DNA of 64,000 bases from Collinsella tanakaei. Lineage in GTDB: Bacteria > Actinomycetota > Coriobacteriia > Coriobacteriales > Coriobacteriaceae. The notes under the pieces were generated by a model. That model did not search any database, had not been told where the DNA came from, and was given only the letters and a program-made list of their open reading frames with translations. Positions 1 to 64,000 of the stretch are shown piece by piece. How positions within the stretch are numbered: the stretch's first letter is position 1; every line of letters starts with the position of its first letter. The DNA is taken from contig NZ_JACJMB010000003.1 in NCBI RefSeq assembly GCF_016902615.1, positions 1 to 64,000 of the forward strand, in the 5' to 3' direction. Made by a program: the position numbers and the translations under genes.

Positions 1-678
1 GGCGCCGGTGCAGGCGGCCTTCGGGTCCTCGGTCAGGGTGATGGTGCAGCCGTTGGCCTCGGCGATGGGCTTGCAGGCCTCGATGACGTCGTCGGTGGGC
101 ATGCACTCGGCCGGGCCGCAGGCCACGAAGTTCATGCCGAGCTTGGCGCACACGACCATGAGGGAGCGGGCCACGTTGTTCTTGGCGTCGCCCATGAACA
201 CGAGGGTCTTGCCCTTGATGTCGTAGTTGAAGTTCTCCTGGACGGTCAGGATGTCGGCGAGCATCTGGGTGGGATGCCACATGTCGGTCAGGCCGTTCCA
301 CACGGGCACGCCGGACTTCGCGGCGAGCTCCTCGACGTCGGACTGAGCGAAGCCGCGGAACTCGATGCCGTCGTACATGCGGCCGAGCACGCGGGCGGTG
401 TCCTCGATGGACTCCTTCTTGCCCATCTGGGAGCTGCCCGGGTCGAGGTAGGTCACGCCCATGCCGAGGTCCATGGCGCCGACCTCGAACGCGCAGCGGG
501 TGCGCGTGGAGGTCTTCTGGAACAGCAGGACGATGTTCTTGCCCTCGAGGTACTTGTGCGGGGTGCCGGTGCGCTTGAGGTCCTTGAAATTCTTGGAGAG
601 CTTGAGCAGGTACTCGATCTCCTCGGTCGTGAAGTCGAGCAGACGCAGGAAGCTGCGGCCGGAAAGGTTAACGCCCAT
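1..678 (-). CDS. argF: Ornithine carbamoyltransferase, catabolic type (3' end outside window)
   Basis: Transfers the carbamoyl group between carbamoyl phosphate and ornithine/citrulline in the cytoplasm. The 226 visible residues start at the ATG at 678 (MGVNLSGRSFLRLLDF). They carry the carbamoyl-phosphate motif STRTR near residue 58 and the HPTQ motif near residue 134, followed by the start of the ornithine-binding half. The gene runs off the left edge, so about a third is missing. It lies about 105 bases downstream of arcA on the same strand, which suggests the catabolic arginine deiminase pathway (arcB) rather than arginine synthesis. Family assignment is firm; catabolic direction is inferred from the neighbour. 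Confidence 0.93.
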   Translation of the reverse strand, partial: MGVNLSGRSFLRLLDFTTEEIEYLLKLSKNFKDLKRTGTPHKYLEGKNIVLLFQKTSTRTRCAFEVGAMDLGMGVTYLDPGSSQMGKKESIEDTARVLGRMYDGIEFRGFAQSDVEELAAKSGVPVWNGLTDMWHPTQMLADILTVQENFNYDIKGKTLVFMGDAKNNVARSLMVVCAKLGMNFVACGPAECMPTDDVIEACKPIAEANGCTITLTEDPKAACTGA

Positions 679-742
679 TGATGGTTCCTTTCGGTAGAAA
701 ATCAATCGGATGCCGAGTCGAAAACGGACCCAGCGGACAAGT

Positions 743-775
743 ATGACGGCGCGCCGAAGCGCGACGCACCGTCAT
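743..775 (-). other. Hairpin between arcA and argF
   Basis: ATGACGG at 743-749 pairs with CCGTCAT at 769-775, and the GC-rich segment between them can pair further. There is no T-tract, so it looks more like an mRNA-processing or stabilising element, or a weak attenuator between the two genes, than a full terminator. Confidence 0.35.
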
Positions 776-783
776 CGTAAGAT

Positions 784-2025
784 TTAAAGATCCTCGCGCC
801 AGAACGGCATGCTCATGCAGCGCGGGCCGCCACGGCCGCGGGAGAGCTCAGCCGAGGGCACGACGAGCAGCTCCATGCCTTCCTTGTACAGCACGTCGTT
901 GGTGACGGTGTTGCGCTGGTAGACGCAGATCTTGCCGGGGGCGACGGCCAGGGTGTTGGAGCCGTCGTTCCACTGCTCGCGCGCCGCCGCGATCGGGTCG
1001 CCGCCGCCGCAGGGGATGAGCTTCACGGCGTCGATGCCGAGGGCCTTGGCCAGGATGTGCTCGAGGGTGTCGTTGATCTCCACGATCTCGACCTCGCCGG
1101 GGTTGGAGCCCGGGGTCAGCTTGTAGACGGTCAGCGTGCCCATGATGGCCGGATGGATGGTGAACTTGTCGACGTCGATCTGGGTGAACACGGTGTCGAG
1201 GTGCATGAACGCGCGGGACACCGGGATGTCGAACGCCAGGATGGTGTCGATCTTGGAATCGGAGTTCCAGAACATGTTCTGAGCCATGACGTCGATGGCG
1301 GCAGCCTGGGTGCGCTGCGAGATGCCGACGGCGATGGTGTGCTCGTTGATGTTCAGGACGTCGCCGCCCTCGGTATGGAAGGTGCTGTCGCGACGGTAGT
1401 ACAGCGACACGTCCTTGTAGTCGGGGTGATACTTGAAGATGTACTTGCCGTAGATGGTCTCGCGGTTGCGCGTCACGGAGTACATGCGGTTCAGGTTCAC
1501 GCCGGTGCCGACGACCGCGAACGGGTCGCGGGTGAAATAGAGGTTGGGCATCGGGTCGACGAGCAGGTCGCTTTCGGACTCGGTGTTCACCAGGGAGTCG
1601 AGCGTGACGGAGCTGGTCAGCGGCAGGTCGATCTCGGCCTTGGTGATGCCGGCCATCGTCTTCTTGACGAACTCGAGGTTGTCGGTGATGGAATCCAGCT
1701 TCTCGCGAACGGCAGCCGGGGCGATCTTGCCCTTGATACCGGCCTCGGCGAGCCACTGCTCGAGGAACTCCGCGCGCGCCTCGGGCACGGCGTCGAACGC
1801 CTCGGCGACGAGCTTCTCGAGGTACAGGACCTCGACGCCCTGCTCGCGCAGGATCTCGGCGAAGCGGTCGTGCTCCTGCTGGGCGACCTCAAGGAACGGA
1901 ACGTCGTCGAACAGAAGGCGCTCGAGCTCATCGGGCGGCAGATTGAGGAGCTCCTCGCCCGGGCGATGCAGGCAAACCTTCTTCAGCTGCCCAATCTCAC
2001 TCGTGACATGCAGTCCCTTCGTCAT
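784..2025 (-). CDS. arcA: Arginine deiminase
   Basis: Hydrolyses arginine to citrulline and ammonia, the first step of the ATP-yielding, acid-buffering arginine deiminase pathway in the cytoplasm. The 413 residues are full length for the family. Visible active-site motifs are FTRDP (164-168), HTEGGD (217-222), HLDTVF (275-280) and the C-terminal GGPRCMSMP with the nucleophilic Cys403. AGGAGG lies just before the ATG. argF follows on the same strand and the two probably form an arc operon. A carbamate kinase and an arginine/ornithine antiporter are not adjacent in the window; the APC permease at 10706 is a possible but unproven partner. Confidence 0.97.
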   Translation of the reverse strand: MTKGLHVTSEIGQLKKVCLHRPGEELLNLPPDELERLLFDDVPFLEVAQQEHDRFAEILREQGVEVLYLEKLVAEAFDAVPEARAEFLEQWLAEAGIKGKIAPAAVREKLDSITDNLEFVKKTMAGITKAEIDLPLTSSVTLDSLVNTESESDLLVDPMPNLYFTRDPFAVVGTGVNLNRMYSVTRNRETIYGKYIFKYHPDYKDVSLYYRRDSTFHTEGGDVLNINEHTIAVGISQRTQAAAIDVMAQNMFWNSDSKIDTILAFDIPVSRAFMHLDTVFTQIDVDKFTIHPAIMGTLTVYKLTPGSNPGEVEIVEINDTLEHILAKALGIDAVKLIPCGGGDPIAAAREQWNDGSNTLAVAPGKICVYQRNTVTNDVLYKEGMELLVVPSAELSRGRGGPRCMSMPFWREDL

Positions 2026-2666
2026 AGCCTCCTACCTTTCTCTATCGGGGCCGCCGGTGCGACCCGCCTATCTCAGCGCCCCTCGTGCTTGGGCGCTAAC
2101 CACTGACAGTAATAGTTCTATCCAAATCCAAACATGAATTGCATGAGGCCCCCAAGCGGTATCAATGGAGGGATAAACGGTATATTTCTAGAATATCTGC
2201 ATGTCATACTCTTATGAAATAAAGTGCACCGCTATACCATATCTGCAGTTCATAGTGGATTTTTTGTCTGTAAACAAATCACATCCTTACACTTCAAGAT
2301 GCATATTTTTACCTTACTTACGTATATTCATTTGTATTCGACATGTGGCAGTTCTCGCCTCATCCGATTCATGAATTGCCGAAATTTATTCAGACTTTTT
2401 CTGAAATGAGCCGCTTACCGGACATATGATACCGCTCACCTCCGCCCACACGCCGCCCGCCCGCACTCCCCGGTCATCCCCATACATACCCATGCCGCAC
2501 CCGTCGTGTAAGCATCCGGACAAGCTTTGCGAATCCCGGTACAAATGCGATGCGAATACGCCTATATTGGAAGTTCCCAGCAGGGGTCTTCGCGCCCTCG
2601 GAGCACGCAAGCCGACCTGCGCGGACGAGCACATCGACGAGCAACGAGTACAAAAAGGGATGGACC
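2026..2666. promoter_or_regulatory. AT-rich intergenic region between arcA and ppk
   Basis: This 640-base divergent region is much more AT-rich than its surroundings, especially 2100-2420. It holds a 7-bp hairpin in the arcA leader (2075-2081 with 2091-2097), two copies of ATGAATTGC (2134 and 2371), and an inverted TGAAT...ATTCA pair at 2372-2392 that resembles an arginine-regulator half-site arrangement. A TATATT at 2563-2568 could be a -10 for ppk. I see no convincing gene in it; the small ORFs lack ribosome sites. The link to ArgR is a guess. Confidence 0.4.
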
Positions 2667-5279
2667 ATGGCAGTCAAGGACAAAGACCGCAAGAAGAGCG
2701 AGAAGCGCAAGGGCGGAGATGCCGACGCCTCCGCCGAGCGCCACGACTTCAGCTATACGCAAAACCGCGAGCTGTCATGGCTGCGCTTTGACGACCGCGT
2801 GCTCACCGAGGCGTACGACGAGACGGTGCCCCTGTTCGAGCGCCTGAAGTTCGTCGCGATCTTCGAGAGCAACCTCGACGAGTTCTTCATGGTCCGCATC
2901 GGAGGCCTTTCCGACCTGGCGACCCTCAAGCACCAGCCGCGCGACAACAAGAGCAACCTGACGCCCGCCGAGCAGATCGACCGCGTCTTCGAGGCCCTGC
3001 CGACGCTCTACACGCGCCAGCAGACCGTGTTCCACAGGCTGGAGGACGAGCTCGCCAAGCGCGGCATGATCCGCATGGAGCCCGCCACGCTGGTGGGCGA
3101 CGAGCGTATGTTCGTCGAGAACTACTTCAAGGCCTACATTTCCCCCATCATCTCCCCGCTCGTCATCGATCCGCGCCACCCGTTCCCCAACCTGCGCAAC
3201 GAGGGCCTGTACCTCGTGTGCGGCCTTGAGGGCGCCCCCGACTCCGACGAGAGCGGCCTGCTCGGCCTCATCGAGGTGCCGCCCGCGCTACCCCGTGTCA
3301 TCCAGATTCCGTGCGGGGCGGCCGAGTACCACTACATCCTCGTCGAGGACATCATCATGGCCTGCATCGACCGCTGCTTCGGCACCTACGTCCCGCTCGA
3401 CCGCGCCGTCATCCGCGTCATCCGCAACGCCGATATCGACCCGGACGGCGAGGGTGTCGAGGAGGACGAGGACTACCGCCAGCACATGAAGCGCATCCTG
3501 AAGAAGCGCCTGCGCCTGCAGCCGGTCTATCTCTATATCCGCGGGGCGCTCGAGCGCAGCACGGTGAAGTTCATCCGCCGCGCGCTGGAGCTATCCGGCC
3601 GCGCCACCGCCACCGTCGACATCCCGCTCGATCTGGGATATGTGTACTCGCTTGAATCGCACATCCCCGAGGCCGCCAAGAAGGAGCTTCTGTTCGAGCC
3701 CTTCCAACCCCAGCCAAGCCCCGTGTTCGACCTTTCGCGCAGCATGCGCGAGCAGGTCATCGAGGGCGACAAGCTGCTGTTCTACCCCTACGAAGCCATG
3801 ACGCCGTTTTTGAACCTCGTGCACGAGGCGGCCTACGACGACGAGTGCATCTCCATCCGCATCACGCTCTACCGCGTGGCCAAGCAGTCGCGCCTGTGCG
3901 AGTCGCTGATCACGGCCGCCGAGAACGGCAAGGAAGTCACCGTCTTGATGGAGCTGCGTGCTCGCTTCGATGAGGAGAACAACATCGAGTGGGCGGAGCG
4001 TCTGGAGGAGGCCGGCTGCACGGTCATCTACGGCTCCGAAGGCTTCAAGTGCCACTCCAAGATCTGCCAGCTCACCTATCGCGAGGGCATGGCGGTCACG
4101 CGCCTGACGCTGCTCGGCACCGGCAACTTCAACGAGAAGACCGCCAAGCTCTACTCCGACTTCATGCTCATGACCGCGCACCCCGGCATCGGCGAGGACG
4201 CGAACTCGTTCTTCCGCAACCTGTCGCTCGGCAACCTGCGCGGCGACTACCGCTACCTGGGCGTGGCGCCGGCGGGTCTGAAGCCGCTCATCATGACCGG
4301 TCTCAACCGCGAGATCGATCGTGCCCAGGCGGGGCTGCCCGCACGTGTCTTCTTGAAGATGAACTCGCTGACCGACCGCGAGGTCATCGACAAGATCTCC
4401 GAGGCGAGCTGCGCGGGCGTCCATGTCGAGATGATCATCCGCGGCATCTCCTGCCTGCTGCCGGGCATCCCGGACAAGACCGAGAACGTGCACATCCGCT
4501 CTATCGTGGGCCGCTTCCTCGAGCATGCGCGCGTCTACGCCTTCGGCGAGGACGCCGATACCGTCTACCTGTCCAGCGCCGACATGATGACGCGCAACAC
4601 CGAGCACCGCGTGGAGATCGCCTTCCCCGTGCTCGATGCCGATATCCGCGCGCAGGTCATTGAATACATGGACATCCAGCTCGCCGACAACGTCAAGGCT
4701 CGCGAGCTGACAAGCGCCGGCACCTGGGCGCCTGTCGAGGTGGAGGCTGACGCCGCGCCCTTCATCGCGCAGGAGCGCCTGATGGAACTTGCGACCGAGC
4801 GTGCGAGCAAGGCGGAAAAGGCGCGGGCCAAGCGGGCGGTCGCACGCCCGTCGGTCCCCATGGGCACGCCTCCCGCCACGGCCGTCGAGGCAGGCGGCGA
4901 TGACGCTGCCGCGGCCGCTCCGGCACCTGCCCCGGCAACGTCCTCGGCACCGACGCCGCAGGCGCCGACGCCGGCCGCATCTCCGATGCCCGCGCCCGCC
5001 GCGCATATGGCCGCCCCGAAGCCCGAGACCGCGCACGCCGCCCCCGCGCACGCCGCAGCGACAGCACCCGAGACAGCAGCGGCACGCACTCCCCAGCCCC
5101 AGCCGACCCACCTCAAAGCGACCCTCATCGAGCCCGAGCCGCCCCGCAAGTCGACCGCATCCGACGAGAACACCGTCGTCGTGCGCCGCCATGGCCGCGT
5201 GGGGACGGGCATCGCCCTCGTTGGCCTCGGCCTGAAGACGCTGCTGTTCGGCTCCAAGAAAGACAAGAAGCGCAGGTAG
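2667..5279 (+). CDS. ppk: Polyphosphate kinase 1 with long Ala/Pro tail
   Basis: Makes inorganic polyphosphate from ATP. I chose the ATG at 2667 (AAGGGA upstream, MAVKDKDRKK) over an upstream in-frame start. The 870-residue protein shows the N-terminal NRELSWLRF (from residue 33), FESNLDEFFMVRIGG, the catalytic-core block ending in CHSK with the autophosphorylated histidine at about residue 463, and the C-terminal phospholipase-D-like domains. Residues from about 730 to 835 form an Ala/Pro-rich linker, followed by a short hydrophobic stretch (GIALVGLGLKTLLFG) and a basic KKDKKRR end. PPK1 proteins usually stop near 690-730 residues, so the tail is an addition. The gene stands alone and is closed by a terminator. 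Confidence 0.96.
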   Translation: MAVKDKDRKKSEKRKGGDADASAERHDFSYTQNRELSWLRFDDRVLTEAYDETVPLFERLKFVAIFESNLDEFFMVRIGGLSDLATLKHQPRDNKSNLTPAEQIDRVFEALPTLYTRQQTVFHRLEDELAKRGMIRMEPATLVGDERMFVENYFKAYISPIISPLVIDPRHPFPNLRNEGLYLVCGLEGAPDSDESGLLGLIEVPPALPRVIQIPCGAAEYHYILVEDIIMACIDRCFGTYVPLDRAVIRVIRNADIDPDGEGVEEDEDYRQHMKRILKKRLRLQPVYLYIRGALERSTVKFIRRALELSGRATATVDIPLDLGYVYSLESHIPEAAKKELLFEPFQPQPSPVFDLSRSMREQVIEGDKLLFYPYEAMTPFLNLVHEAAYDDECISIRITLYRVAKQSRLCESLITAAENGKEVTVLMELRARFDEENNIEWAERLEEAGCTVIYGSEGFKCHSKICQLTYREGMAVTRLTLLGTGNFNEKTAKLYSDFMLMTAHPGIGEDANSFFRNLSLGNLRGDYRYLGVAPAGLKPLIMTGLNREIDRAQAGLPARVFLKMNSLTDREVIDKISEASCAGVHVEMIIRGISCLLPGIPDKTENVHIRSIVGRFLEHARVYAFGEDADTVYLSSADMMTRNTEHRVEIAFPVLDADIRAQVIEYMDIQLADNVKARELTSAGTWAPVEVEADAAPFIAQERLMELATERASKAEKARAKRAVARPSVPMGTPPATAVEAGGDDAAAAAPAPAPATSSAPTPQAPTPAASPMPAPAAHMAAPKPETAHAAPAHAAATAPETAAARTPQPQPTHLKATLIEPEPPRKSTASDENTVVVRRHGRVGTGIALVGLGLKTLLFGSKKDKKRR

Positions 5280-5323
5280 TGCTGCGCGTCGCGCTCGCCG
5301 CGCCTCGCCACCGCTACCTTTTC

Positions 5324-5353
5324 GGGCCGCGCCCTTCGGGACGCGGCCCTTTT
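5324..5353 (+). terminator. Rho-independent terminator of ppk
   Basis: GGGCCGCG (5324-5331) pairs with CGCGGCCC (5342-5349), the inner CCC/GGG extends the stem, and TTTT follows. Confidence 0.85.
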
Positions 5354-5502
5354 CGTGTTTGTGCTTCCTGCTCCTCGGCAGGCTGATCTCCCCTGCGCTT
5401 CCTTCGTCTGCACGCGCCGCCCCAACAGCCAAAACCCTCATGGAGCTCGCTAATCTTCGCCCCACAGCCCGCCCGCCGTTTTCCCAGATAGCGCACTCCG
5501 CC

Positions 5503-5532
5503 GTGTTCGAAACATCATGATGTTCCGAACAC
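5503..5532. repeat. 30-bp near-perfect palindrome, copy 1
   Basis: The core AACATCATGATGTT (5511-5524) sits in a palindrome with one mismatched pair. TCCCAGATA lies 20 bases upstream of the core, exactly as in copy 3. It is probably an operator-type site or part of a short dispersed repeat. Confidence 0.7.
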
Positions 5533-5666
5533 TCGTCCACGTAACCGCCGCCCCTAGCAGGCAACGCTCCACGCGCTGTTTGTGCAGTGAAAGCAATATG
5601 CAAGTTTGCAAGGCTAAATTTTCGCATTGCCCCTGATATCCAAGAGGGGTGCGCTGCCCTGTCCGC

Positions 5667-6606
5667 ATGGATTGGGTGATTTGCGACATACAGGCATTGC
5701 GGTTCTGGCTCGGACCCCAGAAGGTCACGAGGACCTTCTCGCATGGCGCGCGCTGCTCGCAGGTGAGCAACATGGGTGCGTCGAGCAAGCTCCCCATCGC
5801 CGACCTCCGCCGTCTGGGCTTCACAGAGACCCCGACGCACCTCCTCGTTCCCGAGCAGCGCTCCCATCGCTTCTCGACGCGCGTCGTCACGCACGTATGG
5901 AAACTGCCCTATCCGCCCGAGACGTTCGTCCGACTGGCACCGAACACCTACGTGCTCTCGCCCATCGCGTGCCTTGCGCGTCTGGCGCCCTCTTTGGGTA
6001 TCGCCAAGACGCTCCAATACGGATACCGCCTCCTCGGTACGTATCGCCTGGACGACGAGGGCATCCACGAGCGGCCGGCACTCGCCACGAAAGACGACGT
6101 CGATCGCTACGTACAGGCCGCCTCAGGCATCCGGGGAATTAAGCAGCTGCGCCTGATGGCAACCTATCTCGTCGAGGGCGCGGCATCGCCCGAAGAGACG
6201 AACCTCACCATCATGTTCGTCATGCCCCAGCGGCTTGGCGGCTACGGCCTTCCGCTGCCGGTGCTCAACAAGCCGATCAACATCCCGGTCGGTGACGGCG
6301 TCGAGGAGCGCCGTCCCGACATCATGCGCAGAAGACACCGGCATCATCGCCGAGCACCTCGGCAATCAGCACCACAATCGCCCGGAGCGCTTCGGTCAGG
6401 ACGCCGCTCGCAAGACCCATCTGCAGGGCGCGGGCTTCACCGTGATCGACGTGACGAGGCTGCAGACTGCAAGCAAGCGCGAGCTCGACGCGATCGCCGC
6501 GCTCATCCGCACGCGCCTGGGCCTCGCGCCCCTGCAGCAGGATGCGATGTTCGCCAAACGCGACGAGAAGCTGCGGGCGGAGCTGTTCGATACGCCCACA
6601 GCGTGA
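5667..6606 (+). pseudogene. Broken endonuclease-like (DUF559/Vsr-fold) protein gene
   Basis: The first part (MDWVICDIQALRFWLG, from the ATG at 5667; a GTG at 5649 is an alternative start) reads openly to about ERRPDIM near 6327. Sense then continues in another frame from about 6330 to the stop at 6606 with EDTGIIAEHLGNQHHNRPERFGQDAARK. The second part looks like the end of a restriction-endonuclease-like fold, where a motif of the form RPDxxW...EYxGxQHH...R...D..R is usual. The segment linking RPD to the E..QHH strand is missing, which indicates a frameshift with a short deletion. Relatives of this architecture occur in Coriobacteriia as proteins of unknown role. Recall of the family is from memory and not checked by search. 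Confidence 0.6.
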
Positions 6607-6733
6607 GGCTGTGGAACCCAACCTTGGCGCACGCGGGCGGCCGCGCCCGCCTTGCTCCCCCCGCGCATGCGCGCACAGGGGTGTCGTTCCCGCTTTCAGC
6701 ACGCACCCTCCACCGGAAAGGGTGACGCACTTT

Positions 6734-6752
6734 GGAACATCATGATGTTTCG
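6734..6752. repeat. Palindrome copy 2 (AACATCATGATGTT core)
   Basis: The core at 6736-6749 is identical to copies 1 and 3, preceded by GG and followed by TCG, so the outer arms are slightly degraded. Confidence 0.7.
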
Positions 6753-6796
6753 ACAGCGCATTCGGCATTCTCCCAGATAAACTCGTTTATCACGCA

Positions 6797-6816
6797 CGGA
6801 ACATCATGATGTTCCG
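6797..6816. repeat. Perfect 20-bp palindrome, copy 3
   Basis: CGGAACATCATGATGTTCCG is a perfect 20-bp palindrome. TCCCAGATA lies at 6771-6779, again 20 bases before the core, and the GATAAAC/GTTTATC pair lies between them. It is 82 bases upstream of the methyltransferase gene and could be its operator. Confidence 0.75.
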
Positions 6817-6897
6817 AAGACGCCGGGGGCATCGGGGGCGCCGGGGCGCCCCCGACCGTTACACTTGAGCCCTATGTACACGACCTGAGGGGACGAT

Positions 6898-8211
6898 ATG
6901 AGACTCACGATCGACAGCATGACCTATGGACCGGACGGATTCGCCCGCACCGAAGACGGCAAGGCCGTCTTCGTGGCAGGAGGCGTCGTGGGCGATACGG
7001 TCGAGGCCGACATCGTGAGCACGGGCGCCTCCTTCGACCGCGCCGTCGCGCGCGAGGTCGTCGAACCCTCCCGCGACCGCGTCCAGACCCCGTGTCCCTT
7101 CGTGGGCATCTGTGGCGGGTGCCCCTGGGGCGTCCTGTCCGAATCGGCACAGCGCTCCGCCAAGGAGGAGAACCTCCGCTCGACGCTGAAGCGCATCGGG
7201 CACTTCACGGAGGAGGAGATCGCGCGCATCGTGCAGCCGATCCGCCACGCGAAGGACGCATGGGGCTATCGCAACAAGATCGAACTCGCTCCGGTGCACG
7301 ACGGCGGGCGCTTCCGCCTCGGCATGCACGGCACCGACCCCGACCAGATCATCCGCGTGGATGCGTGTCCCCTGTTCGACAAGAAGTACCCGAAGGCCGT
7401 GAAGTCGGTCGTGGGCGCCCTCTCCTACCTCGGGAACTCTCGCGACCTCGGCATCGAGCGCGTCGGCATCCGCGCAAGCCGCCGCACGAAGGCTCTCGAG
7501 GTCGCCCTGTGGACCCCCACCGGGCCCTTCCCGCGCGCCCAGGTCGCGCGCGTGCTCACCGACGCCGTGAAGCCGACGAGCGTCGTGCGCGTCATGTCGA
7601 AGGGCGACCGCCGGGCGCGCTGCGTGGCGGGCGTCGAAGCGCTTTCCGGCGAGGGCTCGTGGACCGAGCTGATCGCGGGCGAGACGATGCGCTTGTCGGC
7701 ACCGTCGTTTTTCCAGGTGAACACCGCCGCCGCGGAGATCTTGATCGAGCTGGTGCTCGAGGCGCTCAAGCCCTCCGAGGACGAAGTGGGCATCGACCTG
7801 TACTGCGGGGCGGGAACGTTCACGCTGCCGCTCGCGCGCCGCATGGACTTCGTCTACGCCGTCGAGGCCTACGGTCCCGCCATCCGCGACCTGCGCCGCA
7901 ACCTCGAGAGCGCGAACCTCACGAACGTCGACGCCATCGGCGGCGACGCCGTGCGCGAGTTCCCCGACGACGATGCGGACGTGCTCGTGGTCGACCCGCC
8001 GCGCGCGGGTCTCGACGAGGGCGCCATCTCGCTCATTGCATCGACTTCCGCCCGCGACGTCGCCTACGTCTCCTGCGACCCGGCGACCCTCGCGCGCGAC
8101 CTGCGCCGATTCGCCGACGAGGGGACGTTCAAGGTGGTGTCCGCCACCCCGGTCGACCTCTTCCCCCAGACGTTCCACTGCGAGACGGTCGCCCATCTGA
8201 CACGCGCCTAG
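6898..8211 (+). CDS. TrmA/RumA-family RNA (uracil-5-)-methyltransferase
   Basis: SAM-dependent C5 methylation of a uridine in rRNA or tRNA; the position cannot be told from sequence. The 437 residues begin with a TRAM-like segment and carry Fe-S ligands in CPFVGICGGCPWG (Cys66, Cys72, Cys75) and Cys157. They also show the SAM motif DLYCGAGTF near residue 300, VDPPRAG, and the catalytic VSCDPATLARD with Cys393. The Fe-S cysteines favour the RlmD/RlmCD type over TrmA. GGGGA precedes the start. Palindrome copies 2 and 3 lie just upstream. Confidence 0.93.
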   Translation: MRLTIDSMTYGPDGFARTEDGKAVFVAGGVVGDTVEADIVSTGASFDRAVAREVVEPSRDRVQTPCPFVGICGGCPWGVLSESAQRSAKEENLRSTLKRIGHFTEEEIARIVQPIRHAKDAWGYRNKIELAPVHDGGRFRLGMHGTDPDQIIRVDACPLFDKKYPKAVKSVVGALSYLGNSRDLGIERVGIRASRRTKALEVALWTPTGPFPRAQVARVLTDAVKPTSVVRVMSKGDRRARCVAGVEALSGEGSWTELIAGETMRLSAPSFFQVNTAAAEILIELVLEALKPSEDEVGIDLYCGAGTFTLPLARRMDFVYAVEAYGPAIRDLRRNLESANLTNVDAIGGDAVREFPDDDADVLVVDPPRAGLDEGAISLIASTSARDVAYVSCDPATLARDLRRFADEGTFKVVSATPVDLFPQTFHCETVAHLTRA

Positions 8212-8428
8212 GGAAGCGCCTCTGTTGGCCATCTCGCCAGGGGGCGTGCAAACAGGGCGGAAGCGCACGAGGAAAAAGAATGCTGCCGTGGCGCCGTGCC
8301 GATACGGCGCGCCCGCCGCGCAAACCGTCCGCCAGCGCCTCCCCAGCGTTTAAGTTCCCCAGGGCATGCGCCTGAAAAACTGGGTATAACAGCCAAAACC
8401 GACTACTCCGACCATGAAAGGACCCACT
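8212..8428 (+). other. Intergenic gap before the DJ-1-like gene
   Basis: A GCGCCGT/ACGGCGC hairpin lies near 8293-8312, and a TATAAC at 8385-8390 could be the -10 of the next operon. No -35 is clear. Confidence 0.3.
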
Positions 8429-8974
8429 ATGCCCGCCGTTGCCGTGCTTTGTGCCGATGGATTCGAAACCATTGAATGCCTGACCGTCGTCGACGTGCTG
8501 CGGAGGGGCGGCGTGCGCGTCTCGCTCGTCTCCGTGATGTCCACGCGCGACGTCGTGAGCGCCCAGCAGATCTCGGTGACCTGCGACTGCACGCTCGACG
8601 AGATCGACATCAACGACTACGAATACGTCGTCTTGCCGGGCGGTATGCCGGGCACGAAGCATCTGCGCGCCGACGAGCGCGTCTGCGACATCGTCCGCAC
8701 GTTCGCGGCGACCAAGCACGTGGCCGCCATCTGCGCCGCCCCGTCCATCCTGGGCGAGCTGGGCGTGCTCGAAGGCCACCGCGCGACCTGCTTCCCCGGC
8801 TTCGAGGAAACCCTTCCCGAAGGTGCCTATGCCGGCCCCAAGACCGTCGTGGTGGACGGCAACATCATCACGGCGTCGGCCATGGGCCAGGCCCTGCCCT
8901 TCGCGCTCACCGTGCTGGGCGACATCGCCGGCGACGTGGCGGTCAAGAAGGTCCGCGAGGGCATCCAGCTCTAG
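8429..8974 (+). CDS. DJ-1/PfpI family protein
   Basis: A class-I glutamine-amidotransferase-like fold protein of 181 residues. The nucleophile-elbow cysteine lies in AAICAAPSIL (about Cys102), and GMPGTKHLR follows the usual glycine-rich turn. Members act as deglycases, chaperones or oxidative-stress sensors; the exact role here is unknown. I chose the ATG at 8429 because GAAAGGA lies 6 bases upstream, inside a longer in-frame reading that begins at 8414. It is followed by maf after 11 bases and is probably co-transcribed with it. Confidence 0.9.
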   Translation: MPAVAVLCADGFETIECLTVVDVLRRGGVRVSLVSVMSTRDVVSAQQISVTCDCTLDEIDINDYEYVVLPGGMPGTKHLRADERVCDIVRTFAATKHVAAICAAPSILGELGVLEGHRATCFPGFEETLPEGAYAGPKTVVVDGNIITASAMGQALPFALTVLGDIAGDVAVKKVREGIQL

Positions 8975-8985
8975 GGGCCGCGCAC

Positions 8986-9573
8986 ATGATTCTCGCTTCG
9001 CAATCGCCCCGCCGCATCGAGCTCATGCGCGAGGCGGGCTACGATTTCCGCGTTATCCCTGCCGATATCGATGAGACGCCACGGGACGGTGAGGGACCGA
9101 TCGAGCTCGTGGGCAGGCTGGCCCGCGCCAAGGCGCTCGCCGTCGCGAACCAGCACGGCGAGGCCGGCGAGCTCGTGGTGGCGGCCGACACCATCGTCGC
9201 CCATGACGATGAGGTGCTCGGCAAGCCCCGCGACGCCGCAGACGCACGCCGCATGCTGCGCGAGCTCTCCGGCCGTACGCACCAGGTGGCGACGGGCGTC
9301 TGCCTGACCATCGCAGGCGAGGACGCCACCCGCGCCGTCTCGTTCGTCGACGTCACCGACGTCACGTTCTACCCGCTCGCCGATGCGAAAATCGATGCCT
9401 ATGTGGCGAGCGGAGAGCCGCTCGACAAGGCGGGCGCCTACGGCATCCAGGGCGTCGGCGGCCGCATGCTCGTCAAAAAGATCGACGGAGACTTCTACAC
9501 CGTCGTCGGCCTGCCGATCGCCCGCGTCGCGCGCGCCATCGAGGAGCTCGAGCGAACCCGCACCGCACACTAG
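8986..9573 (+). CDS. maf: Maf family nucleotide pyrophosphatase
   Basis: Hydrolyses non-canonical or modified nucleoside triphosphates to monophosphates (a house-cleaning role) and was first named as a septum-formation inhibitor. The 195 residues start MILASQSPRRIELM with the SQSPRR substrate loop, then AADTIV, LGKPRD, GRTHQVATGV and KAGAYGIQG, all standard Maf blocks. The ATG at 8986 lies 11 bases after the DJ-1-like gene. The next gene begins 41 bases downstream. The name rests on family only. Confidence 0.94.
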   Translation: MILASQSPRRIELMREAGYDFRVIPADIDETPRDGEGPIELVGRLARAKALAVANQHGEAGELVVAADTIVAHDDEVLGKPRDAADARRMLRELSGRTHQVATGVCLTIAGEDATRAVSFVDVTDVTFYPLADAKIDAYVASGEPLDKAGAYGIQGVGGRMLVKKIDGDFYTVVGLPIARVARAIEELERTRTAH

Positions 9574-9614
9574 CGGAGACCGTCACCATCCATCGTCATC
9601 CGAAGGGACCAACC

Positions 9615-10613
9615 ATGCCCTCACGTCTCACCCCTATCCCCACGACCGAGCTTACCGATTTCCGTTTCGGCCACTGGACCGACCGCGCAGGCGCCACCGG
9701 CTGCACGGTCATCGTCGCGCCCGCAGGTGCCGCCGCAGGCGTCGACGTGCGCGGCGGCGCGCCCGCATCGCGCGAGACCGACCTGCTGCGCCCCGAGAAC
9801 ACCGTCGACGCCATCCACGCCGTCTGCCTGTCCGGCGGCTCGGCCTTCGGCCTTGAGGCCGCCTCCGGCGTCGCCCGCGAGCTCGAGGCCCGCGGCATCG
9901 GTCTCGACGTGGGGCCCACCGTCGTACCCATCGTGTGCTCCAGTTGCCTGTTCGACCTCGCCTTCGGCGACGCGCACGCCCGGCCGGGCGTGGAGGCGGG
10001 CATCGCCGCCACCCGCACCGCGCTGGACGAAGAGTCCGCGCCGCTCGCCGAGGGCACCGTGGGCGCGGGCACCGGCGCCACTGTGGGCAAGCTGACAGGG
10101 GCCGAAACCGCCATGAAAGGCGGTCTCGGCGCACGCGCCCTAGCGCTCGGCGGCCTCAAGGTCGCAGCGATATCCGCCGTCAACGCCTGCGGCAACGTCG
10201 TCGACCCCGCGACGGGAGCGGTAATCGCCGGCATGCGCAGCGAGCCCGACGCGTACACCATCGTGAGCATGGAGGACGCCATGATCGCCAGCGCGGACAC
10301 CATGGCCATGCCGCTCGACCGCACCAACACGACCATCTCCTGCATCGTCACGAACGCGCGGCTCACGAAGGCGCAGGCGACCAAGGTCGCCCAGATGGCG
10401 GCAGACGCCTACGCCCACACCATCCGCCCCACCCACACCACGAACGACGGCGACACAATCTATGTCATGGCCTCCGGCACGGCAGAGAGCGACTACCCGC
10501 TCGATCTGGTGGGCCTGGTGGCGACGCGCGCGCTTGAAGCGGCCATCTGCGAGGGATGTCGTGCCGCAGACGGAATTTGCGGCCTTCCCGCATACAGGGA
10601 CCTTGCGCACTAG
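9615..10613 (+). CDS. P1 family (DmpA/NylC-type) peptidase
   Basis: An N-terminal-nucleophile hydrolase of the P1 family (L-aminopeptidase/D-esterase, DmpA, beta-aminopeptidase, NylC). The 332 residues carry DFRFGHWTD, CLSGGSAFGLEAASGV, GTVGAGTGATVGK and DRTNTTISCIVTN. By analogy with NylC, autocleavage would fall between Asn238 and Thr239, freeing the catalytic threonine. No signal peptide is visible, so it is probably cytoplasmic. AAGGGA lies upstream of the ATG. The natural substrate is not known; N-terminal D- or beta-amino acid peptides or esters are usual test substrates for the family. Confidence 0.9.
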   Translation: MPSRLTPIPTTELTDFRFGHWTDRAGATGCTVIVAPAGAAAGVDVRGGAPASRETDLLRPENTVDAIHAVCLSGGSAFGLEAASGVARELEARGIGLDVGPTVVPIVCSSCLFDLAFGDAHARPGVEAGIAATRTALDEESAPLAEGTVGAGTGATVGKLTGAETAMKGGLGARALALGGLKVAAISAVNACGNVVDPATGAVIAGMRSEPDAYTIVSMEDAMIASADTMAMPLDRTNTTISCIVTNARLTKAQATKVAQMAADAYAHTIRPTHTTNDGDTIYVMASGTAESDYPLDLVGLVATRALEAAICEGCRAADGICGLPAYRDLAH

Positions 10614-10638
10614 GCTAGTATTTCACGAGGTATAAGCT

Positions 10639-10680
10639 GCCCGCCGGTATCGCGGTATGCGTGCCGGCGGGCGTTCTATT
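10639..10680 (+). terminator. Terminator after the P1 peptidase gene
   Basis: GCCCGCCGG (10639-10647) pairs with CCGGCGGGC (10664-10672), followed by GTTCTATT. The T-run is weak, so some read-through into the permease gene is possible. Confidence 0.6.
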
Positions 10681-10705
10681 CATCCTCGTTCATAGGAGCC
10701 CTCCC

Positions 10706-12172
10706 ATGGATTCCGGAACCCCTGAGACCGCATCCGCCGCGACCCCGAGCTCCAAGCGGGGCATCGGCCTGTTCGGCCTGATCGCCCTCGTCGTGAGCTC
10801 GTCGATCGGTTCGGGAATCTTCGCCCTCTCGACCGACATCTCCGCCGCAGCGGCGCCCGGCCCCGCGCTCATCGCCTGGTTCATCAGCGGCATCGGCTTC
10901 ATGGCGCTCGCCACCTCCTTCGGCCGTCTCTCCCTCGTACGGCCGGACCTCAACGGCATCGTCGCCTATGCGAAGGAGGGCTTCGGCCCGTTCGCCGGGT
11001 TCGTGTCGGGCTGGGGCTACTGGCTTTCCATCTGGATCGGCAACGTGGCGTTCGGCGTCATGCTGACCACCGCCATCGGCTACTTCTTCCCACCGTTTTC
11101 CGGCGGGCTCACCATCGGCTCCGTCGCGTTCATCTCGGTGCTCAACTGGGTCATCGTGGCGGTGGTGAACCACGGCGTCGAGGAGGCGTCCATCCTGAAC
11201 GCCATCGTCATGACGTGCAAGCTCGTCCCCATCTTCATCTTCATCGCCACGATGCTGCTCGTGTTCGACCTCGGCGTATTCACCGCCGACTTCTGGGGCA
11301 ACCTCGCCAACAACCTGGGCGGCGCGAGCGCCCCGGGCAGCGTGGGCACCCAGATCGTCAACTGCTTCATGGTCATGATGTGGGTGTTCGTGGGCATGGA
11401 GGGCGCGAGCGTCCTCGGGCACCGCGCCCGCAACAAGGGCGACGTCAGCCGCGCGACGATCCTCGGCTGCATGGCGCTCGTGATCATCTACATCGCCGCG
11501 TCGATCCTGCCCTACGGGTACCTGTCGCGCGAGGAGCTCATGACCATCGGGTCGCCGTCGATGCCCTACATCTTCCAGCACGTCGTGGGCCCCTGGGGCG
11601 GTGCGTTCATCTCCGCCGGCCTCATCATCTCGATCTTCGGCGCCTGGCTCTCCTACACCATCCTCGCCTCCGAGGCGATGCACGAGATGGCCCGCATGGA
11701 GCTTCTGCCCCGCACCTTCGCGAAGCTGAACACCTACAGCGCGCCGACGTCGTGCCTCATCGCCACCGGGGCCATGATCCAGCTGCTCTCCATCGTGATG
11801 CTGCTCTCCGAGGAGGCCTACCAGTTCGCCTACTCGCTGTGCACCGCGGCGATCGTCATCGCATGGGGTCTGGCCGCCGCCTATATGGTGCGCTACGCCT
11901 GGCCGCGGCGCCACGAGGGGATGATGGGGTCGTTGGTGCTGGGCGCCTTCGCCACGGCCTTCCTCGTCATCGCCATCACGCTATCGGGCCTCCACCAGCT
12001 CATGCTCTGCTGCATCGCGTTCGTGCCCGGCATCCTGTTCTACATCCGCGCGCGCCATGAGTACGGCGAGGCAACCGTCCTCAGCGGCCGCGAGAAGGTC
12101 CTCGCCGCCGTGATCATCGTCGCCGCCATCGCCGCGATCGCCATGCTCGCCGCGGGCGTCATCACGATCTAG
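10706..12172 (+). CDS. APC superfamily amino acid permease/antiporter
   Basis: An integral membrane transporter of 488 residues with about twelve or more predicted hydrophobic helices. Helix 1 carries SSSIGSGIFALS, the glycine-rich unwound motif of the APC fold that binds the amino acid backbone. YLSREELMTIGSP and YTILASEAMHEMARMELLP resemble the basic amino acid/polyamine antiporter branch (ArcD- and LysP-like). The ATG at 10706 has ATAGGAG upstream. An arginine/ornithine exchange role would complement arcA and argF 8 kb away, but that link is inferred and other substrates are possible. It faces hydF convergently. Confidence 0.85.
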   Translation: MDSGTPETASAATPSSKRGIGLFGLIALVVSSSIGSGIFALSTDISAAAAPGPALIAWFISGIGFMALATSFGRLSLVRPDLNGIVAYAKEGFGPFAGFVSGWGYWLSIWIGNVAFGVMLTTAIGYFFPPFSGGLTIGSVAFISVLNWVIVAVVNHGVEEASILNAIVMTCKLVPIFIFIATMLLVFDLGVFTADFWGNLANNLGGASAPGSVGTQIVNCFMVMMWVFVGMEGASVLGHRARNKGDVSRATILGCMALVIIYIAASILPYGYLSREELMTIGSPSMPYIFQHVVGPWGGAFISAGLIISIFGAWLSYTILASEAMHEMARMELLPRTFAKLNTYSAPTSCLIATGAMIQLLSIVMLLSEEAYQFAYSLCTAAIVIAWGLAAAYMVRYAWPRRHEGMMGSLVLGAFATAFLVIAITLSGLHQLMLCCIAFVPGILFYIRARHEYGEATVLSGREKVLAAVIIVAAIAAIAMLAAGVITI

Positions 12173-12339
12173 AAACCGCTGGCCGCACGTCTTCGTTGCC
12201 GGGAATGCGGAAAGCTCTGCGAGCGCAAGCGAAAGGCGCACCGCGGCGCCACGCCGGCCCACCATGCGGTAAGCAGGCGCCTCGGCACGGCGGCATCGGG
12301 TGCCGCACCGAAGCGCGACCGCGCGCCCTCACGCGGCAC
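12173..12339. other. Convergent gap between the permease and hydF
   Basis: GC-rich, with only short stems such as GCGGCA/TGCCGC around 12289-12305. Unlike several other convergent junctions in the window, it has no long inverted repeat. Confidence 0.3.
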
Positions 12340-13581
12340 CTACCTGTCGCCGTCGAGTGCGGAAAGCGCCGCGGGGATCGGCGCGAGGCTTCGGCGCAAG
12401 ATGCCGTGCATGTGCGCGATCGCGACCCCGTAGTTCGTCATGGGCACACCCGCCTCGGCAGCTGTAGCCTGGCGGCTGCGCATCTCGCGCGCGTTGAGCA
12501 TGCAGCCGCCGCAATGGATGACAGCCGCGTATCCGGACAGGTCGCAGGGAAACTCCACGCCGCTCGTGAACGAGAACTCGAGGTCAGCCCCCGTGTGCTC
12601 GGCGAGCCAATGCGGAATCTTCACCGTACCGATATCGCCGCACTGGCGATGATGCGTGCAGCCCTCGCTGATGAGCACGCGGTCTCCGTCGCGCAGGCCA
12701 TCGAGCGCCGCCGCGCCGCGCACCGCCTCGATAAGGTCCGCCTTGTAGCGCAGCATGAGGATGGAAAACGACGTGAGCGGCACGCTTTCGGGCACGATAC
12801 GCGCCACCTGGCCGAACACCTGCGAGTCGGTCACCACGAGCGCGGGCGGCGCCTGGAGCGCCCGAAGCGCGCCGGCGAGCTCGGTCTCGCGGCAGACCAC
12901 GGGCACGCATCCCCCGTCGAGCAGGTCGCGGATGGTCATCTGCTGCGGCATGATCAGGCGGCCCTTGGGCGCCGAGGCATCGATCGGACATACGAGCACG
13001 ACGGTGCTGCCGGGCTCCACCAGGTCGGCGACCACGCGTCGCGGGCGCGCATCGGGCGCGGCAAGGCCGGCCAGGCGCTCCTTCAGCTCATGGACCCCCT
13101 TGCCGGTGCGCGCGCTGACGGACAGCGCATGGCTCGCGATATTCGGATCGGCTCCGTAGAGCTCCGTCAACATGCGCGTCGCGCCCGCATCGTCGCACTT
13201 GTTCCACGCGATGAGATAAGGCACCTGCCGCACGGAGAACTCGCCGATCAGCCCGCGGTCCGCTTCGCTCAGACCGCGCGTGCCATCGACCACGAGCACC
13301 GCGATGTCGCAGCTCGCGAGCATGCGGCGCGCACGCTCGACGCGTTTGACGCCGAGCTCCCCCTCATCGTCGATACCGGGCGTGTCGATAATCACGACCG
13401 GGCCCATCGGTAACAGCTCCATGGCCTTTTTGACCGGGTCGGTCGTCGTACCGCGCACATCGGACACGACGGCGAGCTCCTGGCCGGTGACGGCGTTCAC
13501 CACGCTCGACTTGCCGGCGTTGCGCACGCCGAAAAACCCGATATGGACGCGCTCGCCCGAGGCGGTATCGTTCAGACTCAT
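12340..13581 (-). CDS. hydF: [FeFe]-hydrogenase maturation GTPase HydF
   Basis: The scaffold on which the di-iron subcluster of [FeFe]-hydrogenase is assembled before delivery to the apo-enzyme. The 413 residues show the GTPase P-loop GVRNAGKSS (18-26), DTPGIDDEGE and NKCD. The C-terminal part holds the cluster motif, a Cys in SEGCTHH plus HCGGC. I chose the ATG at 13581 (GGAAGGGG upstream) over an upstream in-frame ATG. It is the last gene of the regulator-hydE-hydG-hydF operon, about 130 bases after hydG. No hydrogenase structural gene is in the window, so it must lie elsewhere. Confidence 0.95.
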   Translation of the reverse strand: MSLNDTASGERVHIGFFGVRNAGKSSVVNAVTGQELAVVSDVRGTTTDPVKKAMELLPMGPVVIIDTPGIDDEGELGVKRVERARRMLASCDIAVLVVDGTRGLSEADRGLIGEFSVRQVPYLIAWNKCDDAGATRMLTELYGADPNIASHALSVSARTGKGVHELKERLAGLAAPDARPRRVVADLVEPGSTVVLVCPIDASAPKGRLIMPQQMTIRDLLDGGCVPVVCRETELAGALRALQAPPALVVTDSQVFGQVARIVPESVPLTSFSILMLRYKADLIEAVRGAAALDGLRDGDRVLISEGCTHHRQCGDIGTVKIPHWLAEHTGADLEFSFTSGVEFPCDLSGYAAVIHCGGCMLNAREMRSRQATAAEAGVPMTNYGVAIAHMHGILRRSLAPIPAALSALDGDR

Positions 13582-13712
13582 GGTATGGCCCCTTCCGCGT
13601 CTCGACACGCAGCCGCCGTGCCGCCCCTCGTTTGCGAGCAGGCGACGCGGCGATATCGATTGAATCAGCCCCCTGTCATGATTATGACACTAAGGAGACT
13701 ACATTTGTCGTG

Positions 13713-15161
13713 CTAAAAGCGAAAATCGCGGCGATTGGAGGTGCGGATGTCCGCGATGCGCTCCGTCGCGAGCGCGCGCGTCCGCTCCTTCGGGATGCGG
13801 GCGAGCTCGCGCTCGATAAGCGGCCAACCCACCTCGGCCGTGGCGGGCGAAGCGTAGTCGACCAGGTACTCGGCGAGCGTCATAAGGGCGTTCGGATGGC
13901 AGCAGTTCAGAATCTGGCCGCTCTTGCACAGGCTCATGAAGCGGTCGCCCGTGCGGCCCTCGCGATAGCACGCCGTGCAGAAGCTCGGGATATGGTCGAG
14001 CTGCATGAGCCAGCGGACCACCTCGTCAAGCGAGCGCTGGTCGGACACGTCAAACTGCTCGGAGTCGTGCGGGCGCACCTCCTCCTCGTAGCCGCCCACG
14101 CTCGTGCGCGAACCGCCCGAGATCTGCGAGATGCCGAGCTCGAGCGCCCGGGCGCGCACGGCCTCGTTCTCGCGCGTGGAGATGATCATGCCCGTGTAGG
14201 GCACCGCGATGCGGATGCAGGCGATGATCTTGGCGAAGGTGTCGTCGTCGATGCCGTTGTCAAACGCATCGGGGTCGATGTCGTCGGCGCGCTTCAGGCG
14301 CGGCACGCTGATGGTATGCGGGCCCACGCCATGCACCGCCTCGAGATGCTCGGCGTGCATGAGCAGGCCGGCGAACTCGTAGCGGTACTTCTCGAGGCCG
14401 AACAGCACGCCCAGGCCCACATCGTCGATGCCGCCGTCCATCGCGCGGTCCATCGCCTCGGTGTGGTAGTCGTAGTCGTGCTTGGGTCCGGTCGGGTGCA
14501 GCTCGAGGTAGCCCTTCTTGTCGTAGGTCTCCTGGAACAGGATGTAGGTGCCGATGCCCGCATCCTTCAGCATGCGGTACTCCTCCACCGTCGTGGCGGC
14601 GATGTTCACGTTCACGCGGCGGATAGCCCCGTTTTCGTGCTTGATGGAGTAGATGGTGTCGATGCACTCCAGGATGTACTCGATGGGGTTCATCTTGGGG
14701 TCCTCGCCCGCCTCGATGGCCAGGCGCTTGTGCCCCATGTCCTGCAGGGCGATGACCTCGCGGCGCACCTCGTCCTGGGTGAGCTTCTTGCGCGCGATGT
14801 GCTTGTTCTTGGCGTGATACGGGCAGTACGTGCAGCCGTTCACGCAATAGTTCGACAGGTAGAGCGGCGCGAACATCACGATGCGGTTGCCGTAGTAGGC
14901 GAGCTTGATCTGACGCGCAAGCTCGAAGATCCGCTCGTTCAGCTCGGGTATGTCGCACGCGAGCAGGACGGACGCCTCGCGGTGCGAAAGCCCCGCGCAG
15001 TGGTAGCCGCCGCCACGGCTGACCGGCTTCGCCTTTTCGAGCAGGTTCTCGATCAGCCGCCGGTTGCGCTTGTTCGCCTCGGCGTAGTCGAGGGTCTCGC
15101 GAATCTCCTCGTCGTTGATGAAGTCCTCGGCGAAGCGGGACCTCGGGTCATAGATCGCCAT
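13713..15161 (-). CDS. hydG: [FeFe]-hydrogenase maturation radical SAM tyrosine lyase HydG
   Basis: Cleaves tyrosine to make the CO and CN ligands of the hydrogenase H-cluster. The 482 residues carry the radical-SAM CxxxCxxC motif (YCVNGCTYC; Cys106, 110, 113). The C-terminal second-cluster region begins FCTACYREGRTGDRFMSLC. Its length and both motifs separate it from the thiazole synthase ThiH. It begins 62 bases after hydE ends. The chemistry is oxygen-sensitive and implies anaerobic life. Confidence 0.96.
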   Translation of the reverse strand: MAIYDPRSRFAEDFINDEEIRETLDYAEANKRNRRLIENLLEKAKPVSRGGGYHCAGLSHREASVLLACDIPELNERIFELARQIKLAYYGNRIVMFAPLYLSNYCVNGCTYCPYHAKNKHIARKKLTQDEVRREVIALQDMGHKRLAIEAGEDPKMNPIEYILECIDTIYSIKHENGAIRRVNVNIAATTVEEYRMLKDAGIGTYILFQETYDKKGYLELHPTGPKHDYDYHTEAMDRAMDGGIDDVGLGVLFGLEKYRYEFAGLLMHAEHLEAVHGVGPHTISVPRLKRADDIDPDAFDNGIDDDTFAKIIACIRIAVPYTGMIISTRENEAVRARALELGISQISGGSRTSVGGYEEEVRPHDSEQFDVSDQRSLDEVVRWLMQLDHIPSFCTACYREGRTGDRFMSLCKSGQILNCCHPNALMTLAEYLVDYASPATAEVGWPLIERELARIPKERTRALATERIADIRTSNRRDFRF

Positions 15162-15223
15162 ATGTTCCTCCCCTTCGCGGTCAGGCGGGTGCCTTTCCCC
15201 TCAGTTGCGAGCACGGGTCGCCC

Positions 15224-16336
15224 CTATGCTCGGGCTCGTTTCGGGTCACCGCGGGCGATAACGACGCGGTGCCCGATCTTCTCCATGCGCCGCCGCAACT
15301 CGGCGAGCCCCTCGGCTGCCTCGCTGCCGGCGCAGGCCTTATTATCGTACAGTTCGTATTTTTGTCGAACGTCGGCCGGCGAGAGGTTCGGCATCACGAC
15401 GTTCGCCCCGGACAGCATGGCGCGCTCGCGCCCGTGCGCATCGATCGTGCCGAGGGCGGTCGTCGCCGGCAGCAGCACCGCCGCGTCGATGAGGCGCACG
15501 AGGCTCAGCAGGTAGCATGTCTCCTCGAGCGCACCGGCGCGCCTGCGCGCAAACGGCGTCGCGTGATGCGGGATGAACGGACCGATACCCACCATGTCGG
15601 GCCCGAAGCCCTCGATGAACTTGAGGTCCTCCGCGAGCGCGGCGGCCGTCTGGTAGGGCGAGCCCACCATGAAGCCGCAGCCCACCTGGTAGCCGATCTC
15701 CTGCAAATCTCGCAGGCAGGCTATCCGATGCTCCCATGACATCTCGGATGGGTGCAGGCGCGCATAGTGGACGGGATCGGCCGTCTCGTGGCGCAGCAGA
15801 TAGCGGTCGGCGCCGGCGTCGAACAGCGCCTGATAGCTCGCGCGGCCCCGCTCTCCGAGCGACAGCGTGACCGCGCAATCGGGGTGCGCGCGCTTGATGG
15901 CGGAAACGGTATCGCACACGACCTCGTCGGTGAGCGCCGCATCCTCGCCGCCCTGGAGCACGAAGGTGCGAAAGCCCAGCGCATAGCCGACCTCGCATGA
16001 GGCGAGAATCTGCTCGCGGGTCAGCCGGTAGCGCTCCGCAGTCGCGTTCGAGCGGCGCAGGCCGCAATAGAGGCAGTCGTTCTTGCAGAAACTCGAGACC
16101 TCGATAAGCCCGCGGATGAAGACGTCGTCACCATAGACCGCGCGGCGCAGTGCAACGGCGCGCGCCGCCGCGAACGCTGCCACCCCAGGCGTGCGTCCGC
16201 GCACGAGTTCCTCGTATTCGCCGAGGTCAAGGGTATGCTCGCAGGCCAGTCGATCGATAAGCTCCCGCATGCGCGCGGGCACGGCGGCACCCTCGCCCGC
16301 GCCGGGCGCGCCCTCGCTACCCAACCTCACCGTCAT
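15224..16336 (-). CDS. hydE: [FeFe]-hydrogenase maturation radical SAM protein HydE
   Basis: A radical-SAM enzyme of the biotin-synthase-like group that works on the iron precursor made by HydG. The 370 residues carry FCKNDCLYCGLR (Cys84, 88, 91), LQGGEDA, the SAM-binding glycine-rich segment, and GIGPFIPHHATPF, typical of HydE. The start ATG at 16336 overlaps the end of the upstream regulator gene by 20 bases, which shows translational coupling. Confusion with BioB or PylB is possible from one motif alone, but the neighbours settle it. Confidence 0.95.
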   Translation of the reverse strand: MTVRLGSEGAPGAGEGAAVPARMRELIDRLACEHTLDLGEYEELVRGRTPGVAAFAAARAVALRRAVYGDDVFIRGLIEVSSFCKNDCLYCGLRRSNATAERYRLTREQILASCEVGYALGFRTFVLQGGEDAALTDEVVCDTVSAIKRAHPDCAVTLSLGERGRASYQALFDAGADRYLLRHETADPVHYARLHPSEMSWEHRIACLRDLQEIGYQVGCGFMVGSPYQTAAALAEDLKFIEGFGPDMVGIGPFIPHHATPFARRRAGALEETCYLLSLVRLIDAAVLLPATTALGTIDAHGRERAMLSGANVVMPNLSPADVRQKYELYDNKACAGSEAAEGLAELRRRMEKIGHRVVIARGDPKRARA

Positions 16337-16592
16337 CCTCTCCGATGACGTTCGAGTACAGCGTCTTCACGCTCACGCCGGAAAGCGATCCCACCTTGCC
16401 GGCGAGCGCCGACGTCACATCCTGCGGCGCGTCGAGCGCCACCGAGATCACGCTCACGCGACGCTGGCGATACGGCACGCCCATGCGCCCGATGATCCAC
16501 GTCCGATACTCGTGCAGAAGCTCGTTCAGCCCCTCCACCGCATCGGGGTTCTCGACGATGATGCCCATGATGGCGACACGTGTCTGAGCCAT
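16317..16592 (-). CDS. TM1266-type iron-only hydrogenase system regulator
   Basis: A small ACT/NikR-C-like ferredoxin-fold protein of 91 residues (MAQTRVAIMGIIVENPDAVEGLNELLHEY). It matches the family often found beside hydE/hydF/hydG and annotated as an iron-only hydrogenase system regulator. It has no DNA-binding domain of its own, so direct regulation is unproven. I chose the ATG at 16592 because AGAGGGGAG lies just upstream. It is first in the operon. Confidence 0.85.
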   Translation of the reverse strand: MAQTRVAIMGIIVENPDAVEGLNELLHEYRTWIIGRMGVPYRQRRVSVISVALDAPQDVTSALAGKVGSLSGVSVKTLYSNVIGEDDGEVG

Positions 16593-16646
16593 CTGATCTC
16601 CCCTCTCTTGCGGGGCGACGCCCGCCGCGCACGCCCCAGCGGTATG

Positions 16647-16682
16647 AAAACGGAGCGCTGCGCGCATGCGCACGGCGCTCCG
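16647..16682 (-). terminator. Terminator of the glf-glycosyltransferase operon
   Basis: CGGAGCGC (16651-16658) pairs with GCGCTCCG (16675-16682), with a second stem (TGCGC/GCGCA) inside. On the minus strand TTTTCATACC follows. It separates the glf operon from the hydrogenase maturation operon. Confidence 0.7.
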
Positions 16683-16721
16683 CAAACCTATCACACAGAT
16701 GCCCTCCCGGGGCCATCTGGC

Positions 16722-17768
16722 CTAGTTGAACTTGAAGATCTTGCTCGCCAGATGATAGGCGCCGACGGTGAACTTGTTGCCCACGCGAGTCGGCAGGTTC
16801 GTGCTCACACCGAGCACGCCGTAGCGCGCGTGGCGGTACATCCGCTCGTCGTAGGTCTTGAGGTCACGCCACAGGTCGCGAGTCCACACCTTCGCCTCGG
16901 GATTGTCCGAGAGCTTCGAGAACACCGTGCAGATCGTCATCATCATCGTGAAGTAATGCATCATGTAGGAGCGCAGGCGCGTCGGCTCGACCTCATCGTA
17001 GAGGTGGTAGGCCTCCATCATGATGCGCGTGATGCGGAACTGCTGGTCGAGCCGCTTGACCATGGTCTGCTCGTTCACGCTTTGGCCCTCGCGCCCGATG
17101 AAATAGCGGTAGAGGTCGATATCTGCGTAGTAGAGCGTCTTGCAGCGCGGCAGCGGCACGTACGCGTAGATGTTGTCGACGTAGAACGTGTGCGCGGGTA
17201 GCGGCAGGTCGGCCGCGCGCAGCACGTCGGTGCGGTAGCACAGGCTGTGCATAAGCAGGTTCTGGTCGGGCCGGAAGTGGCCGACCTCCTCCCACCCGAA
17301 GATCTTCTTGCGCGGCAGGGCGCTGCGGTAGCCGATCGTCTGATGGGTGCCCTCGTGGACCTTCTCGTACACGTAGTTCGAGATGAACAGGTCGACGCGC
17401 AACCCGCGCTCCTCGAACCCGCGCAGGATGGTGAGCATGGTCGAGAGCGCGGAGGCGTCGAGCCAGTCGTCGGAGTCGACGACCTTGTAGTAGGTGCCCT
17501 GGGCCTCACGCAGGCCGGAGAGGACGGCGATGCCGTGACCGCCGTTCTCCTGATGCACCGCGCGGATGATGCCCGGGTAGCGCGCCTCCCACTCGTCCGC
17601 CTTCGCCGGTGTCTCGTCGACGCTTCCGTCATCGACGATGATGATCTCGATGTCGGGCGCATAGCCCGACCCCTCGAGGATCGACGTGATGCAGTGGTCC
17701 ATGTCGGCCGCGGCGTTGTAGGACGGGATGCCGAACGTGACGACCTTGTGGGTCTCGTGGCTACGCAT
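16722..17768 (-). CDS. Family 2 glycosyltransferase
   Basis: A GT-A fold transferase of 348 residues. It shows VVTFGIPSYNAA at the N-terminus, the nucleotide-binding IIIVDDGSVDETP, and VDSDDWLD as the DxD metal-binding motif. No membrane helix is seen, so it probably works at the inner membrane face. The ATG at 17768 overlaps the glf stop by 8 bases, so the two are translationally coupled. That suggests it adds galactofuranose or another sugar to a surface glycan, but donor and acceptor cannot be read from the sequence. Confidence 0.87.
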   Translation of the reverse strand: MRSHETHKVVTFGIPSYNAAADMDHCITSILEGSGYAPDIEIIIVDDGSVDETPAKADEWEARYPGIIRAVHQENGGHGIAVLSGLREAQGTYYKVVDSDDWLDASALSTMLTILRGFEERGLRVDLFISNYVYEKVHEGTHQTIGYRSALPRKKIFGWEEVGHFRPDQNLLMHSLCYRTDVLRAADLPLPAHTFYVDNIYAYVPLPRCKTLYYADIDLYRYFIGREGQSVNEQTMVKRLDQQFRITRIMMEAYHLYDEVEPTRLRSYMMHYFTMMMTICTVFSKLSDNPEAKVWTRDLWRDLKTYDERMYRHARYGVLGVSTNLPTRVGNKFTVGAYHLASKIFKFN

Positions 17769-18963
17769 GGCAGGCGATGATCTCATCCGACAGCGTGAGG
17801 GCGGAATCCGTCACGGCGTCCATGTCGTAATAGCGGTACTCGGCAAGGCGACCCACCGGATGGAAGTTCGTGAGGTTCACCACGCGGTCGAGATAGCGCT
17901 CGTACAGGGCGCGGTTCTCGGGGTCGAGGATCGCGTAGTACGGGGTCTGGCCGCTGCCGGGCTCGTAGGCGTGGCTGTACTCCTTCATGATGGTGGTCTT
18001 GCCGGGCAGGACCTGACCGGTCATGTTCTTGAACTCGGTGATGCGCGTGTAGTCCTCGCTCGTGGTGTAGTTCACGGTGCCGACCGGCTGGAACTGGTCG
18101 ACGTCGAGCGTCTCGAACTTCATGTCGAGCGTGCGGTAGGGCAGCGCGCCGAGGTCAAGGCCGAACAGCTCGTCGAGCGGGCCGGTGTAGACGATCTCGC
18201 CGCCGTAGACCTTGCCGCACACGCTGACGCTGGTCTCGCCGATCTCGAAGATATCGCGAGCGTCGACGTTCACGAACACGTCGATCAGGTCATGGTCGAG
18301 CATGTTCTCGAACAGGGCCGTGTAGCCCTTGGCCGGCATGCCCTGATAGGGAGCCTGCGGGAAGTAACGGTCGTCGTCGCCGATGAAGATGGGGACGCGG
18401 CCGGTGACGGACGGATCGATCTGATCTGGGGTCTGACCCCACTGCTTCATCGTGTAGTAGAGGAAGACGTTCTCGTACACGTAGTCGGCGATCTCGACGA
18501 GCTCGGGGTCATTCTTGGAGCGCAGCTCCATGATGGGGACCTTCTTGTCCTCGCCGAACGTGTCGACGAGCTTGCGGTAGAGCTGCTCGCCGCGCTCCTC
18601 GCCGAAGGCGAGCTTCATGCTCTTGTGGTTGAAGGGCACGGGCATGAGGGTGCCGTGGATGTTGGCGAGCACCTTGTGCTGATAGTCCGTCCACTCGGTG
18701 AAGCGGGACAGGAAGCTATGGACGCGCTCATTGAAGGTATGGTAGATGTGCGGACCATACATATGGACGAGAATGCCGGCGTCATCCAGACAATCGTAGG
18801 CGTTACCAGCGATGTGGTTCCTGCGCTCCAACACGGCGACACGGAATCCCGAGGTCTCCGCCAGACGACGGGCGCACACCGCGCCCGCATAGCCTGCGCC
18901 GACGACGATCATGTCGTACGAATCGGGATTGAAGTCTTGCGGTAGTCCAGACGTGACCTGCAT
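17761..18963 (-). CDS. glf: UDP-galactopyranose mutase
   Basis: A flavoenzyme that converts UDP-galactopyranose to UDP-galactofuranose for cell-surface polysaccharide. The 400 residues start MQVTSGLPQDFNPDSYD at the ATG at 18963 (AAGGAG upstream). They carry the FAD Rossmann motif VVGAGYAGAVCARRL, HMYGPHIYHT, and the C-terminal GRLAEYRYYDMD of the family. It is paired with the overlapping glycosyltransferase gene and read divergently from pta. Confidence 0.96.
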   Translation of the reverse strand: MQVTSGLPQDFNPDSYDMIVVGAGYAGAVCARRLAETSGFRVAVLERRNHIAGNAYDCLDDAGILVHMYGPHIYHTFNERVHSFLSRFTEWTDYQHKVLANIHGTLMPVPFNHKSMKLAFGEERGEQLYRKLVDTFGEDKKVPIMELRSKNDPELVEIADYVYENVFLYYTMKQWGQTPDQIDPSVTGRVPIFIGDDDRYFPQAPYQGMPAKGYTALFENMLDHDLIDVFVNVDARDIFEIGETSVSVCGKVYGGEIVYTGPLDELFGLDLGALPYRTLDMKFETLDVDQFQPVGTVNYTTSEDYTRITEFKNMTGQVLPGKTTIMKEYSHAYEPGSGQTPYYAILDPENRALYERYLDRVVNLTNFHPVGRLAEYRYYDMDAVTDSALTLSDEIIACHA

Positions 18964-19027
18964 CACAACTCCTTGTGCTATTCCCAATACCAAAAAACAT
19001 CAGCGGCGCACGCGCACGCAAATTGTT

Positions 19028-19057
19028 TTCAGGATTATAGCGCTCAAATCATATAAT
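19028..19057 (+). promoter_or_regulatory. Promoter of pta
   Basis: A perfect -10 TATAAT lies at 19052-19057. The -35 is weak (TTCAGG at 19028-19033, spacing 18). Because it overlaps the divergent glf promoter, the two may compete for polymerase. Confidence 0.55.
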
Positions 19058-19062
19058 GTTCA
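19034..19062 (-). promoter_or_regulatory. Promoter of glf
   Basis: On the minus strand TATAAT (19039-19034) is preceded after 17 bases by TGAACA (19062-19057), which matches the -35 consensus at four of six positions. It overlaps the pta promoter head to head. Confidence 0.6.
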
Positions 19063-19121
19063 TTGCCACACAAGGAAAGCTCAACACCTGTATTGTGCTG
19101 GGCCAAGATGCAAGGAGAATC

Positions 19122-20108
19122 ATGAGCGATTTCCTTAACCGTATGAAGGCTGCCGCCAAGGCCGACCTGAAGACCATCGTGCTTCCCGAGGGCGAGGATC
19201 CCCGCACCATCGAGGCCGCCAAGAAGATCGTCGAGGAGGGCCTGGCGAAGCTCGTCATCCTGGGTAAGCCCGAGGATATCGACGTCGAGGGCGTCACGGT
19301 CATCGACCCGACGAGCCCCGATGCCCCCAACCACGAGGCCTATGCGCAGAAGTTCGCCGAGCTTCGCGCCAAGAAGGGCGTGACCATCGAGCAGGCCCGC
19401 GCCCAGATCATGGACGCCACCTACTACGGCACCATGATGGTCAAGATGGGTGACGCCGACGGCCTCGTCTCCGGCGCCTGCCACTCAACCGCCAACACCT
19501 TGCGTCCCGCGCTGCAGATCCTGAAGACGGCCCCGGGCACCAAGCTCGTCTCCGCCTTCATGGTCATGTGCACGAAGACCCCTGAGTTCGGCGCCGACGG
19601 CACGCTCGTGTTCGCCGACTGCGGTCTGAACATCGACCCGACCTCCGACGAGCTCTCCGAGATCGCCATCGCCTCGGCGAACTCCTTCAAGACCTTCATG
19701 GGCGATATCGAGCCCAAGGTCGCCATGCTCTCCTACTCCACCATGGGTTCCGCCGGCGGCGACACCGCCAAGAAGGTCCAGGAGGCCACCGCGTTCGCCA
19801 AGGAGAAGGCTCCCGAGCTCGCCATCGACGGCGACCTGCAGCTCGACGCCGCCATCGTCCCCACCGTCGCGCAGCTGAAGGCCCCCGAGTCCACCGTTGC
19901 CGGCCACGCCAACGTGCTCGTGTTCCCGAACCTCGAGTGCGGCAACATCGGCTACAAGCTGGTCCAGCGCTTCGGCCAGGCCGAGGCCTACGGCCCGATC
20001 CTGCAGGGCATCGCCAAGCCGGTGAACGACCTGTCCCGCGGCTGCTCCGCCGACGACATCGTGGGCGTCGTGGCCATCACCGCCGTCCAGGCGCAGATGG
20101 CTGAGTAA
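19122..20108 (+). CDS. pta: Phosphate acetyltransferase
   Basis: Converts acetyl-CoA and phosphate to acetyl phosphate; AckA then yields ATP and acetate. The 328 residues (MSDFLNRMKAAAKADLKTIVLPEGEDPRT) are the short form lacking the N-terminal regulatory domain. Visible blocks are DADGLVSGACHSTANTLRPALQ, FADCGLN and MLSYSTMGSAGG. AAGGAGA lies 6 bases before the ATG at 19122. Its partner ackA lies 3.5 kb away on the other strand, not adjacent as in many bacteria. Confidence 0.97.
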   Translation: MSDFLNRMKAAAKADLKTIVLPEGEDPRTIEAAKKIVEEGLAKLVILGKPEDIDVEGVTVIDPTSPDAPNHEAYAQKFAELRAKKGVTIEQARAQIMDATYYGTMMVKMGDADGLVSGACHSTANTLRPALQILKTAPGTKLVSAFMVMCTKTPEFGADGTLVFADCGLNIDPTSDELSEIAIASANSFKTFMGDIEPKVAMLSYSTMGSAGGDTAKKVQEATAFAKEKAPELAIDGDLQLDAAIVPTVAQLKAPESTVAGHANVLVFPNLECGNIGYKLVQRFGQAEAYGPILQGIAKPVNDLSRGCSADDIVGVVAITAVQAQMAE

Positions 20109-20130
20109 CCCTCAACTCATCTGATTTGGC

Positions 20131-20167
20131 AGAAGGCCTCCGGGTTCGTCCGGAGGCCTTCTTTTTT
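20131..20167 (+). terminator. Strong terminator of pta
   Basis: GAAGGCCTCCGG (20132-20143) pairs with CCGGAGGCCTTC (20150-20161), followed by TTTTTT. The stem may also serve the convergent hepT side. Confidence 0.95.
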
Positions 20168-20260
20168 GCTTCGAAGCTGTTGGCGTTCGGGTGACGCTGT
20201 TTATGCCAAATCCCTCATTGATAGGATGCTCGATATTCATCGATGACACTCACGATAAAA

Positions 20261-20611
20261 CTAATCGTTGTCAGTGGAAATCAAGTCGCTCGGAGAAGCT
20301 GCAAGGGAAGGAATATCTTCGATAACAACCTTCCAAGCTATGGCGCGATCGATTTCCGCATATCCATGCGCCACGAAATTCCTGAAACCCCTGATGTTCT
20401 TCCATGCCACCGAAGGGCATGCATCTTGAACTCTATCCGAAAGGTGAATTGCGTCCTCAGCAACCCGATATACAGGATTCATCACGGCGTCGTACGCAAG
20501 CTCACCTTCAAACGAGCGATCATCGCAAAACGATTCCCTTGTCATTGCGAAGTATTCGATACGTTACCTGATGATGTTTGCATCGTCGATTATTCGAAGC
20601 ATGATATCCAT
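20261..20611 (-). pseudogene. hepT: HepT-type HEPN toxin gene with in-frame stop
   Basis: HEPN ribonuclease toxin of the MntA/HepT (type VII) system. Reading from the ATG at 20611, eight bases after the mntA stop, gives MDIMLRIIDDANIIR. A TAA (20566-20564) follows, and the same frame continues as RIEYFAMTRESFCDDRSFEGE to the stop at 20261. The remainder holds the catalytic and modified motif RNFVAHGY (R-x4-H-x-Y) and WKNIRGFRNF. The stop falls inside the first helix, in the middle of otherwise perfect family sequence, so it is a nonsense mutation. Re-initiation at the ATG at 20545 would give a 94-residue protein lacking helix 1. Confidence 0.75.
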
Positions 20612-20618
20612 GTCGCGA

Positions 20619-20933
20619 TCAGCTGGCAGCATAAAGCAACACCTCATCTTGCTTTATACGATCATAGAATCGCGGGCGCATCTGCGACGGAGGGGCGGTC
20701 ACGATATCGAGCCGCACGCCAAGGCGATGCTCGAGCGCCACTCGTATATCATCCAGGTCCCCAAACGTGATGGTATCGCCACACAGAAACCGCAGGTCGA
20801 GATCGCTTCGATCCGATTGATCGCCACGAGCGTAAGATCCGAACAGATACGCCTCTTTAACGTCATAGTGTTCCAGCTCTTCTGAAAGGGCACGCTGAAC
20901 ATCCTCTCGCGTCGGCACGGGTCCTCCTCTCAT
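20619..20933 (-). CDS. mntA: MntA-type nucleotidyltransferase antitoxin
   Basis: A minimal nucleotidyltransferase that neutralises HepT by adding AMP units to its tyrosine. The signature GSYARGDQSDRSDLDL fits GS-x10-D-x-D, and LDIVTAP supplies the third acidic residue. The protein is about 104 residues from the ATG at 20933. A GTG at 20918 preceded by GGAGG is a plausible alternative start. It lies directly upstream of hepT. If hepT is dead, this antitoxin may be a leftover. Confidence 0.85.
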   Translation of the reverse strand: MRGGPVPTREDVQRALSEELEHYDVKEAYLFGSYARGDQSDRSDLDLRFLCGDTITFGDLDDIRVALEHRLGVRLDIVTAPPSQMRPRFYDRIKQDEVLLYAAS

Positions 20934-20988
20934 CCTATTTCGCAGTATACCCATCAACAATGCACTGGCCTCTCAAGCTTAGACCCCA

Positions 20989-22470
20989 TCAGATGCGGTA
21001 ATACAGCTCCATGTTACGGCGGACGCGAGCGGCCAGCTCATCGCTGTCGAAACCGGGCACGGCGCGCCAGCACCAGTTGCCGCCTGTCGTCGAGGGCACG
21101 TTGATGCGCGCCTCGCTACCCAGCTCCAGCAGGTCTTGCATCTGGACGATGGCGAGGTCGGCGGGGCTCGCCCAGATGGCGCGCATGAAGCCCCAGCCCT
21201 CCCCTTCTGCCGGATCGAGGTGCAGATAGGCGCGCGCATGGGCGACATCGTCCGGAAGCGCCGTCACGAGCCATCCCAGGGCCGTGTCGTTGTCATGGGT
21301 ACCCACATAGGCCACGCAGTTGGTGGGATAGGAGAAGGGCAGGTAGGATGCCCCGCCACCGTCGCGCGAATCGAAGGCGAACTCCAAGATTTTCATGCCG
21401 GGAAACCCGGTATCGGCCAGCAGGGCGCGCACCGAGGGCGTGAGGTAGCCCAGGTCCTCGGCAACGATATCCACGGCCCCGAGCTCCTCCTTCAGCGCAC
21501 GGAAGAACTCGATGCCCGGCCCCGGGCGCCAGCGGCCGCCTGCCGCGGTCGTGCTGCCCGCCGGGATGGCGAAGTATGAATCGAATCCGCGGAAGTGATC
21601 GATGCGCACGATATCGTAGAGCGCGAACTGGGCGCGGACCCGGTCGAACCACCACCGGTAGCCGTCTTCGCGCATGCGCTCCCAATCGAACAGCGGGTTG
21701 CCCCATACCTGGCCGATCTCGGAGAACGCATCGGGCGGAACGCCGGCGATCTCATGGGGTCGCAGCTGCCCGTCGAGCTCGAACTGCTCGGGGCGCGACC
21801 ACACGTCGGCGCTGTCGCCGGCCACATAGAACGGCAAGTCGCCCATGATGCGCACCCCTGCAGCCCCAGCATAGGCGTGCAGCGCCTCCCATTGGCGGAA
21901 GAACAGGTACTGGACGGCTTTCCAGAGCTGGATGTCGTCCGCATGGTCTTCCCGAGCGCGTGCGATCGCATCCGGCTGACGCCTGCGCAGACCGTCTTCC
22001 CATCGGTCCCACGGAGCGCCGCCGTGCGCGTCCTTCAGCGCCATGAACAGGGCGTAATCATCGAGCCAGGCAGCCTCGCGAACGCAAAACGCATCGAGGC
22101 CCGAGCATCCGGCCGCAAGCAGGCGGCCGGTGGCACAGCGGAGCACGTCGAAGCGCTCGCGATAGAGCGCACCGTAGTCCACCCGCTCCGGGTCGTCGCC
22201 CCACGGGCGCTCCGCGTACTCGCTGGGCTCGAGCAGGCCCTGCGCGGCCAGGTCGTCCAAATCGATCAGATAGGGATTGCCGGCAAACGTCGAGAAGCTC
22301 TGGTACGGGGAGTCGCCGAAGCCCGAAGGCACGACGGGCAGCACCTGCCACACCGACATCCCCGCCGCAGCGAGGAAGTCGACAAACCGCCGTGCCGCAG
22401 CGCCCAGGGTGCCAACGCCCCACGGCGACGGCAGCGATGTCACCGGCATCAAGATTCCCGCAGCCCTCAT
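20989..22470 (-). CDS. malQ: 4-alpha-glucanotransferase (amylomaltase)
   Basis: A GH77 disproportionating enzyme that moves maltodextrin units between chains in the cytoplasm. The 493 residues start MRAAGILMPVTSLPSPWGVG at the ATG at 22470 (GGGAGG upstream). Family blocks are WQVLPVVPSGFGDSPYQSFSTFAGNPYLIDL, VRIMGDLPFYVAGDSADVW, IVRIDHFRGFDSYFAIP with the nucleophile Asp, IVAEDLGYLTP with the acid/base Glu, and YVGTHDNDT. Length and motifs are standard. No maltodextrin transporter is nearby. The gene follows ackA on the same strand but is separated by a hairpin. Confidence 0.96.
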   Translation of the reverse strand: MRAAGILMPVTSLPSPWGVGTLGAAARRFVDFLAAAGMSVWQVLPVVPSGFGDSPYQSFSTFAGNPYLIDLDDLAAQGLLEPSEYAERPWGDDPERVDYGALYRERFDVLRCATGRLLAAGCSGLDAFCVREAAWLDDYALFMALKDAHGGAPWDRWEDGLRRRQPDAIARAREDHADDIQLWKAVQYLFFRQWEALHAYAGAAGVRIMGDLPFYVAGDSADVWSRPEQFELDGQLRPHEIAGVPPDAFSEIGQVWGNPLFDWERMREDGYRWWFDRVRAQFALYDIVRIDHFRGFDSYFAIPAGSTTAAGGRWRPGPGIEFFRALKEELGAVDIVAEDLGYLTPSVRALLADTGFPGMKILEFAFDSRDGGGASYLPFSYPTNCVAYVGTHDNDTALGWLVTALPDDVAHARAYLHLDPAEGEGWGFMRAIWASPADLAIVQMQDLLELGSEARINVPSTTGGNWCWRAVPGFDSDELAARVRRNMELYYRI

Positions 22471-22616
22471 ATGAACCTCCCGCGCGACAGATGGGTCGTA
22501 TCCGTTATAGCATGCGCGCCGGAAGATAGTCAGCGGCAACGACCCCGGAAAACCCGCCGCGCGTCGCCGGCGCGATCGTGCGTGCCGGGCGCACCGCAGC
22601 CCGCTCCGATACGAAC

Positions 22617-22644
22617 GAAGCCCCGCACATTCCGGCGGGGCTTC
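22617..22644 (-). terminator. Hairpin between ackA and malQ
   Basis: GAAGCCCCGC (22617-22626) pairs with GCGGGGCTTC (22635-22644). There is no run of T on either side, so it is a weak or factor-assisted terminator for ackA. Confidence 0.55.
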
Positions 22645-22682
22645 GAGCACATGCGACTATCGGCTGGATTCGCGCAGACCGC

Positions 22683-23852
22683 TTACTTGCCGAGCAGCGC
22701 CTCGACGTCGAGGGCGATCATGAGCTCCTCGTTGGTGGGGACCACGAGGACGGTGATCTTCGAATCCGGCGTGGAGATGACGCGCGGCTCGTCGGAGCGG
22801 ATCTTGTTGAGCTCAGGGTCGATCTTGACGCCCATCCACTCGAGGCGCTTGGCGACACCGGCGCGCATGGTGACGGAGTTCTCGCCGATGCCCGCGGTGT
22901 AGGCCATGGTGTCGACGCCCTCCATGGAAGCGGCCATCTCGCAGAACAGCTGGGAGGTGCGGTAGTAGAACATCTCCATGGCCATCTTGCAGTTCTCGTC
23001 GCCGTTGTTCATGCCCTCCTCGATATCGCGGGAGTCGGAGGACTTGCCGGAGACGGCCAGCAGGCCAGACTTCTTGTTCATCATGGTATCGATGTCATCG
23101 ATGCTCATGTTGGCGACGCGGTTGAGATAGAAGACGGTCGCCGGGTCGACGGTGCCGCAGCGGGTGCCCATGATCAGGCCGTCGAGCGGGGTGAGGCCCA
23201 TGGTGGTGTCCATGCACTGACCGTCCTCGATGGCGCACAACGAAGCGCCGGAGCCGAGGTGGCAGGAAACGAGCTTGTGGGTCTTGTCGCCCATCATCTC
23301 GTGCACGGTGCGCCAGATGAAGCGGTGGCTCGTGCCGTGAGCACCGTACTTGCGCACGTGGTACTTGTCGACGATGTCGCGCGGGATGGCGTAGCGCCAG
23401 GCCTGCTCGGGCATGTTGTAGTGGAACGCGGTGTCCGGAACGATGACGTTGCCGAGCTCGGGGAACATGTCGCGGCAGATCTCGATGACGTCGGCCTCGG
23501 CGTAGTTGTGCAGCGGGGCAAGCGGCGCGACCTCGCGGACCCAACCCAGGGTCTCGTCGGTCACGACAGCGGACTCGGGGAAGTACCAACCGCCCTGAAC
23601 GACGCGGTGGCCGATGCCCTCGATGGGCTGATCGACGGTCTTCAGGATCTCGAAGACATGGGAGATGGCCGTCTTGTGGTCGGGCATATCGACCTCGAGC
23701 TTGCCCTTGACGCCGTTCTCCTCGTGGCCGATGAAGGAGCCGTCGATACCGATGCGCTCGCAGTTGCCCTTGGCGAAGACCTCGCCGGTCTCCGTGTTGA
23801 GCAGCTGGTACTTAAGGCTGGAGCTGCCTGCGTTGATAACGAGAACGTTCAT
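22683..23852 (-). CDS. ackA: Acetate kinase
   Basis: Converts acetyl phosphate and ADP to acetate and ATP, the energy-yielding end of fermentation begun by Pta. The 389 residues start MNVLVINAGSSSLKYQLL with the phosphate-binding N-A-G-S-S-S motif. They carry GHRVVQGG, the catalytic segment FHYNMPEQAWRYAIP, GTSHRF, HLGSGASLCAI, DTTMGLTPLDGLIMGTRCG and YTAGIGENS. GGGAGAT precedes the ATG. Complete and normal length. Confidence 0.97.
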   Translation of the reverse strand: MNVLVINAGSSSLKYQLLNTETGEVFAKGNCERIGIDGSFIGHEENGVKGKLEVDMPDHKTAISHVFEILKTVDQPIEGIGHRVVQGGWYFPESAVVTDETLGWVREVAPLAPLHNYAEADVIEICRDMFPELGNVIVPDTAFHYNMPEQAWRYAIPRDIVDKYHVRKYGAHGTSHRFIWRTVHEMMGDKTHKLVSCHLGSGASLCAIEDGQCMDTTMGLTPLDGLIMGTRCGTVDPATVFYLNRVANMSIDDIDTMMNKKSGLLAVSGKSSDSRDIEEGMNNGDENCKMAMEMFYYRTSQLFCEMAASMEGVDTMAYTAGIGENSVTMRAGVAKRLEWMGVKIDPELNKIRSDEPRVISTPDSKITVLVVPTNEELMIALDVEALLGK

Positions 23853-24033
23853 GTATCTCCCATCTCAATCAAACGGTACCGCCGACAGACGCCGACGGAC
23901 TCACAACGTTCTTATGATACGCCCAAAAGCGCGGCGGGTGGTCAAAAGAAGCAACATGAGGACACTTCAGGTACAGCTACCATGCGCTTTTGCGCTTGCA
24001 CCCGATACGTCCGCCCATGCTGCGCGCGATGTC

Positions 24034-24369
24034 CTACAGCAGGTTCTCGCCGAGGTCCGTGCCACCGAGCACGTGCATGTGGAAATGCATGACCGTCTGC
24101 CCGGCAGCCGCGCCCGTGTTGGCGATCACGCGGAAACCGTCTTCGAGCCCCTTCGCGCGCGCCACCTCGGAGATCGCGTGCGTCATGGCGGCGAGCACCT
24201 CGCCCGGCACGCCGTCGACGATGTTCGCGTAGTGCTGCTTCGGGATGACGAGCGTATGCACCGGCGCCTGGGGATTCAGATCGTCGAACGCCATGACGAG
24301 GTCGTCCTCGTACACGACGGTCGAGGGAATCTCGTGAGCAGCGATTTTGCAGAAGATGCAGTCGTCCAT
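24034..24369 (-). CDS. HIT family (Hint-type) nucleotide hydrolase
   Basis: A histidine-triad protein of 111 residues. CIFCKIAAHEIPS is the N-terminal Hint motif, and HFHMHVLGG near the C-terminus is the HxHxHxx triad with the nucleophilic histidine. Such proteins hydrolyse nucleoside phosphoramidates and aminoacyl-AMPs. AAGGACC lies before the ATG. It stands alone, with about 180 bases to ackA and 295 bases to xseB. Confidence 0.93.
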   Translation of the reverse strand: MDDCIFCKIAAHEIPSTVVYEDDLVMAFDDLNPQAPVHTLVIPKQHYANIVDGVPGEVLAAMTHAISEVARAKGLEDGFRVIANTGAAAGQTVMHFHMHVLGGTDLGENLL

Positions 24370-24664
24370 GGATGGTCCTTCTCTCTATCGGCGAAATGCG
24401 CGTCGGGAGCGCACCTCCGTGCGCCCGGCCGACGCCTGTTCCCTATTGTCGCATGACGGCCGCGGGTGCGCAGGGGAAATGCCGACGGCTGCGCGCGCAC
24501 TCGCGGCACCGTCGCCAAGACGCAACCGCTTCGCTCTCGAATACGTCCCGCATACGCAGGGCCGACCAGCGCGAACGCCGCCGCGATGCGGACCGCTATC
24601 TCCGCGCGCCCCGCAGCATCCCCGCTGCGCACCCGAGACGGCAGGCGCGCGGCGGGAGCGTTCC
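24370..24664. other. Gap between the HIT gene and xseB
   Basis: A GC-rich stretch of about 295 bases. I see no gene with a ribosome site and no strong hairpin. Confidence 0.3.
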
Positions 24665-24934
24665 TTAGAACGACAGGGTATCGCTCGTATCGGCCGCCTC
24701 CGCGGGCACAAGCGTGTCGGTGCCGTCGACGTCGGCAAGCAGCACGCTCACCTTCTGCTCGGCATCGGCAAGGCGCGCGCGCAGGCTGCGCAGCAGCTCC
24801 ACGCCGCGCGTATAGCTCGCCAGCGAATCCTCGAGCTCCATATCGCCGGACTCGAGGTTGCGGATGATGAGCTCGAGCTCCGTGGAAGCCTCCTTGTAGG
24901 TGAGCTCCTCGACCTTCTTGTGCGAATCTGCCAT
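24665..24934 (-). CDS. xseB: Exodeoxyribonuclease VII small subunit
   Basis: The small subunit, several copies of which bind each XseA in the enzyme that degrades single-stranded DNA to oligonucleotides. The 89 residues hold LTYKEASTELELIIRNLESGDMELEDSL and a helix typical of the family, followed by a short acidic tail. I chose the ATG at 24934 because GAGGAGA lies upstream; an earlier in-frame ATG begins directly after the xseA stop. It is translationally linked to xseA. Confidence 0.93.
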   Translation of the reverse strand: MADSHKKVEELTYKEASTELELIIRNLESGDMELEDSLASYTRGVELLRSLRARLADAEQKVSVLLADVDGTDTLVPAEAADTSDTLSF

Positions 24935-24949
24935 GGTATGTCTCCTCAT

Positions 24950-26413
24950 CTATCGTGTGGGCGCGTCGGCGCCCACATGGCGCTCGACCGACCCGACCTG
25001 TGCAAACACGTCGCCGTCGACGAGCCCGATGCGGACCTCGTCGCCCGGCGCGACATCACCGGCGTGCGTGACGACGCCCGCCGGACCGTACGTGATGGAA
25101 TACCCACGCGCGAGCACCTTGAGCGGCGAGAGCGCGTCGAGCGAGGCGGCGGCCGCCGCAAGGTCCGCCGCGCGCGCGGCGGTGACGGCGCGCCCCTCAT
25201 GCGCCAGGCGCGACGCGGCGAGGTCCAAGGCATGCCGGTGCGCCGTGAGTTCAGAGGTCGTCGCCACCAGGCGTGGAGCCGCCCCGGCGAGACCCACGGC
25301 GAAGCGCTCCTGCGAGCGGGTGATGGCGCTCGCGAGCCGGTCTGCCGTCTGCATGAGATCGGCCTCCCGCCGCTCGAGCATCCCCGTGGGACTCGCCAGG
25401 CACGGGCGGCGCGCCGCGGCGTCAAGTGCAAGCACCAGGCGCTCGAGACGGGCCGCCATCGCGCGCTCGAGGCGCGAGCGCTGGCCGTCCACATCCCCCG
25501 CGACCCCGCGCACCAGAGCCGACATCGACACGCCCAGGCGCCGCTCGCGCGCGTCCAGCACGTCGATCAGGTCGCTCATAGCCGGCGCCACCGATTCAGC
25601 CGCCGCCGTGGGAGTGGAACAGCGCCGGTCGCTCACCATGTCGCAGATGGAGGTATCCGGCTCGTGCCCGATACCCGTCACGACGGGCACCGGGCAGGCG
25701 GCCACGGCGCGGGCGAGGCCCTCGTCGTTGAACGTCATGAGGTCCTCGAACGAGCCGCCGCCGCGCACGAGCAGGATGCAGTCGGGCGCGGGCTCGATCG
25801 CGGCGGCGCGGGCAAGCCCCTCGATCAGCTCGGCCGGGGCGCCCTCGCCTTGGACCTTCGACCCCACGCAGATGAGCTCCACCAGCGGGTTGCGCCGGCG
25901 CAGCGTCCGCTTGACGTCGTCGATGACCGCGCCCGAAAGCGACGTGACCACCGCCACGCGCGTGCAGAACACCGGGATGCGGCGCTTGCGGGCGTCGTCC
26001 ATCAGCCCCTCGCGACGCAGCTTCTCGGCAAGCGCCGCCACCTGCTGGCGAAGCAGTCCCTCGCCGGCCAAGCTGAACGAGCGCGCCACGAAGCTCATGC
26101 GGCCCGTCGCCTTGTACAGGTTGAAGTTGCCCGTCAGGTTCACCTGCATGCCGTCGCGCAGATCGAACGTGCGCTTGGCGTACGAGCCGCGCCAGATGAT
26201 GCAGTCCACCGCGCAGCTGTCGTCTTTGATCTGGAAGTAGCAGTGCCCGCTTCGGGCGTTCGGCCCGCGAAAGCCCGTGACCTCACCGAGCACCGTGAGC
26301 TGCGGCAGCGCATCGAGCGCACCCGCGGCCATCTCGACGGCCTGCGACACCGACAGGGCATCGCCGTCCGTATGTCCGGACGAGGCCGTCCCGGTCAGAT
26401 TCCAACCCGGCAT
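24950..26413 (-). CDS. xseA: Exodeoxyribonuclease VII large subunit
   Basis: The catalytic subunit of exonuclease VII. The 487 residues begin with an OB-fold (LTVLGEVTGFRGPNARSGHCYFQIKDDSC), then the catalytic domain with VAVVTSLSGAVIDDV, ILLVRGGGSFEDLMTFNDE, VVTGIGHEPDTSICD and STPTAAAE. A long coiled-coil and a C-terminal RGYSITYGPAG segment follow. xseB comes next on the strand. A ribosome site (GAGGGGAG) lies upstream of the ATG. Confidence 0.96.
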   Translation of the reverse strand: MPGWNLTGTASSGHTDGDALSVSQAVEMAAGALDALPQLTVLGEVTGFRGPNARSGHCYFQIKDDSCAVDCIIWRGSYAKRTFDLRDGMQVNLTGNFNLYKATGRMSFVARSFSLAGEGLLRQQVAALAEKLRREGLMDDARKRRIPVFCTRVAVVTSLSGAVIDDVKRTLRRRNPLVELICVGSKVQGEGAPAELIEGLARAAAIEPAPDCILLVRGGGSFEDLMTFNDEGLARAVAACPVPVVTGIGHEPDTSICDMVSDRRCSTPTAAAESVAPAMSDLIDVLDARERRLGVSMSALVRGVAGDVDGQRSRLERAMAARLERLVLALDAAARRPCLASPTGMLERREADLMQTADRLASAITRSQERFAVGLAGAAPRLVATTSELTAHRHALDLAASRLAHEGRAVTAARAADLAAAAASLDALSPLKVLARGYSITYGPAGVVTHAGDVAPGDEVRIGLVDGDVFAQVGSVERHVGADAPTR

Positions 26414-26675
26414 GTCACACTCCCCTCTTCGTTCTCGCCGTGCATCGCAACCAGTCTATCGCATCGCCGGGACATAACAGCACGCCCGTGCGCGCACATC
26501 GAATCGGGCGTAGCGCCGTCGCGCATGCTGGCGACGCGCGCGGAGCCACGCCCTCTTCCCCTCATTCACTCCGTCTGGTATTCGCTCATTCCGCACGCGA
26601 TGAGATCACGGGCGGACGTGCTAGGATTATGCCGCATGATGCCCACCACCCCCGAATCGAAAGAGGGATGTTTCT

Positions 26676-26840
26676 ATGTTCAAGACCAAAAGCCCGGTTC
26701 CGTTCATCATCATGATGGTGATCGTCGCGATCATCGCGATCGCGCTCATCTTCGTCGTGCCCGCGCTGCTGGGCGACCCCACCGTCACCACAACGGACGG
26801 CGCGACGACCTGGAGCTGGAGCGGAAGCTTCGAGTTCTAG
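26676..26840 (+). CDS. Small single-pass membrane protein (54 residues)
   Basis: ATG at 26676, stop at 26840, preceded by GAGGG with good spacing. The product starts MFKTKSPVPF, runs through one long hydrophobic helix (residues about 9-32, rich in Ile, Val and Ala), then ends in a short Thr-, Trp- and Ser-containing tail (TTWSWSGSFEF). Two lysines before the helix suggest the N-terminus stays inside. I do not recognise the family. It is too short for standard gene calls but has every sign of a real gene. It lies alone, divergent from xseA. Confidence 0.65.
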   Translation: MFKTKSPVPFIIMMVIVAIIAIALIFVVPALLGDPTVTTTDGATTWSWSGSFEF

Positions 26841-27122
26841 CGACACGCCGGCTGTCCGGCTTTCGCGGCCAGGGACGCGCAGGCGAGACGGGTGCGGGCG
26901 AGGATAGCTCCGCGCGCCCGCACCCGTGCAGCGCGCGTCCGCAGGCGCCCGGCACGGGAGCGCCGGGCGCGAGATAATGCATTCAATGGCTCCCGAGGAC
27001 GTTCCGGCAACAACGGGCTGCGCCCCAGGATGTACACAGCCGAGCTGCGGACATCCTGGGGCGCAGTGCATAATCCGTGACTGTACGCGTCCGCAGGCGC
27101 GACGCCACGATGCGCAAGGCGC
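26841..27122. other. Convergent intergenic region
   Basis: About 280 bases between the small membrane protein gene and the metallopeptidase gene. It contains the 16-bp inverted repeat at 27018-27066 and nothing else that I can support. Confidence 0.5.
27018..27066. terminator. Long perfect inverted repeat at a convergent junction
   Basis: Two perfect 16-bp arms (27018-27033 and 27051-27066) flank a 17-base loop. With genes converging from both sides it may end transcription in both directions, although there is no T-tract. Confidence 0.55.
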
Positions 27123-27836
27123 CTAATCCCGATCGTTACGCGTGCGGCTGAGCAGGTAGAGCAACTGCAGGATGGACGTGAGTGCCGCCGCGACGTAGGT
27201 GAGGGCGGCAGCCGTGAGCACCTTTTTCGCTCCGCGAACGTTCACCTCGCTCATGCCGGACTGCTGGATGTAGGCCACCGCGCGACGGCTCGCGTCGATC
27301 TCGACGGGAAGCGTCACGAGCTGGAAGATCACCGAGAAGGCGAACAGGCAGATGGCGAGCGTCGTCAGGCCCGCGATGTTCATGATGACGCCTAGGAGGA
27401 ACACGATCATCCACACGCTCTGCGACAGGTTCACCACCGGCACGAGCGCAGTGCGCACCCGCATCATGAAGAAGCCCTGTGCGCGCTGGGCGGCGTGCCC
27501 CGCCTCGTGACAGGCAACCGCCACGCTCGCGACCGACCCGCCGGTCATGTTGTCGTTCGACAGATAGAGGTTGTTGTCGCGCGGGTCGTAGTGGTCGGTC
27601 AGGTGGCCGGCGACGCGCCTGATGCCCACGGATTCGCACCCGTTGGCGTCAAGCATCTCGCGCGCCACCTGCTCGCCCGACTCCCCGTCGCTTTTCACCT
27701 TCGACCACGTGCGGTACGTCTTGTTGATATAGCTCTGCGTGGCGAGGCCGAGCACGAGCGACACCACCACGAGCACGAGATAGGCCGGGTCGATGTACAT
27801 CCCGAGCCCGTATCCATAGCCATAATACGGAAACAT
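27123..27836 (-). CDS. Membrane zinc metallopeptidase (YugP-type)
   Basis: 237 residues of the YugP/PF04298 neutral zinc metallopeptidase family. A Tyr- and Gly-rich start (MFPYYGYGYGLGMYIDPAY) leads into a first membrane helix (about 17-34). The zinc site HEAGH lies at 110-114, and further helices follow around 125-175 and 210-230. The active site is probably at the inner membrane face. Substrate unknown. AAGGAG lies before the ATG. RNase D lies upstream on the same strand, about 90 bases away. Confidence 0.9.
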   Translation of the reverse strand: MFPYYGYGYGLGMYIDPAYLVLVVVSLVLGLATQSYINKTYRTWSKVKSDGESGEQVAREMLDANGCESVGIRRVAGHLTDHYDPRDNNLYLSNDNMTGGSVASVAVACHEAGHAAQRAQGFFMMRVRTALVPVVNLSQSVWMIVFLLGVIMNIAGLTTLAICLFAFSVIFQLVTLPVEIDASRRAVAYIQQSGMSEVNVRGAKKVLTAAALTYVAAALTSILQLLYLLSRTRNDRD

Positions 27837-27924
27837 GTTGACTCCTTCGTCGAACCCCTTCTTGCAGGTCTGTTGGCATCCCTTGTACCCAAAGTGCGCG
27901 CATTGCGATGTCTCAGGCCTTCGG

Positions 27925-29058
27925 CTAGAGCGTCTCGACGCGTCCGTCTTTCACGGTAAGGCCCATGTTGCCCGACAGCAAATCGTCGAGCAGCGACCCG
28001 ACGAGCTCGAAGCGCCAGCCCTCGCGCAAGGGGCTGCGCTCGGGATGCTCGATATAGCCGCACAGGTCGTCGCGGCTCGCGATGATCGAGGTCGCCACGC
28101 CGGAGCGCTCCGACACCAGACGCAGCAGGGCGTACATGAGGTCGCACACGCTGTCGGTCTCGGGAGTGGGCGCATGCCGCGCGTGCCCTGCGCTCGGCAG
28201 GTTGTCGACCGGACAGCGCGTACCGTTCCCGATGGCGATCAGCGCCGCCTCGACATCGCGCTCGGAGAGCTGGTCGGTACCGCGCACGCGGCGGAAGTCG
28301 CCGACATCGCGGGGGGCGCGCTTCACGAGCGCGACCAGGGTCTCGTCGGACATGACCCACTTGCGGGGGATGTCCTGGCGCTCGGCGCGGCGCTCGCGCC
28401 AGGCGGCGAGCTCGCGGGCGATCGCCAGCTGCCGGCGCGTGCAGGAGTTGATGCGCTTGACGCGCTTGTAGGCCTGGCGCGGCTCGACCACGTAGTGCGC
28501 GCGATCCGCCAGCGGGCGCATCTCGTCGACGACCCAGCGCATGCGGCCGAGCTCCTCGAGGCGCGCTTTGATATGCCCGTATGCGTCGATGAGGTAGCGC
28601 ACGTCGTCGAGGGCGTACTCGATCTGCTTGTCGGTGAGCGGCCGGCGCGACCAATCGGTCAGCGACTCGCTTTTCGGCAGCGTCACGCCGCAGAAGGCGT
28701 GCACAAGGCCGTTGTAGGATATCTGCATGCGCTCACCGAGGAAGGCCGCGGCGACCTGCGTGTCGAAGATGGGCGCGGGAAGCGCCCCGAGCGCATGGTA
28801 GATGACCTCCATATCCTGCGAGCAGGCGTGAAAAACCTTGAGGACGGCCGTGTTCGCCATGAGGTCGGCAAGCGGCGCGAGGTCGTCGAGCACGATGGGG
28901 TCGATCGCCACGCACTCGTCGGGGGTTGCCACCTGGACCAGGCACAATTTGGGGTGAAACGTCTTCTCGCGCAAAAACTCGGTATCGATCGCGACGGCCT
29001 GGTAGGACGCCGCGCGCGAGCAGAACGATTCCAGCTCCTCGTATGTGGAGATATACAT
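27925..29058 (-). CDS. rnd: Ribonuclease D
   Basis: A 3'-5' exoribonuclease for tRNA and small RNA maturation. The 377 residues show the DEDDy catalytic set: IDTEF (D-x-E) near residue 24, FHACSQDMEVI, and YALDDVRYL with the terminal tyrosine. An HRDC-like domain follows (RINSCTRRQLAIARELAAWRERRAERQD). Length is normal. It is divergent from the lipid kinase gene across 92 bases that must hold both promoters. Confidence 0.93.
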   Translation of the reverse strand: MYISTYEELESFCSRAASYQAVAIDTEFLREKTFHPKLCLVQVATPDECVAIDPIVLDDLAPLADLMANTAVLKVFHACSQDMEVIYHALGALPAPIFDTQVAAAFLGERMQISYNGLVHAFCGVTLPKSESLTDWSRRPLTDKQIEYALDDVRYLIDAYGHIKARLEELGRMRWVVDEMRPLADRAHYVVEPRQAYKRVKRINSCTRRQLAIARELAAWRERRAERQDIPRKWVMSDETLVALVKRAPRDVGDFRRVRGTDQLSERDVEAALIAIGNGTRCPVDNLPSAGHARHAPTPETDSVCDLMYALLRLVSERSGVATSIIASRDDLCGYIEHPERSPLREGWRFELVGSLLDDLLSGNMGLTVKDGRVETL

Positions 29059-29150
29059 GCCTCACCTGTTGATGTTTTGGTTCAACCTCCAGTCGGAGGT
29101 AGGATAACGACATTCATAACTATACTCGGCTTCGATACATCGGGAAACTC

Positions 29151-30068
29151 ATGCGCTGCCTCATCATCCATAACCCAGCATCCGGACCCAGCTCCGATGA
29201 GATCTTCGCGTTCGCCCGCGCGCTCGCGACGGGCGGCGATGAGATCTGCATGCGCTTCATCGGGTCGGGCATGGAGGCGGCCGACGCCACCGCCGACGCG
29301 CGCGCCTTCGACCGCATCGTCGTCTCCGGCGGCGACGGCACCGTAAGCAACGTCCTCGACTGCCTGCGCGACACCCACGTCCCCATCCTCGTGTTCCCCT
29401 CCGGCACGGCGAACCTGTTCTTCAACAACATCGGCAACGCTCCCGAGGCGGCGGCGCTCGCGGCCGCCTGCCGGCGCGGCAAGACGAAAAGCGTCGACAT
29501 GGGCGAGCTGTTCTGGAGAGACGAGGCGGGCGACATCCAGCGCCACGGCTTCACCATCATCGCCGGCTCGGGCTTCGACGCCGCCATCATGCAGAAGGCG
29601 GCGCCGAGCAAAAACGAGATCGGCGAGATCGCCTACGCGCTCGCGGCCCTTGCCACCCCCGAGCCCCCGGTGGCGCACTTCACGATCGAGCACGACGGCG
29701 TCGTCGACGAGTACGACGGCATCGGCTGCATGGTGGGAAACACCGCCGTCATCCAAAACGACATCAACCTGTTTCCCGACTGCCGCATGGACGACGGCCT
29801 CATCGACGTCACGATCATCCGGCCCGCAAAGACCGTCGAGCTGCTACCGACGCTGCTCGCCGGCGTGTTCGACCCCGCGGGCAAGGGGCTCGGCCGCCCG
29901 CAGTTCACGATGTTCCAGACGCGCGAGGTGAGGATCACGGCGTCCCCGTCGCTCGGCATGCAGTTCGATGGCGAGCTCATCCCCAACAACAGCGGCGTGT
30001 TCGGCGCCCGCGTGCTGCCGAACTGCCTCGACCTCATCATCGACGACTTCTCGAAGCTGAACGGCTGA
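29151..30068 (+). CDS. Diacylglycerol kinase-type lipid kinase
   Basis: 305 residues of the DagK/YegS/sphingosine-kinase family. IIHNPASGP at the start and SGGDGTVSNVL (GGDGT at 60-64) form the ATP site. FPSGTANLFFNNIG and the C-terminal MQFDGELI complete the fold. It probably recycles diacylglycerol to phosphatidic acid at the membrane, but the lipid substrate is not shown by sequence. The ATG at 29151 has only a weak ribosome site. A T-less hairpin (30099-30122) follows. Confidence 0.9.
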   Translation: MRCLIIHNPASGPSSDEIFAFARALATGGDEICMRFIGSGMEAADATADARAFDRIVVSGGDGTVSNVLDCLRDTHVPILVFPSGTANLFFNNIGNAPEAAALAAACRRGKTKSVDMGELFWRDEAGDIQRHGFTIIAGSGFDAAIMQKAAPSKNEIGEIAYALAALATPEPPVAHFTIEHDGVVDEYDGIGCMVGNTAVIQNDINLFPDCRMDDGLIDVTIIRPAKTVELLPTLLAGVFDPAGKGLGRPQFTMFQTREVRITASPSLGMQFDGELIPNNSGVFGARVLPNCLDLIIDDFSKLNG

Positions 30069-30098
30069 CGGCAGGCGGCAACCCGCAAAAGGCGGCGG

Positions 30099-30122
30099 GC
30101 TTCGGCTCGGGCGGGCCGAAGC
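30099..30122 (+). terminator. Hairpin after the lipid kinase gene
   Basis: GCTTCGGC (30099-30106) pairs with GCCGAAGC (30115-30122), without a T-run. It is a weak terminator at best. Confidence 0.4.
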
Positions 30123-30155
30123 GGTAACAGTGTCGAAATAAAAATGCAGACCGTC

Positions 30156-30185
30156 TTCCCAGTTGGAACTCTGCTGTGCTATAGT
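30156..30185 (+). promoter_or_regulatory. Promoter of the trp leader and ECF operon
   Basis: TATAGT (30180-30185) preceded by TGC forms an extended -10. A weak -35, TTCCCA (30156-30161), lies 18 bases upstream. The leader ATG is 58 bases downstream. Confidence 0.55.
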
Positions 30186-30242
30186 GCCCCCAACGCGGCA
30201 CACGCTGCACGATCTTCGATTATCCAGAAAGGAGCCACCAGC

Positions 30243-30311
30243 ATGAAGAACCTCTCCTCCGCTCTCAACAACTGGTGGTGGCGTGATGTGGATCCGGTCG
30301 GTCGACGGTGA
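30243..30311 (+). CDS. trpL: Tryptophan leader peptide (22 residues)
   Basis: ATG at 30243, TGA at 30309-30311, AAAGGAG at 30228-30234. The peptide contains three consecutive tryptophan codons (NNWWWRD, codons 11-13) and is followed by a hairpin and terminator before the ECF genes. This is the layout of ribosome-mediated trp attenuation: scarce charged tRNA-Trp stalls the ribosome at TGG TGG TGG, changes RNA folding and lets polymerase pass. NWWW-type trp leaders are known in other actinobacteria upstream of trp genes; here the target is a transporter. Confidence 0.88.
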   Translation: MKNLSSALNNWWWRDVDPVGRR

Positions 30312-30373
30312 GTCCCTCACGCTCGTCTTTTCGTAGCGCGCATAGGCCTCCGGTCTGACCGGGGGCCTTTTTT
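30294..30373 (+). promoter_or_regulatory. Trp attenuator: candidate antiterminator and terminator
   Basis: The terminator is AGGCCTCCGG (30344-30353) with CCGGGGGCCT (30359-30368), one T-G wobble, then a run of T to 30373. CCGGTC (30294-30299), just after the Trp codons, is complementary to GACCGG (30357-30362) in the terminator and is a candidate antiterminator arm. A GTGAG/CTCAC hairpin (30309-30321) overlaps the leader stop codon. The terminator is certain; the alternative fold is proposed by eye. Confidence 0.75.
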
Positions 30374-30467
30374 CGTGCTCGACCGAACCGCCCGCATCAC
30401 GCGCCTCCGCCTCGCCCCATCCCCCAACGACGCACCTTTTCCATCTCGCGAAAGAAGGATGATCACC

Positions 30468-31037
30468 ATGACCCAGACCACCACCTCCCAGGCGCGCACC
30501 GTCACGACCTCCGACCACGGCAAGCTCGACATCAAGGCCCTCGTTCTGCTCGCGGTGCTGCTCGCCGCCGGCTTCATCCTGAACATGTTCCTCGGCAAGG
30601 CCATCGGCGCCATGTCCGCCGGCATGATCAACCCCGAGTTCATCATCTCCGCCTTCTGCCTCACCATCCTCGTCGTACGCCCGAACGCGATCCAGGCGCT
30701 CATCATCGGCCTCATCTCCGCTGCGGTCATCCAGCTCACCACGAGCCTGCCCGGCGCCGACTTTGTCGCCGAGGGCGTCGCCGCCGTCCTCATGGCCCTC
30801 ATCGTCAACGCCGGCATGAAGACCAGCGCCCGCGCCATCATCCCCACGCTCGGCACCTTCGTGACCACGTTCGTCTCCGGCTTCATCTTCATGGTCATCC
30901 GCATGGTCCTCATGCAGTTCGACATGGCCATCGCCGCCGCGATGCTGCCGGTCGTGGCCATCACCGCCGTGTTCAACGCCGTGCTCGTGGGCGCTCTCTA
31001 CGTGCCCATCAAGAAGGCCCTGAAGCTCAACGACTAG
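30468..31037 (+). CDS. trpP: ECF transporter S component, predicted tryptophan-specific
   Basis: A membrane-embedded substrate-binding subunit of 189 residues with five or six hydrophobic helices (LVLLAVLLAAGFILNMFLG onward). The gene is followed by the ECF ATPase and T-component genes, so it fits the S component of an energy-coupling-factor importer. It resembles TrpP-like tryptophan transporters. Specificity rests mainly on the tryptophan leader peptide upstream. I chose the ATG at 30468, with AAAGAAGG at good spacing, over the ATG at 30459, which lies on top of the ribosome site. Confidence 0.82.
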   Translation: MTQTTTSQARTVTTSDHGKLDIKALVLLAVLLAAGFILNMFLGKAIGAMSAGMINPEFIISAFCLTILVVRPNAIQALIIGLISAAVIQLTTSLPGADFVAEGVAAVLMALIVNAGMKTSARAIIPTLGTFVTTFVSGFIFMVIRMVLMQFDMAIAAAMLPVVAITAVFNAVLVGALYVPIKKALKLND

Positions 31038-31045
31038 CGCCCTTC

Positions 31046-31085
31046 CGCCCGCCCGAGCACAACCGCCCGGGCGGGCGTCTTCTTG
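31046..31085 (+). terminator. Intra-operon hairpin between the S component and ATPase genes
   Basis: CGCCCGCCCG (31046-31055) pairs with CGGGCGGGCG (31068-31077), followed by TCTTCTTG. It is probably a partial terminator or 3'-end stabiliser that lets the S component be made in excess over the shared energising module. Confidence 0.55.
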
Positions 31086-31118
31086 TCTTGCACCTCGACC
31101 TGTATCGGAAAGGCAACC

Positions 31119-32876
31119 ATGGCAGCAATCATCGAGATGGACGGCGTGTCGTTCTCATACGGCTCCGATGCCGCCCACGCCCTCGACAACGTCTCGCTCA
31201 CCGTGGAGGAAGGCGATTTCGTCGGCATCATAGGGCCGTCGGGCGCCGGCAAGTCGACGCTTGCCGCCTGCCTGTCGGGCGCCATCCCCCACCACTACAC
31301 CGGTGAGCTGTTCGGCAGCACACGCGTGGCGGGATATGACACCTGCGACGTGTCACTCACCGACATCTCGAGAACCGTCGGCTCGGTTGCCCAGGACATC
31401 GATGCGCAGATGGTCGCGTCGATCGTTGAGGACGAGATCCTGTTCGGCCTCGAGAACTTCGGCGTGCCCCACGACCAGATCGAGGGGCGCATCGCGCACA
31501 CGCTCGAGACGGTGGGCATCGCCGATCTGCGCCACCGCGAGATCGCCACGCTTTCGGGCGGCCAGAAGCAAAAGGTCGCCATCGCCGCCATCCTGGCGCT
31601 CGAGCCGCGCGTGCTCGTGCTCGACGAGCCCACCGCGGCCCTCGACCCGGTGAGCTCGAGCGTCGTGTTCGAGACGCTGTCCGACATCAACCGCCGTCTC
31701 GGCATCACCGTCATCGTCATCGAGCAGAAGGTCGCCCTGCTCTCCAGCCACTGCAGCCGCATCGTCGTCATGGACCGGGGGCGCATCGCGCTCACCGGCA
31801 CCCCGCACGAGGTCTTCGGCGCATCAGAGCGCCTGCGCGCCATCGGCGTCGACAGCCCGCGCACCGTGCGCATCTCGAACAGCCTCGCCGCCTGCGGCAT
31901 CGCACCCGACGCCACGCCCTGCCTGAACGTCGACGAGGCCTACCGGCTGATCGCCGGGCTCGTCAAAGACCTGCCGCACGCCGCCTCGACGCCGGCTGAC
32001 GCGCCCGCGCCCTCCCCCCATGTAAGCGCGCGCCCGCACGCCGAAGGGGCCTCGCCCGTGCTCGAGCTGACCGGTGCGGGCTATAGCTACCCGAACGGCG
32101 GCGCCAGCGTGACCGACCTCGCCATGTGCGTGTACCCCGGCGAGCTCGTGGGCATCGTCGGGCAGAACGGCGCGGGCAAGACCACGATCACCAAGCTGCT
32201 GAACGGCCTCATCAAGCCCGCGCGCGGCAGCGTCGTCGTGGCCGGGCTCGACACGCGCGAGACCCCGGTGTCGCGCATCGCCGCCCACGTGTCGACGCTC
32301 TTCCAGAACCCCGATCGCCAAATCTGCAAGAACACGGTGCTCGACGAGGTCGCCTTCGGCCTCGAGCTCACCGGCGTCGACTCGGCCTCCGCGCGCGAGA
32401 GCGCCCGCGACGTCATCGAGCGCTTCGGGCTGCCCGCCACCGAGGCGCCGTTCTCGCTGTCGCGCGGCCAGCGCCAGATGGTGGCACTCGCCGGCGTCGT
32501 CGTCATGGAGCCCGAGATCGTGCTGCTCGACGAGCCCACGAGCGGCCTCGATTACCGAGAGTGCATGACCGTCATGGAGACGGTGCGCGACATGGCCGAC
32601 CACGGGTGCGCCGTCGTGATGGTCTGCCACGACATGGAGGTCGTGAGCGACTTCGCCGAGCGCATCGTCGTCATGGCGAACGGCCGCATCCTCGACCGCG
32701 GCCCGGCGCGAGACCTGTTCGCCGACGCCGCCCTCATGGACGAGGCGAGCGTCACGCCGCCGCAGGTCATCGAGCTCGCCGCACGCCTTGCCCGCGACGT
32801 CTCGCCCGCCTTCGCCGGCATCACCGAGGTCAGCGATATCGTCCGTACCGTGAAGGAGCTGATGGGCCGTGCTTAA
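31119..32876 (+). CDS. ECF transporter ATPase, fused A and A' domains
   Basis: The energising subunit, with two ABC ATPase domains in one chain of 585 residues. Domain 1 has Walker A GPSGAGKST (39-47), signature LSGGQKQKVAIAA and Walker B VLVLDEPTAALDP. Domain 2 has GQNGAGKTT (from about 348), the signature variant LSRGQRQMVALAG and IVLLDEPTSGLD. Most ECF systems encode the two on separate genes. A Pro/Ala-rich linker (about 290-310) joins them. The ATG at 31119 has GGAAAGG upstream. The stop overlaps the T-component start by 8 bases. Confidence 0.92.
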   Translation: MAAIIEMDGVSFSYGSDAAHALDNVSLTVEEGDFVGIIGPSGAGKSTLAACLSGAIPHHYTGELFGSTRVAGYDTCDVSLTDISRTVGSVAQDIDAQMVASIVEDEILFGLENFGVPHDQIEGRIAHTLETVGIADLRHREIATLSGGQKQKVAIAAILALEPRVLVLDEPTAALDPVSSSVVFETLSDINRRLGITVIVIEQKVALLSSHCSRIVVMDRGRIALTGTPHEVFGASERLRAIGVDSPRTVRISNSLAACGIAPDATPCLNVDEAYRLIAGLVKDLPHAASTPADAPAPSPHVSARPHAEGASPVLELTGAGYSYPNGGASVTDLAMCVYPGELVGIVGQNGAGKTTITKLLNGLIKPARGSVVVAGLDTRETPVSRIAAHVSTLFQNPDRQICKNTVLDEVAFGLELTGVDSASARESARDVIERFGLPATEAPFSLSRGQRQMVALAGVVVMEPEIVLLDEPTSGLDYRECMTVMETVRDMADHGCAVVMVCHDMEVVSDFAERIVVMANGRILDRGPARDLFADAALMDEASVTPPQVIELAARLARDVSPAFAGITEVSDIVRTVKELMGRA

Positions 32877-33615
32877 CGTCATCGATTACGTCCCCGGCGA
32901 CACCCTGCTGCATCGCCTGAACCCCGTCACGAAGCTCGCGCTCGCCGCGGCGATCGTGGCCGCGACGTTTCTGGCCGACAGCTACCCGGCGCTCATCGCC
33001 CTGCTGGCGCTCACCCTGGCGCTCGCCGCGTACGCCGGCGTGTTCGGACGCCTCGCGCGCCTGCTGAAAGTCCTCGTGCCCATCGCGCTCATCATGCTTG
33101 TGCTCCAGACCGCCTTCACGCGCAGCGGCACCCCGCTTATCGGCTTCGTGACCGACGAGGGCCTCATCACGGGCGGCAAGGCCTGCCTGCGCCTGCTCGG
33201 CGTCGCGCTGCCGCTCGTCCTCATGCTCATGGTCACGAAGCTGAACGACCTGGCGAACGCATGCGTGGAGAAGCTGCACATCCCCTACCGCTACGCGTTC
33301 ACGTTCAGCACCGCCCTGCGCTTCGTTCCGGTCTTCTCGCAGGAGATGAACGCCATCATGGAGGCGCAGACCGCCCGCGGCGTGGAGTACGACACGCGCA
33401 ACCCCTTCAAGAAGCTCAAGCTCATGCTGCCGCTGTGCGTGCCCCTGCTCATCTCCAGCGTGAGCAAGACCGACGCCTGCGCCCTCGCCGCCGAGCAGCG
33501 CGGCTTCTATCTGCGCACGCGCGAGAGCTGCTATAGACGCTATCCCTTCGCCGCCCGCGACGCCGTGGCCTTCGCGCTTGCCGTGGCGCTCATCGTCGGC
33601 GGCATCCTGCTGTAA
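32869..33615 (+). CDS. ecfT: ECF transporter T component
   Basis: The transmembrane coupling subunit of 248 residues with four to six helices. Coupling-helix motifs AQTARG and AAEQRG (the A-x-R-G type) contact the two ATPase domains. Translation starts at GTG (32869) inside the end of the ATPase gene, an 8-base overlap. A strong terminator closes the operon. The clustered S, A-A' and T genes suggest a dedicated (group I) ECF transporter. Confidence 0.92.
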   Translation: MLNVIDYVPGDTLLHRLNPVTKLALAAAIVAATFLADSYPALIALLALTLALAAYAGVFGRLARLLKVLVPIALIMLVLQTAFTRSGTPLIGFVTDEGLITGGKACLRLLGVALPLVLMLMVTKLNDLANACVEKLHIPYRYAFTFSTALRFVPVFSQEMNAIMEAQTARGVEYDTRNPFKKLKLMLPLCVPLLISSVSKTDACALAAEQRGFYLRTRESCYRRYPFAARDAVAFALAVALIVGGILL

Positions 33616-33623
33616 GGCCGCCC

Positions 33624-33675
33624 GCCGCCCGCACGTCGTCCGGTGTGGATAGGCGCGTGCGGGCGGCACGTTTTT
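33624..33675 (+). terminator. Terminator of the ECF operon
   Basis: GCCGCCCGCACG (33624-33635) pairs with CGTGCGGGCGGC (33656-33667), then ACGTTTTT. Confidence 0.85.
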
Positions 33676-33751
33676 GGCGACGTGCGGCACACAGGCGCCC
33701 CGGTTGGTTCACAATGGGTGTGAACAGGTACCGCCACCGACAGGAGCACCC

Positions 33752-34699
33752 ATGCCGACAACGCGCGACATCCCGGAATTTCTCGCCCAGCGCCTCGACG
33801 ACGCCTACGATGCGGACACCGTCGCCCGCATCCGCGACGGCTTTCGCGCGGCATGCGACAGGCCGGTGACGCTGCGGGCGAACACCCTGCGCGCCGGCGC
33901 CGACGAGGTCGCCACGGCGCTTTCGGACGCGGGCATCCCCTGGACGCATCTCAGCTGGTACCCCGACGCCTTCATCCTCGACGGCGTGCGCGAGCGGGCT
34001 GTCTGGGACCTCGAGATCTACCGCGCGGGCAAGGTCTACCTGCAGAGCCTGTCGTCCATGATGCCGCCGCTCGCCCTCGCCCCGCGCGCCGGCGCGGACA
34101 TCCTCGACATGTGTGCCGCCCCGGGAGGCAAGACGAGCCAGATCATGGCGCTCGCCGGCGGGCAGGCGCATCTGACGGCCTGCGAGATGAGCCGTCCGCG
34201 CGCCGAGAAGCTCGAGTACAACCTGGACAAGCTCGGCTGTGTCAACGTGCAGGTCATGCGCGTCGATGCGCGTCGGCTTGACGAGTTCTTCTCGTTCGAC
34301 CAGATCCTGCTCGACGCGCCCTGCACCGGCACGGGCACCATCAGCACGGGCGACGAGCGCGCTGAGCGCCGCATCAGCCCCGAGCTCCTCGCCAAGGTCG
34401 CAAAATCGCAGCGCGCCCTGCTCGACCGCGCGCTCACCGTGCTGAAGCCCGGCGGCACCCTCATCTACTCAACCTGCTCCATCCTGCCGGAGGAAAACGA
34501 GCGGCAGGTCGCAGCGGCGCTCAAGCGCCACCGCGACTGCGAGGTTGCCCCCGTTGCCATCGGGGGTCTCGACCGTGCGGCGGACGACGCCCCGCAGACG
34601 CTCCCCTGCGCCCTCGACGGCGCGCTCACCATCTGCCCGACGCGCGACTACGAGGGCTTCTTCATCGCCGCGATCAAGAAGGCAGCGCGCAAGCGCTAG
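33752..34699 (+). CDS. RsmB/RsmF-type RNA (cytosine-5-)-methyltransferase
   Basis: SAM-dependent m5C methyltransferase of the NOL1/NOP2/Sun family, 315 residues. It carries the SAM motif LDMCAAPGGKTSQ, DAPCTGTGT with Cys191, and YSTCSILPEENE with the catalytic Cys242. It lacks the N-terminal NusB-like domain of RsmB and has no obvious C-terminal PUA domain, which fits a compact RsmF-like rRNA or a tRNA methylase. The ATG at 33752 follows CAGGAG. Target base unknown. Confidence 0.9.
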   Translation: MPTTRDIPEFLAQRLDDAYDADTVARIRDGFRAACDRPVTLRANTLRAGADEVATALSDAGIPWTHLSWYPDAFILDGVRERAVWDLEIYRAGKVYLQSLSSMMPPLALAPRAGADILDMCAAPGGKTSQIMALAGGQAHLTACEMSRPRAEKLEYNLDKLGCVNVQVMRVDARRLDEFFSFDQILLDAPCTGTGTISTGDERAERRISPELLAKVAKSQRALLDRALTVLKPGGTLIYSTCSILPEENERQVAAALKRHRDCEVAPVAIGGLDRAADDAPQTLPCALDGALTICPTRDYEGFFIAAIKKAARKR

Positions 34700-34967
34700 A
34701 CATCGCCGACGGGCGGCAGGTTACCTGGAACAGACACGTAGTCGTCGCCGCCCCGCCTCATCCGCTCACCCCGGCATCAACCAACTTGTCATACATCTCG
34801 CTAAGCGACCCTCTTAGCGAGATGTATGACAAGTTGGTTGTGCTGGCATCCAGCGCGCCGGCATGAAGCCGCTCGTACTCAGAACACACAGCCACGCGTG
34901 TCGGCGAGCGGCAACGCTGGCAATCGATTAGATACAGATATAGATATGTATGAGCGATACGCCGCGG
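34700..34967. other. Convergent intergenic region with long hairpin
   Basis: This 268-base gap is dominated by the 63-base inverted repeat at 34778-34840. An AT-rich run (TAGATACAGATATAGATATG) follows at about 34929. No gene is supported. Confidence 0.5.
34778..34840. repeat. 28-bp perfect inverted repeat with 7-base loop
   Basis: Arms 34778-34805 and 34813-34840 are perfectly complementary, with loop CGACCCT. It lies between the convergent methyltransferase and small-membrane-protein genes. It could be a bidirectional terminator, a repeat element or the stem of a small RNA. It is far longer than an ordinary terminator and has no T-run. Confidence 0.75.
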
Positions 34968-35144
34968 CTACCGGCTGTGCTTGCCGCGCCCGGTCCGCTG
35001 CCGGTCGCGGGCGCGCAGCGCCTCCTGCTCGCGACGACGCTCGCCACGCTCCTTGATCGCAGAGTAGATGCTATACAGCACCGCGGCAACGATAACCGCC
35101 CCGATGCACAGGGCGACTGGAGCGAGTATGTCCATGATGCCCAT
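34968..35144 (-). CDS. Small membrane protein with charged tail (58 residues)
   Basis: From the ATG at 35144 the product starts MGIMDILAPVALCIGA, has one membrane helix (about 7-28), and ends in a strongly basic tail (KERGERRREQEALRARDRQR). GGTGGG lies upstream; an ATG at 35135 and a longer in-frame reading exist. Single-helix proteins with Arg/Lys-rich tails are common in actinobacteria. I cannot assign a role. Confidence 0.45.
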   Translation of the reverse strand: MGIMDILAPVALCIGAVIVAAVLYSIYSAIKERGERRREQEALRARDRQRTGRGKHSR

Positions 35145-35478
35145 GCATCCCACCGCCAATCTGGTATCGGGCACCCCGAGCGGGCGCCCCGTCATGTCAG
35201 CTAGCTTACCAAAACATCGGTGACCGCACCTGAGACCGGCGGTCTTCACCCAAAAGAACAGGAGGGCACCATGCGCGAAGGGAGTGCGCAAGATCGAGCA
35301 TCGCGCGCACCCCATGCAGCGCGCGGGATGTCCCCCGTGGCTTTCGGCATCGATGCGGAGCCTTTGCGATGAGGGGCGCCTTGACGTATCATGCAACACC
35401 CCGAGGGGTACATTTGGTCTGAACAGACACATTGCCCTGTTGCCCTACACACCTGAACACGATGAATACGAGGCCGCC
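35145..35478. other. Divergent intergenic region
   Basis: About 330 bases that must hold the promoters of the small membrane protein gene and the TIM-barrel gene. It includes the possible 33-codon ORF at 35271-35372 and nothing else that I can support. Confidence 0.35.
35271..35372 (+). CDS. Possible 33-residue ORF with a strong ribosome site
   Basis: AGGAGGG lies 4-5 bases before the ATG at 35271, and the frame runs 33 codons to TGA (35370-35372). The product (MREGSAQDRASRAPHAARG...) has no recognisable features. The good ribosome site is the only argument; it may be chance, or a leader peptide for the gene at 35479. Confidence 0.25.
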   Translation: MREGSAQDRASRAPHAARGMSPVAFGIDAEPLR

Positions 35479-36498
35479 ATGAGCCATGACGATATGGATA
35501 CCCAGCAGATGCCGACACCCGGACGCGATGGCGGCGAGCCGCCCCTGCGCGTGCCCGCCGAGCTGTCGGAAGACATCGTTGCCGCCGTCGACTTCTCCGA
35601 GATCGAGCTCGACCCGGCAATCACCGAATCGCCCCATGTCGTCACACCCGTGGGCGTGCTGCCGCTCGAGCCCTCCCCCATCGAGGGAACCCTGCGCAAG
35701 GCCGCGCTGCGCGTGCCGGACGAGATCGAGGAGGCGACCGGCTTCTCGCTGTTCGGCCGACGCATCCGCTCGATGCTCTACTCCACCGACGTCGCCGTCA
35801 TCCGCAACGCCAACGCCGACGCGGTCTTCGCCGTCTACCCCTTCACCGCGCAGCCGGCCATCACTCAGGCGCTCCTCACGGCCGCCGAGTGCCCCGTGTT
35901 CGTGGGCGTCGGCGGCGGCACGACGCAGGGCAAGCGCTCCGTCCAGCTCGCTGCGGTCTCCGAGATGCAGGGCGCGGCGGGCGTCATCGTGAACTCGCCC
36001 GCCTCCGCCGAGATGGTCTCGCAGATCGTCGGCATCGTGGACATCCCCGTCATCGCGACCGTCGTGCGCACCGACGACGCGCACGCCAAGGTGCGCGCGG
36101 GGGCGAAGATCATCAATGTCGCCGCCGGCCGCGAGACGCCGTCCGTCCTGCGCGCGCTGCGCGAGAGCTACCCCACGCTGCCGCTCATCGCCACGGGCGG
36201 CAAGACCCCCGACAGCGTGCTGGAGACCATCCGCGCCGGCGCGAACGCCATCATCTGGACCCCGCCCTCGGCGCAGATGCTGCAGGCCGACATGATGCAG
36301 CGCTATCGCGAGCTCAAGGCGGAGGGCGAGGACCCCGTGCCCTCGATCGACCCGATGTCGGCCGGCGAGGTGAACCCGCTCGACGCGCGCCCGGACATCC
36401 CCTTCCCCGACGACGTGATCGACAACGTCGCGGTCGAGCCCGAGCCCAAGCCGGGCTTCCCGCGCTTCTTCTTCCGCAACCGCGGACGGCGCTCGTAG
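35479..36498 (+). CDS. TIM-barrel-like protein of unknown function
   Basis: 339 residues from the ATG at 35479 (GAGG upstream); several upstream in-frame starts exist. Residues 1-70 are acidic and probably disordered. The core reads like a (beta/alpha)8 barrel: FVGVGGGTTQGKRS, GVIVNSPASAEMV, VDIPVIATVV, AGAKIINVAAG, and LPLIATGGKTPDSVLETIRAGANAIIWTPP. The last resembles the phosphate-binding loop of thiazole-synthase-like and NanE-like barrels. The C-terminus is Pro- and Arg-rich. Similar proteins are loosely annotated as hydrolases. I do not assign a reaction. Confidence 0.65.
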   Translation: MSHDDMDTQQMPTPGRDGGEPPLRVPAELSEDIVAAVDFSEIELDPAITESPHVVTPVGVLPLEPSPIEGTLRKAALRVPDEIEEATGFSLFGRRIRSMLYSTDVAVIRNANADAVFAVYPFTAQPAITQALLTAAECPVFVGVGGGTTQGKRSVQLAAVSEMQGAAGVIVNSPASAEMVSQIVGIVDIPVIATVVRTDDAHAKVRAGAKIINVAAGRETPSVLRALRESYPTLPLIATGGKTPDSVLETIRAGANAIIWTPPSAQMLQADMMQRYRELKAEGEDPVPSIDPMSAGEVNPLDARPDIPFPDDVIDNVAVEPEPKPGFPRFFFRNRGRRS

Positions 36499-36523
36499 CC
36501 GCGCGGGACAGAACACGGCGCGA

Positions 36524-36563
36524 TATGGAAAACGACGCGGAGCGATCCGCGTCGTTTTCCATA
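36524..36563. terminator. 17-bp perfect inverted repeat at a convergent junction
   Basis: Arms 36524-36540 and 36547-36563 are perfectly complementary across a 6-base loop, followed by AAAACC. It lies between the convergent TIM-barrel and degV genes and probably terminates both. Confidence 0.65.
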
Positions 36564-36610
36564 AAACCGATGTTGTCGAACGGACCGATCGGCCCGCCCC
36601 GTCGCGGCGC

Positions 36611-37498
36611 CTAGTCGACGCGCTCGTCGCCCATGAAGAACAGGGCCACGGTGCCGGGGCCCGTGTGGGCGCCGATGACCGTACCGATGTCGGAAATCTC
36701 GACCTTGTCCTTGAGCGCGGGGATGCGCTCGCCGATGAGATCGGCCACGGCAAGGGCGTCCTCCAGGCAATCGGAATGCGAGATCGCGCAGCGGCCGGTG
36801 TAGGCGGCGCCGTCCTCCACGTGGTCCATCATGTTGTCGACCACGCGCACGATCGCCTTCTTCTTGGTGCGAATCTTCTCGCGCGGGATGAGCTTGCCCT
36901 CATAGTCCACGTTCATGACCGGGCAGATCTTGAGCGCCGTGGCGATGAGCGCGCTCGTCGCGGACACGCGGCCGCCGCGCTTCAGGCAATCGAGGTCGCT
37001 CACGAAGAACCAATGGTTCACGTTGAGCTTATGCCCCTCGGTCCACTCCACGAGGTCATCGAAGCCCATGCCCGCATCGCGCTTGTCGGCCATGTACTCG
37101 ACGAGCAGGCCGAATCCGGCGGAGGCGGCAAGCGAGTCGATGACGCGGATCTTGCGCTCTGGATACTTCGGCGCAAGCGTCTCGGCCGCAAGGCACGCGG
37201 AGTTATAGGTGCCCGAGATGCCGGAGGACAGCGACACATGCAGGATGTCGAGTCCCTGCTTGAGATAGGGCTCCCAGAAATCGACGTACTCGCCCGTGCC
37301 CACCTGCGACGTCTTTGCCTGGGAGCCGGCCTTGAGCTTGCCGAAGAACTCCTGCGGGGTCGTCGACTGGTAAAGGTCGTCGGTATAGGTCTTGCCGTCC
37401 ATCTCGTAATGGAAGCACACGTAGCCGATGTTGCGCTGCTCGAAGAACTTACGCGGCATGTCCGCCGTCGACTCGCAGGAAATCAGGTAATCCGCCAT
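36611..37498 (-). CDS. DegV family fatty-acid-binding protein
   Basis: DegV/FakB family, 295 residues from the ATG at 37498 (GAAGGAG upstream). Blocks seen are ISCESTADMP at the start, KTSQVGTGEY, LSSGISGTYNSA, VIDSLAASAGFGLLV, LDCLKRGGRVS and IGAHTGPGTVALFF. FakB proteins hold a fatty acid for phosphorylation by FakA; no fakA-like gene is next to it. It lies downstream of the Rrf2 gene on the same strand, with a hairpin between. Confidence 0.9.
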   Translation of the reverse strand: MADYLISCESTADMPRKFFEQRNIGYVCFHYEMDGKTYTDDLYQSTTPQEFFGKLKAGSQAKTSQVGTGEYVDFWEPYLKQGLDILHVSLSSGISGTYNSACLAAETLAPKYPERKIRVIDSLAASAGFGLLVEYMADKRDAGMGFDDLVEWTEGHKLNVNHWFFVSDLDCLKRGGRVSATSALIATALKICPVMNVDYEGKLIPREKIRTKKKAIVRVVDNMMDHVEDGAAYTGRCAISHSDCLEDALAVADLIGERIPALKDKVEISDIGTVIGAHTGPGTVALFFMGDERVD

Positions 37499-37526
37499 AC
37501 GCACTCCTTCGTGATGTTGCATCAAC

Positions 37527-37541
37527 CCCCGCCGTGCGGGG
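37527..37541 (-). terminator. Short hairpin between the Rrf2 and degV genes
   Basis: CCCCGC (37527-37532) and GCGGGG (37536-37541) pair over a 3-base loop. On the minus strand GTTGAT follows, so it is a weak terminator. Confidence 0.4.
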
Positions 37542-37590
37542 TCTTCCCTGCCGGTAATCGATTATCGCACGACGAGGGGTGCGACCGGCG

Positions 37591-38037
37591 CTAAACTTCT
37601 ACGCCCGACAGGTCGACGTCGAGCTTCAGCTCGGGTACGCGCGCGAGGTCGGCGAGCGTCACGCCGTCGACGTAGGTGTCGATGGCCTCCTCGAGGCCAG
37701 CCCAGAACTTGACGGTCGAGCATAGGTCAGAGCGCACGCAGGCGCCCTCGAGGCCCTCGCAGGCGACGGGCGCCGTCGCGCCCTCGGCCGCGCGCAGGAT
37801 GTCGCCGGCGCGCACCTCGTCGGCGGGCTTGGCGAGCATGTAGCCGCCGCCCTTGCCGCGCACGCTCTTGAGGAGGCCCGCCGCCATCAGGGGACGCACG
37901 AGCTGCTCGAGGTACTTGAGCGAGATGCTCTCGCGCTCGGCGACCTCGCGCAGGGCGATCTTGCCCTCCGCATCGCCGAAGGCGGCTATGTAGATCATCA
38001 GGCGCAGCGCGTAGCGGCCCTTGGACGAAATCAGCAT
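37591..38037 (-). CDS. Rrf2 family regulator (IscR/SufR-type)
   Basis: A winged-helix repressor of 148 residues (MLISSKGRYALRLMIYIA, with LREVAERESISLKYLEQLVRPL as the recognition region). Three cysteines in CEGLEGACVRSDLC have the spacing of [2Fe-2S] ligands in IscR-like proteins. It is divergent from sufC across 230 bases. By analogy it senses Fe-S status and controls the suf operon and itself. It is not proven that it uses the inverted repeat at 38175-38224. Confidence 0.9.
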   Translation of the reverse strand: MLISSKGRYALRLMIYIAAFGDAEGKIALREVAERESISLKYLEQLVRPLMAAGLLKSVRGKGGGYMLAKPADEVRAGDILRAAEGATAPVACEGLEGACVRSDLCSTVKFWAGLEEAIDTYVDGVTLADLARVPELKLDVDLSGVEV

Positions 38038-38174
38038 CGCACCCTTCCTCGTTCGCGACAGAATAGACGGACCGCATGACCATGCGTTTCGGCATGTGCG
38101 CGAGTCCTTGGAGCAATCGGCGAAGACCCTTGCGGAAGCGCTCCGTGCGGTCCTCTCATAATCTTAGTGGAATG

Positions 38175-38224
38175 CTCGGATTACTCCTTGACTATCATCC
38201 GGTACATCTTATCCTTAATCCGAG
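38175..38224 (+). promoter_or_regulatory. suf promoter flanked by a 9-bp inverted repeat
   Basis: TTGACT (38188-38193) and TATCCT (38210-38215) form a promoter with a 16-base spacer. CTCGGATTA (38175-38183) and its exact complement TAATCCGAG (38216-38224) bracket it. This is a good candidate operator for the divergent Rrf2 protein. Confidence 0.6.
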
Positions 38225-38267
38225 AGAATTCCTAGGGTTTATCCCACAAAGCGAGGAAGGACACCCG

Positions 38268-39041
38268 ATGTCAACAGATGCGCTCCTCAGCGTAGCCGAC
38301 CTGACTGCCTCGGTCGACGAGAAAACCATCCTCCACGGCGTGAACCTGCAGGTCGCCGCCGGTGAGACCCATGTCATCATGGGTCCGAACGGCGCCGGCA
38401 AGTCCACCATGGGCCATGTCATCATGGGCGACCCCGTCTATACCGTCAACAGCGGCTCCATCATCTTCGACGGGGCCGACATCACCGAGCTCTCCTGCGA
38501 CAAGCGCAGCCGCGCCGGCCTGTTCCTGTCGTTCCAGGCGCCCGTCGAGATCCCCGGCGTGCCGCTGTCGAGCTTTTTGCGCGCGAGCATCGCGGGCCGT
38601 CCGGGCCTCGAGATGCGCGGCAAGGAGTTCCGCCGTCGCGTGAAGGAGCTCGCCGCCCAGCTCGACATGGACACCGCCTACCTCAACCGCGAGCTCGGCG
38701 TGGGCTTCTCCGGCGGCGAGAAGAAGAAGGTCGAGATGCTCCAGCTGCTGCTTTTGCAGCCGAAGCTCGCCATCCTCGACGAGACCGACTCCGGCCTCGA
38801 CGTCGACGCGCTGTCCGTCGTCTCCCGCGGCATGGACGCCTACCGCTCCACCTGCGACGGCTCGCTTGTCATCATCACCCATAACACCCGCATCCTCGAG
38901 CACCTCGACGTCGACCGCGTCCACGTGATGGTGTCCGGCCGCATCGTGCGCGAGGACGACGCGAGCCTCATCCCCTGGATCGACGAGCACGGCTTCGAGT
39001 CGTTCGAGCGCGAGGCGGACGAGACCGCCGACGCGTGCTAA
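38268..39041 (+). CDS. sufC: SUF Fe-S assembly ATPase SufC
   Basis: The ABC-type ATPase that drives the SufBCD scaffold in cytoplasmic Fe-S cluster assembly. The 257 residues carry Walker A GPNGAGKST (39-47), FLSFQAPVEIPGV, the signature FSGGEKKKVEMLQ, and LAILDETDSGLDVDAL, typical of SufC. GAGGAAGGA precedes the ATG at 38268. It is first in sufC-sufB-sufD-sufS-sufU, with 9 bases to sufB. Confidence 0.97.
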   Translation: MSTDALLSVADLTASVDEKTILHGVNLQVAAGETHVIMGPNGAGKSTMGHVIMGDPVYTVNSGSIIFDGADITELSCDKRSRAGLFLSFQAPVEIPGVPLSSFLRASIAGRPGLEMRGKEFRRRVKELAAQLDMDTAYLNRELGVGFSGGEKKKVEMLQLLLLQPKLAILDETDSGLDVDALSVVSRGMDAYRSTCDGSLVIITHNTRILEHLDVDRVHVMVSGRIVREDDASLIPWIDEHGFESFEREADETADAC

Positions 39042-39050
39042 GGGGGACCC

Positions 39051-40463
39051 ATGGCGAAAAAGCGCACCGAGGTCGCGGACATTGACCGCAGCCTCTACGA
39101 TTTCAAGGATTCCGAGGAGGGATTCGAACGGCTCGACGCGGGCCTCACGCCCGAGATCGTGACCGAGATCTCTCAGCGCAAGGACGAGCCGGCCTGGATG
39201 CTCGACTTCCGCCTGAAGTCGCTCGAGATCTACAACTCCATGCCGAACCCCACGTGGGGGCCGTCGATCGCCGGCCTGGACATGGACCACATCGTCACCT
39301 ACGTGAAGCCCAACACCGACCAGAAGGCCGATTGGGACTCCGTGCCCGATGACATCAAGAACACCTTCGAGCGCCTGGGCATCCCCGAGGCCGAGCGCAG
39401 CTACCTCGCGGGCGTGGGCGCCCAGTACGACTCCGAGCTCGTGTACCACAACATGCAGGACACCGCCTCGAAGATGGGCATCGTCTACTCCGGCATTGAG
39501 GAGGCGCTCCACGAGCCGAAGTGGGAGGCGATCATCCGCGAGAAGTTCATGACGCTCATCCCGCCCACCGACCACAAGTTCGCCGCCCTGCACGGCGCGG
39601 TGTGGTCCGGCGGCTCGTTCGTCTACGTGCCCGCCGGCGTGAAGCTCGACTTCCCCCTGCAGAGCTACTTCCGCCTGAACGCCGCCGGCGCCGGCCAGTT
39701 CGAGCACACGCTCATCATCGTCGAGGACGACGCTGACCTCCACTTCATCGAGGGCTGCTCGGCGCCCAAGTACAATGTGGCCAACCTCCACGCCGGCGCG
39801 GTCGAGCTGTTCGTGGGCAAGCGCGCGCACCTGCGCTACTCCACGATCGAGAACTGGTCCAAGAACATGTACAACCTGAACACGAAGCGCGCCCGCTGCG
39901 ACGAGGAGGGCGAGATCGAGTGGATCTCGGGTTCCTTCGGCAGCCACGTGGGCTACCTCTACCCCATGAGCGTTCTCGCGGGCAGGAAGTCGAAGTCGAG
40001 CTTCACCGGCATCACGTTCGCCGGCGCCGGCCAGAACCTCGACACCGGTTGCAAGGTCGTACTCGGCGCGCCCGAGACCACGGCGACCGTCGAGACGAAG
40101 GGCATCTCCAAGGGCGGCGGCATCCAGACGTTCCGCAGCTCCATCGTGGCCACGCCCGCGGCCGAGGGCTCCGCGGCGACCGTCTCCTGCCAGTCGCTCA
40201 TGCTCGATGACGAGAGCCGCTCCGACACCATCCCATCGATGGACATCCGCGCGAAGAACGTCGACATCGGCCACGAGGCCACGATTGGCCGCATCGGCGA
40301 CGACAAGGTCTTCTACCTCATGAGCCGCGGCATCTCCGAGGAGGAGGCCCGCACCATGATCGTGAACGGCTTTGCGAACCCGGTGTCCAAGGAGCTGCCG
40401 CTCGAGTACGCCGTCGAGATGAACAACCTGATCAAGCTCGAGATGGAAGGGGCGATCGGTTAA
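39051..40463 (+). CDS. sufB: SUF scaffold protein SufB
   Basis: The scaffold subunit on which clusters are built with SufD and SufC. The 470 residues include MPNPTWGPSIAGLDMDHI, QYDSELVYHNMQ, HGAVWSGGSFVYVPAGVKLDFPLQSYFRLN, FIEGCSAPKY and SRSDTIPSMDIRAKNVDIGHEATIGRI, all standard SufB. The stop TAA overlaps the sufD ATG by one base. Confidence 0.97.
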   Translation: MAKKRTEVADIDRSLYDFKDSEEGFERLDAGLTPEIVTEISQRKDEPAWMLDFRLKSLEIYNSMPNPTWGPSIAGLDMDHIVTYVKPNTDQKADWDSVPDDIKNTFERLGIPEAERSYLAGVGAQYDSELVYHNMQDTASKMGIVYSGIEEALHEPKWEAIIREKFMTLIPPTDHKFAALHGAVWSGGSFVYVPAGVKLDFPLQSYFRLNAAGAGQFEHTLIIVEDDADLHFIEGCSAPKYNVANLHAGAVELFVGKRAHLRYSTIENWSKNMYNLNTKRARCDEEGEIEWISGSFGSHVGYLYPMSVLAGRKSKSSFTGITFAGAGQNLDTGCKVVLGAPETTATVETKGISKGGGIQTFRSSIVATPAAEGSAATVSCQSLMLDDESRSDTIPSMDIRAKNVDIGHEATIGRIGDDKVFYLMSRGISEEEARTMIVNGFANPVSKELPLEYAVEMNNLIKLEMEGAIG

Positions 40464-41737
40464 TGGATGCCCTGAAGATCAAACAGGCTAGCGCCATGCC
40501 CGCCCCCACCTGGGGCTGGCTGCGCATGAACGATACCGCCATCGAGATCCCCGCCGGTCTCGAGCGCGCCCGTGCCGTCACGATCGAGGCCGACGAGGAC
40601 CTCACCGAGACCCACGCGAGCTTCGAGGGCGCCGTGGAGAAGCTCCAGGAGCGCCTGGACGCCGTGCGGGCCGACGCCCCCGACACGCGTGCCTGCGTGC
40701 GCGCCGCCGAGCGCGAGCAGGAGCTGTTGGACGACCTCGATACCCCCGCGCTTTCGGCCTACCAGCTCGCCGCCACGCGCGAGGAGATCGCAGGCGACGT
40801 GGCGCACGCCTTCGAGACCGGCATCGGCATCGATGCCCGCTCCTACCTGAACTTCCTCGCGGGCGGCACCGTCGTGCTCGCGACCGAGGAGGGCGCCTGC
40901 GAGCAGGCTATCGTGCGCGTCGCCGGCACCTCCGGGCACATGGCGGGCGCCGCGGTGGACGTCGTGGCCGCGAAGGGCTCCACGCTCGATGTCGTCATCT
41001 CGCTCGACGGCGTGGCCGACAGCAGCCGCGCGGCCGGCCTTATCGGCTCGGAGCTACGTGTGTTCGCCGGCGAGGGCGCCCGCGTGAACGTCACCGTCTA
41101 CATCACCGCCGACGACGTGTTCACCGTGCTCGACGACGCGGGCTACGTGCTCGATGAGGGCGCCCGCGTGAACGTGCGCCACGTGGTGCTCGGCGGCGCC
41201 CACACCTACACCGGCCTCGCCTCCGACCTGCGCGGCGACACCGCCCGCATGGAGATCGACACGCGCTACCTCGCCGCAGGCGACGACACGCGCGACTTCA
41301 ACTACATCATCCGTCATCGCGGCCGCCGCACGTTCTCCAACATGGATGCGAACGGCGTGCTCACCGGCACCTCGAAGAAGGTCCTGCGCGGCACGATCGA
41401 CCTCATCCACGGCTGCAAGGGCGCCGAGGGCTCCGAACGCGAGACCGTGCTGCTCGCCAACAAGGGCGTCGACAACAAGACCGTTCCGGTTATCCTCTGC
41501 GACGAGGACGACGTCGCGGGCAACCACGGTGCGACCATCGGCCATGTTCGCCCCGAGCAACTGTTCTACCTTGGCTGCCGCGGCCTGTCCCAAGAGCAGG
41601 CGGAAGCCCTGTTCACCGCAGCCAAGCTCGAGGACGCCGCTCTTTCGGCCCCCGACGAGCAGATCCGCGCCAACGTCATTCGCCTCGGCTCCGCCCTCAT
41701 CGAGGACTTCGCCGACTTCGAAGAGGAGATTGCATGA
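40463..41737 (+). CDS. sufD: SUF scaffold protein SufD
   Basis: The partner of SufB in the SufBC2D complex, 424 residues. The N-terminal half is variable, as usual. The C-terminal beta-helix includes VLRGTIDLIHGCKGAEGSERETVLLANKGVDNKTVP, EDDVAGNHGATIGHV and LFYLGCRGLSQEQAEALF. The start overlaps the sufB stop by one base and the stop overlaps sufS (ATGA) by four, so the genes are tightly coupled. Confidence 0.95.
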   Translation: MDALKIKQASAMPAPTWGWLRMNDTAIEIPAGLERARAVTIEADEDLTETHASFEGAVEKLQERLDAVRADAPDTRACVRAAEREQELLDDLDTPALSAYQLAATREEIAGDVAHAFETGIGIDARSYLNFLAGGTVVLATEEGACEQAIVRVAGTSGHMAGAAVDVVAAKGSTLDVVISLDGVADSSRAAGLIGSELRVFAGEGARVNVTVYITADDVFTVLDDAGYVLDEGARVNVRHVVLGGAHTYTGLASDLRGDTARMEIDTRYLAAGDDTRDFNYIIRHRGRRTFSNMDANGVLTGTSKKVLRGTIDLIHGCKGAEGSERETVLLANKGVDNKTVPVILCDEDDVAGNHGATIGHVRPEQLFYLGCRGLSQEQAEALFTAAKLEDAALSAPDEQIRANVIRLGSALIEDFADFEEEIA

Positions 41738-42990
41738 TCGACATCGCGTCGAACCCCTATAAGGCCGACTTTCCCCTGCTGGCCGCCAAACCCGAGATCG
41801 CGTTTCTGGACAGCGGCGCCACCGCGCAGCGTCCCGCCTGCGTGCTCGACGCCCAGCGCACCTTCTACGAGACCATGAACGCGAATCCGCTGCGCGGCCT
41901 CTACTCGCTGTCCGTGGAGGCGACCGAGGCCATCGAGCGGGTGCGCGCCCAGATCGCGCGCCTCATCGGCGCTGTCGACGACCGCGGGCGCGCGCTCGCG
42001 CGCGACGTCGTGTTCACGCGCAACGCGAGCGAGTCACTGAACATCGTGGCGAAGTGCTTCGCGCCGTGCGTGCTCGAGCCGGGCGACGAGGTGGCCATCA
42101 CCATCATGGAGCACCACTCCAACCTCATCCCCTGGCAGCAGGCCTGCCGCGCGGCGGGCGCCACGCTCGTCTACCTCTACCCCGAGACCGACGGCACGCT
42201 GACCGACGAGGAGATCGCCGCCAAGATCGGGCCGCGCACCAAGATCGTGTCCGCCGCCCACGTCTCGAACGTCCTCGGCGTCGAGAACCCCATCAGGAAG
42301 CTCGCCGACGCCGTGCACGCGCAGGGCGGCTACCTTGTCACCGACGCCGCGCAGTCCGTGCCGCACATGGCGGTCGACGTGCGCGCGTTGGGCGTCGACT
42401 TCCTGGCGTTCTCCGGCCACAAGGCGCTCGGCCCCATGGGCATCGGCGTGCTGTGGGGGCGCCACGAGCTGCTCGAGATGATGCCGCCCATGCTCACCGG
42501 CGGCGAGATGATCGACTCGGTGACCGAGCAGGACGCCGTCTGGGCGCCCGTGCCCGAGAAGTTCGAGGCGGGCACGCAGGACGCCGCGGGCATCTTCGCC
42601 ACCGGCGCCGCCCTCACCTACCTCACCGAGACCGTGGGCTACGACGCGGTGCGCGAGCGCGAGGAGGCGCTTATCGCCTACGCCATGGAGCGTCTCGCCA
42701 CCCTCCCCTACGTGCAGATCATCGGACCTGCCGAGGCCAGCCGCCATCACGGCGTCATCAGCTTCAACGTCGAGGGCATCCACCCGCACGACGTCGCGAG
42801 CATCCTCGACATGAGCGGCGTGTGCGTCCGCGCCGGTCACCACTGCGCCCAGCCGCTGCTCACGTGGCTTCGCGTCGAGAATCTCGCGTGCTGCCGCGCA
42901 AGCCTCGCGTTCTACAACGACGCGTCCGACATCGATCGCTTCATCGATGCTCTCGGCAGCGTCTGGTCCACCTTCCACGGCGACAACTAG
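41734..42990 (+). CDS. sufS: Cysteine desulfurase SufS
   Basis: A PLP enzyme that removes sulfur from cysteine and passes it to SufU. The 418 residues hold FTRNASESLNIVA, the PLP-lysine motif SGHKALGPMGIGVLWG (Lys230), and the persulfide site RAGHHCAQPLL (Cys371) of group II enzymes. The start overlaps sufD by four bases. Confidence 0.97.
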   Translation: MIDIASNPYKADFPLLAAKPEIAFLDSGATAQRPACVLDAQRTFYETMNANPLRGLYSLSVEATEAIERVRAQIARLIGAVDDRGRALARDVVFTRNASESLNIVAKCFAPCVLEPGDEVAITIMEHHSNLIPWQQACRAAGATLVYLYPETDGTLTDEEIAAKIGPRTKIVSAAHVSNVLGVENPIRKLADAVHAQGGYLVTDAAQSVPHMAVDVRALGVDFLAFSGHKALGPMGIGVLWGRHELLEMMPPMLTGGEMIDSVTEQDAVWAPVPEKFEAGTQDAAGIFATGAALTYLTETVGYDAVREREEALIAYAMERLATLPYVQIIGPAEASRHHGVISFNVEGIHPHDVASILDMSGVCVRAGHHCAQPLLTWLRVENLACCRASLAFYNDASDIDRFIDALGSVWSTFHGDN

Positions 42991-43034
42991 GACCCGTCCG
43001 GCTGCCGCCGTCCGCACAGCAAGGAGTATCCCGC

Positions 43035-43469
43035 ATGGGCAACCTCTACACGTCAACCACCTTTATGGAGCACAACTCGCATCCCGACTACAAGTACGAG
43101 ATGGACGCCCCCACCCACGAGCACGATGGCATCAACCCCAGCTGCGGCGACGAGCTGACGCTTCAGCTGCGCGTTGAGGACGGCGTGATCGAGGAGGCGA
43201 GCTTCACCGGACACGGCTGCGCCATCTCCCAGGCGTCGGCCGACATCATGGCCGAGCTCATCACCGGGGAGACGATCGAGGAGGCCCTCCGCCTCTCGAA
43301 CCTGTTCCTCGCCATGATCCGCGGCGAGGAGCTGAGCGAGGAGGACATAGAGGTCCTCGACGAAGCCGCGCAGCTGAAGGACATCTCGCATATGCCCGCG
43401 CGCGTGAAGTGCGCAGAGCTCGCCTGGCGCACCCTCGACGGCATCCTTGTGCCGGAGCAGGACGCCTAG
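43035..43469 (+). CDS. sufU: SufU zinc-dependent sulfur transfer protein
   Basis: 144 residues of the NifU-N-like family. The three cysteines and one aspartate of the zinc site are PSCGDE (Cys37), GHGCAISQAS (Cys62) and VKCAELAW (Cys126). It accepts sulfur from SufS and serves the SufBCD scaffold, as in Gram-positive bacteria. AAGGAG precedes the ATG at 43035, 44 bases after sufS. A long inverted repeat closes the operon. Confidence 0.95.
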   Translation: MGNLYTSTTFMEHNSHPDYKYEMDAPTHEHDGINPSCGDELTLQLRVEDGVIEEASFTGHGCAISQASADIMAELITGETIEEALRLSNLFLAMIRGEELSEEDIEVLDEAAQLKDISHMPARVKCAELAWRTLDGILVPEQDA

Positions 43470-43491
43470 GCGCATCTATCCCGGTTGCGCG

Positions 43492-43542
43492 GACCGCGCC
43501 GGAGCACCCCGTCCCGATAGCGCGGGGTGCTCCGGCGCGGTC
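43492..43542. terminator. 20-bp perfect inverted repeat at the suf/BREX junction
   Basis: Arms 43492-43511 and 43523-43542 are perfectly complementary across an 11-base loop. It lies where the suf operon and the BREX operon converge and probably ends both transcripts; no T-run is present. Confidence 0.65.
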
Positions 43543-43661
43543 GGGACGGTTCGAGGTGGAAACCGCGGACTCCCAATCGGGCTTAATCGGCGTTTCCCTA
43601 GCGGTACAAATTGCGGCTGTCTCGATGTACCGGGTCGCCCATCTATCGGGATGGGCACCGC

Positions 43662-45764
43662 TCACGCAAGCCTACGATATGTGATCTCGAACTGCTTCAC
43701 GCGACGCCTCTCGGGCATAAGTGCTTCGAGAGAGAATGCGTTCCCGCCGTCGAACTTCTGCCAGATGTCGAGTCCGCGATCAAGCTGGATGTCCCAACGG
43801 TCATCCACGTAGACATGGCGCGCATGGAGCGTGCCCGTCGCGTCCAGCTCCCATGTGAATTCGATTCCCACGGGGGCCACCGCATCGGCGACCTGCTGAA
43901 GATAGCCGACCTGTTTTTGGACGCCCCGCTCATCGGGACAGGTCACAAGATGCACCTCGACTTTAGGTATCGCATCGCCGCGATGCCTCAGCACGACCTC
44001 GACGAACTCCATGACGTTGCGGCACTGATGAAACGCGCGCACATACGGATCAACGATGAGCACACATCGCGCTCCTTCAAGGTAGGGGCCGAACAGAGCT
44101 TCAAACGACGCACCGCGCTGATTCTCGCGATACGCCTTGAATCCCTCGAACAGTTCAGCCGCCGGCTCCCCACCGTGGCGCGCAGCGGCATCACCAGCTT
44201 GGTCCCCAGAAGCGTCACGGGGCGCCGCGCCGTCCACCCGTAGCGGAGCCTGCGCCGCCTCGGCCGAAACCGACCCGGCATCCACCAGATCGCGCACATG
44301 ATAGGTCGACGGATACTCCGCCTCCTCAAGCGTCCGCACCGCGCGCACCTCGCCGGTCGCCTTATCGGTGTAGGAGAACTCCACGCGCTCAAACGTGCCG
44401 TCGATGCGATACAGCTGGTCCTTCACGCGCTCGCGCATCTCCATGGCGATCTCGAGCAGCTCGCGCGCCTGCTCCTTGTCCATATCCTTGCTGGGGAACA
44501 GGATCTTCGCTAACCCGCTGAACGTCTTGTTCACGCCGTCGCGGTCGCGCGTCGAGATGCTCTCGGACACCGAGAACCACCGCTCGTAGAGCCCCGAATA
44601 GTCGAGTGCGCGCAAGGCCCGCAACGCCTCGGCCAGGTAGTCCACGATGAGGCCGAACCCGTTGCTGAACATATCCCCCCGGATGATGGACATCTCCCAG
44701 CCCGGCACATAGGCATGGATGCGGTCGATGAACGCGGGGTCGTGGTAGAGCGCCGGCAGGTCGTCGAAGAGGTCGGCGTTCTGGATGAGGTAGCCCACGT
44801 CATGGCTCGTGTTGCCGATGAACGCCATGGATGCCTCCGCCGTCACCTGCTCGATGCCGCGCGAGAAGCTCTTGTTGGCCATATAGTTCTTCATGATGTC
44901 CACGACATCAGGCTTGGGGCGCTTGTTCTTGCCGGCGAACTCGTCGAACGCCACCGCGTCCCAGTAGCCGACCAGCCCGATCTTGCCCGTCGAGTTGTTC
45001 ACGAAAAGCTTGGCCGGCGTCACCTCTCCGCCCGAGATGAGGATGCCGTGCGGCGAGAACTCGCTGAACACGTGGCTTTTACCCGTGCCCTTGGGCCCGA
45101 GCTCAACATAGTTGTAATTGCGCTCGCAATAGTTCACGAGACGCGTGAGCAGATAGAACTTCTCGCGGCGGCCGAGCTGTGCCGGCTCGAGTCCCACCGT
45201 GCGCACGATGACGTCCGTCCACTCGTCCATGGTGAACGCCGCACGCGCTTGCACGTGCTCATCTATATCGAACCCGGCCATCTGGATGGGCTTGAGCGCC
45301 TGCAGCAGAAACGGCGATTCGTCCTTGGCCTCGTTGGCGCTGTAGGTGAGGTCCGCGATGCACCATACGCCCGAGACGAGCAGGCGGCGATTGGCCTTCA
45401 CCACGTCGGAGCTGACGAGCACGCGCGCGATGCCCAGATTCTCAAAAGCGGCCTCGTAGGCATCGCGTTTAAGATTGAGCTCCACCGAAACCTTGTCAAT
45501 CACCCGCTTGTAGCCAGACTGCTTGATGTCCGACCGCACGGCCCCCGCCTCGGCGCGCTGCACGTAATGCTTGGCAAGGATGTCCTTGACGCGCTCGACA
45601 CCCGTCTCGATCTCCGCCTCATCGTCGGTGGCGCAGTTCTGTCCCAGCAGAAATTCCAGCACGTAGCTCGGCACGGCGGCGTTGCCGCGCACGCGCTTCA
45701 CCAAGTCCTTGCGCACCGCGTATCCGGGAAAGGCCTCGTTTATCTTTCGATCAAGATCGTCCAT
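43662..45764 (-). CDS. brxL: BREX protein BrxL with MIT_C-like C-terminal domain
   Basis: The last gene of the BREX operon, 700 residues. Residues 1-470 are BrxL-like: an N-terminal helical region, Walker A LGPKGTGKSHVF (about 221-232), Walker B AVAFDEFAG and MAFIGNT. A linker of about 70 residues rich in Ala, Gly and Asp follows. The final 155 residues (FGPYLEGARCVLIVDPYVRAFHQCRNVMEFVE, HLVTCPDERG, LHARHVYVDDRWDIQLDRGLDIW) look like a MIT_C/phospholipase-D-like fold rather than the Lon-type protease domain of longer BrxL proteins. The start is 9 bases after pglZ. N-terminal assignment firm; C-terminal one moderate. Confidence 0.85.
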   Translation of the reverse strand: MDDLDRKINEAFPGYAVRKDLVKRVRGNAAVPSYVLEFLLGQNCATDDEAEIETGVERVKDILAKHYVQRAEAGAVRSDIKQSGYKRVIDKVSVELNLKRDAYEAAFENLGIARVLVSSDVVKANRRLLVSGVWCIADLTYSANEAKDESPFLLQALKPIQMAGFDIDEHVQARAAFTMDEWTDVIVRTVGLEPAQLGRREKFYLLTRLVNYCERNYNYVELGPKGTGKSHVFSEFSPHGILISGGEVTPAKLFVNNSTGKIGLVGYWDAVAFDEFAGKNKRPKPDVVDIMKNYMANKSFSRGIEQVTAEASMAFIGNTSHDVGYLIQNADLFDDLPALYHDPAFIDRIHAYVPGWEMSIIRGDMFSNGFGLIVDYLAEALRALRALDYSGLYERWFSVSESISTRDRDGVNKTFSGLAKILFPSKDMDKEQARELLEIAMEMRERVKDQLYRIDGTFERVEFSYTDKATGEVRAVRTLEEAEYPSTYHVRDLVDAGSVSAEAAQAPLRVDGAAPRDASGDQAGDAAARHGGEPAAELFEGFKAYRENQRGASFEALFGPYLEGARCVLIVDPYVRAFHQCRNVMEFVEVVLRHRGDAIPKVEVHLVTCPDERGVQKQVGYLQQVADAVAPVGIEFTWELDATGTLHARHVYVDDRWDIQLDRGLDIWQKFDGGNAFSLEALMPERRRVKQFEITYRRLA

Positions 45765-45773
45765 GTCACACCC

Positions 45774-48305
45774 TTAGAAGTCCATGCCGAAGTTGCGGCG
45801 CACCTTGAACGTGCGCTCGTCGGCCGTCTCGTAATGCGTCGTGCGCTTGATGCGCCGTTCGGTTCGCAGCGTCAGCTCCTCTCCGTTGAGCACGTTGCTG
45901 CCGACGGCGATCGTGACCGCGAAATGCCGCTCAAGCTCCGATACCGAGGCGCTCGCAAGCTCGAGGTTCACCAGCTCGGAGACGCGCGTCCCATCCTTGC
46001 GATAGAGCGCCGTCCGAATATGGGCGGGCAGAGCATCCTCCCCTACCGGCTCGCTTTGGTAGACCTCGAAGGAGAGCACCGCACCCGTGATGGTCTTGTG
46101 CCCGCCCGTGAGCACGTCGAAGCCCACGGTATGCTGACGACCGGCCTTGCCCTTGACGGGAGCGACCTCGATGCAGGGCACCACCGTCTCCTGCAAGGTC
46201 ATGCCGCCATGCACGTAGCGGGCGCCCGACCCTTGGAGCTTCAGGCGGCGCGTCCCCTTGGGGACGGCCACCTCGAAGTCGCCGGCAAGTCCCAAATCCT
46301 GTGCGGAAAAGCGCATGAGGTCGGCATGCTGGGGAAGCTCGGCTCCCATCAGATACCGGCGCGCGTGCTTCGCGGAGCCCGCCGACACGATGGTCGGCAG
46401 CAGCGGGAAGTCGACCAGGTCGAAGAAGGCGGAATCGTCTTGATACAAAAAGCCGTGATCCGCCGTCACGAACACCCGCGAAAAGCCGTCGCGCAGCAGC
46501 TTGGCGACGATGCGGTCGAGCTCCTTAAACGCATCCTCCACCGCCTCGAAAGCACGCCGCTCGGTGGTCCGGTCGTCACCCACCGCATCGATGCGGTCAT
46601 GGAACACATACAGCAGCGGAATGCCCGCAAGGTCCTCGCGCGGCTGCGCCAACAGCTCGTCTGCGGCCATCGCCCTGGCACCGGGCACGGCGGCATCAAG
46701 CAGCTTCTCGCGATTCGCCGTTCCGACCGTGGGCTGCCCGTCGGATGAGACGTTATGCGTTGCCGGATCGATGGACAGCGCGCCATGCGGAAGCAGTGCC
46801 GCCATGCCCAGCTGCGTGTACGAGGGCAGCGCTGCTAACAGGGCGGACACGACGATGCGGCATCTGGATCGCAGCTCGGTGCGCTCCGCCCAGGAAGCAC
46901 CGACCTCGAACCGCAGCGCATCGGAGACGACCACGGCCGCTCTGCCGGGAGCGATGTGCGGATAGCGCTGGTAGAAGTCCGCCTGGAAGGGAAGCTCATC
47001 GCTCGGCGGCCACCGCACGGCATCCGCAACCGCGCGCTGCCATGACACGGCCAGTTCGTTGACCACATGGGCATAAGCCACCTCGGCAGGCCGGTACAGC
47101 GCCTCGATGCCGGAGAACCCGAGGTCCTGGATGCTGTCCTTGAGGCGTACGAGCACGCGATACGAGGTATCGTAGCGGAAAAGCTCCTCCGTATAGCGCG
47201 CGAACAGGGCGTCCGCACCGTCTGCTCCCGCGATCTCGGCGAGGACACGCTGCTCGCCGGCAAGCAGCTCATCGGCCGCGCGCAGCGCATCGTAGGCAGG
47301 AAGCCACGAGCGCGCGATCACCATCGGGGCGCGCCGCACGCGGATGTTGTCGATGCGCTCGACGATGTCGATACGCTGCGCAACGTCCGCCGTCAGGCGC
47401 CTGAGCAGCTCGGTATCCGCATGCGGCAGATACGAATGCTCGGTGAGCACCTCAAGGGGCAGCGTCTCCCATGAGCACTGGGTGGCCACGCCGTCGCCCG
47501 TCTTGTCGAGAAGGCCGAGGTAGACGCTCCCCTTCCGTGCATCGTTTTCCATCTCGCTCAGCAGCACGTTGGCATCGGGCGTGAGGACGGGCTCGGCCCC
47601 GGTCACATCGGCGCAAGCGGAAAGCATGCATGTGAACGCGAAGTCCTCGACACTCGGGTCATCGCTGGCGTAGCCGAAACCGTCACGGAGCGCCTGCCAG
47701 AGGGCATCACTCAGTCCGAAACGCGCTATGCTCCTCCATACCGTGTCGACGCTTTCGGCATACTGCTCAAGCAGCCGACGGGCGATGGCACGGTTGGCAT
47801 CCACGCGATGCGCGCTCTTCGACCCGCAGCACACCGCGAGCATCGCGAACTCCACGACCTCGAGAGCATCATCGCCACCATCCAACCAATCCGTCGCGGC
47901 CATAAGGTCCTTCAGGCCGCTTCGCCGGTCTTTTGCGTTGAAGAACTCGGCATGGCGGGCGAGTCCCTCGGTGCATGAGAGCGGAATCCCCAGCTCCTCC
48001 GCCCAGGAAGCCGCCTGTGTGGCGGCAAAGGGCTTAGCGAACGCCTTGATGTCGGCAAGGAAATCCTCATCGAGTTCCGGCGCCCCGCCTGCGCGGTACA
48101 CCAAGAAGCGCGCGTCGGCATCGTCACGCAGGATACGGCGCTTGAGCGCCATCTCGTTACCCTGCGCAACTGCAACCGTCACACCCGGAAGCTCAAATCC
48201 GGCTATGTCCTCAGCAAACTCCCCCGCTGTGTCCTCCCAGAAGACCACACGTACCTGTGCGCACGCATCGGCGAGCTTCGCGGTAATGTTCTCATCGAGT
48301 GCCAT
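45774..48305 (-). CDS. pglZ: BREX phosphatase-domain protein PglZ
   Basis: The core BREX protein of the alkaline-phosphatase superfamily, 843 residues. VVVSDALRFEVGASWAERTELRS and VFVTADHGFLYQDDSAF contain the metal-binding Asp and His expected of the fold; ELPQHADLMRFSAQDLGLAGDFEVAVPKGTRRLKLQGSGARYVHGG follows. PglZ and PglX are both needed for phage exclusion. It is separated from the upstream AlbA_2 gene by 3 bases and from brxL by 9, so the three form one transcript. Confidence 0.93.
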   Translation of the reverse strand: MALDENITAKLADACAQVRVVFWEDTAGEFAEDIAGFELPGVTVAVAQGNEMALKRRILRDDADARFLVYRAGGAPELDEDFLADIKAFAKPFAATQAASWAEELGIPLSCTEGLARHAEFFNAKDRRSGLKDLMAATDWLDGGDDALEVVEFAMLAVCCGSKSAHRVDANRAIARRLLEQYAESVDTVWRSIARFGLSDALWQALRDGFGYASDDPSVEDFAFTCMLSACADVTGAEPVLTPDANVLLSEMENDARKGSVYLGLLDKTGDGVATQCSWETLPLEVLTEHSYLPHADTELLRRLTADVAQRIDIVERIDNIRVRRAPMVIARSWLPAYDALRAADELLAGEQRVLAEIAGADGADALFARYTEELFRYDTSYRVLVRLKDSIQDLGFSGIEALYRPAEVAYAHVVNELAVSWQRAVADAVRWPPSDELPFQADFYQRYPHIAPGRAAVVVSDALRFEVGASWAERTELRSRCRIVVSALLAALPSYTQLGMAALLPHGALSIDPATHNVSSDGQPTVGTANREKLLDAAVPGARAMAADELLAQPREDLAGIPLLYVFHDRIDAVGDDRTTERRAFEAVEDAFKELDRIVAKLLRDGFSRVFVTADHGFLYQDDSAFFDLVDFPLLPTIVSAGSAKHARRYLMGAELPQHADLMRFSAQDLGLAGDFEVAVPKGTRRLKLQGSGARYVHGGMTLQETVVPCIEVAPVKGKAGRQHTVGFDVLTGGHKTITGAVLSFEVYQSEPVGEDALPAHIRTALYRKDGTRVSELVNLELASASVSELERHFAVTIAVGSNVLNGEELTLRTERRIKRTTHYETADERTFKVRRNFGMDF

Positions 48306-48308
48306 GGG

Positions 48309-49937
48309 TCAGTCCTTATCGTTAAGCCTGTAGCGGGTTGATCGGCTTGTCCCCGTCCGAACGATAATGCCCTCGGCAACCATCTGGGACAGGATTTCCC
48401 TTGTTCGAGAAAGGCCAAGACCAAGCTCGTCTGCCAGCGAAGCTATCGGCAGTGAACGCCCACTGGAGAGACACTGGACAACATGCTGCTTAGTTATTGC
48501 CGATTGCCGCCGTTTTTCATGTATAGCCGCCGGTTCTTCATCAATTTGTCGCCGGTTGAAGCTGGTTGCCGCCGGTTTATCGTCGATTGAGGCCGTTTGC
48601 CGCCGGTTATAGGGATTTGTCGCCGGTTCATCACCGATTGCCACCGGTTCTTCGCCGGTCTCCGCCGGTCGGCGCTCGCCCGTCTCCCGCTTTCCGTTCA
48701 TGGCAAGCGACAGACCACCCGTCGCGAGCGGCAACGCGAGCGTAACGCGGTCGGGGTCAAGGGACTCTGTGAGGGTCGGAGCACCAACGCCCGCCCATTC
48801 TGCAGATCGCCGCAGCACGTCGAAGCCGCTCCCCGCCTTATCGCCCATACCGATAAGGTTGAACATGGTGAGCATCGTGAGGTTGCGCGGATCGGACACG
48901 CCGCCGCCCTCGATCACATCGAGCGGCAGACGCAGCGTGCCGGGGTTCGTAAGCTCGATGCCCTTCGAGGTGCGCAGCGCCACGAGCCCGGTGCGACCGT
49001 AATAGTCCGCGTGGACAAGCATGTTGGTCAGTGCCTCGCGCACCGCTTTATGCTGCGGCGTGTCGTCGATGCGCGTCATACCAGGCCCCAACTCAAAAGG
49101 AACCGGCAAGCCCTCGCTCAGCATGGGGTACGCCTTGTACCAGAAATCGAAGACGTTACCGCTCCACTCACCGCTTGCCGAGGTAACGCGGTTATCCCAT
49201 CGACGGTGCGAGAACTCCTGACGACAGTCGAGGAAAAACTGTGGGAACTCCTCGACGATGCGCCATGCGTGGCCGAACATGAGAAGCCCTGCCCGCGTGG
49301 GATGGAGCCTCCCGTCTTCCCGTGAGCGCCCGACAGCCCCCAGGCGAACGAGCAGCTCCTCGTTGTCAAGGTCGCGCCACGGATGGTCGGGGCGTTCCGC
49401 GCGCAATGCATTCCGGTACCGCTGCACGGTATCCATGCAGAACGCATCCAGCCCGAGCTCGGGCAGCACCAACCGATCCGTAGCCCCCTCGGCGCTGTCG
49501 CGTATGAGGGATCGCACCGTCTCGGGTGTACAGCGATAATCGCCCTCGCCGTTACGGCGAAAGGTTCCCGTGTTGGGATTGTTGTTGATGTAGACCGGGC
49601 GGAGCGTGCGATCGGCACGCGGCACGCGCACGACAACGATGGGCGAACCGTCGAACTCTTCGATAGACACATCGCCATCAAGCAAGAGATTCGCGCTCAC
49701 GCGTAGCGGATTGTTGAGCGCGTTCCAGAGGTCTTGCACCAACGTGTCGGGGCTCGCGATGCCGGAGGGATGCGGACTGCCATCTGCAGCCTCCATCACA
49801 CCGAGTACGATAACCCCGCCGTTGGTGTTAGCGAACGCTGAATAGGTCTCCCAGAAGCTGCGCGGCAACCCACCGCGCGCGTCCTTGAACTCAAGGCGGT
49901 TGTCCTCGCGATAGCCTAATAGCGATTTACGATCCAT
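48309..49937 (-). CDS. AlbA_2/Schlafen-like ATPase with repeat linker
   Basis: 542 residues. The N-terminus (YREDNRLEFKDARGGLPRSFWETYSAFANTNGGVIVLGV) is an AlbA_2 (Schlafen-like) nucleic-acid-binding domain. The middle (REALTNMLVHADYYGRTGLVALRTSKGIELTNPG, VSDPRNLTMLTMFNLIG) is the GHKL-like ATPase half common in this family. Residues about 425-480 form a degenerate repeat linker (units such as PATNPYNRRQ, PAATSFNRRQ). The C-terminus is a winged helix (LPIASLADELGLGLSRTREILSQMV). It lies between the Shedu and pglZ genes. Such genes often ride in BREX operons; role unknown. Confidence 0.85.
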   Translation of the reverse strand: MDRKSLLGYREDNRLEFKDARGGLPRSFWETYSAFANTNGGVIVLGVMEAADGSPHPSGIASPDTLVQDLWNALNNPLRVSANLLLDGDVSIEEFDGSPIVVVRVPRADRTLRPVYINNNPNTGTFRRNGEGDYRCTPETVRSLIRDSAEGATDRLVLPELGLDAFCMDTVQRYRNALRAERPDHPWRDLDNEELLVRLGAVGRSREDGRLHPTRAGLLMFGHAWRIVEEFPQFFLDCRQEFSHRRWDNRVTSASGEWSGNVFDFWYKAYPMLSEGLPVPFELGPGMTRIDDTPQHKAVREALTNMLVHADYYGRTGLVALRTSKGIELTNPGTLRLPLDVIEGGGVSDPRNLTMLTMFNLIGMGDKAGSGFDVLRRSAEWAGVGAPTLTESLDPDRVTLALPLATGGLSLAMNGKRETGERRPAETGEEPVAIGDEPATNPYNRRQTASIDDKPAATSFNRRQIDEEPAAIHEKRRQSAITKQHVVQCLSSGRSLPIASLADELGLGLSRTREILSQMVAEGIIVRTGTSRSTRYRLNDKD

Positions 49938-49952
49938 GGGGGCAAATCCTAT

Positions 49953-51002
49953 CTAAAATGGAATCTCATCATCGGTTTCGTCTTGATAGCTTACGACACT
50001 GAGAAGTTGCTCACACTGAGCCAGTAGGTTGTCATAGGTCATAATTTGAATACCGTTAAGCCGGCTGTTTAATCCATGAAGCGCTTTGCGCTTTTCCTCA
50101 TCCCAAATATGTGATCGGCCAATAACTACTATAGCCCTAGGACAATAGGAAACTATCTCGCTGTGATCACGTAAACCGCCTGACGCCTCTTCAGAAAGAA
50201 CGTCTAGATAACGATGACACTGGCCAATGACTTTGGATACCTCCGCTGAAAAGTAATAGTCTCTATGAGAGTCGTCAAAGTGAAGAACCTCAAACTTTGG
50301 ACTTTTTAGCTCGACAATGTCTCGATAGCCGCTCATAAGGCGAGGTAACAGCATGTCAACTGAGTCACTTGTCGAAATGTTTCTTACCTTATCCCGAACA
50401 ATATACGCGCTACCAAATGCCCAAGAATTATTGAAGCACCACTCTTGATAGAAAGATTCACTTATTTCACCAGAATCCAATAAGCCTCTGAGAACAGAAA
50501 TGGCACTACGCATTTCCGCCAAATGGATAGATGTTTTAATTGCTGAAACAAATTCATTCGTCAACTCAACAGCTCTTAAATGCTCGACTATTATTTTATC
50601 TTCCAAAGCCGCAATCAACGCTTTGGCAACAAGCTCTGGGGAAAGGTCGCTGTAGTCAACCGTGCCATCAGATAGTCTCACGACGAGATAATCGCCTGCG
50701 TCTTCATTGCGCAGCTTAAGACCGCTCCCGATTAATTTGGAGAGCTTTTCACAGGACTCGTGATCGAGACTTATCGATTTTTCGTCAACTGGAATCGGAT
50801 ATGCAGAGTTCGGACTTTTTCGATAAGTGGTTATCTTACATGACAGCTCATCCGGACCAGTGTTATGTGGAATGTAGAAAAGGACAGCTTCAACTCGAGT
50901 CTTGCTATTGTCCTTTAGAACAGCCGTCTCGCTGTGGTCAACTTTGGGATTGTAAAGCGACGCCTTCCTTGAGGTAACTGTAAAGTCATCGTTATGAGCC
51001 AT
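49953..51002 (-). CDS. Shedu-type (DUF4263) anti-phage nuclease
   Basis: 349 residues, clearly more AT-rich than its neighbours. The C-terminal part carries SVDMLLPRLMSGYRDIVELKSPK (Asp216, Glu231, Lys233) and VIGQCHRYLD (Gln261), the D...ExK...Q pattern of the Shedu SduA PD-(D/E)XK domain. Residues 1-150 are a beta-rich region without a recognised family. It lies 8 bases after pglX and 15 bases before the AlbA_2 gene, so it is part of the BREX transcript. Single-gene Shedu systems cleave DNA in phage defence. Whether it depends on BREX is unknown. Confidence 0.82.
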   Translation of the reverse strand: MAHNDDFTVTSRKASLYNPKVDHSETAVLKDNSKTRVEAVLFYIPHNTGPDELSCKITTYRKSPNSAYPIPVDEKSISLDHESCEKLSKLIGSGLKLRNEDAGDYLVVRLSDGTVDYSDLSPELVAKALIAALEDKIIVEHLRAVELTNEFVSAIKTSIHLAEMRSAISVLRGLLDSGEISESFYQEWCFNNSWAFGSAYIVRDKVRNISTSDSVDMLLPRLMSGYRDIVELKSPKFEVLHFDDSHRDYYFSAEVSKVIGQCHRYLDVLSEEASGGLRDHSEIVSYCPRAIVVIGRSHIWDEEKRKALHGLNSRLNGIQIMTYDNLLAQCEQLLSVVSYQDETDDEIPF

Positions 51003-51010
51003 ATACCCTC

Positions 51011-54000
51011 CTAGCTCAATCCCTGAACCTTAGCGAGCGCACGGCCGAACTTCTTGTAGTTGACCTTGACGCCATCGTCGAGATCGATCTCCACGTGCTG
51101 CTGCGAAAGCGGATAGAGCACGTCGCGCTCCCATTGCTCTACCTCGGCGACCATCTGGCGGTAGCGGTTGGCCTTTGAGGCGTCACGCGCGTTGCCGGTG
51201 GCCACGAGCTCGGCCGCACGAGTGGCAAGCCCCGTGCGGAAGGGGCGCACGTACTCGGTGAGCACAACGGACACCGTATCGCGCGTCATGCGGTGCATGT
51301 AAACGAGCGCCTGGAAGCTGCCCTTGGGGCTCGCGAACAGCCAGTAGATGGGCCGCTTTCCGGAACCCGTCACCTGGTAGGTAGCGCAATGATCCTTGTA
51401 GAGATCCTTGGCGAAGTAGGTGCGCAGGTCCATACCGAGCGCATTCTCGATGAAGGAGATATTGTCGTCGAGCGTATCGGGGCCATAGGTGTCTGCAAGC
51501 CATGCGCGGAACACGCGCGCCGCATCGTCGGCAAAGCTGAAATCCTCGACGTTCGTGATGGGCAGCACATTGGTCTCGGCGGGCATGAAGGAGGCCTCGG
51601 GCACCTTGGCCGTGAAGTCGTCGACCGTCTGCTGCGCATCGGCAAGCACGAGGCCGGGCGCAGAGGTTGAGTATCGCCCGAATATGCAGCCCACGCCATA
51701 GGAGATGAGCGATTTGACGTCGCGCACGAGATCCGCCCGACGGACGGACACTTTGTCATCCGGCACCTCGATGGGCACCTCGCCCTCCATGCCGTAGATG
51801 CACGCGAAGATGCGATTCAGCTCTTCCTCGTTGGCTTTGAGCTGACTAAAGCGCTCGTCGCACTCTTGCTGCCAACGGGAGAATTGGTTCTTGATGAGGG
51901 GTTCGCCCGGCTGTGTGAGAGGGTGGGTCGAGAAGTCCCACGAGGTTTCGAAGGAGTCCCAGTCGATACGAGAGAGATTTATACATTCCTCAGTCAACCC
52001 GATAGATCTTTCTTGCTGAAATACAGCATCAAGAACAGGAATTGAGCATGCCTGACCTACCCCGTAGTGCAATGTAGGGGACAAAATCGAAAGTGCTTCC
52101 CGAATCACCGTCGAGTTCAACAATCCCAGTAGCGACAGTTGTTTGTCACCGGTAACAGGAATTGCATTGGCGCAGTGTTCGATAATCATTCCTATACCCC
52201 GGTACCTAAAGGACGGAGTGCCAGAAGAAACATCGGACCAGGCAATGTACGGCTTGAAGTAAATATCAGGATTCCTTATGACAGAGTTTTGAAAGCCATT
52301 GAGCTCCTTGCCATCGTTCTGCCAGTTAATCAGATAGAGAAGGTTGCCGTACCATTTTCTAAACTGCCCGCCTTTATCGCATGGAAACCACTTGGCGCAT
52401 GACGAAGATGCATCATCCCTTGATTTAATATTGAAATCCATTGTTGAGAGCATAGGCTCCCACCACATTCTCATAAAACGATTGTTGTCAGCAGTAGCAA
52501 GCCCCTGCCTTGGCGCCGCAATCGCCTCCAAAGGGCTCCCCAAAGAAAATGCCCTCAACAAATCATAACTCGCCCAATACGCAATCGGACTGCCGGGGAT
52601 GACGTCGAACTCGCCCTGATCAGCGCGGTAACGCCAGGGGCAGTCGGGGTTCTTGATGGCCTTAGACAACGCTGCGGCCTTCTCATCCCCGCCGACCACA
52701 TCAACAAGTCGCACGTAGGCTCCTTGACCCTCGTAGTGCGCATTCCAAAACGCGGCAGCGCTCACTTGCACGACCTCGCCAGCAATCTGATCGAACGCAT
52801 GCGCACCGAGATGCGCCATCGTGAGGATGCCCTTGTTCTGAATAAGCCAGGTGCGCATCTTCTCGTACCCACCGAGGAACATCCACGAGTGCATGGTGAC
52901 CATGGCGCTGTACCCGCGCGCGCACGTCAGCGTGAATCCCCGCCGGATAAAGCACGTGCACAGATCGTTCTTCTCATCCGGATAGTTCTCACGGGCCCAT
53001 TTCGCCATGAAGGGGTTGAACTTGCCCGATCCCAGATACGGCGGGTTGGCGACTACACAGGTATAGGGGCCGGTAAGCGCATCGAGCGCCGCGCGCATGC
53101 GCGCGAGCTTGTCGATGGTTGTGCCGGCAAACATGCCCTCGGCTTGGGTCAGGTTGTCGATGGCGATGTCCACCAGCTCTTTATCACCAGAATCGGGCAC
53201 GTAGAGACTACCGATCTCATCCAGATGCGCAAACGCTTCGAGCAGACGCGTATTGCCCACGATGAGCCCCGCTTCATCCAGCTCACCCTCATCGAAGCGC
53301 ACGGGTTCCAGCACCGCAATATGCGCGTCCACGCCCTTCTCGAAGAAGCGCGGATCCTTCTCGCGGGCGCACATCTCCAACGCAAAGCAGGCGATTTCCG
53401 CTGCGCGACGGTCGATCTCCATGCCGAAGAGGTTGTGCTCCAAAATGAGCTGGGGGATCTCCTCCGGCAGATACCCCTCTTCCTCGTAGATGGCGTAAAG
53501 CAGCTCAAACGCGTAGACCAAGATGTGCCCGCTGCCGCAGGCCGGGTCGCAAAGCGTCAGCTCCTCGGGGCCGTCCACCTTGAGAAAGCCCTCGGTATCC
53601 TCGGGATCGGGCGCGATGCAATACTCCATGCGCTCCGCGAGCGCACTCCCGGGGTTGTTGAGCATCCAGAGGCGGCCGAGCGAGTTCTCCACGAGGTAGC
53701 GCACGATCCAGCGAGGCGTGAAGAGCTGCGTCGCCGCCGGGATGTCCTCGGCAGCGGCCTTGCGCTTGCTGCCGTAGAACTCGTCGTGCTGCTCGGCGAT
53801 ATAGAACTGGTAGAGCCAGCCCAAAACCTCGACGGACTGGCAGGTCTCCGCATCCATGCCCTGGGTGATGCGCTCAAGCACCGAACCCTCGTTGAGAAGG
53901 CCGGCCGGCGCGAGGAGACGCATGGCATGGCGAAGCCCCACGTCGCCACCAAAAAGGTAGCCCATGGGAACGGCGTACTCATCGCACGCGGCGAGAAGCA

Positions 54001-54424
54001 GTATGAGATAGGCTTCGCCCAGAGGATCGCGCGCAGCGCGGCCTCCATCCAGCAATTCCGACACCTGGTGTCGCTGACCCTCGCTCAGGCGAAGCCCCTC
54101 GGTGAAAAGCCCCCGCCGCGCATCGGCCAACACGGCGGGAAGAGTCTCCCCCGCTCGCGCCGTGACGATGCCCACGGGCGTGTAGCCGCGCTCGTCCATG
54201 AAACGCAGGGCGCACAGGCGGTTGAACCAGGTATAGGCCACCCGCTCCACGAGCACTTCGTGCCCAAGACGGCCGGCAAGCGCCTCGACACGCGCCACCA
54301 CCGTGGGCTCGGATAGGCGCGCCGGACTCTCGGAACGCAACACGCGGTCGAGCGAATCCCCCACCTCTTTGACGAGGGCCGTGCGCACGCCCTGCGCGAG
54401 CTTCTGGATGCGGTTGGAATCCAT
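51011..54424 (-). CDS. pglX: BREX adenine-specific DNA methyltransferase PglX
   Basis: Methylates the host BREX motif so that self DNA is spared. The 1137 residues contain LCDPACGSGHILVYAFELLY (SAM site, about residue 292) and the catalytic NPPY in VVANPPYLGSGKFNPF (about 459-462). Residues about 620-830, the expected target-recognition region, are encoded by much more AT-rich DNA (about 51950-52560) than the rest. The ATG at 54424 follows AAAGGTC. It lies between abi and the Shedu gene. The recognition site cannot be predicted. Confidence 0.95.
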   Translation of the reverse strand: MDSNRIQKLAQGVRTALVKEVGDSLDRVLRSESPARLSEPTVVARVEALAGRLGHEVLVERVAYTWFNRLCALRFMDERGYTPVGIVTARAGETLPAVLADARRGLFTEGLRLSEGQRHQVSELLDGGRAARDPLGEAYLILLLAACDEYAVPMGYLFGGDVGLRHAMRLLAPAGLLNEGSVLERITQGMDAETCQSVEVLGWLYQFYIAEQHDEFYGSKRKAAAEDIPAATQLFTPRWIVRYLVENSLGRLWMLNNPGSALAERMEYCIAPDPEDTEGFLKVDGPEELTLCDPACGSGHILVYAFELLYAIYEEEGYLPEEIPQLILEHNLFGMEIDRRAAEIACFALEMCAREKDPRFFEKGVDAHIAVLEPVRFDEGELDEAGLIVGNTRLLEAFAHLDEIGSLYVPDSGDKELVDIAIDNLTQAEGMFAGTTIDKLARMRAALDALTGPYTCVVANPPYLGSGKFNPFMAKWARENYPDEKNDLCTCFIRRGFTLTCARGYSAMVTMHSWMFLGGYEKMRTWLIQNKGILTMAHLGAHAFDQIAGEVVQVSAAAFWNAHYEGQGAYVRLVDVVGGDEKAAALSKAIKNPDCPWRYRADQGEFDVIPGSPIAYWASYDLLRAFSLGSPLEAIAAPRQGLATADNNRFMRMWWEPMLSTMDFNIKSRDDASSSCAKWFPCDKGGQFRKWYGNLLYLINWQNDGKELNGFQNSVIRNPDIYFKPYIAWSDVSSGTPSFRYRGIGMIIEHCANAIPVTGDKQLSLLGLLNSTVIREALSILSPTLHYGVGQACSIPVLDAVFQQERSIGLTEECINLSRIDWDSFETSWDFSTHPLTQPGEPLIKNQFSRWQQECDERFSQLKANEEELNRIFACIYGMEGEVPIEVPDDKVSVRRADLVRDVKSLISYGVGCIFGRYSTSAPGLVLADAQQTVDDFTAKVPEASFMPAETNVLPITNVEDFSFADDAARVFRAWLADTYGPDTLDDNISFIENALGMDLRTYFAKDLYKDHCATYQVTGSGKRPIYWLFASPKGSFQALVYMHRMTRDTVSVVLTEYVRPFRTGLATRAAELVATGNARDASKANRYRQMVAEVEQWERDVLYPLSQQHVEIDLDDGVKVNYKKFGRALAKVQGLS

Positions 54425-54478
54425 GCCATGCGACCTTTCTCTTACTCTATCGCCAGTACGAGATGCTGGACCACGCCT

Positions 54479-55486
54479 TCACGAGGCACCCATGAGGACG
54501 TCTTTCCAATCGGAAGGGAACCCCATGGGGTTCAGCGAAACATCCGGGTGGTGCCCGATGATACCTGCCAAGCGCTCAACCAGCTCAGGCCACTGGTCCG
54601 ACCATGACCGTTCATACATCCGCTTGAGCACCATAAACGTAGGGAACTCCTTGCTGCCGCTATACTGCACATCGCGCCGGAGCAGCTTTGGCCTGATGCG
54701 CATGATTCGGTTATAGAAACGATTGTGATGCCCGCAGATGTTTCGGATGCTGCACAAATGGTGCATCCAGCTCTTTACATTACGCGGACTCAAGCCAAAC
54801 GAATCAGCAATTTCTCTCCTTGCTTCTGCAGCAGCAGAATCCACCTCCTCGTCGTGCTGAAGGTTCCCAAACAGATTCGAAACAAGTCCCATGCTCATTA
54901 TTTCAACGGCAGCCCAAACGGGAAGCTCTCCGTACTTTGTAAGGTTGTGCAGAACGCAGGGTTCCCCAGCTTGCCTGGCCCTGTTGAGTTCTCGCCAAAA
55001 GTTATCCATAGACTTGGAGTGATCTGCCTCGTTCGCAAAGTGCCCAGCATCGAGATAGGCAACTGGTCCGCATTCCTTGGCGAAGCAATAGGCAAACTGC
55101 GTCCTAAACTTCAACTCAATCGGTTCTATTGCATTCCAAAGCCATGACCTCACATCGCGGTCAAGGCAATAGATGTCCCAAATATCTTGAAAGGTTGTGC
55201 CCGGGGCAACGACATCATCGTGCTCGAACGTCATCCAGTAGGCTCGCAGCCGATAATAGTTGAGATTCCTGAGACATTGCGCGGCAAACGCAGGATCTTC
55301 AACGCGTATTCCATGGCTGTTCAAGCGTTCGAGTTGCTCATCTATAGTCAGAAAAGGCTTCATCGAGACAAAAAAGGACCCAGCCTGGTTCGCTGCATCG
55401 CTGCGCGCGTGCTGGGTACTATCGTTTGATAGTTTACCCGCATTCGCCTTCTCGTTGCAAGCGGAATTCTTGCCCTCGGAAACCAT
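54479..55486 (-). CDS. Abi_2 family (AbiD/AbiF-type) abortive infection protein
   Basis: An abortive-infection protein of about 335 residues. KPFLTIDEQLERLNSHGI, LRNLNYYRLRAYW and FRTQFAYCFAKECGPVAYLD are Abi_2 (PF07751) blocks. IRNICGHHNRFYNR supplies the HEPN R-x4-H ribonuclease motif. I chose the ATG at 55486 (GAGG 8 bases upstream); a GTG at 55495 is an alternative. It lies 15 bases after brxC and 54 bases before pglX, so it is carried inside the BREX operon. Confidence 0.85.
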   Translation of the reverse strand: MVSEGKNSACNEKANAGKLSNDSTQHARSDAANQAGSFFVSMKPFLTIDEQLERLNSHGIRVEDPAFAAQCLRNLNYYRLRAYWMTFEHDDVVAPGTTFQDIWDIYCLDRDVRSWLWNAIEPIELKFRTQFAYCFAKECGPVAYLDAGHFANEADHSKSMDNFWRELNRARQAGEPCVLHNLTKYGELPVWAAVEIMSMGLVSNLFGNLQHDEEVDSAAAEARREIADSFGLSPRNVKSWMHHLCSIRNICGHHNRFYNRIMRIRPKLLRRDVQYSGSKEFPTFMVLKRMYERSWSDQWPELVERLAGIIGHHPDVSLNPMGFPSDWKDVLMGAS

Positions 55487-55501
55487 GTCTGCCACCTCGC
55501 C

Positions 55502-58500
55502 CTACAGGATGATCTTCTCGTTGCGGTCGATGCGCTCCATCAGGTCCACACGGAGCGCATCAATGAACGCATCGACCTCTTCCTGCGTAGAGAGACTGCC
55601 GTTCTTGTAACGCGCAGGGATGCTGACCTGCTGGTACGGAACCGTCTTGACCGGCGGCTTCGGAGACACGGGGACGTCGGGGTCATCATTCGGTGCAGGC
55701 TCCGGCTTGGGCTCGACGAGCGAGTACAGCCGCGATGCCTCACGGTTCTTGAAATCCTGCACCAATCCGCGCACGACGGCAATCTGGTTTTGAGCATCGA
55801 TGCTCTGCGCGCAGGCAGCAATGATGCTGTCGACCTGGTGCTTCACTTCATCCGTTGCCGCACGATACGCATCACCCAGGCGGAACTTGAGCGAGAAGTC
55901 GTCCAGATCGCGGTGCGCATCGCTGCGGGCTCCGGCAAGCGCCTCGTCTATCTGGGCGCTCATGTTCTTGACCAGGCTGTTGGCCTTCGGAGCGGAGCTG
56001 TAGGTGTAGCAATCTTCATCCGCAAGAAGCGCTCGGAGCTTGGCCTGATCGTCGTTTGCCCCTGGCACAGCAGCGATGTTGGCGGCCTGCTCCATGAGAA
56101 AGCGACTAGCTCTTGCAAAGATCTGCCCGGGCTTGCCGTTGGCGAACGCCTGCATCCTGCCCAGGTCCTCCAGGGTCTTCGCCATATCATCGATGACCGT
56201 CTCGATGTTCTCAATGAACCACGCACAACCCTTGTCGGCCCATACGCGGAGCTCGGACACCGCGTCGCGGCAGAGCTTCTCAAACGGAAGCCCCTCTATG
56301 TGCTCGGGCACGACCGCGCGCTGCCTCAGCTGGTCTGCGAGGGCGTCGGCGAGCTCCCGGGGATCAGTGGAGACGGGATCCATACCGGTGACGCGATGAT
56401 AGGCCGCGCGAAGCGCTTCGACCTTTTCCGGCGAGGTCGCTGTGACCGGCTTGACCCGGATGCTGTCAAGCTGCTTGCCCGTCGAGAGCGCTGCCGCCAA
56501 ATCGGGGCCCTCAAGAGGTTCATCGCCTCGCGTGCACTCCACGAGGTTATTGAGCGCCAAGATGCCGACGGCCTGGCGCACGGACTCGACAGGCCAGCCA
56601 TGGTCACCCGTGCGGAAGCGCGCCTCGAGAGCGTTGTCGGTCGTCCCGCCCACGATGCAGTGGGCTGATGTGGCTTGTACGCGCCTGATGTCTTCCAGCA
56701 CCTCGCGGCAATACTCGGCAAGCGGCTCGCCCGGCAACAGCTTGGTGCCGGTCGACGCGTCGTAGACGGTCTTGCCGCTGAACGCCATGTCGAGCATGCG
56801 CAGGTGGGGGTAGGACGCCTTGACCATCTGGAGCGCCGCGCACTCGAAGCGGTCCTTACCTTGACCGGTAAGCTCGTCGGTCACATCGCGCATGGCCGTA
56901 CCGTAGAGCGCGCGATCGAGCTGGTCGGTGAGCATGGCGATCAGCTCGCGGCGACGCTGCTCGTTGGTGGTTCCCTTCTCCTTGATAATATTCTTCTTGC
57001 GGCCTTCGTTCTGGTGGTTCAGGCTCACGTAGCTCACCGTCTGCCTCCAGAGGCGCGCCTCCTGTGTGAGGCGCGTATTGCGCGGAAGCGCCACATGGAG
57101 CTGCTTGACTTGCGCGAACTTGAAGTTCTCATCGGCCCCCGGTGTGAGGTCGGTGAACACGTTTACTTTGAGCTCGCTGCGCCGCGCGCCGATGGCCTGG
57201 CCGTCAACCAGCAAATCGTAGGAAAACGTTGTGGAGAAATCGCCGTTAGCGTAACGCACCTTTGTCTGACCGATGACCTCCTGGAGCATCTTACCGATCT
57301 CCTTGGACACCTCGGAATCCGAAACCGCCTCGCGCTTGATTTCCTCCTCCACGTCCTTCTCGTCATCGGTCAGGTATTCGTATGCGTCACCGTTGCGACG
57401 AATATAGGTCTGTGCATCCAGTTCCTGGCAAACTTCAACAACCTGCTCCTCGAGTTCCGCCTGGTTCTCAGAGAAGCTGCTATAGAGAAGCACGGCAAGG
57501 TTTTTGGGTGTCGCCCTGAAGCCGTTGCAGTATTTCACCAAAAGCAGCGCCTTGAGCACCCGGACACCCAGCCTATGAGGGAAATGCTCCTCAGCTTGGC
57601 TGATGGCGTTGAAGACCTCGCTTTTGAGCTCGTCGCGCAAGCCCTCGAACATCGCGTCGAAGGGAATGAGGTCACCCTTGTCCACCTCGCCTACGTCCTT
57701 GCGCGCGACGAGCACTCGGTGCGTCGTGCCCAACATATTGCGCGCGCCGGTGGAGACGTATTCGCCGGTAAAGGCCGCATGCTCGGAAAGGCCCGTCAGG
57801 GCCTCATGGAACAGGTCGAACTGGTAGCCCACCAAAGGGTAGGTCGATGTAAAGTCCTCGCGGTCCGCATAGGCCCGGTAGTGCTTGGCGCCGTCGGGAA
57901 AATCGAGCAGGACCTTAAAGTCACCCGAATAGGCGTCGTACAGGCGATCGAGCGCCGGCAGCGCGTCGTCGCTTTTGGCCAGCAGACGCTCGCGCACCAC
58001 GGTGTTGGCGTCGTTGGAGGGAATCTTCATGAGCACGGTGAAGCGCGCCTGGATCTTTGAGAACTGCCCGGCGGCGTTTTGCTCCAGCCGCCCGGTGATA
58101 TCGGCCATCTCCTCCTGGGAGACCACCACGAGCCACGCCCTGCGGCCGCAGCGCGTGTTGAGGTTCTCGACGATATCTTGCAGCATCTGCAGAAGCGGAA
58201 CGCTGTCGGCGATGTACTGGCCCATCTCGTCCACGAAGAAGTTCAGACGAAAGCCGGGCTCGTCCTGTTCGCGCTTCTCGATGTATTCCAGGCACCATTG
58301 GGCGAAGTCCTCCGGCGTGGGGTGATAGCTGTCGAGGTAGTACTTGAAGATGTTGGGACTGGTGCCCTCGGCGTTGCCGCAGACCCGGTCGTATACCGCG
58401 CTCACCTTGCCAGCGAAGATGGCCGGGTTCTTGCGAACCGTCTCCCATGAGCGCCCCATGGACCGCTGGATCTCGTCCTTGAAGCTCTCATAGAGCCCCG

Positions 58501-59017
58501 CGCGATCGAGGTCGCGCTCGAGCGCCGCCACATGGGCCTGCTCGCCCGCAAAGTAGCCGCATTGCTCGTTGAGGACCTTGATGAAGGCGTTAAGCAGACT
58601 CTCGCCCGTGTCGCGGCGCTGCGCATCCGACTTGCCGCCCACGTTGAAGAGGATCGATTCGCTTGGCGTGCGCGCGCAGGCCCGCTCGAGGGCGGAGGCA
58701 AGCATGGCATCGTTTTGAATCTTCGGGAGAATGAAGTCGAGCGCGCTCTTGTCGCCGACGGTCTGGTTCTCCAGCAGATAAGAGAGCATCTTGAGCAGGT
58801 GCGACTTGCCCGAGCCGTAAAAGCCCGAGATCCATGCACCGTTACCGGCGGCGCGCGGGTTGTTGTACTCGTCACAGAAGCGCGTGAGGAAGCGCCTCAC
58901 CTCGGGCGTGAGCACATACTCCTCGAGCTCATCCGCCACGTAGCGGCCGTCGTCGGACTTGATGACGGAGTCCATGTGCCGGTCGATGTCCCTGGCGAAG
59001 ATATCTTTGAACTTCAT
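55502..59017 (-). CDS. brxC: BREX P-loop ATPase BrxC
   Basis: A large AAA-type ATPase of 1171 residues, an essential core BREX protein. Walker A is GFYGSGKS (65-72) in GNGAWISGFYGSGKSHLLKML. LNFFVDEMGQYIADS is the Walker B region, followed by WLVVVSQEEM. The remainder is mostly helical. The start at 59017 has AAGGG upstream, 12 bases after brxB. Confidence 0.94.
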   Translation of the reverse strand: MKFKDIFARDIDRHMDSVIKSDDGRYVADELEEYVLTPEVRRFLTRFCDEYNNPRAAGNGAWISGFYGSGKSHLLKMLSYLLENQTVGDKSALDFILPKIQNDAMLASALERACARTPSESILFNVGGKSDAQRRDTGESLLNAFIKVLNEQCGYFAGEQAHVAALERDLDRAGLYESFKDEIQRSMGRSWETVRKNPAIFAGKVSAVYDRVCGNAEGTSPNIFKYYLDSYHPTPEDFAQWCLEYIEKREQDEPGFRLNFFVDEMGQYIADSVPLLQMLQDIVENLNTRCGRRAWLVVVSQEEMADITGRLEQNAAGQFSKIQARFTVLMKIPSNDANTVVRERLLAKSDDALPALDRLYDAYSGDFKVLLDFPDGAKHYRAYADREDFTSTYPLVGYQFDLFHEALTGLSEHAAFTGEYVSTGARNMLGTTHRVLVARKDVGEVDKGDLIPFDAMFEGLRDELKSEVFNAISQAEEHFPHRLGVRVLKALLLVKYCNGFRATPKNLAVLLYSSFSENQAELEEQVVEVCQELDAQTYIRRNGDAYEYLTDDEKDVEEEIKREAVSDSEVSKEIGKMLQEVIGQTKVRYANGDFSTTFSYDLLVDGQAIGARRSELKVNVFTDLTPGADENFKFAQVKQLHVALPRNTRLTQEARLWRQTVSYVSLNHQNEGRKKNIIKEKGTTNEQRRRELIAMLTDQLDRALYGTAMRDVTDELTGQGKDRFECAALQMVKASYPHLRMLDMAFSGKTVYDASTGTKLLPGEPLAEYCREVLEDIRRVQATSAHCIVGGTTDNALEARFRTGDHGWPVESVRQAVGILALNNLVECTRGDEPLEGPDLAAALSTGKQLDSIRVKPVTATSPEKVEALRAAYHRVTGMDPVSTDPRELADALADQLRQRAVVPEHIEGLPFEKLCRDAVSELRVWADKGCAWFIENIETVIDDMAKTLEDLGRMQAFANGKPGQIFARASRFLMEQAANIAAVPGANDDQAKLRALLADEDCYTYSSAPKANSLVKNMSAQIDEALAGARSDAHRDLDDFSLKFRLGDAYRAATDEVKHQVDSIIAACAQSIDAQNQIAVVRGLVQDFKNREASRLYSLVEPKPEPAPNDDPDVPVSPKPPVKTVPYQQVSIPARYKNGSLSTQEEVDAFIDALRVDLMERIDRNEKIIL

Positions 59018-59029
59018 GCGTCAGCCCTT

Positions 59030-59623
59030 CTAGAAGTCGAAGATGTTGCGTGCGCGGTACTTGCCGCCGCCCGTGCCGGCGGGCGTGGTGAGGACGTCGA
59101 GCGTGCGCTTGCCGTTGGGAAGCGTGGTCTGCCGCCCGGGGAACATCACCACCACGGGCACACCGGGGTTCAGCAGCTCCACCAGGCGGTGCGCGCGGAT
59201 GATGGGATGGCATGCCCCCATACCGGTAACGATGAGCAGCTCCGCCCGTGCGCTCCGCACCGCCTCGTGCATGCGCGGAACGAACACGTTCTCGATGTCA
59301 ACGGCGTCACGGAGCGCATTGATGAACTCGGCTGGCGGCATGTCCCGCTGCGCCTCGGCATAGGGTTCCCAGATCTCGTCCTCGTCCATGATTTGGAGAA
59401 AGAGGTCATAGGCGTTGACCACGCACGCGATGTGCCCGCGGGTGGCGAGGTCATGTACGAGGGCAGCGACCATCTGCTCGCATTCGGGCTGCTGGGCCGG
59501 ATCATAGGGCGCAACGAAGCAGGAGGAGTTGGAGAAGTCGTCAGCGCTCTGCAGGAAGCGGGTGCTGGAAAGCGTGTCCGCCAGGTAGGGCTCGCCCTGC
59601 GTGATGTGGTCGAAGGTGAACAC
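59030..59623 (-). CDS. brxB: BREX protein BrxB (DUF1788)
   Basis: 197 residues starting at a GTG (59623), two bases after brxA. The sequence (VFTFDHITQGEPYLADT, VVNAYDLFLQIMDEDEIWE, ELLIVTGMGACHPIIRAHRLVELL, VVVMFPG) fits DUF1788/BrxB, a small core BREX protein of unclear biochemical role. Tight spacing implies translational coupling. Confidence 0.9.
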   Translation of the reverse strand: MFTFDHITQGEPYLADTLSSTRFLQSADDFSNSSCFVAPYDPAQQPECEQMVAALVHDLATRGHIACVVNAYDLFLQIMDEDEIWEPYAEAQRDMPPAEFINALRDAVDIENVFVPRMHEAVRSARAELLIVTGMGACHPIIRAHRLVELLNPGVPVVVMFPGRQTTLPNGKRTLDVLTTPAGTGGGKYRARNIFDF

Positions 59624-59625
59624 GG

Positions 59626-60210
59626 CTATCTCACCGCCGTAGGGAAGAGCGCGAGGTCGTCATCCGAGAGCAGGGCGGCCACGTCCGAGGGGATGAGATA
59701 CGGAAGCAACGAGCCGCCTTGCGAGAGGAAGCCCATCGTCCGCAGCATGGTGAAGAGCTGCGAGCGCAGGCGCGCAGCAGTCTGCTCCTTGAGTTGTGAG
59801 AGCTCGGGGTGGAGAGCGGCCTGCTCCGTCACGAACGCCTCGTATACGCCATCGTTGAGGGTCGTCACACCGTCGTGCCAGCGCTCCCTGACGACCTCCG
59901 TCGTAAACGATGCAATGAACGGATACGTGCGACAGATGGCGAGCCAGATGACCGCATCCGCCGACGCAGACGCGGGGACGTTCGCGAGAAACGCACACTC
60001 CGCAGGCGCGAGGTTCTTGAGGCGGCGAATAAGCTCGCCTGCCACCCGGCGGCGCGAAGACACTTGTCGAATCATGAGGAGGTCGTCATCAACCGCCTGC
60101 CGGCGCACCTCGTCCCAGTCGCCCAAACGGGAAAAAGCCTGAGCAAGGGCCACGGTCTCGTCTCTCCTGAGCCCTGCGGCGGTATAGGAAAGCGGATAGA
60201 TCTTAGACAT
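59626..60210 (-). CDS. brxA: BREX protein BrxA (DUF1819)
   Basis: 194 residues from the ATG at 60210 (MSKIYPLSYTAAGLRRDET; AGGAT upstream). DUF1819/BrxA proteins are small, helical, and can bind DNA. Blocks include RRVAGELIRRLKNLAPAECAFLA and TYPFIASFTTEVVRERW. The start overlaps the end of the upstream RHH gene by 8 bases. A longer reading from 60276 is unlikely. Confidence 0.9.
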   Translation of the reverse strand: MSKIYPLSYTAAGLRRDETVALAQAFSRLGDWDEVRRQAVDDDLLMIRQVSSRRRVAGELIRRLKNLAPAECAFLANVPASASADAVIWLAICRTYPFIASFTTEVVRERWHDGVTTLNDGVYEAFVTEQAALHPELSQLKEQTAARLRSQLFTMLRTMGFLSQGGSLLPYLIPSDVAALLSDDDLALFPTAVR

Positions 60211-60427
60211 GATCAGCATCCTGTTCACAGTTCGAATCGTGCTTGCCGGCTTGGAGGCGCACCACGTCATCGGCAATGAGCGCCGAAATGTAGGCCGAAA
60301 GGCTCATGCAGCGCTCCTCCGCCATGGCGGTGGCGGCATGTTTGAGCTCAGGCGAGGCAGCGAAGATGATTCGTTCGCTCTTCCTGCCGTTGAGAAGGGC
60401 CATCCGCAAGCTGCGATTGTCTGCCAT
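60203..60427 (-). CDS. Small ribbon-helix-helix-like protein at the head of the BREX operon
   Basis: 74 residues (MADNRSLRMALLNGRKSERIIF...). KSERIIFAASPELKHAATAMAEERCMSLSAYISALIADDV has the strand-helix-helix pattern of a ribbon-helix-helix DNA-binding domain. Its stop overlaps brxA by 8 bases. Many BREX loci have a WYL-type BrxR regulator at this place; none is seen, so this may be the autoregulator. It could instead be an antitoxin or mobilisation-type protein. Confidence 0.6.
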   Translation of the reverse strand: MADNRSLRMALLNGRKSERIIFAASPELKHAATAMAEERCMSLSAYISALIADDVVRLQAGKHDSNCEQDADHV

Positions 60428-60861
60428 GGGCGCTCCCGTCGACGCTTGTATAAAAGTTATATAAATAGAGTATATCGATGCTCCGCTTGATTTAACAGTC
60501 CACCCCCGAAATACTGAATCGAGGGAGAACCGCGAAAGCCGAACGAAGCCGTCCTCCTGAAGGGCAACTCCGCACGCTCGCCCGTGTGATATGCTCCGGG
60601 CTCGCCTGGAAACGTGCTCGGCAGTGCGCTTTTGATAGATGCGGGCGACAAACCCGCTGTCTATGCGCCGCCCTATGGAGCATCCCCTCATATACCAAGC
60701 GCTGGAACCGAGAGGGGCGTCCGGTGCCGAGGGGGGGCGGCTGGCGACAACGTGGGCCGCAGTCGCCTCGCTATTCATTCTGTAGGCTCGCTGTACTACA
60801 TGGCGCGAAAACCGGCTTGCGGCTACACTGCTTTGGAGACATCGAATCAACGGGAGGCCGC
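60428..60861. other. Divergent intergenic region at the right end of the BREX island
   Basis: 434 bases between the BREX operon and the flippase-like gene. Apart from the AT-rich promoter block I see no gene, tRNA or attachment-site repeat that would explain how the island arrived. Confidence 0.4.
60441..60480 (-). promoter_or_regulatory. AT-rich promoter/operator of the BREX operon
   Basis: A run of TATA-type motifs (TATACT, TATATAAC, TATACA on the minus strand) lies directly before the RHH gene and contrasts with GC-rich flanks. It probably holds the -10 element and binding sites for the RHH protein. The exact -35 is unclear. Confidence 0.45.
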
Positions 60862-62208
60862 ATGGCGCAAGAGCACACAGGTGACACCGACACCGCGCGC
60901 CCCGGCGCCAAGGGGGCCGCATCCGCCGAGCCCCGTCGCGGCGGCGCGCCCAAGCTGCATGTCGGCAGCACCGATGCGGCACGCGACCGCGATGCCGATC
61001 GTTCCTCGATGAAGCAGGTCAGGATCACCTTCGTCTTCCTCGGCATCGTCGCCTTCATCTACGTGGGCTATCTTTTCATGAGCGGCCAGATCGACGACTT
61101 CTTCCGCGCCCTGGTGGGTGTCGACCTCGGCTGGATCGTCTCGGGTGTCGCCTGCTTCCTGTGTTATTACGTCTTCGGCGTCCTCGCCTACGCCGTGCTC
61201 GCCTCAACCGATCACGACTCCCCCGTCGGATTCCGTGACCTCATGAGTGTCGAGGCCTCCGGCGTCTTCTTCATGCGCCTCACCCCCGGCGGCGCGGGCG
61301 TCATCCCCTCGCAGATCTACCGCCTCACGCGCGCGGGCCTCTCGCTGACCGACGCCTCGGCGTTGCAGTTCGTCCGCTTCACGCTCTACGAGGCGGGCGA
61401 GGGCATCTTTGCCGGCCTCATGCTGCTATTCTGCGGCAGCTACTTCCTCGAAACGTTTGCCGACGTCAAGATCCTCGGTCTGAACGTGACCCTTATCGGC
61501 ATCTTCATGTTCGCCTACAAGTTCGTGCAGGTGGGAGGTGTGCTGCTGCTCTGCCTGCTTCCCGGCCCGATCCAGAAGGTCGGCGGCGTGGCGCTGAAGA
61601 TCGGCCGCGCGCTGCACATCCTGAACGCCACGCGCTACGAGAAGTTCCAAAACGTGCTCGACACCCAGGTGACCACGTTTTCCAGCGCCTTCCGTGCCGC
61701 CGCCCGGCACGGCCGCGCGCTCATCGCCGCCGAGATCATCACCCTGCTGCAGCTCGGGTGCATGTACGCCCTGCCCTATTTCGTCCTGCGCTCCTTCGGC
61801 CTCGAGGCGAACCTGCTCATCTGCCTTGCCTCCGGATCGATGGTCGAGCTGCTCGTGAACGCCATCCCCCTGCCCGGCGGCGCGGGCGGCGCCGAGGTCG
61901 GCTTCTCCTACCTGTTCGGCGGCATGTTCGGCTGGCACCTGTCTGCCGGCCTGGTCATCTGGCGCAGCATCGAATACCTGCTGCCGGTGCTCATCGCCGC
62001 GCCCTGCATGGGCATGCGCTCCACCACAAGCGAAAGCATCTACCGCCGCTGGACCCGTCGCTTCAGGAACCTGAAGCGCCTCTTCCGCGGCGGCAAGGGC
62101 GCGCTGGAGCGTCCCGCCGGCATCGAGTACCACCCGAAGCGCAAGCCTGTAGCATCGTCTTCGTCCGACAAAGATTCTAAGAGCGCGGAGGACACGCGCT
62201 CCTCTTAA
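60862..62208 (+). CDS. Flippase-like (LPG_synthase_TM) membrane protein
   Basis: 448 residues from the ATG at 60862 (GGGAGG upstream). A hydrophilic, Ala/Arg-rich start of about 50 residues is followed by about eight membrane helices. ASGVFFMRLTPGGAGVIPSQIYRL and NAIPLPGGAGGAEVGFSYLFGG are the hallmark loops of the LPG_synthase_TM/UPF0104 family, related to the MprF flippase domain. The C-terminus is basic and Ser-rich. It probably moves or modifies lipids at the cytoplasmic membrane; substrate unknown. Confidence 0.87.
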   Translation: MAQEHTGDTDTARPGAKGAASAEPRRGGAPKLHVGSTDAARDRDADRSSMKQVRITFVFLGIVAFIYVGYLFMSGQIDDFFRALVGVDLGWIVSGVACFLCYYVFGVLAYAVLASTDHDSPVGFRDLMSVEASGVFFMRLTPGGAGVIPSQIYRLTRAGLSLTDASALQFVRFTLYEAGEGIFAGLMLLFCGSYFLETFADVKILGLNVTLIGIFMFAYKFVQVGGVLLLCLLPGPIQKVGGVALKIGRALHILNATRYEKFQNVLDTQVTTFSSAFRAAARHGRALIAAEIITLLQLGCMYALPYFVLRSFGLEANLLICLASGSMVELLVNAIPLPGGAGGAEVGFSYLFGGMFGWHLSAGLVIWRSIEYLLPVLIAAPCMGMRSTTSESIYRRWTRRFRNLKRLFRGGKGALERPAGIEYHPKRKPVASSSSDKDSKSAEDTRSS

Positions 62209-62618
62209 GCGTCAGAGCCCTTGAGCGTAAAGCCCGTCAGTGCCCCCAGCAGCGTCGTTGCCCACGGAAGGATTGAGCTGCCGATTTGCCCTAACGCGAG
62301 CACAAGAACACCACGAACCTCGCCGGCAGGCAGCACCAAACATGTAGCATACAGCGCGATAGGCGCCACAAGCACTACCGCATCCGCAATCCGAACCAGT
62401 CGCCGGGCGCGCTCTCCCCTGCTCGATGCACCGAACAGCGAGGCGACAAACAGCGCCGATGAGAAGCAAAAGGCGGGACGGAACACGAGAAGTTGGAGCA
62501 CCGAGGGAAACAGCCAGTAATGCACCGTCATCCAGTCGGTCAGCACAAGCTTGTACAACACCAGATAGACAAGCGAAATGACAGCGATGAGCGCCGAGAC
62601 AAGACGAACGCGCCTCAT
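62205..62618 (-). CDS. Small four-helix membrane protein of unknown function
   Basis: 137 residues from the ATG at 62618 (GGGAGGTG upstream; a longer frame from 62717 is less likely). Hydrophobic helices fall at about 5-25, 32-55, 70-95 and 100-130. I do not recognise the family. Its stop overlaps the stop of the convergent flippase-like gene by four bases in the palindrome CTTAAG. Confidence 0.65.
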   Translation of the reverse strand: MRRVRLVSALIAVISLVYLVLYKLVLTDWMTVHYWLFPSVLQLLVFRPAFCFSSALFVASLFGASSRGERARRLVRIADAVVLVAPIALYATCLVLPAGEVRGVLVLALGQIGSSILPWATTLLGALTGFTLKGSDA

Positions 62619-62864
62619 GATGCACCTCCCGGTTCCTGTTGTCGGGATTATACCCGGGATTCCGCGTGCGCCCCATCCTCGTGCGTCCCCATCCACTCCA
62701 AGCCAAGCGACTGACACCAGGACTTTGAACCCGGACGATAACCCCTGATGCGCTACACACGGACGAACTGTAGAGCGTCAGTCTCACGACACCGCCCCAA
62801 ACGCCACCAACCGTCAGCGCAGGCGTTCTGACAGAAGGTATTCGCAAGAACAACCGCATCCGAG

Positions 62865-63033
62865 AACGTGAAGGTGCCACTTTCGGTACTTTTTCAGAAC
62901 CCTCCTGAGTAGACTTAGAAAACGGCCAAAACGATATAACCTTCTACCTGCAGGTTTGTTCTTTCAGCCTCAGCCAGATACGCCGTCTTCACCGAACGGC
63001 TCGAAAAAGTACTGAACGTGGCACCTTCTCGTT
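62865..63033. repeat. MITE-like element with 31-bp terminal inverted repeats
   Basis: The left arm (62865-62895) and the reverse complement of the right arm (63003-63033) agree at 28 of 31 positions; the inner 25 bases agree at 23. About 107 bases lie between. No transposase is encoded. It could be a small non-autonomous element or a dispersed regulatory repeat. Confidence 0.6.
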
Positions 63034-63107
63034 TTGGCGAGGTTGATCTCGCTGCGTCGGCATGGAAATTCGTCGTCCGAGGCCCTTCCTTGGGTCCGCC
63101 GGCCATG

Positions 63108-63144
63108 AAAAAAACCGCCCGGGCAGCGAGAGCTACCCGGGCGG
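63108..63144 (-). terminator. Strong terminator of the GGGtGRT gene
   Basis: CCGCCCGGG (63115-63123) pairs with CCCGGGCGG (63136-63144). On the minus strand seven T follow (63114-63108). Confidence 0.93.
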
Positions 63145-63183
63145 CACGATGACAGCAGATGCCGTCAGCCAGTTGTCAATCGC

Positions 63184-64000
63184 TTACGCGTTCAGCGCGG
63201 CGTTGATCGCGACGGCGCAGGCGACGGTGGCACCGACCATGGGGTTGTTGCCCATGCCGATGAGGCCCATCATGTCGACGTGCGCAGGCACCGAGGAGGA
63301 GCCGGCGAACTGGGCGTCGGAGTGCATACGACCCATGGTGTCGGTCATGCCGTAGGAGGCGGGGCCGGCAGCCATGTTGTCCGGGTGCAGGGTACGGCCG
63401 GTACCGCCACCGGAGGCCACGGAGAAGTACTTCTTGCCGGCGGCCAGGCGCTCCTTCTTGTAGGTGCCCGCAACGGGGTGCTGGAAGCGCGTGGGGTTGG
63501 TGGAGTTACCGGTGATCGAGATGTCGACGTTCTCGTGCCACATGATGGCAACGCCCTCGCGGACGTCGTCGGCGCCGTAGCAGTTGACCTCGGCGCGCGG
63601 GCCGTCGGAGTACGGGATGGTCTCGACGATCTTGAGCTCGCCCGTGAAGTAATCGAACTGAGTCTTCACGTAGGTGAAGCCGTTGATGCGGGCGATGATC
63701 TGAGCGGCGTCCTTGCCGAGGCCGTTCAGGATGACACGCAGCGGCTTCTTGCGGGCCTTGTTGGCGTTCATAGCGATGCCGATAGCGCCCTCAGCGGCCG
63801 CGAAGGACTCGTGACCGGCCAAAAACGCGAAGCACTCGGTGTCGTCGCCGAGCAGCATGGCGCCCAGGTTGCCGTGGCCCAGACCGACCTTGCGGTCCTC
63901 GGCGACGGAGCCGGGCACGCAGAAGGCCTGCAGGCCCTCGCCGATGATAGCGGCGGCCTCAGAAGCGGTCTTGGCACCCTTCTTGATGGCGAGAGCGCAA
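63184..64000 (-). CDS. GGGtGRT family protein (5' end outside window)
   Basis: 272 visible residues, open to the right edge. The naming motif GGGTGRT lies in YFSVASGGGTGRTLHPDNMAAGPASYG. Other blocks are KVGLGHGNLGAMLLGDDTECFAFLAGHESFAAAEGA, NANKARKKPLRVILNGLGKDAAQIIARINGFTYV and MGLIGMGNNPMVGATVACAVA. The family occurs in anaerobes and has no established function. The N-terminal part is missing, and a strong terminator follows the stop. Confidence 0.85.
   Translation of the reverse strand, partial: CALAIKKGAKTASEAAAIIGEGLQAFCVPGSVAEDRKVGLGHGNLGAMLLGDDTECFAFLAGHESFAAAEGAIGIAMNANKARKKPLRVILNGLGKDAAQIIARINGFTYVKTQFDYFTGELKIVETIPYSDGPRAEVNCYGADDVREGVAIMWHENVDISITGNSTNPTRFQHPVAGTYKKERLAAGKKYFSVASGGGTGRTLHPDNMAAGPASYGMTDTMGRMHSDAQFAGSSSVPAHVDMMGLIGMGNNPMVGATVACAVAINAALNA

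Follow-up and report, generated by a model that had tools for sequence, protein, structure and literature searches.

We found that the window, the whole 64,000-nucleotide stretch of Collinsella tanakaei DNA analysed here, very probably (a probability of about 0.9) contains a transcription attenuator of the ribosome-mediated kind. It would respond to charged tRNATrp and control a TrpP-like importer of the ECF type, whose substrate is most likely tryptophan. The parts of this switch and their conservation, as well as pairings that covary and folds that compete, are shown by computation; we infer that in the cell the ribosome stalls and transcription terminates or reads through, and that tryptophan is the substrate. 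Leader-peptide attenuation is best known on biosynthetic operons, and here it appears to act on an ECF transporter. All parts of the attenuator and of the importer operon located below lie on the + strand.

The leader peptide gene and its probable promoter

The leader peptide gene MKNLSSALNNWWWRDVDPVGRR (30243..30311) has an ATG start, 22 codons and a TGA stop; its putative sensor codons are three TGG in a row (30273..30281), conserved among relatives, and a Shine–Dalgarno sequence, AGGAG (30230..30234), precedes the gene. This agrees with the initial annotation, which had described a 22-codon leader with three consecutive TGG codons and its own ribosome site. As read from the sequence, these are the parts of a leader-peptide trp attenuator, namely a translatable short ORF, a ribosome site and consecutive regulatory codons. 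AAAGGAG is kept 5′ of most leaders in the relatives' loci, and in the ribosome-free fold the Shine–Dalgarno sequence adjoins the bases paired with the Trp codons. A consensus scan predicted a probable promoter at 30156..30185, with a weak −35 (TTCCCA), an 18-nt spacer and a TG-extended −10 (TATAGT), at a score of 9/12 (0.1 expected in shuffles); a TGCTATAGT-like −10 is also found 5′ of the leader in most of the relatives displayed. Upstream of the leader an unrelated ORF ends at 30068, with the promoter-like site between the two. There are 29 copies of TGGTGGTGG in the genome. A covariance model trained on 38 sequences, including this one, matches this site alone in the genome (E 4.6e-22), in a search driven mainly by sequence because the RNAalifold structure of the model is poor (12 pairs).

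Terminator and competing RNA pairings

The leader is followed by an intrinsic terminator at 30344..30374, whose stem-loop (30344-30368; an 11-bp stem and the 3-nt loop CTG) runs into TTTTTT. Four terminator-like sites were found in the scan against 0.4 expected in shuffles. The rho-independent terminator claimed earlier is thus present, and it stands between the leader and the first structural gene, as in an attenuator.

Two further pairings compete around this terminator. Region 1, GCGTGA (30281..30286), overlaps the last Trp codon and pairs with region 2, TCACGC (30317..30322), directly 3′ of the stop codon. This helix covaries: its variable pair is seen as U-A, C-G and U-G, and both sides changed in 3/5 counted pairs. 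The antiterminator joins a 5′ strand, CCGGTCGGTC (30294..30303), to a 3′ strand, CTGACCGG (30355-30362), inside the terminator. The initial annotation had pointed out that CCGGTC, which follows the Trp codons, can pair with the GACCGG of the terminator. Both motifs exist, at 30294 and 30357, and their pairing is predicted in the window, where the minimum free energy fold with a stalled ribosome lengthens it to 8 bp (30294-30301 with 30355-30362); the register did not hold among relatives, however, which keep YYGGUC at 30298-30303, four bases further 3′. Pairing between the leader segment immediately 3′ of the Trp codons and the terminator GACCGG is possible, at each position, in 84-89 of the 89 distinct sequences, and slid pairing registers fail.

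Own partners outscore swapped ones for the terminator, the region 1:2 helix and the antiterminator, in permutations that ignore kinship. Within the family alone the region 1:2 comparison is not significant (527/5000). An inner helix between the antiterminator and the 5′ arm of the terminator was considered and dropped, its own-versus-swapped comparison being not significant (468/5000). The covariation analysis suggested in the initial annotation links leader and terminator. Conservation and covariation together point to an antiterminator and a terminator that exclude each other, with kinship uncorrected and with ECF-class antiterminator sequences changing on one side only. The RNA is also constrained beyond the peptide, because 103/105 leaders have GGT as their Gly codon, against 12% GGT in the S-component genes.

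In folds with a stalled ribosome, for which the footprints and stall positions are assumptions, the antiterminator forms in 88/88 sequences. A threshold of at least 6 pairs is lax here (152/264 shuffled leaders pass), and the mean number of leader:terminator pairs is the better measure: 16.7 against 7.2 for shuffled leaders. With the ribosome placed at the stop codon, the terminator folds in 86/88. In the window folds the full terminator outranks the antiterminator in stability, and therefore the switch must be kinetic.

These folds suggest the following mechanism. When tryptophan is scarce, the leader ribosome would halt on the three Trp codons and mask region 1, leaving the downstream segment CCGGUCGGUC free to pair with CUGACCGG of the nascent terminator; the predicted folds add some pairing of the CCGGUCGGUC segment with the terminator 5′ arm. 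RNA polymerase would then read through into the importer genes. When tryptophan is ample, the ribosome would reach the stop codon and mask the CCGGUCGGUC segment, so that the terminator folds. In the absence of translation, the region 1:region 2 helix would form and the terminator would likewise fold.

Conservation in Coriobacteriia and related leaders before other genes

Three elements occur together at 61/61 loci of the family with upstream sequence: a leader containing a run of Trp codons, an intrinsic terminator, and the leader segment complementary to it. The run has two consecutive Trp codons in L032 and reads W-A-W in L067. Most Atopobiaceae loci also carry all three elements, while most Eggerthellaceae loci lack them. 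The initial annotation had named conservation in related genomes as a test, and its Trp codons, pairing region and terminator are indeed kept in Coriobacteriaceae and most Atopobiaceae. Every leader examined has a terminator 3′ of it. The distance from the first Trp codon to the end of the stop codon is fixed at 39 nt in nearly all relatives; residues 5′ of the Trp run vary freely, and the Trp run and the RNA downstream are kept. Outside the order, the covariance model gave two weak matches in other Actinomycetota, neither with a Trp-codon run followed by a T-run. No Rfam match to a T-box (RF00230) or any other known riboswitch was obtained in the window or in 36 further S-component loci.

Relatives also carry related WWW leaders 5′ of TrpB-like genes and of Na+ symporter (NSS) genes. 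These two classes differ in sequence and keep the leader:terminator complementarity (own partner −24.6 versus swapped −19.8 kcal/mol; 0/10,000 permutations, kinship ignored). In 12 trpB regions, no WWW leader was detected on de novo trp genes by a search that required a Shine–Dalgarno-like match and a T-run and had no positive control. One T-box was seen in an Atopobiaceae genome (L156), where it lies in a trpB region. We consider it fairly likely that Coriobacteriia possess a lineage-specific Trp attenuation regulon for salvage rather than synthesis, in which closely similar WWW-leader attenuators serve three targets: the ECF TrpP-like importer; a TrpB-like enzyme, which would make tryptophan from indole taken from the environment; and an NSS symporter, whose family also contains the Trp transporter TnaT. 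The attenuators would have moved between genes and, together with the importer, between families (Slackia).

The importer genes and tryptophan supply

All three genes that the initial annotation had placed after the terminator were identified by profile search or fold. The S component, a TrpP-like substrate-binding membrane protein, is encoded at 30468..31037. It is followed by a fused ECF ATPase (EcfA + EcfA′; 31119..32876), which exceeds the cut-offs of both TIGR04520 (442.6 bits) and TIGR04521 (415.2 bits), and by the T component EcfT (32869..33615), whose gene overlaps that of the ATPase by 8 nt; EcfT matches PF02361 (CbiQ, E 5.7e-29) and scores under the cut-off of TIGR02454. An S component, two ECF ATPases and a T component are therefore encoded together, as in an ECF transporter. 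The AlphaFold model of the S component resembles the ECF S components ThiT, RibU and FolT. Against PF17099 (TrpP), which we take to be the Pfam family named after Bacillus subtilis TrpP, the window protein reaches E 7e-4 and 19.8 bits; we call it TrpP-like rather than a TrpP member because this score is under the gathering threshold of 27.2. A relative at 41% identity reaches 47.1 bits. C. glutamicum TrpP (PMC11995493) was set aside as support, since it shares the name but is reported as a non-Trp transporter and compared with SdpI.

This genome has no trpB over the cut-off and no trpC homologue, and the family, with one exception, lacks homologues of both, so that this Collinsella-type gut bacterium and its family are probably auxotrophic for tryptophan, as judged from gene content. 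The initial annotation regarded attenuation as the best evidence for a tryptophan substrate; this was a fair view, and that evidence is now joined by independent support from the TrpP similarity of the S component, the missing trpB/trpC homologues and the related leaders on TrpB-like and NSS genes.

Alternative explanations

The attenuator could be an ordinary Trp attenuator and the S component could carry something else, for instance indole, a compound derived from Trp or a different aromatic molecule, in a Trp-starvation response. We regard this as unlikely, although the TrpP similarity of the window protein is sub-threshold and several genomes have tandem paralogous S components, a sign that the family is able to diversify. 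PF17099 is matched by 16/21 S-component relatives (best E 5e-13), and hosts without trpB and trpC homologues would require imported tryptophan or indole. In addition, B. subtilis TrpP imports tryptophan (PMC13170310) and is counted among ECF S proteins (PMC11487621).

The other alternatives concern the leader itself. It might be a conserved upstream ORF with no regulatory role, the terminator simply ending the transcript of the unrelated ORF upstream. The fixed Trp-to-stop spacing, the covarying alternative pairings, the promoter-like site between that ORF and the leader, and the recurrence of the leader 5′ of TrpB-like and NSS genes make this reading highly improbable. The leader might instead act like TnaC, its nascent peptide detecting free L-Trp from the exit tunnel at the stop codon, so that tryptophan would induce the operon. 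Its features do resemble TnaC: the Trp residues lie 9-11 residues ahead of the leader end, many Coriobacteriaceae keep an Asp four positions past the first Trp, and Gly-Arg/Gln is kept near the leader end. However, the residues that follow the Trp run are variable (RDANTVGRR, RNFSSLGRW and NNLSFSGQR; NNGMRPLSD or NREH in TrpB-like leaders), the stop position shifts (L104 and L105), and what is kept is the Trp codons and the RNA complementarity. An importer induced by tryptophan would also make little sense in an auxotroph, and we give this reading hardly any credence.

Significance and comparison with known systems

The mechanism, ribosome-mediated attenuation, is of a known kind. A literature search returned no report of this attenuator among open-licence papers, and the ECF importer target, the Coriobacteriia lineage and the salvage regulon are apparently unreported. 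The attenuator gives an ECF importer that is uncharacterised, and that is present throughout Collinsella and in many related gut Coriobacteriia, a candidate substrate that can be tested. The attenuator also suggests that these apparently Trp-requiring bacteria gauge tryptophan through tRNA charging and respond with more uptake, perhaps also with indole salvage. Such Trp-sensing uptake would bear on gut competition for tryptophan and indole.

The E. coli trp leader has Trp codons, a region 1:2 hairpin and a choice between antiterminator and terminator that is set by ribosome position, and the present leader is predicted to share all of these. The E. coli antiterminator engages chiefly the terminator 5′ arm, whereas here the main antiterminator strand meets the terminator loop and 3′ arm; lineage and target also differ. 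The attenuators of Corynebacterium and Streptomyces (Seliverstov et al. 2005, PMC1262725), which lie 5′ of operons for trp biosynthesis and of trpS, likewise belong to Actinomycetota and have two or three consecutive Trp codons, a GC-rich terminator with a U-tract, and complementary triples common to antiterminator and terminator. The likeness lies in these features; the leader described here would instead control an ECF importer, and the genomes that carry it are without trpB/trpC homologues. The characterised Trp importer TrpP of B. subtilis, listed among its ECF S proteins (PMC13170310, PMC11487621), is controlled in its translation by the TRAP protein, in contrast to the leader peptide proposed here. 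The closest precedent that we found for control of a transporter is in Firmicutes, where histidine leader-peptide attenuators occur on his operons and/or hisXYZ ABC transporters (PMC9413887). Both cases involve predicted leader-peptide control of an amino-acid ABC transporter; theirs concerns histidine and a classical ABC importer, and ours an ECF importer in Coriobacteriia.

Leader and operon structure

The initial annotation had described a leader with its own ribosome site and TGG codons, a terminator downstream of it, and then genes for an S component, a fused ECF ATPase and a T component, and each of these elements was borne out in the 2.45 Mb genome. The leader ORF (peptide MKNLSSALNNWWWRDVDPVGRR; 30243-30311) follows the ribosome site AGGAG (30230-30234) and has its TGG codons at 30273-30281. 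An 11-bp terminator with a T-run directly 3' lies at 30344-30368, and the S component, ATPase and T component genes occupy 30468-31037, 31119-32876 and 32869-33615. Among named proteins, those of Collinsella tanakaei and C. ihumii come closest to the S component (87-89% identity). Some relatives carry a tandem second S component (~50% identical) behind the first (loci L071-L076, L078, L079, L082, L088, L090 and others); the window does not.

Conservation and distribution

The S component was found in 62 of 65 Coriobacteriaceae genomes, and conservation of the Trp codons, the comparison suggested initially, held at all 61 loci having upstream sequence. The run consists of three consecutive Trp codons (a WWW leader) except at L032 (two, WW) and L067 (W-A-W). 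Counted from the first Trp codon through the stop codon, nearly all leaders span 39 nt, while the part ahead of the run varies in length and sequence; at L104 and L105 the stop is shifted upstream and the subsequent RNA is retained. Most Atopobiaceae loci (Olsenella, Thermophilibacter and others) have the leader, with L108 and L116 lacking a Trp-run leader, and a WWW leader is present at L148, from another family. In the Eggerthellaceae (Slackia), S components are mostly 33-43% identical and the WWW leader is mostly missing, with L077, L133 and L134 as exceptions; among L121-L150, most Eggerthellaceae S components resembling TrpP have neither a WWW leader nor a nearby Rfam element.

A covariance model, built from 38 of the loci that it then found, matched the window genome once, 58/58 family genomes (E 2.1e-9 or better) and 158/272 genomes of the order (E up to 0.05). 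Outside the order there were only two weak matches, both without a WWW leader. Two Slackia-type Eggerthellaceae loci, L077 (genome G243) and L185, have a Collinsella-like S component (73-74% identical), at L077 with the full attenuator, and Slackia isoflavoniconvertens has an S component resembling that of L077, which suggests horizontal transfer.

Alternative pairings

The pairing of the leader after the Trp codons with the terminator, also noted initially, is predicted in the window as 30294-30301 with 30355-30362. In the register kept among relatives, the antiterminator joins leader YYGGUC to terminator GACCGG; depending on position, it is paired in 84-89 of the 89 distinct sequences, and it fails in slid registers. 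Where an A follows GGUC in the leader, GACC is never preceded by C (Fisher p = 0.0097, not corrected for relatedness). Region 1 (the last Trp codon, Arg and Asp) pairs with region 2, directly past the stop, and both sides change at 3/5 counted pairs. In 63 sequences of <90% identity, own partners did better than swapped ones in 5000/5000 permutations each for the antiterminator, region 1:2 and the terminator. A fourth helix, in which RNA after the stop pairs with the stretch ahead of the terminator, gave 4975/5000. Covariation, a second test suggested initially, was seen. Within the family alone, the region 1:2 comparison was not significant (527 of 5000). In the ECF class, changes in the antiterminator are confined to one of its two sides. 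GGT is the Gly codon of 103/105 leaders, compared with 12% in S genes, and the codon ahead of it has a pyrimidine at its third position in every case; this codon choice argues for constraint at the RNA level.

Two further complementarities were seen. The motif GCATCACGCGCCTCCGC, between the terminator and the S gene (about 30394-30411; strict pattern at 41/61 family loci), has a complement in region 1, which reads CGTGATGC in relatives. In ribosome-free folds, the ribosome site GGAGCCACCAG (30230-30242) is predicted to pair with the Trp codons CUGGUGGUGGC (30272-30282), and Atopobiaceae sites GGAGCGCCAC with GUGGCGC appear compensatory.

With a ribosome placed at the Trp codons, predicted folds of the lengthening transcript show the antiterminator until about 30366; with a ribosome at the stop codon, the terminator folds free of this competitor, and with none, region 1:2 and the terminator fold. 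Ribosome footprint sizes were assumed. Across 88 sequences, leader:terminator pairs averaged 16.7 in the stalled state and 7.2 when the leaders were shuffled; with the ribosome at the stop, the terminator was predicted in 86. The complete terminator is predicted to be more stable than the antiterminator, so that the decision would have to be kinetic, as in known trp attenuators.

Substrate and related attenuators

The S component scores 19.8 bits against PF17099 (TrpP), below the cut-off of 27.2; this Pfam family is matched by 16 of the 21 relatives in the alignment (E down to 5.2e-13), and the Eggerthellaceae relative L121 passes (47.1 bits). Its AlphaFold model (pLDDT 82) has convincing Foldseek matches only to ECF S components (ThiT, RibU, FolT and others; ranks 1-10, probability 0.91-1.0, E-values >0.01). 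Searches of the window genome for trpB and trpC gave neither a trpB above the cut-off nor an IGPS (the trpC product), so the host is likely a Trp auxotroph, as judged from these two genes; either gene is present in 1/58 family genomes (G027).

Additional gene classes came to light through weaker covariance-model matches. At 13 loci (L253-L264, L267), a WWW-leader attenuator stands before a TrpB-like PLP enzyme gene, and 20 additional TrpB-like upstream regions yielded four with a WWW leader and terminator (L288, L290, L291, L292) and one with a WW leader (L286); the hosts of the WWW-leader loci are Coriobacteriaceae, Atopobiaceae and Eggerthellaceae. Two tested genes exceeded the cut-offs of TIGR01415 (553-562 bits) and NF009057 (656-661 bits), and for one protein the nearest solved structures carry the names tryptophan synthase beta chain 1 and 2. 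In Slackia-like genomes (L269, L270, L272), such attenuators precede NSS-family symporters, of which two were tested, both PF00209 SNF. These leaders are unlike the ECF class in sequence and retain complementarity with their own terminators (UCGGAUUAUCG with CGAUAAUCCGA at L290; GGUUUACCGA with UCGGUAAACC at L288; own-partner -24.6 versus swapped -19.8 kcal/mol, 0/10,000 permutations), which is the strongest covariation evidence. The leader class is tied to Trp because stand-alone TrpB homologues can salvage indole, as work cited in PMC11085991 indicates for Thermococcus kodakarensis, and because the Trp transporter TnaT belongs to the NSS family (PMC10707687). The TrpB-like genes behind WWW leaders may likewise salvage indole, and the symporters there may carry Trp.

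Relation to known attenuators

Conservation, covarying pairings and competing predicted folds uphold the initial interpretation, leader-peptide trp attenuation of an ECF importer. This attenuator turned up in none of the searchable papers. The target, the lineage and a likely salvage regulon are apparently new here. The mechanism belongs to a known kind; its closest relatives in the literature found are trp attenuators of actinobacteria (PMC1262725) and His attenuators predicted for hisXYZ transporters (PMC9413887).

Follow-up and report, generated by a model that had tools for sequence, protein, structure and literature searches.

Does a BREX operon that carries additional defense genes encode one integrated machine, a BREX system with back-ups, or neighbors that share a promoter? 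A locus of Collinsella tanakaei raises this question (NCBI RefSeq assembly GCF_016902615.1, genome size 2.45 Mb), and we analyzed it within a window of 64,000 nucleotides covering positions 1 to 64,000 of contig NZ_JACJMB010000003.1. BREX systems methylate host sites and block unmethylated phage DNA, and their PglZ component is a nuclease. Type I systems are recognized by methylation of a 6-base non-palindromic site together with phage restriction. The additional genes belong to families with activities of their own: Shedu cuts DNA, and HEPN and Schlafen proteins are RNases tied to abortive infection. The locus comprises ten genes, given here in operon order.

60203..60427, minus strand: RHH/Arc-like protein of 74 aa, encoded at the head of the operon (from its translation and from homologues 5' of brxA elsewhere)
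59626..60210, minus strand: brxA (PF08849, E 4.9e-32; PADLOC BrxA, 1.1e-48)
59030..59623, minus strand: brxB (PF08747, 1.1e-18; PADLOC, 2.5e-33)
55502..59017, minus strand: brxC ATPase (PADLOC BrxC, 1031 bits over 1-1171; Walker A GFYGSGKS intact)
54479..55495, minus strand: Abi_2/AbiD-type HEPN gene at the brxC/pglX junction (PF07751, 1.9e-44; PADLOC AbiD, 7e-76)
51011..54424, minus strand: pglX (brxX) N6-adenine methyltransferase (PADLOC PglX, 1185 bits; CDPACGSG and NPPY intact)
49953..51002, minus strand: Shedu (SduA) nuclease at the pglX/pglZ junction (SduA_C, 1.1e-14; PADLOC SduA, 1.5e-126)
48309..49937, minus strand: Schlafen-family protein at the pglX/pglZ junction (PF04326, SLFN_AlbA_2, 2.1e-11; PF13749, HATPase_c_4, 2.6e-6)
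45774..48305, minus strand: pglZ nuclease/phosphatase-fold effector (PF08665, 6.2e-40; PADLOC, 564 bits; SDALRFE and TADHGF intact)
43662..45764, minus strand: brxL (PF20442, PF13337 and PF16565; PADLOC, 1031 bits)

Membership in type I BREX follows from the presence of all six core genes in one cluster, in which the methyltransferase, PglZ and both ATPases keep their motifs; at these family scores chance matches are not an issue. BrxL combines an N-terminal domain, an ATPase and a C-terminal phospholipase-D-like domain (MIT_C, PF16565), and its Walker A and C-terminal H-x-R motifs are conserved across 126 aligned BrxLs. The ten-gene order and coordinates given in the initial annotation were confirmed by the translations and by the Pfam and PADLOC matches, as was its claim that three defense-type genes lie within a type I BREX. 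That BREX is complete, and the three genes are all intact at their signature motifs. Divergence of pglX peaks at residues 421-480 and 721-840 (26-30% identity versus 68% at 241-360), as would be expected for target-recognition regions. GC content dips to 0.52 at 52001-53000, within this gene.

All ten genes form a compact run on the minus strand from 60427 to 43662. Translation of brxA begins at the ATG at 60210, inside the 3' end of the RHH gene, which gives an 8-base overlap; the other spacings, whose values are affected by start choice, are 2 (brxA-brxB), 12 (brxB-brxC), 6 (brxC-abi), 54 (abi-pglX), 8 (pglX-Shedu), 15 (Shedu-Schlafen), 3 (Schlafen-pglZ) and 9 bases (pglZ-brxL). The range of 3 to 54 bases or overlaps reported earlier thus holds for the overlap and the upper value, but the smallest gap is 2 bases. 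Neither promoter-like sites (3 versus 4.7 expected from shuffled sequence) nor terminator-like sites (8 versus 12.8) are in excess inside the operon, and internal promoters and terminators were rejected since the pattern counts there do not rise above chance. In the intergenic DNA 5' of the RHH gene, a TATACT/TATATAAC-rich segment, read by eye and unscored, is a candidate promoter. Co-transcription of the whole run is likely, judging from this layout. The locus is flanked by chromosomal genes of housekeeping type, SufBD and a class V aminotransferase at 40463-42990 and an LPG-synthase-like membrane protein and a GGGtGRT protein at 60586-63918; no integrase match was found among the seven flanking ORFs scanned.

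The protein encoded by the opening gene matches no Pfam family itself, and two of its homologues are weakly NikA-like. Homologues lie directly 5' of brxA in L118, L120 and L141, three BREX operons of other Coriobacteriales that represent different families, and a weak candidate was seen in L139 (E 0.13); the underlying HMM was built from four sequences (the window, L118, L120 and L141), which makes its scores partly circular. This recurrent position supports the RHH assignment, and the protein is probably an autoregulator of the operon. The BREX regulator cited in the text of a 2026 BREX survey is the WYL protein BrxR, and the term RHH is absent from that text (PMC12839542). The RHH protein may represent an alternative BREX autoregulator.

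What, then, are the three additional genes? The Abi_2 protein carries the R-X4-H motif as RNICGH, which makes it a member of its family, and its nearest solved structure is PDB 8vz6, an 'Abi family protein' (E 6e-24). Across 43000-61300, Rfam returned nothing beyond chance level, and the junction fold is unremarkable (z 0.10). An AbiF-type RNA-antitoxin system in the operon was rejected, as Rfam revealed no neighboring known non-coding RNA. In the Shedu protein, D216, E231-x-K233 and Q261 are invariant across 7 Shedus and are the residues expected for a PD-(D/E)XK site; a sequence search returned no relatives with solved structures. The third protein combines an AlbA_2/Schlafen nuclease-like domain, with E11, E16 and K18 conserved, and a GHKL-type ATPase domain. 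Schlafen-family protein is a better name for it than its earlier label, 'AlbA_2 ATPase'. Residues 484-541 match several HTH families, all below the curated Pfam cut-offs, and the C-terminal end is probably a wHTH.

These genes differ in composition from one another and from the core. GC3 is 0.74-0.86 in the BREX genes, and the Schlafen gene (0.71) comes near to this range, whereas abi is intermediate (0.60) and Shedu (0.417, with an overall GC of 0.436) is foreign in composition. Because GC3 differs between genes in this way, we infer that the operon would be a patchwork in which Shedu is the latest arrival.

Each of the three families has relatives outside BREX, which counts against a BREX-specific role of the extras. 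Abi_2 is present in 208 of 387 Coriobacteriales genomes, so a BREX-specific Abi_2 subfamily is unlikely, and AlbA_2 is found in 267 of the 387. A supported tree of 24 Schlafens indicates that they entered BREX separately at least twice. The window copy pairs with one located beside brxL in another Coriobacteriales genome (L138), and both neighbor BREX-free copies from the window's own genus, one of them 46% identical to the window copy; a plasmid relative is located inside a type I R-M operon. The Schlafen was rejected as a BREX-specific subfamily on the strength of these separate entries and same-genus relatives. Shedu is rarer: it occurs in 14 of the 387 genomes, and in 2 of those 14 it lies in or adjoins a BREX operon. 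A rough estimate (48/387 x 20 kb/2.4 Mb) gives a chance of ~0.1% per gene and of ~1 in 10,000 for two BREX-linked Shedus, a probability that general defense-gene clustering would raise. A BREX-free relative of the window Shedu, a Streptomyces fragment, shares 56% identity with it. Short-Shedu copies of genomes G546 and G431 sit at contig ends. In one such place (L165, G431 contig 3, 740-1876 and 2680-3564), at a contig end of a genome without detected BrxL, a Shedu of the window subtype (46% identical) lies ~0.8 kb from an Abi_2-like gene scoring 61 bits to the window abi by phmmer, which suggests that Shedu and Abi may pair outside BREX too.

Among the 387 genomes of the order, 48 encode BrxL, and we annotated 49 stretches around these genes. 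The closest BrxLs to that of the window are 65-71% identical and come from Atopobiaceae and other Coriobacteriales, whereas BREX systems of the same genus have PglZ proteins only ~30% identical to the window PglZ; the window BREX was therefore probably acquired horizontally, as far as protein similarity can tell. The exact gene arrangement found in the window was seen neither in the loci examined from the 48 BrxL-bearing genomes nor in the portions examined of 80 BREX loci spanning many phyla, a large share of the compared loci being incomplete at the brxC end. A conserved exact arrangement was rejected on this basis. In three systems with the window type of BrxL (L113, L116, L139), the core genes abut directly with no extra gene between them. 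In others with this BrxL type, the pglX/pglZ junction holds Gabija (L145, same DNA as L032; GajA E 4e-136, GajB 5e-182) or the pglZ/brxL junction holds a PDC-S28 helicase (L144). A Schlafen occupies pglX/pglZ in L118, a BREX from the same genus that belongs to a different subtype. An Atopobiaceae-family system (genome G589; L141 and L162) resembles that of the window in its BrxL type, its RHH-brxA start and its Shedu subtype (49% identical), but it has Shedu directly 3' of brxL, AbiH and an AbiLi-like ATPase as inserts, and pglZ before pglX. Since the same junctions hold differing modules, or none, in relatives, BREX junctions are, on this comparative evidence, exchangeable slots for defense modules.

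Other features of these relatives were also seen. The gene order brxC-pglZ-pglX-brxL, unlike that of the window, occurs in L120, L135, L139 and L141, and L120 contains a tandem pair of pglX genes. In another BREX subtype of the order (L117, L119, L123, L134, L147, L152, L153, L157 and others), a long pglX is accompanied by a distinct, short pglX-like gene; the two are separated by unclassified genes over a distance that varies from 0.8 to 5 kb, a second insertion hotspot.

The same pattern extends to the 80 BrxL loci, which are mostly from other phyla. Shedu is at the pglX/pglZ junction in L035, L040 and L045, and Schlafens are found in at least six of the 80, at brxC/pglX, at pglX/pglZ or between two pglX genes. 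The arrangement nearest to that of the window belongs to Desulfobulbaceae UBA2273 (L035; brxC-Schlafen-pglX-Shedu-pglZ-brxL), which shares two of the three extra classes and has Shedu at the identical junction. There, however, the Schlafen occupies brxC/pglX instead and belongs to a different subfamily, the Shedu is only 18% identical, and no Abi_2 was seen within the part of the locus examined. Among 91 junction proteins, 25 match the AriA model and 22 the AbiLi model, many of these matches reflecting shared ABC/OLD ATPase domains, and there are repeated matches to GmrSD, Schlafen, SduA and Fic-like families. By comparison, in a length-matched set of 91 proteins encoded downstream of brxL, at distances above 1 kb, the commonest defense model accounts for 4 of 91. 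Internal BREX junctions are thus strongly enriched in defense genes relative to downstream flanks, in a comparison of leading families rather than totals. The initial annotation had considered that the extra genes might vary randomly and be unlinked to BREX. Half of this holds, in that content varies from operon to operon and copies occur far from BREX, but the enrichment of the junctions contradicts the other half. Read from their distribution, the extras are general modules that have been repeatedly recruited.

Several precedents bear on the novelty of this operon. The main text of a recent survey describes, from at least 4363 taxa, auxiliary and backup nuclease effectors that lie in or beside BREX and related loci. 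Among them are Shedu-type nucleases, stand-alone HEPN domains and Schlafens with a histidine-kinase-like domain and a wHTH, the last in at least 1017 taxa; many of these effectors are encoded in the operon itself, and the survey already offers the back-up interpretation (Rakesh & Krishnan, NAR 2026, PMC12839542). Those systems share with the window the presence, within BREX operons, of Shedu-type PD-(D/E)XK nucleases, HEPN RNases and Schlafen-HATPase proteins with a wHTH, which is probable in the window copy, and the BrxL described there likewise ends in a phospholipase-D-like domain. The window extras lie within the core locus and on the same strand, as expected of BREX backup effectors; the combination of AbiD, Shedu and Schlafen is not described in its main text. 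HEPN genes of the Abi2/AbiF/AbiD families are likewise embedded in R-M operons, where they were proposed to act as a suicidal second line (Anantharaman 2013, PMC3710099); that work concerns R-M and Pgl contexts generally, and ours this one BREX operon. The type I BREX region of pEFER/pBrxXL also carries an extra nuclease, the embedded BrxU, and complementary protection was shown experimentally (Picton 2021, PMC8565348). BrxU differs from the window extras in belonging to the GmrSD type IV enzymes and in having been tested at the bench. Because both the idea and the protein classes inside BREX had been published (PMC12839542), and HEPN genes with R-M systems before that (PMC3710099), novelty is far below what the initial annotation implied.

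We consider it probable that this complete type I BREX has taken up three generic anti-phage genes at its junctions, as co-expressed plug-in layers or back-ups. A single promoter 5' of the RHH gene would drive all genes and would probably be autoregulated. BREX would mark host sites, and PglX, BrxC, BrxB and PglZ would stop unmethylated phage DNA. Shedu might form a separate DNA-cleaving layer in parallel to BREX, and AbiD and the Schlafen could serve as RNA-cleaving, growth-arresting back-ups once a phage evades or inhibits BREX. The extras would then be strain-variable plug-in modules and not fixed BREX subunits. Layered defense with an abortive back-up is plausible from this gene content.

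Alternatively, the extras might share with BREX only its promoter and its travels, each acting alone and against different phages. This account is credible, if on balance unlikely. It is favored by the wide occurrence of all three families without BREX, by the unrelated modules that occupy the same junctions in different relatives, and by BREX and BrxU on pEFER, which act as two independent layers (PMC8565348). The enrichment of defense genes in junctions over flanks hints at a benefit of being inside the operon, although this is a weak counterargument that co-expression alone could explain. At the other extreme, the extras could form a coordinated, BREX-triggered cascade under one RHH-controlled promoter, in which a Shedu DNA cut is followed by an RNA-cleaving shut-down through AbiD and the Schlafen. 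We regard such a cascade as improbable; if it were true, phage inhibition of BREX would itself trigger suicide.

It is highly improbable that Shedu, AbiD and the Schlafen are physically part of the BREX complex or directly triggered by it. The tight spacing within the operon and the presence of Shedu at the pglX/pglZ junction in four operons from three phyla would fit such integration, but close relatives (L113, L116, L139) have a complete BREX without extras, Shedu is located after brxL instead in L141 and L162, its GC3 of 0.417 is foreign to the operon, and Schlafens entered BREX at least twice. There is just as slim a prospect that the extras are newly captured, non-functional passengers. 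The base composition, foreign in Shedu and partly so in abi, would fit this reading, but every frame is open, active-site residues are conserved, and the genes are fitted between their neighbors without disruption.

Knowledge of BREX itself is unchanged by the window operon. The operon is an unusually clear natural case of exchangeable BREX slots, with three effectors in one operon and other inserts or none in relatives, and it is well suited to asking whether embedded effectors serve as genuine back-ups or are mere fellow travelers.
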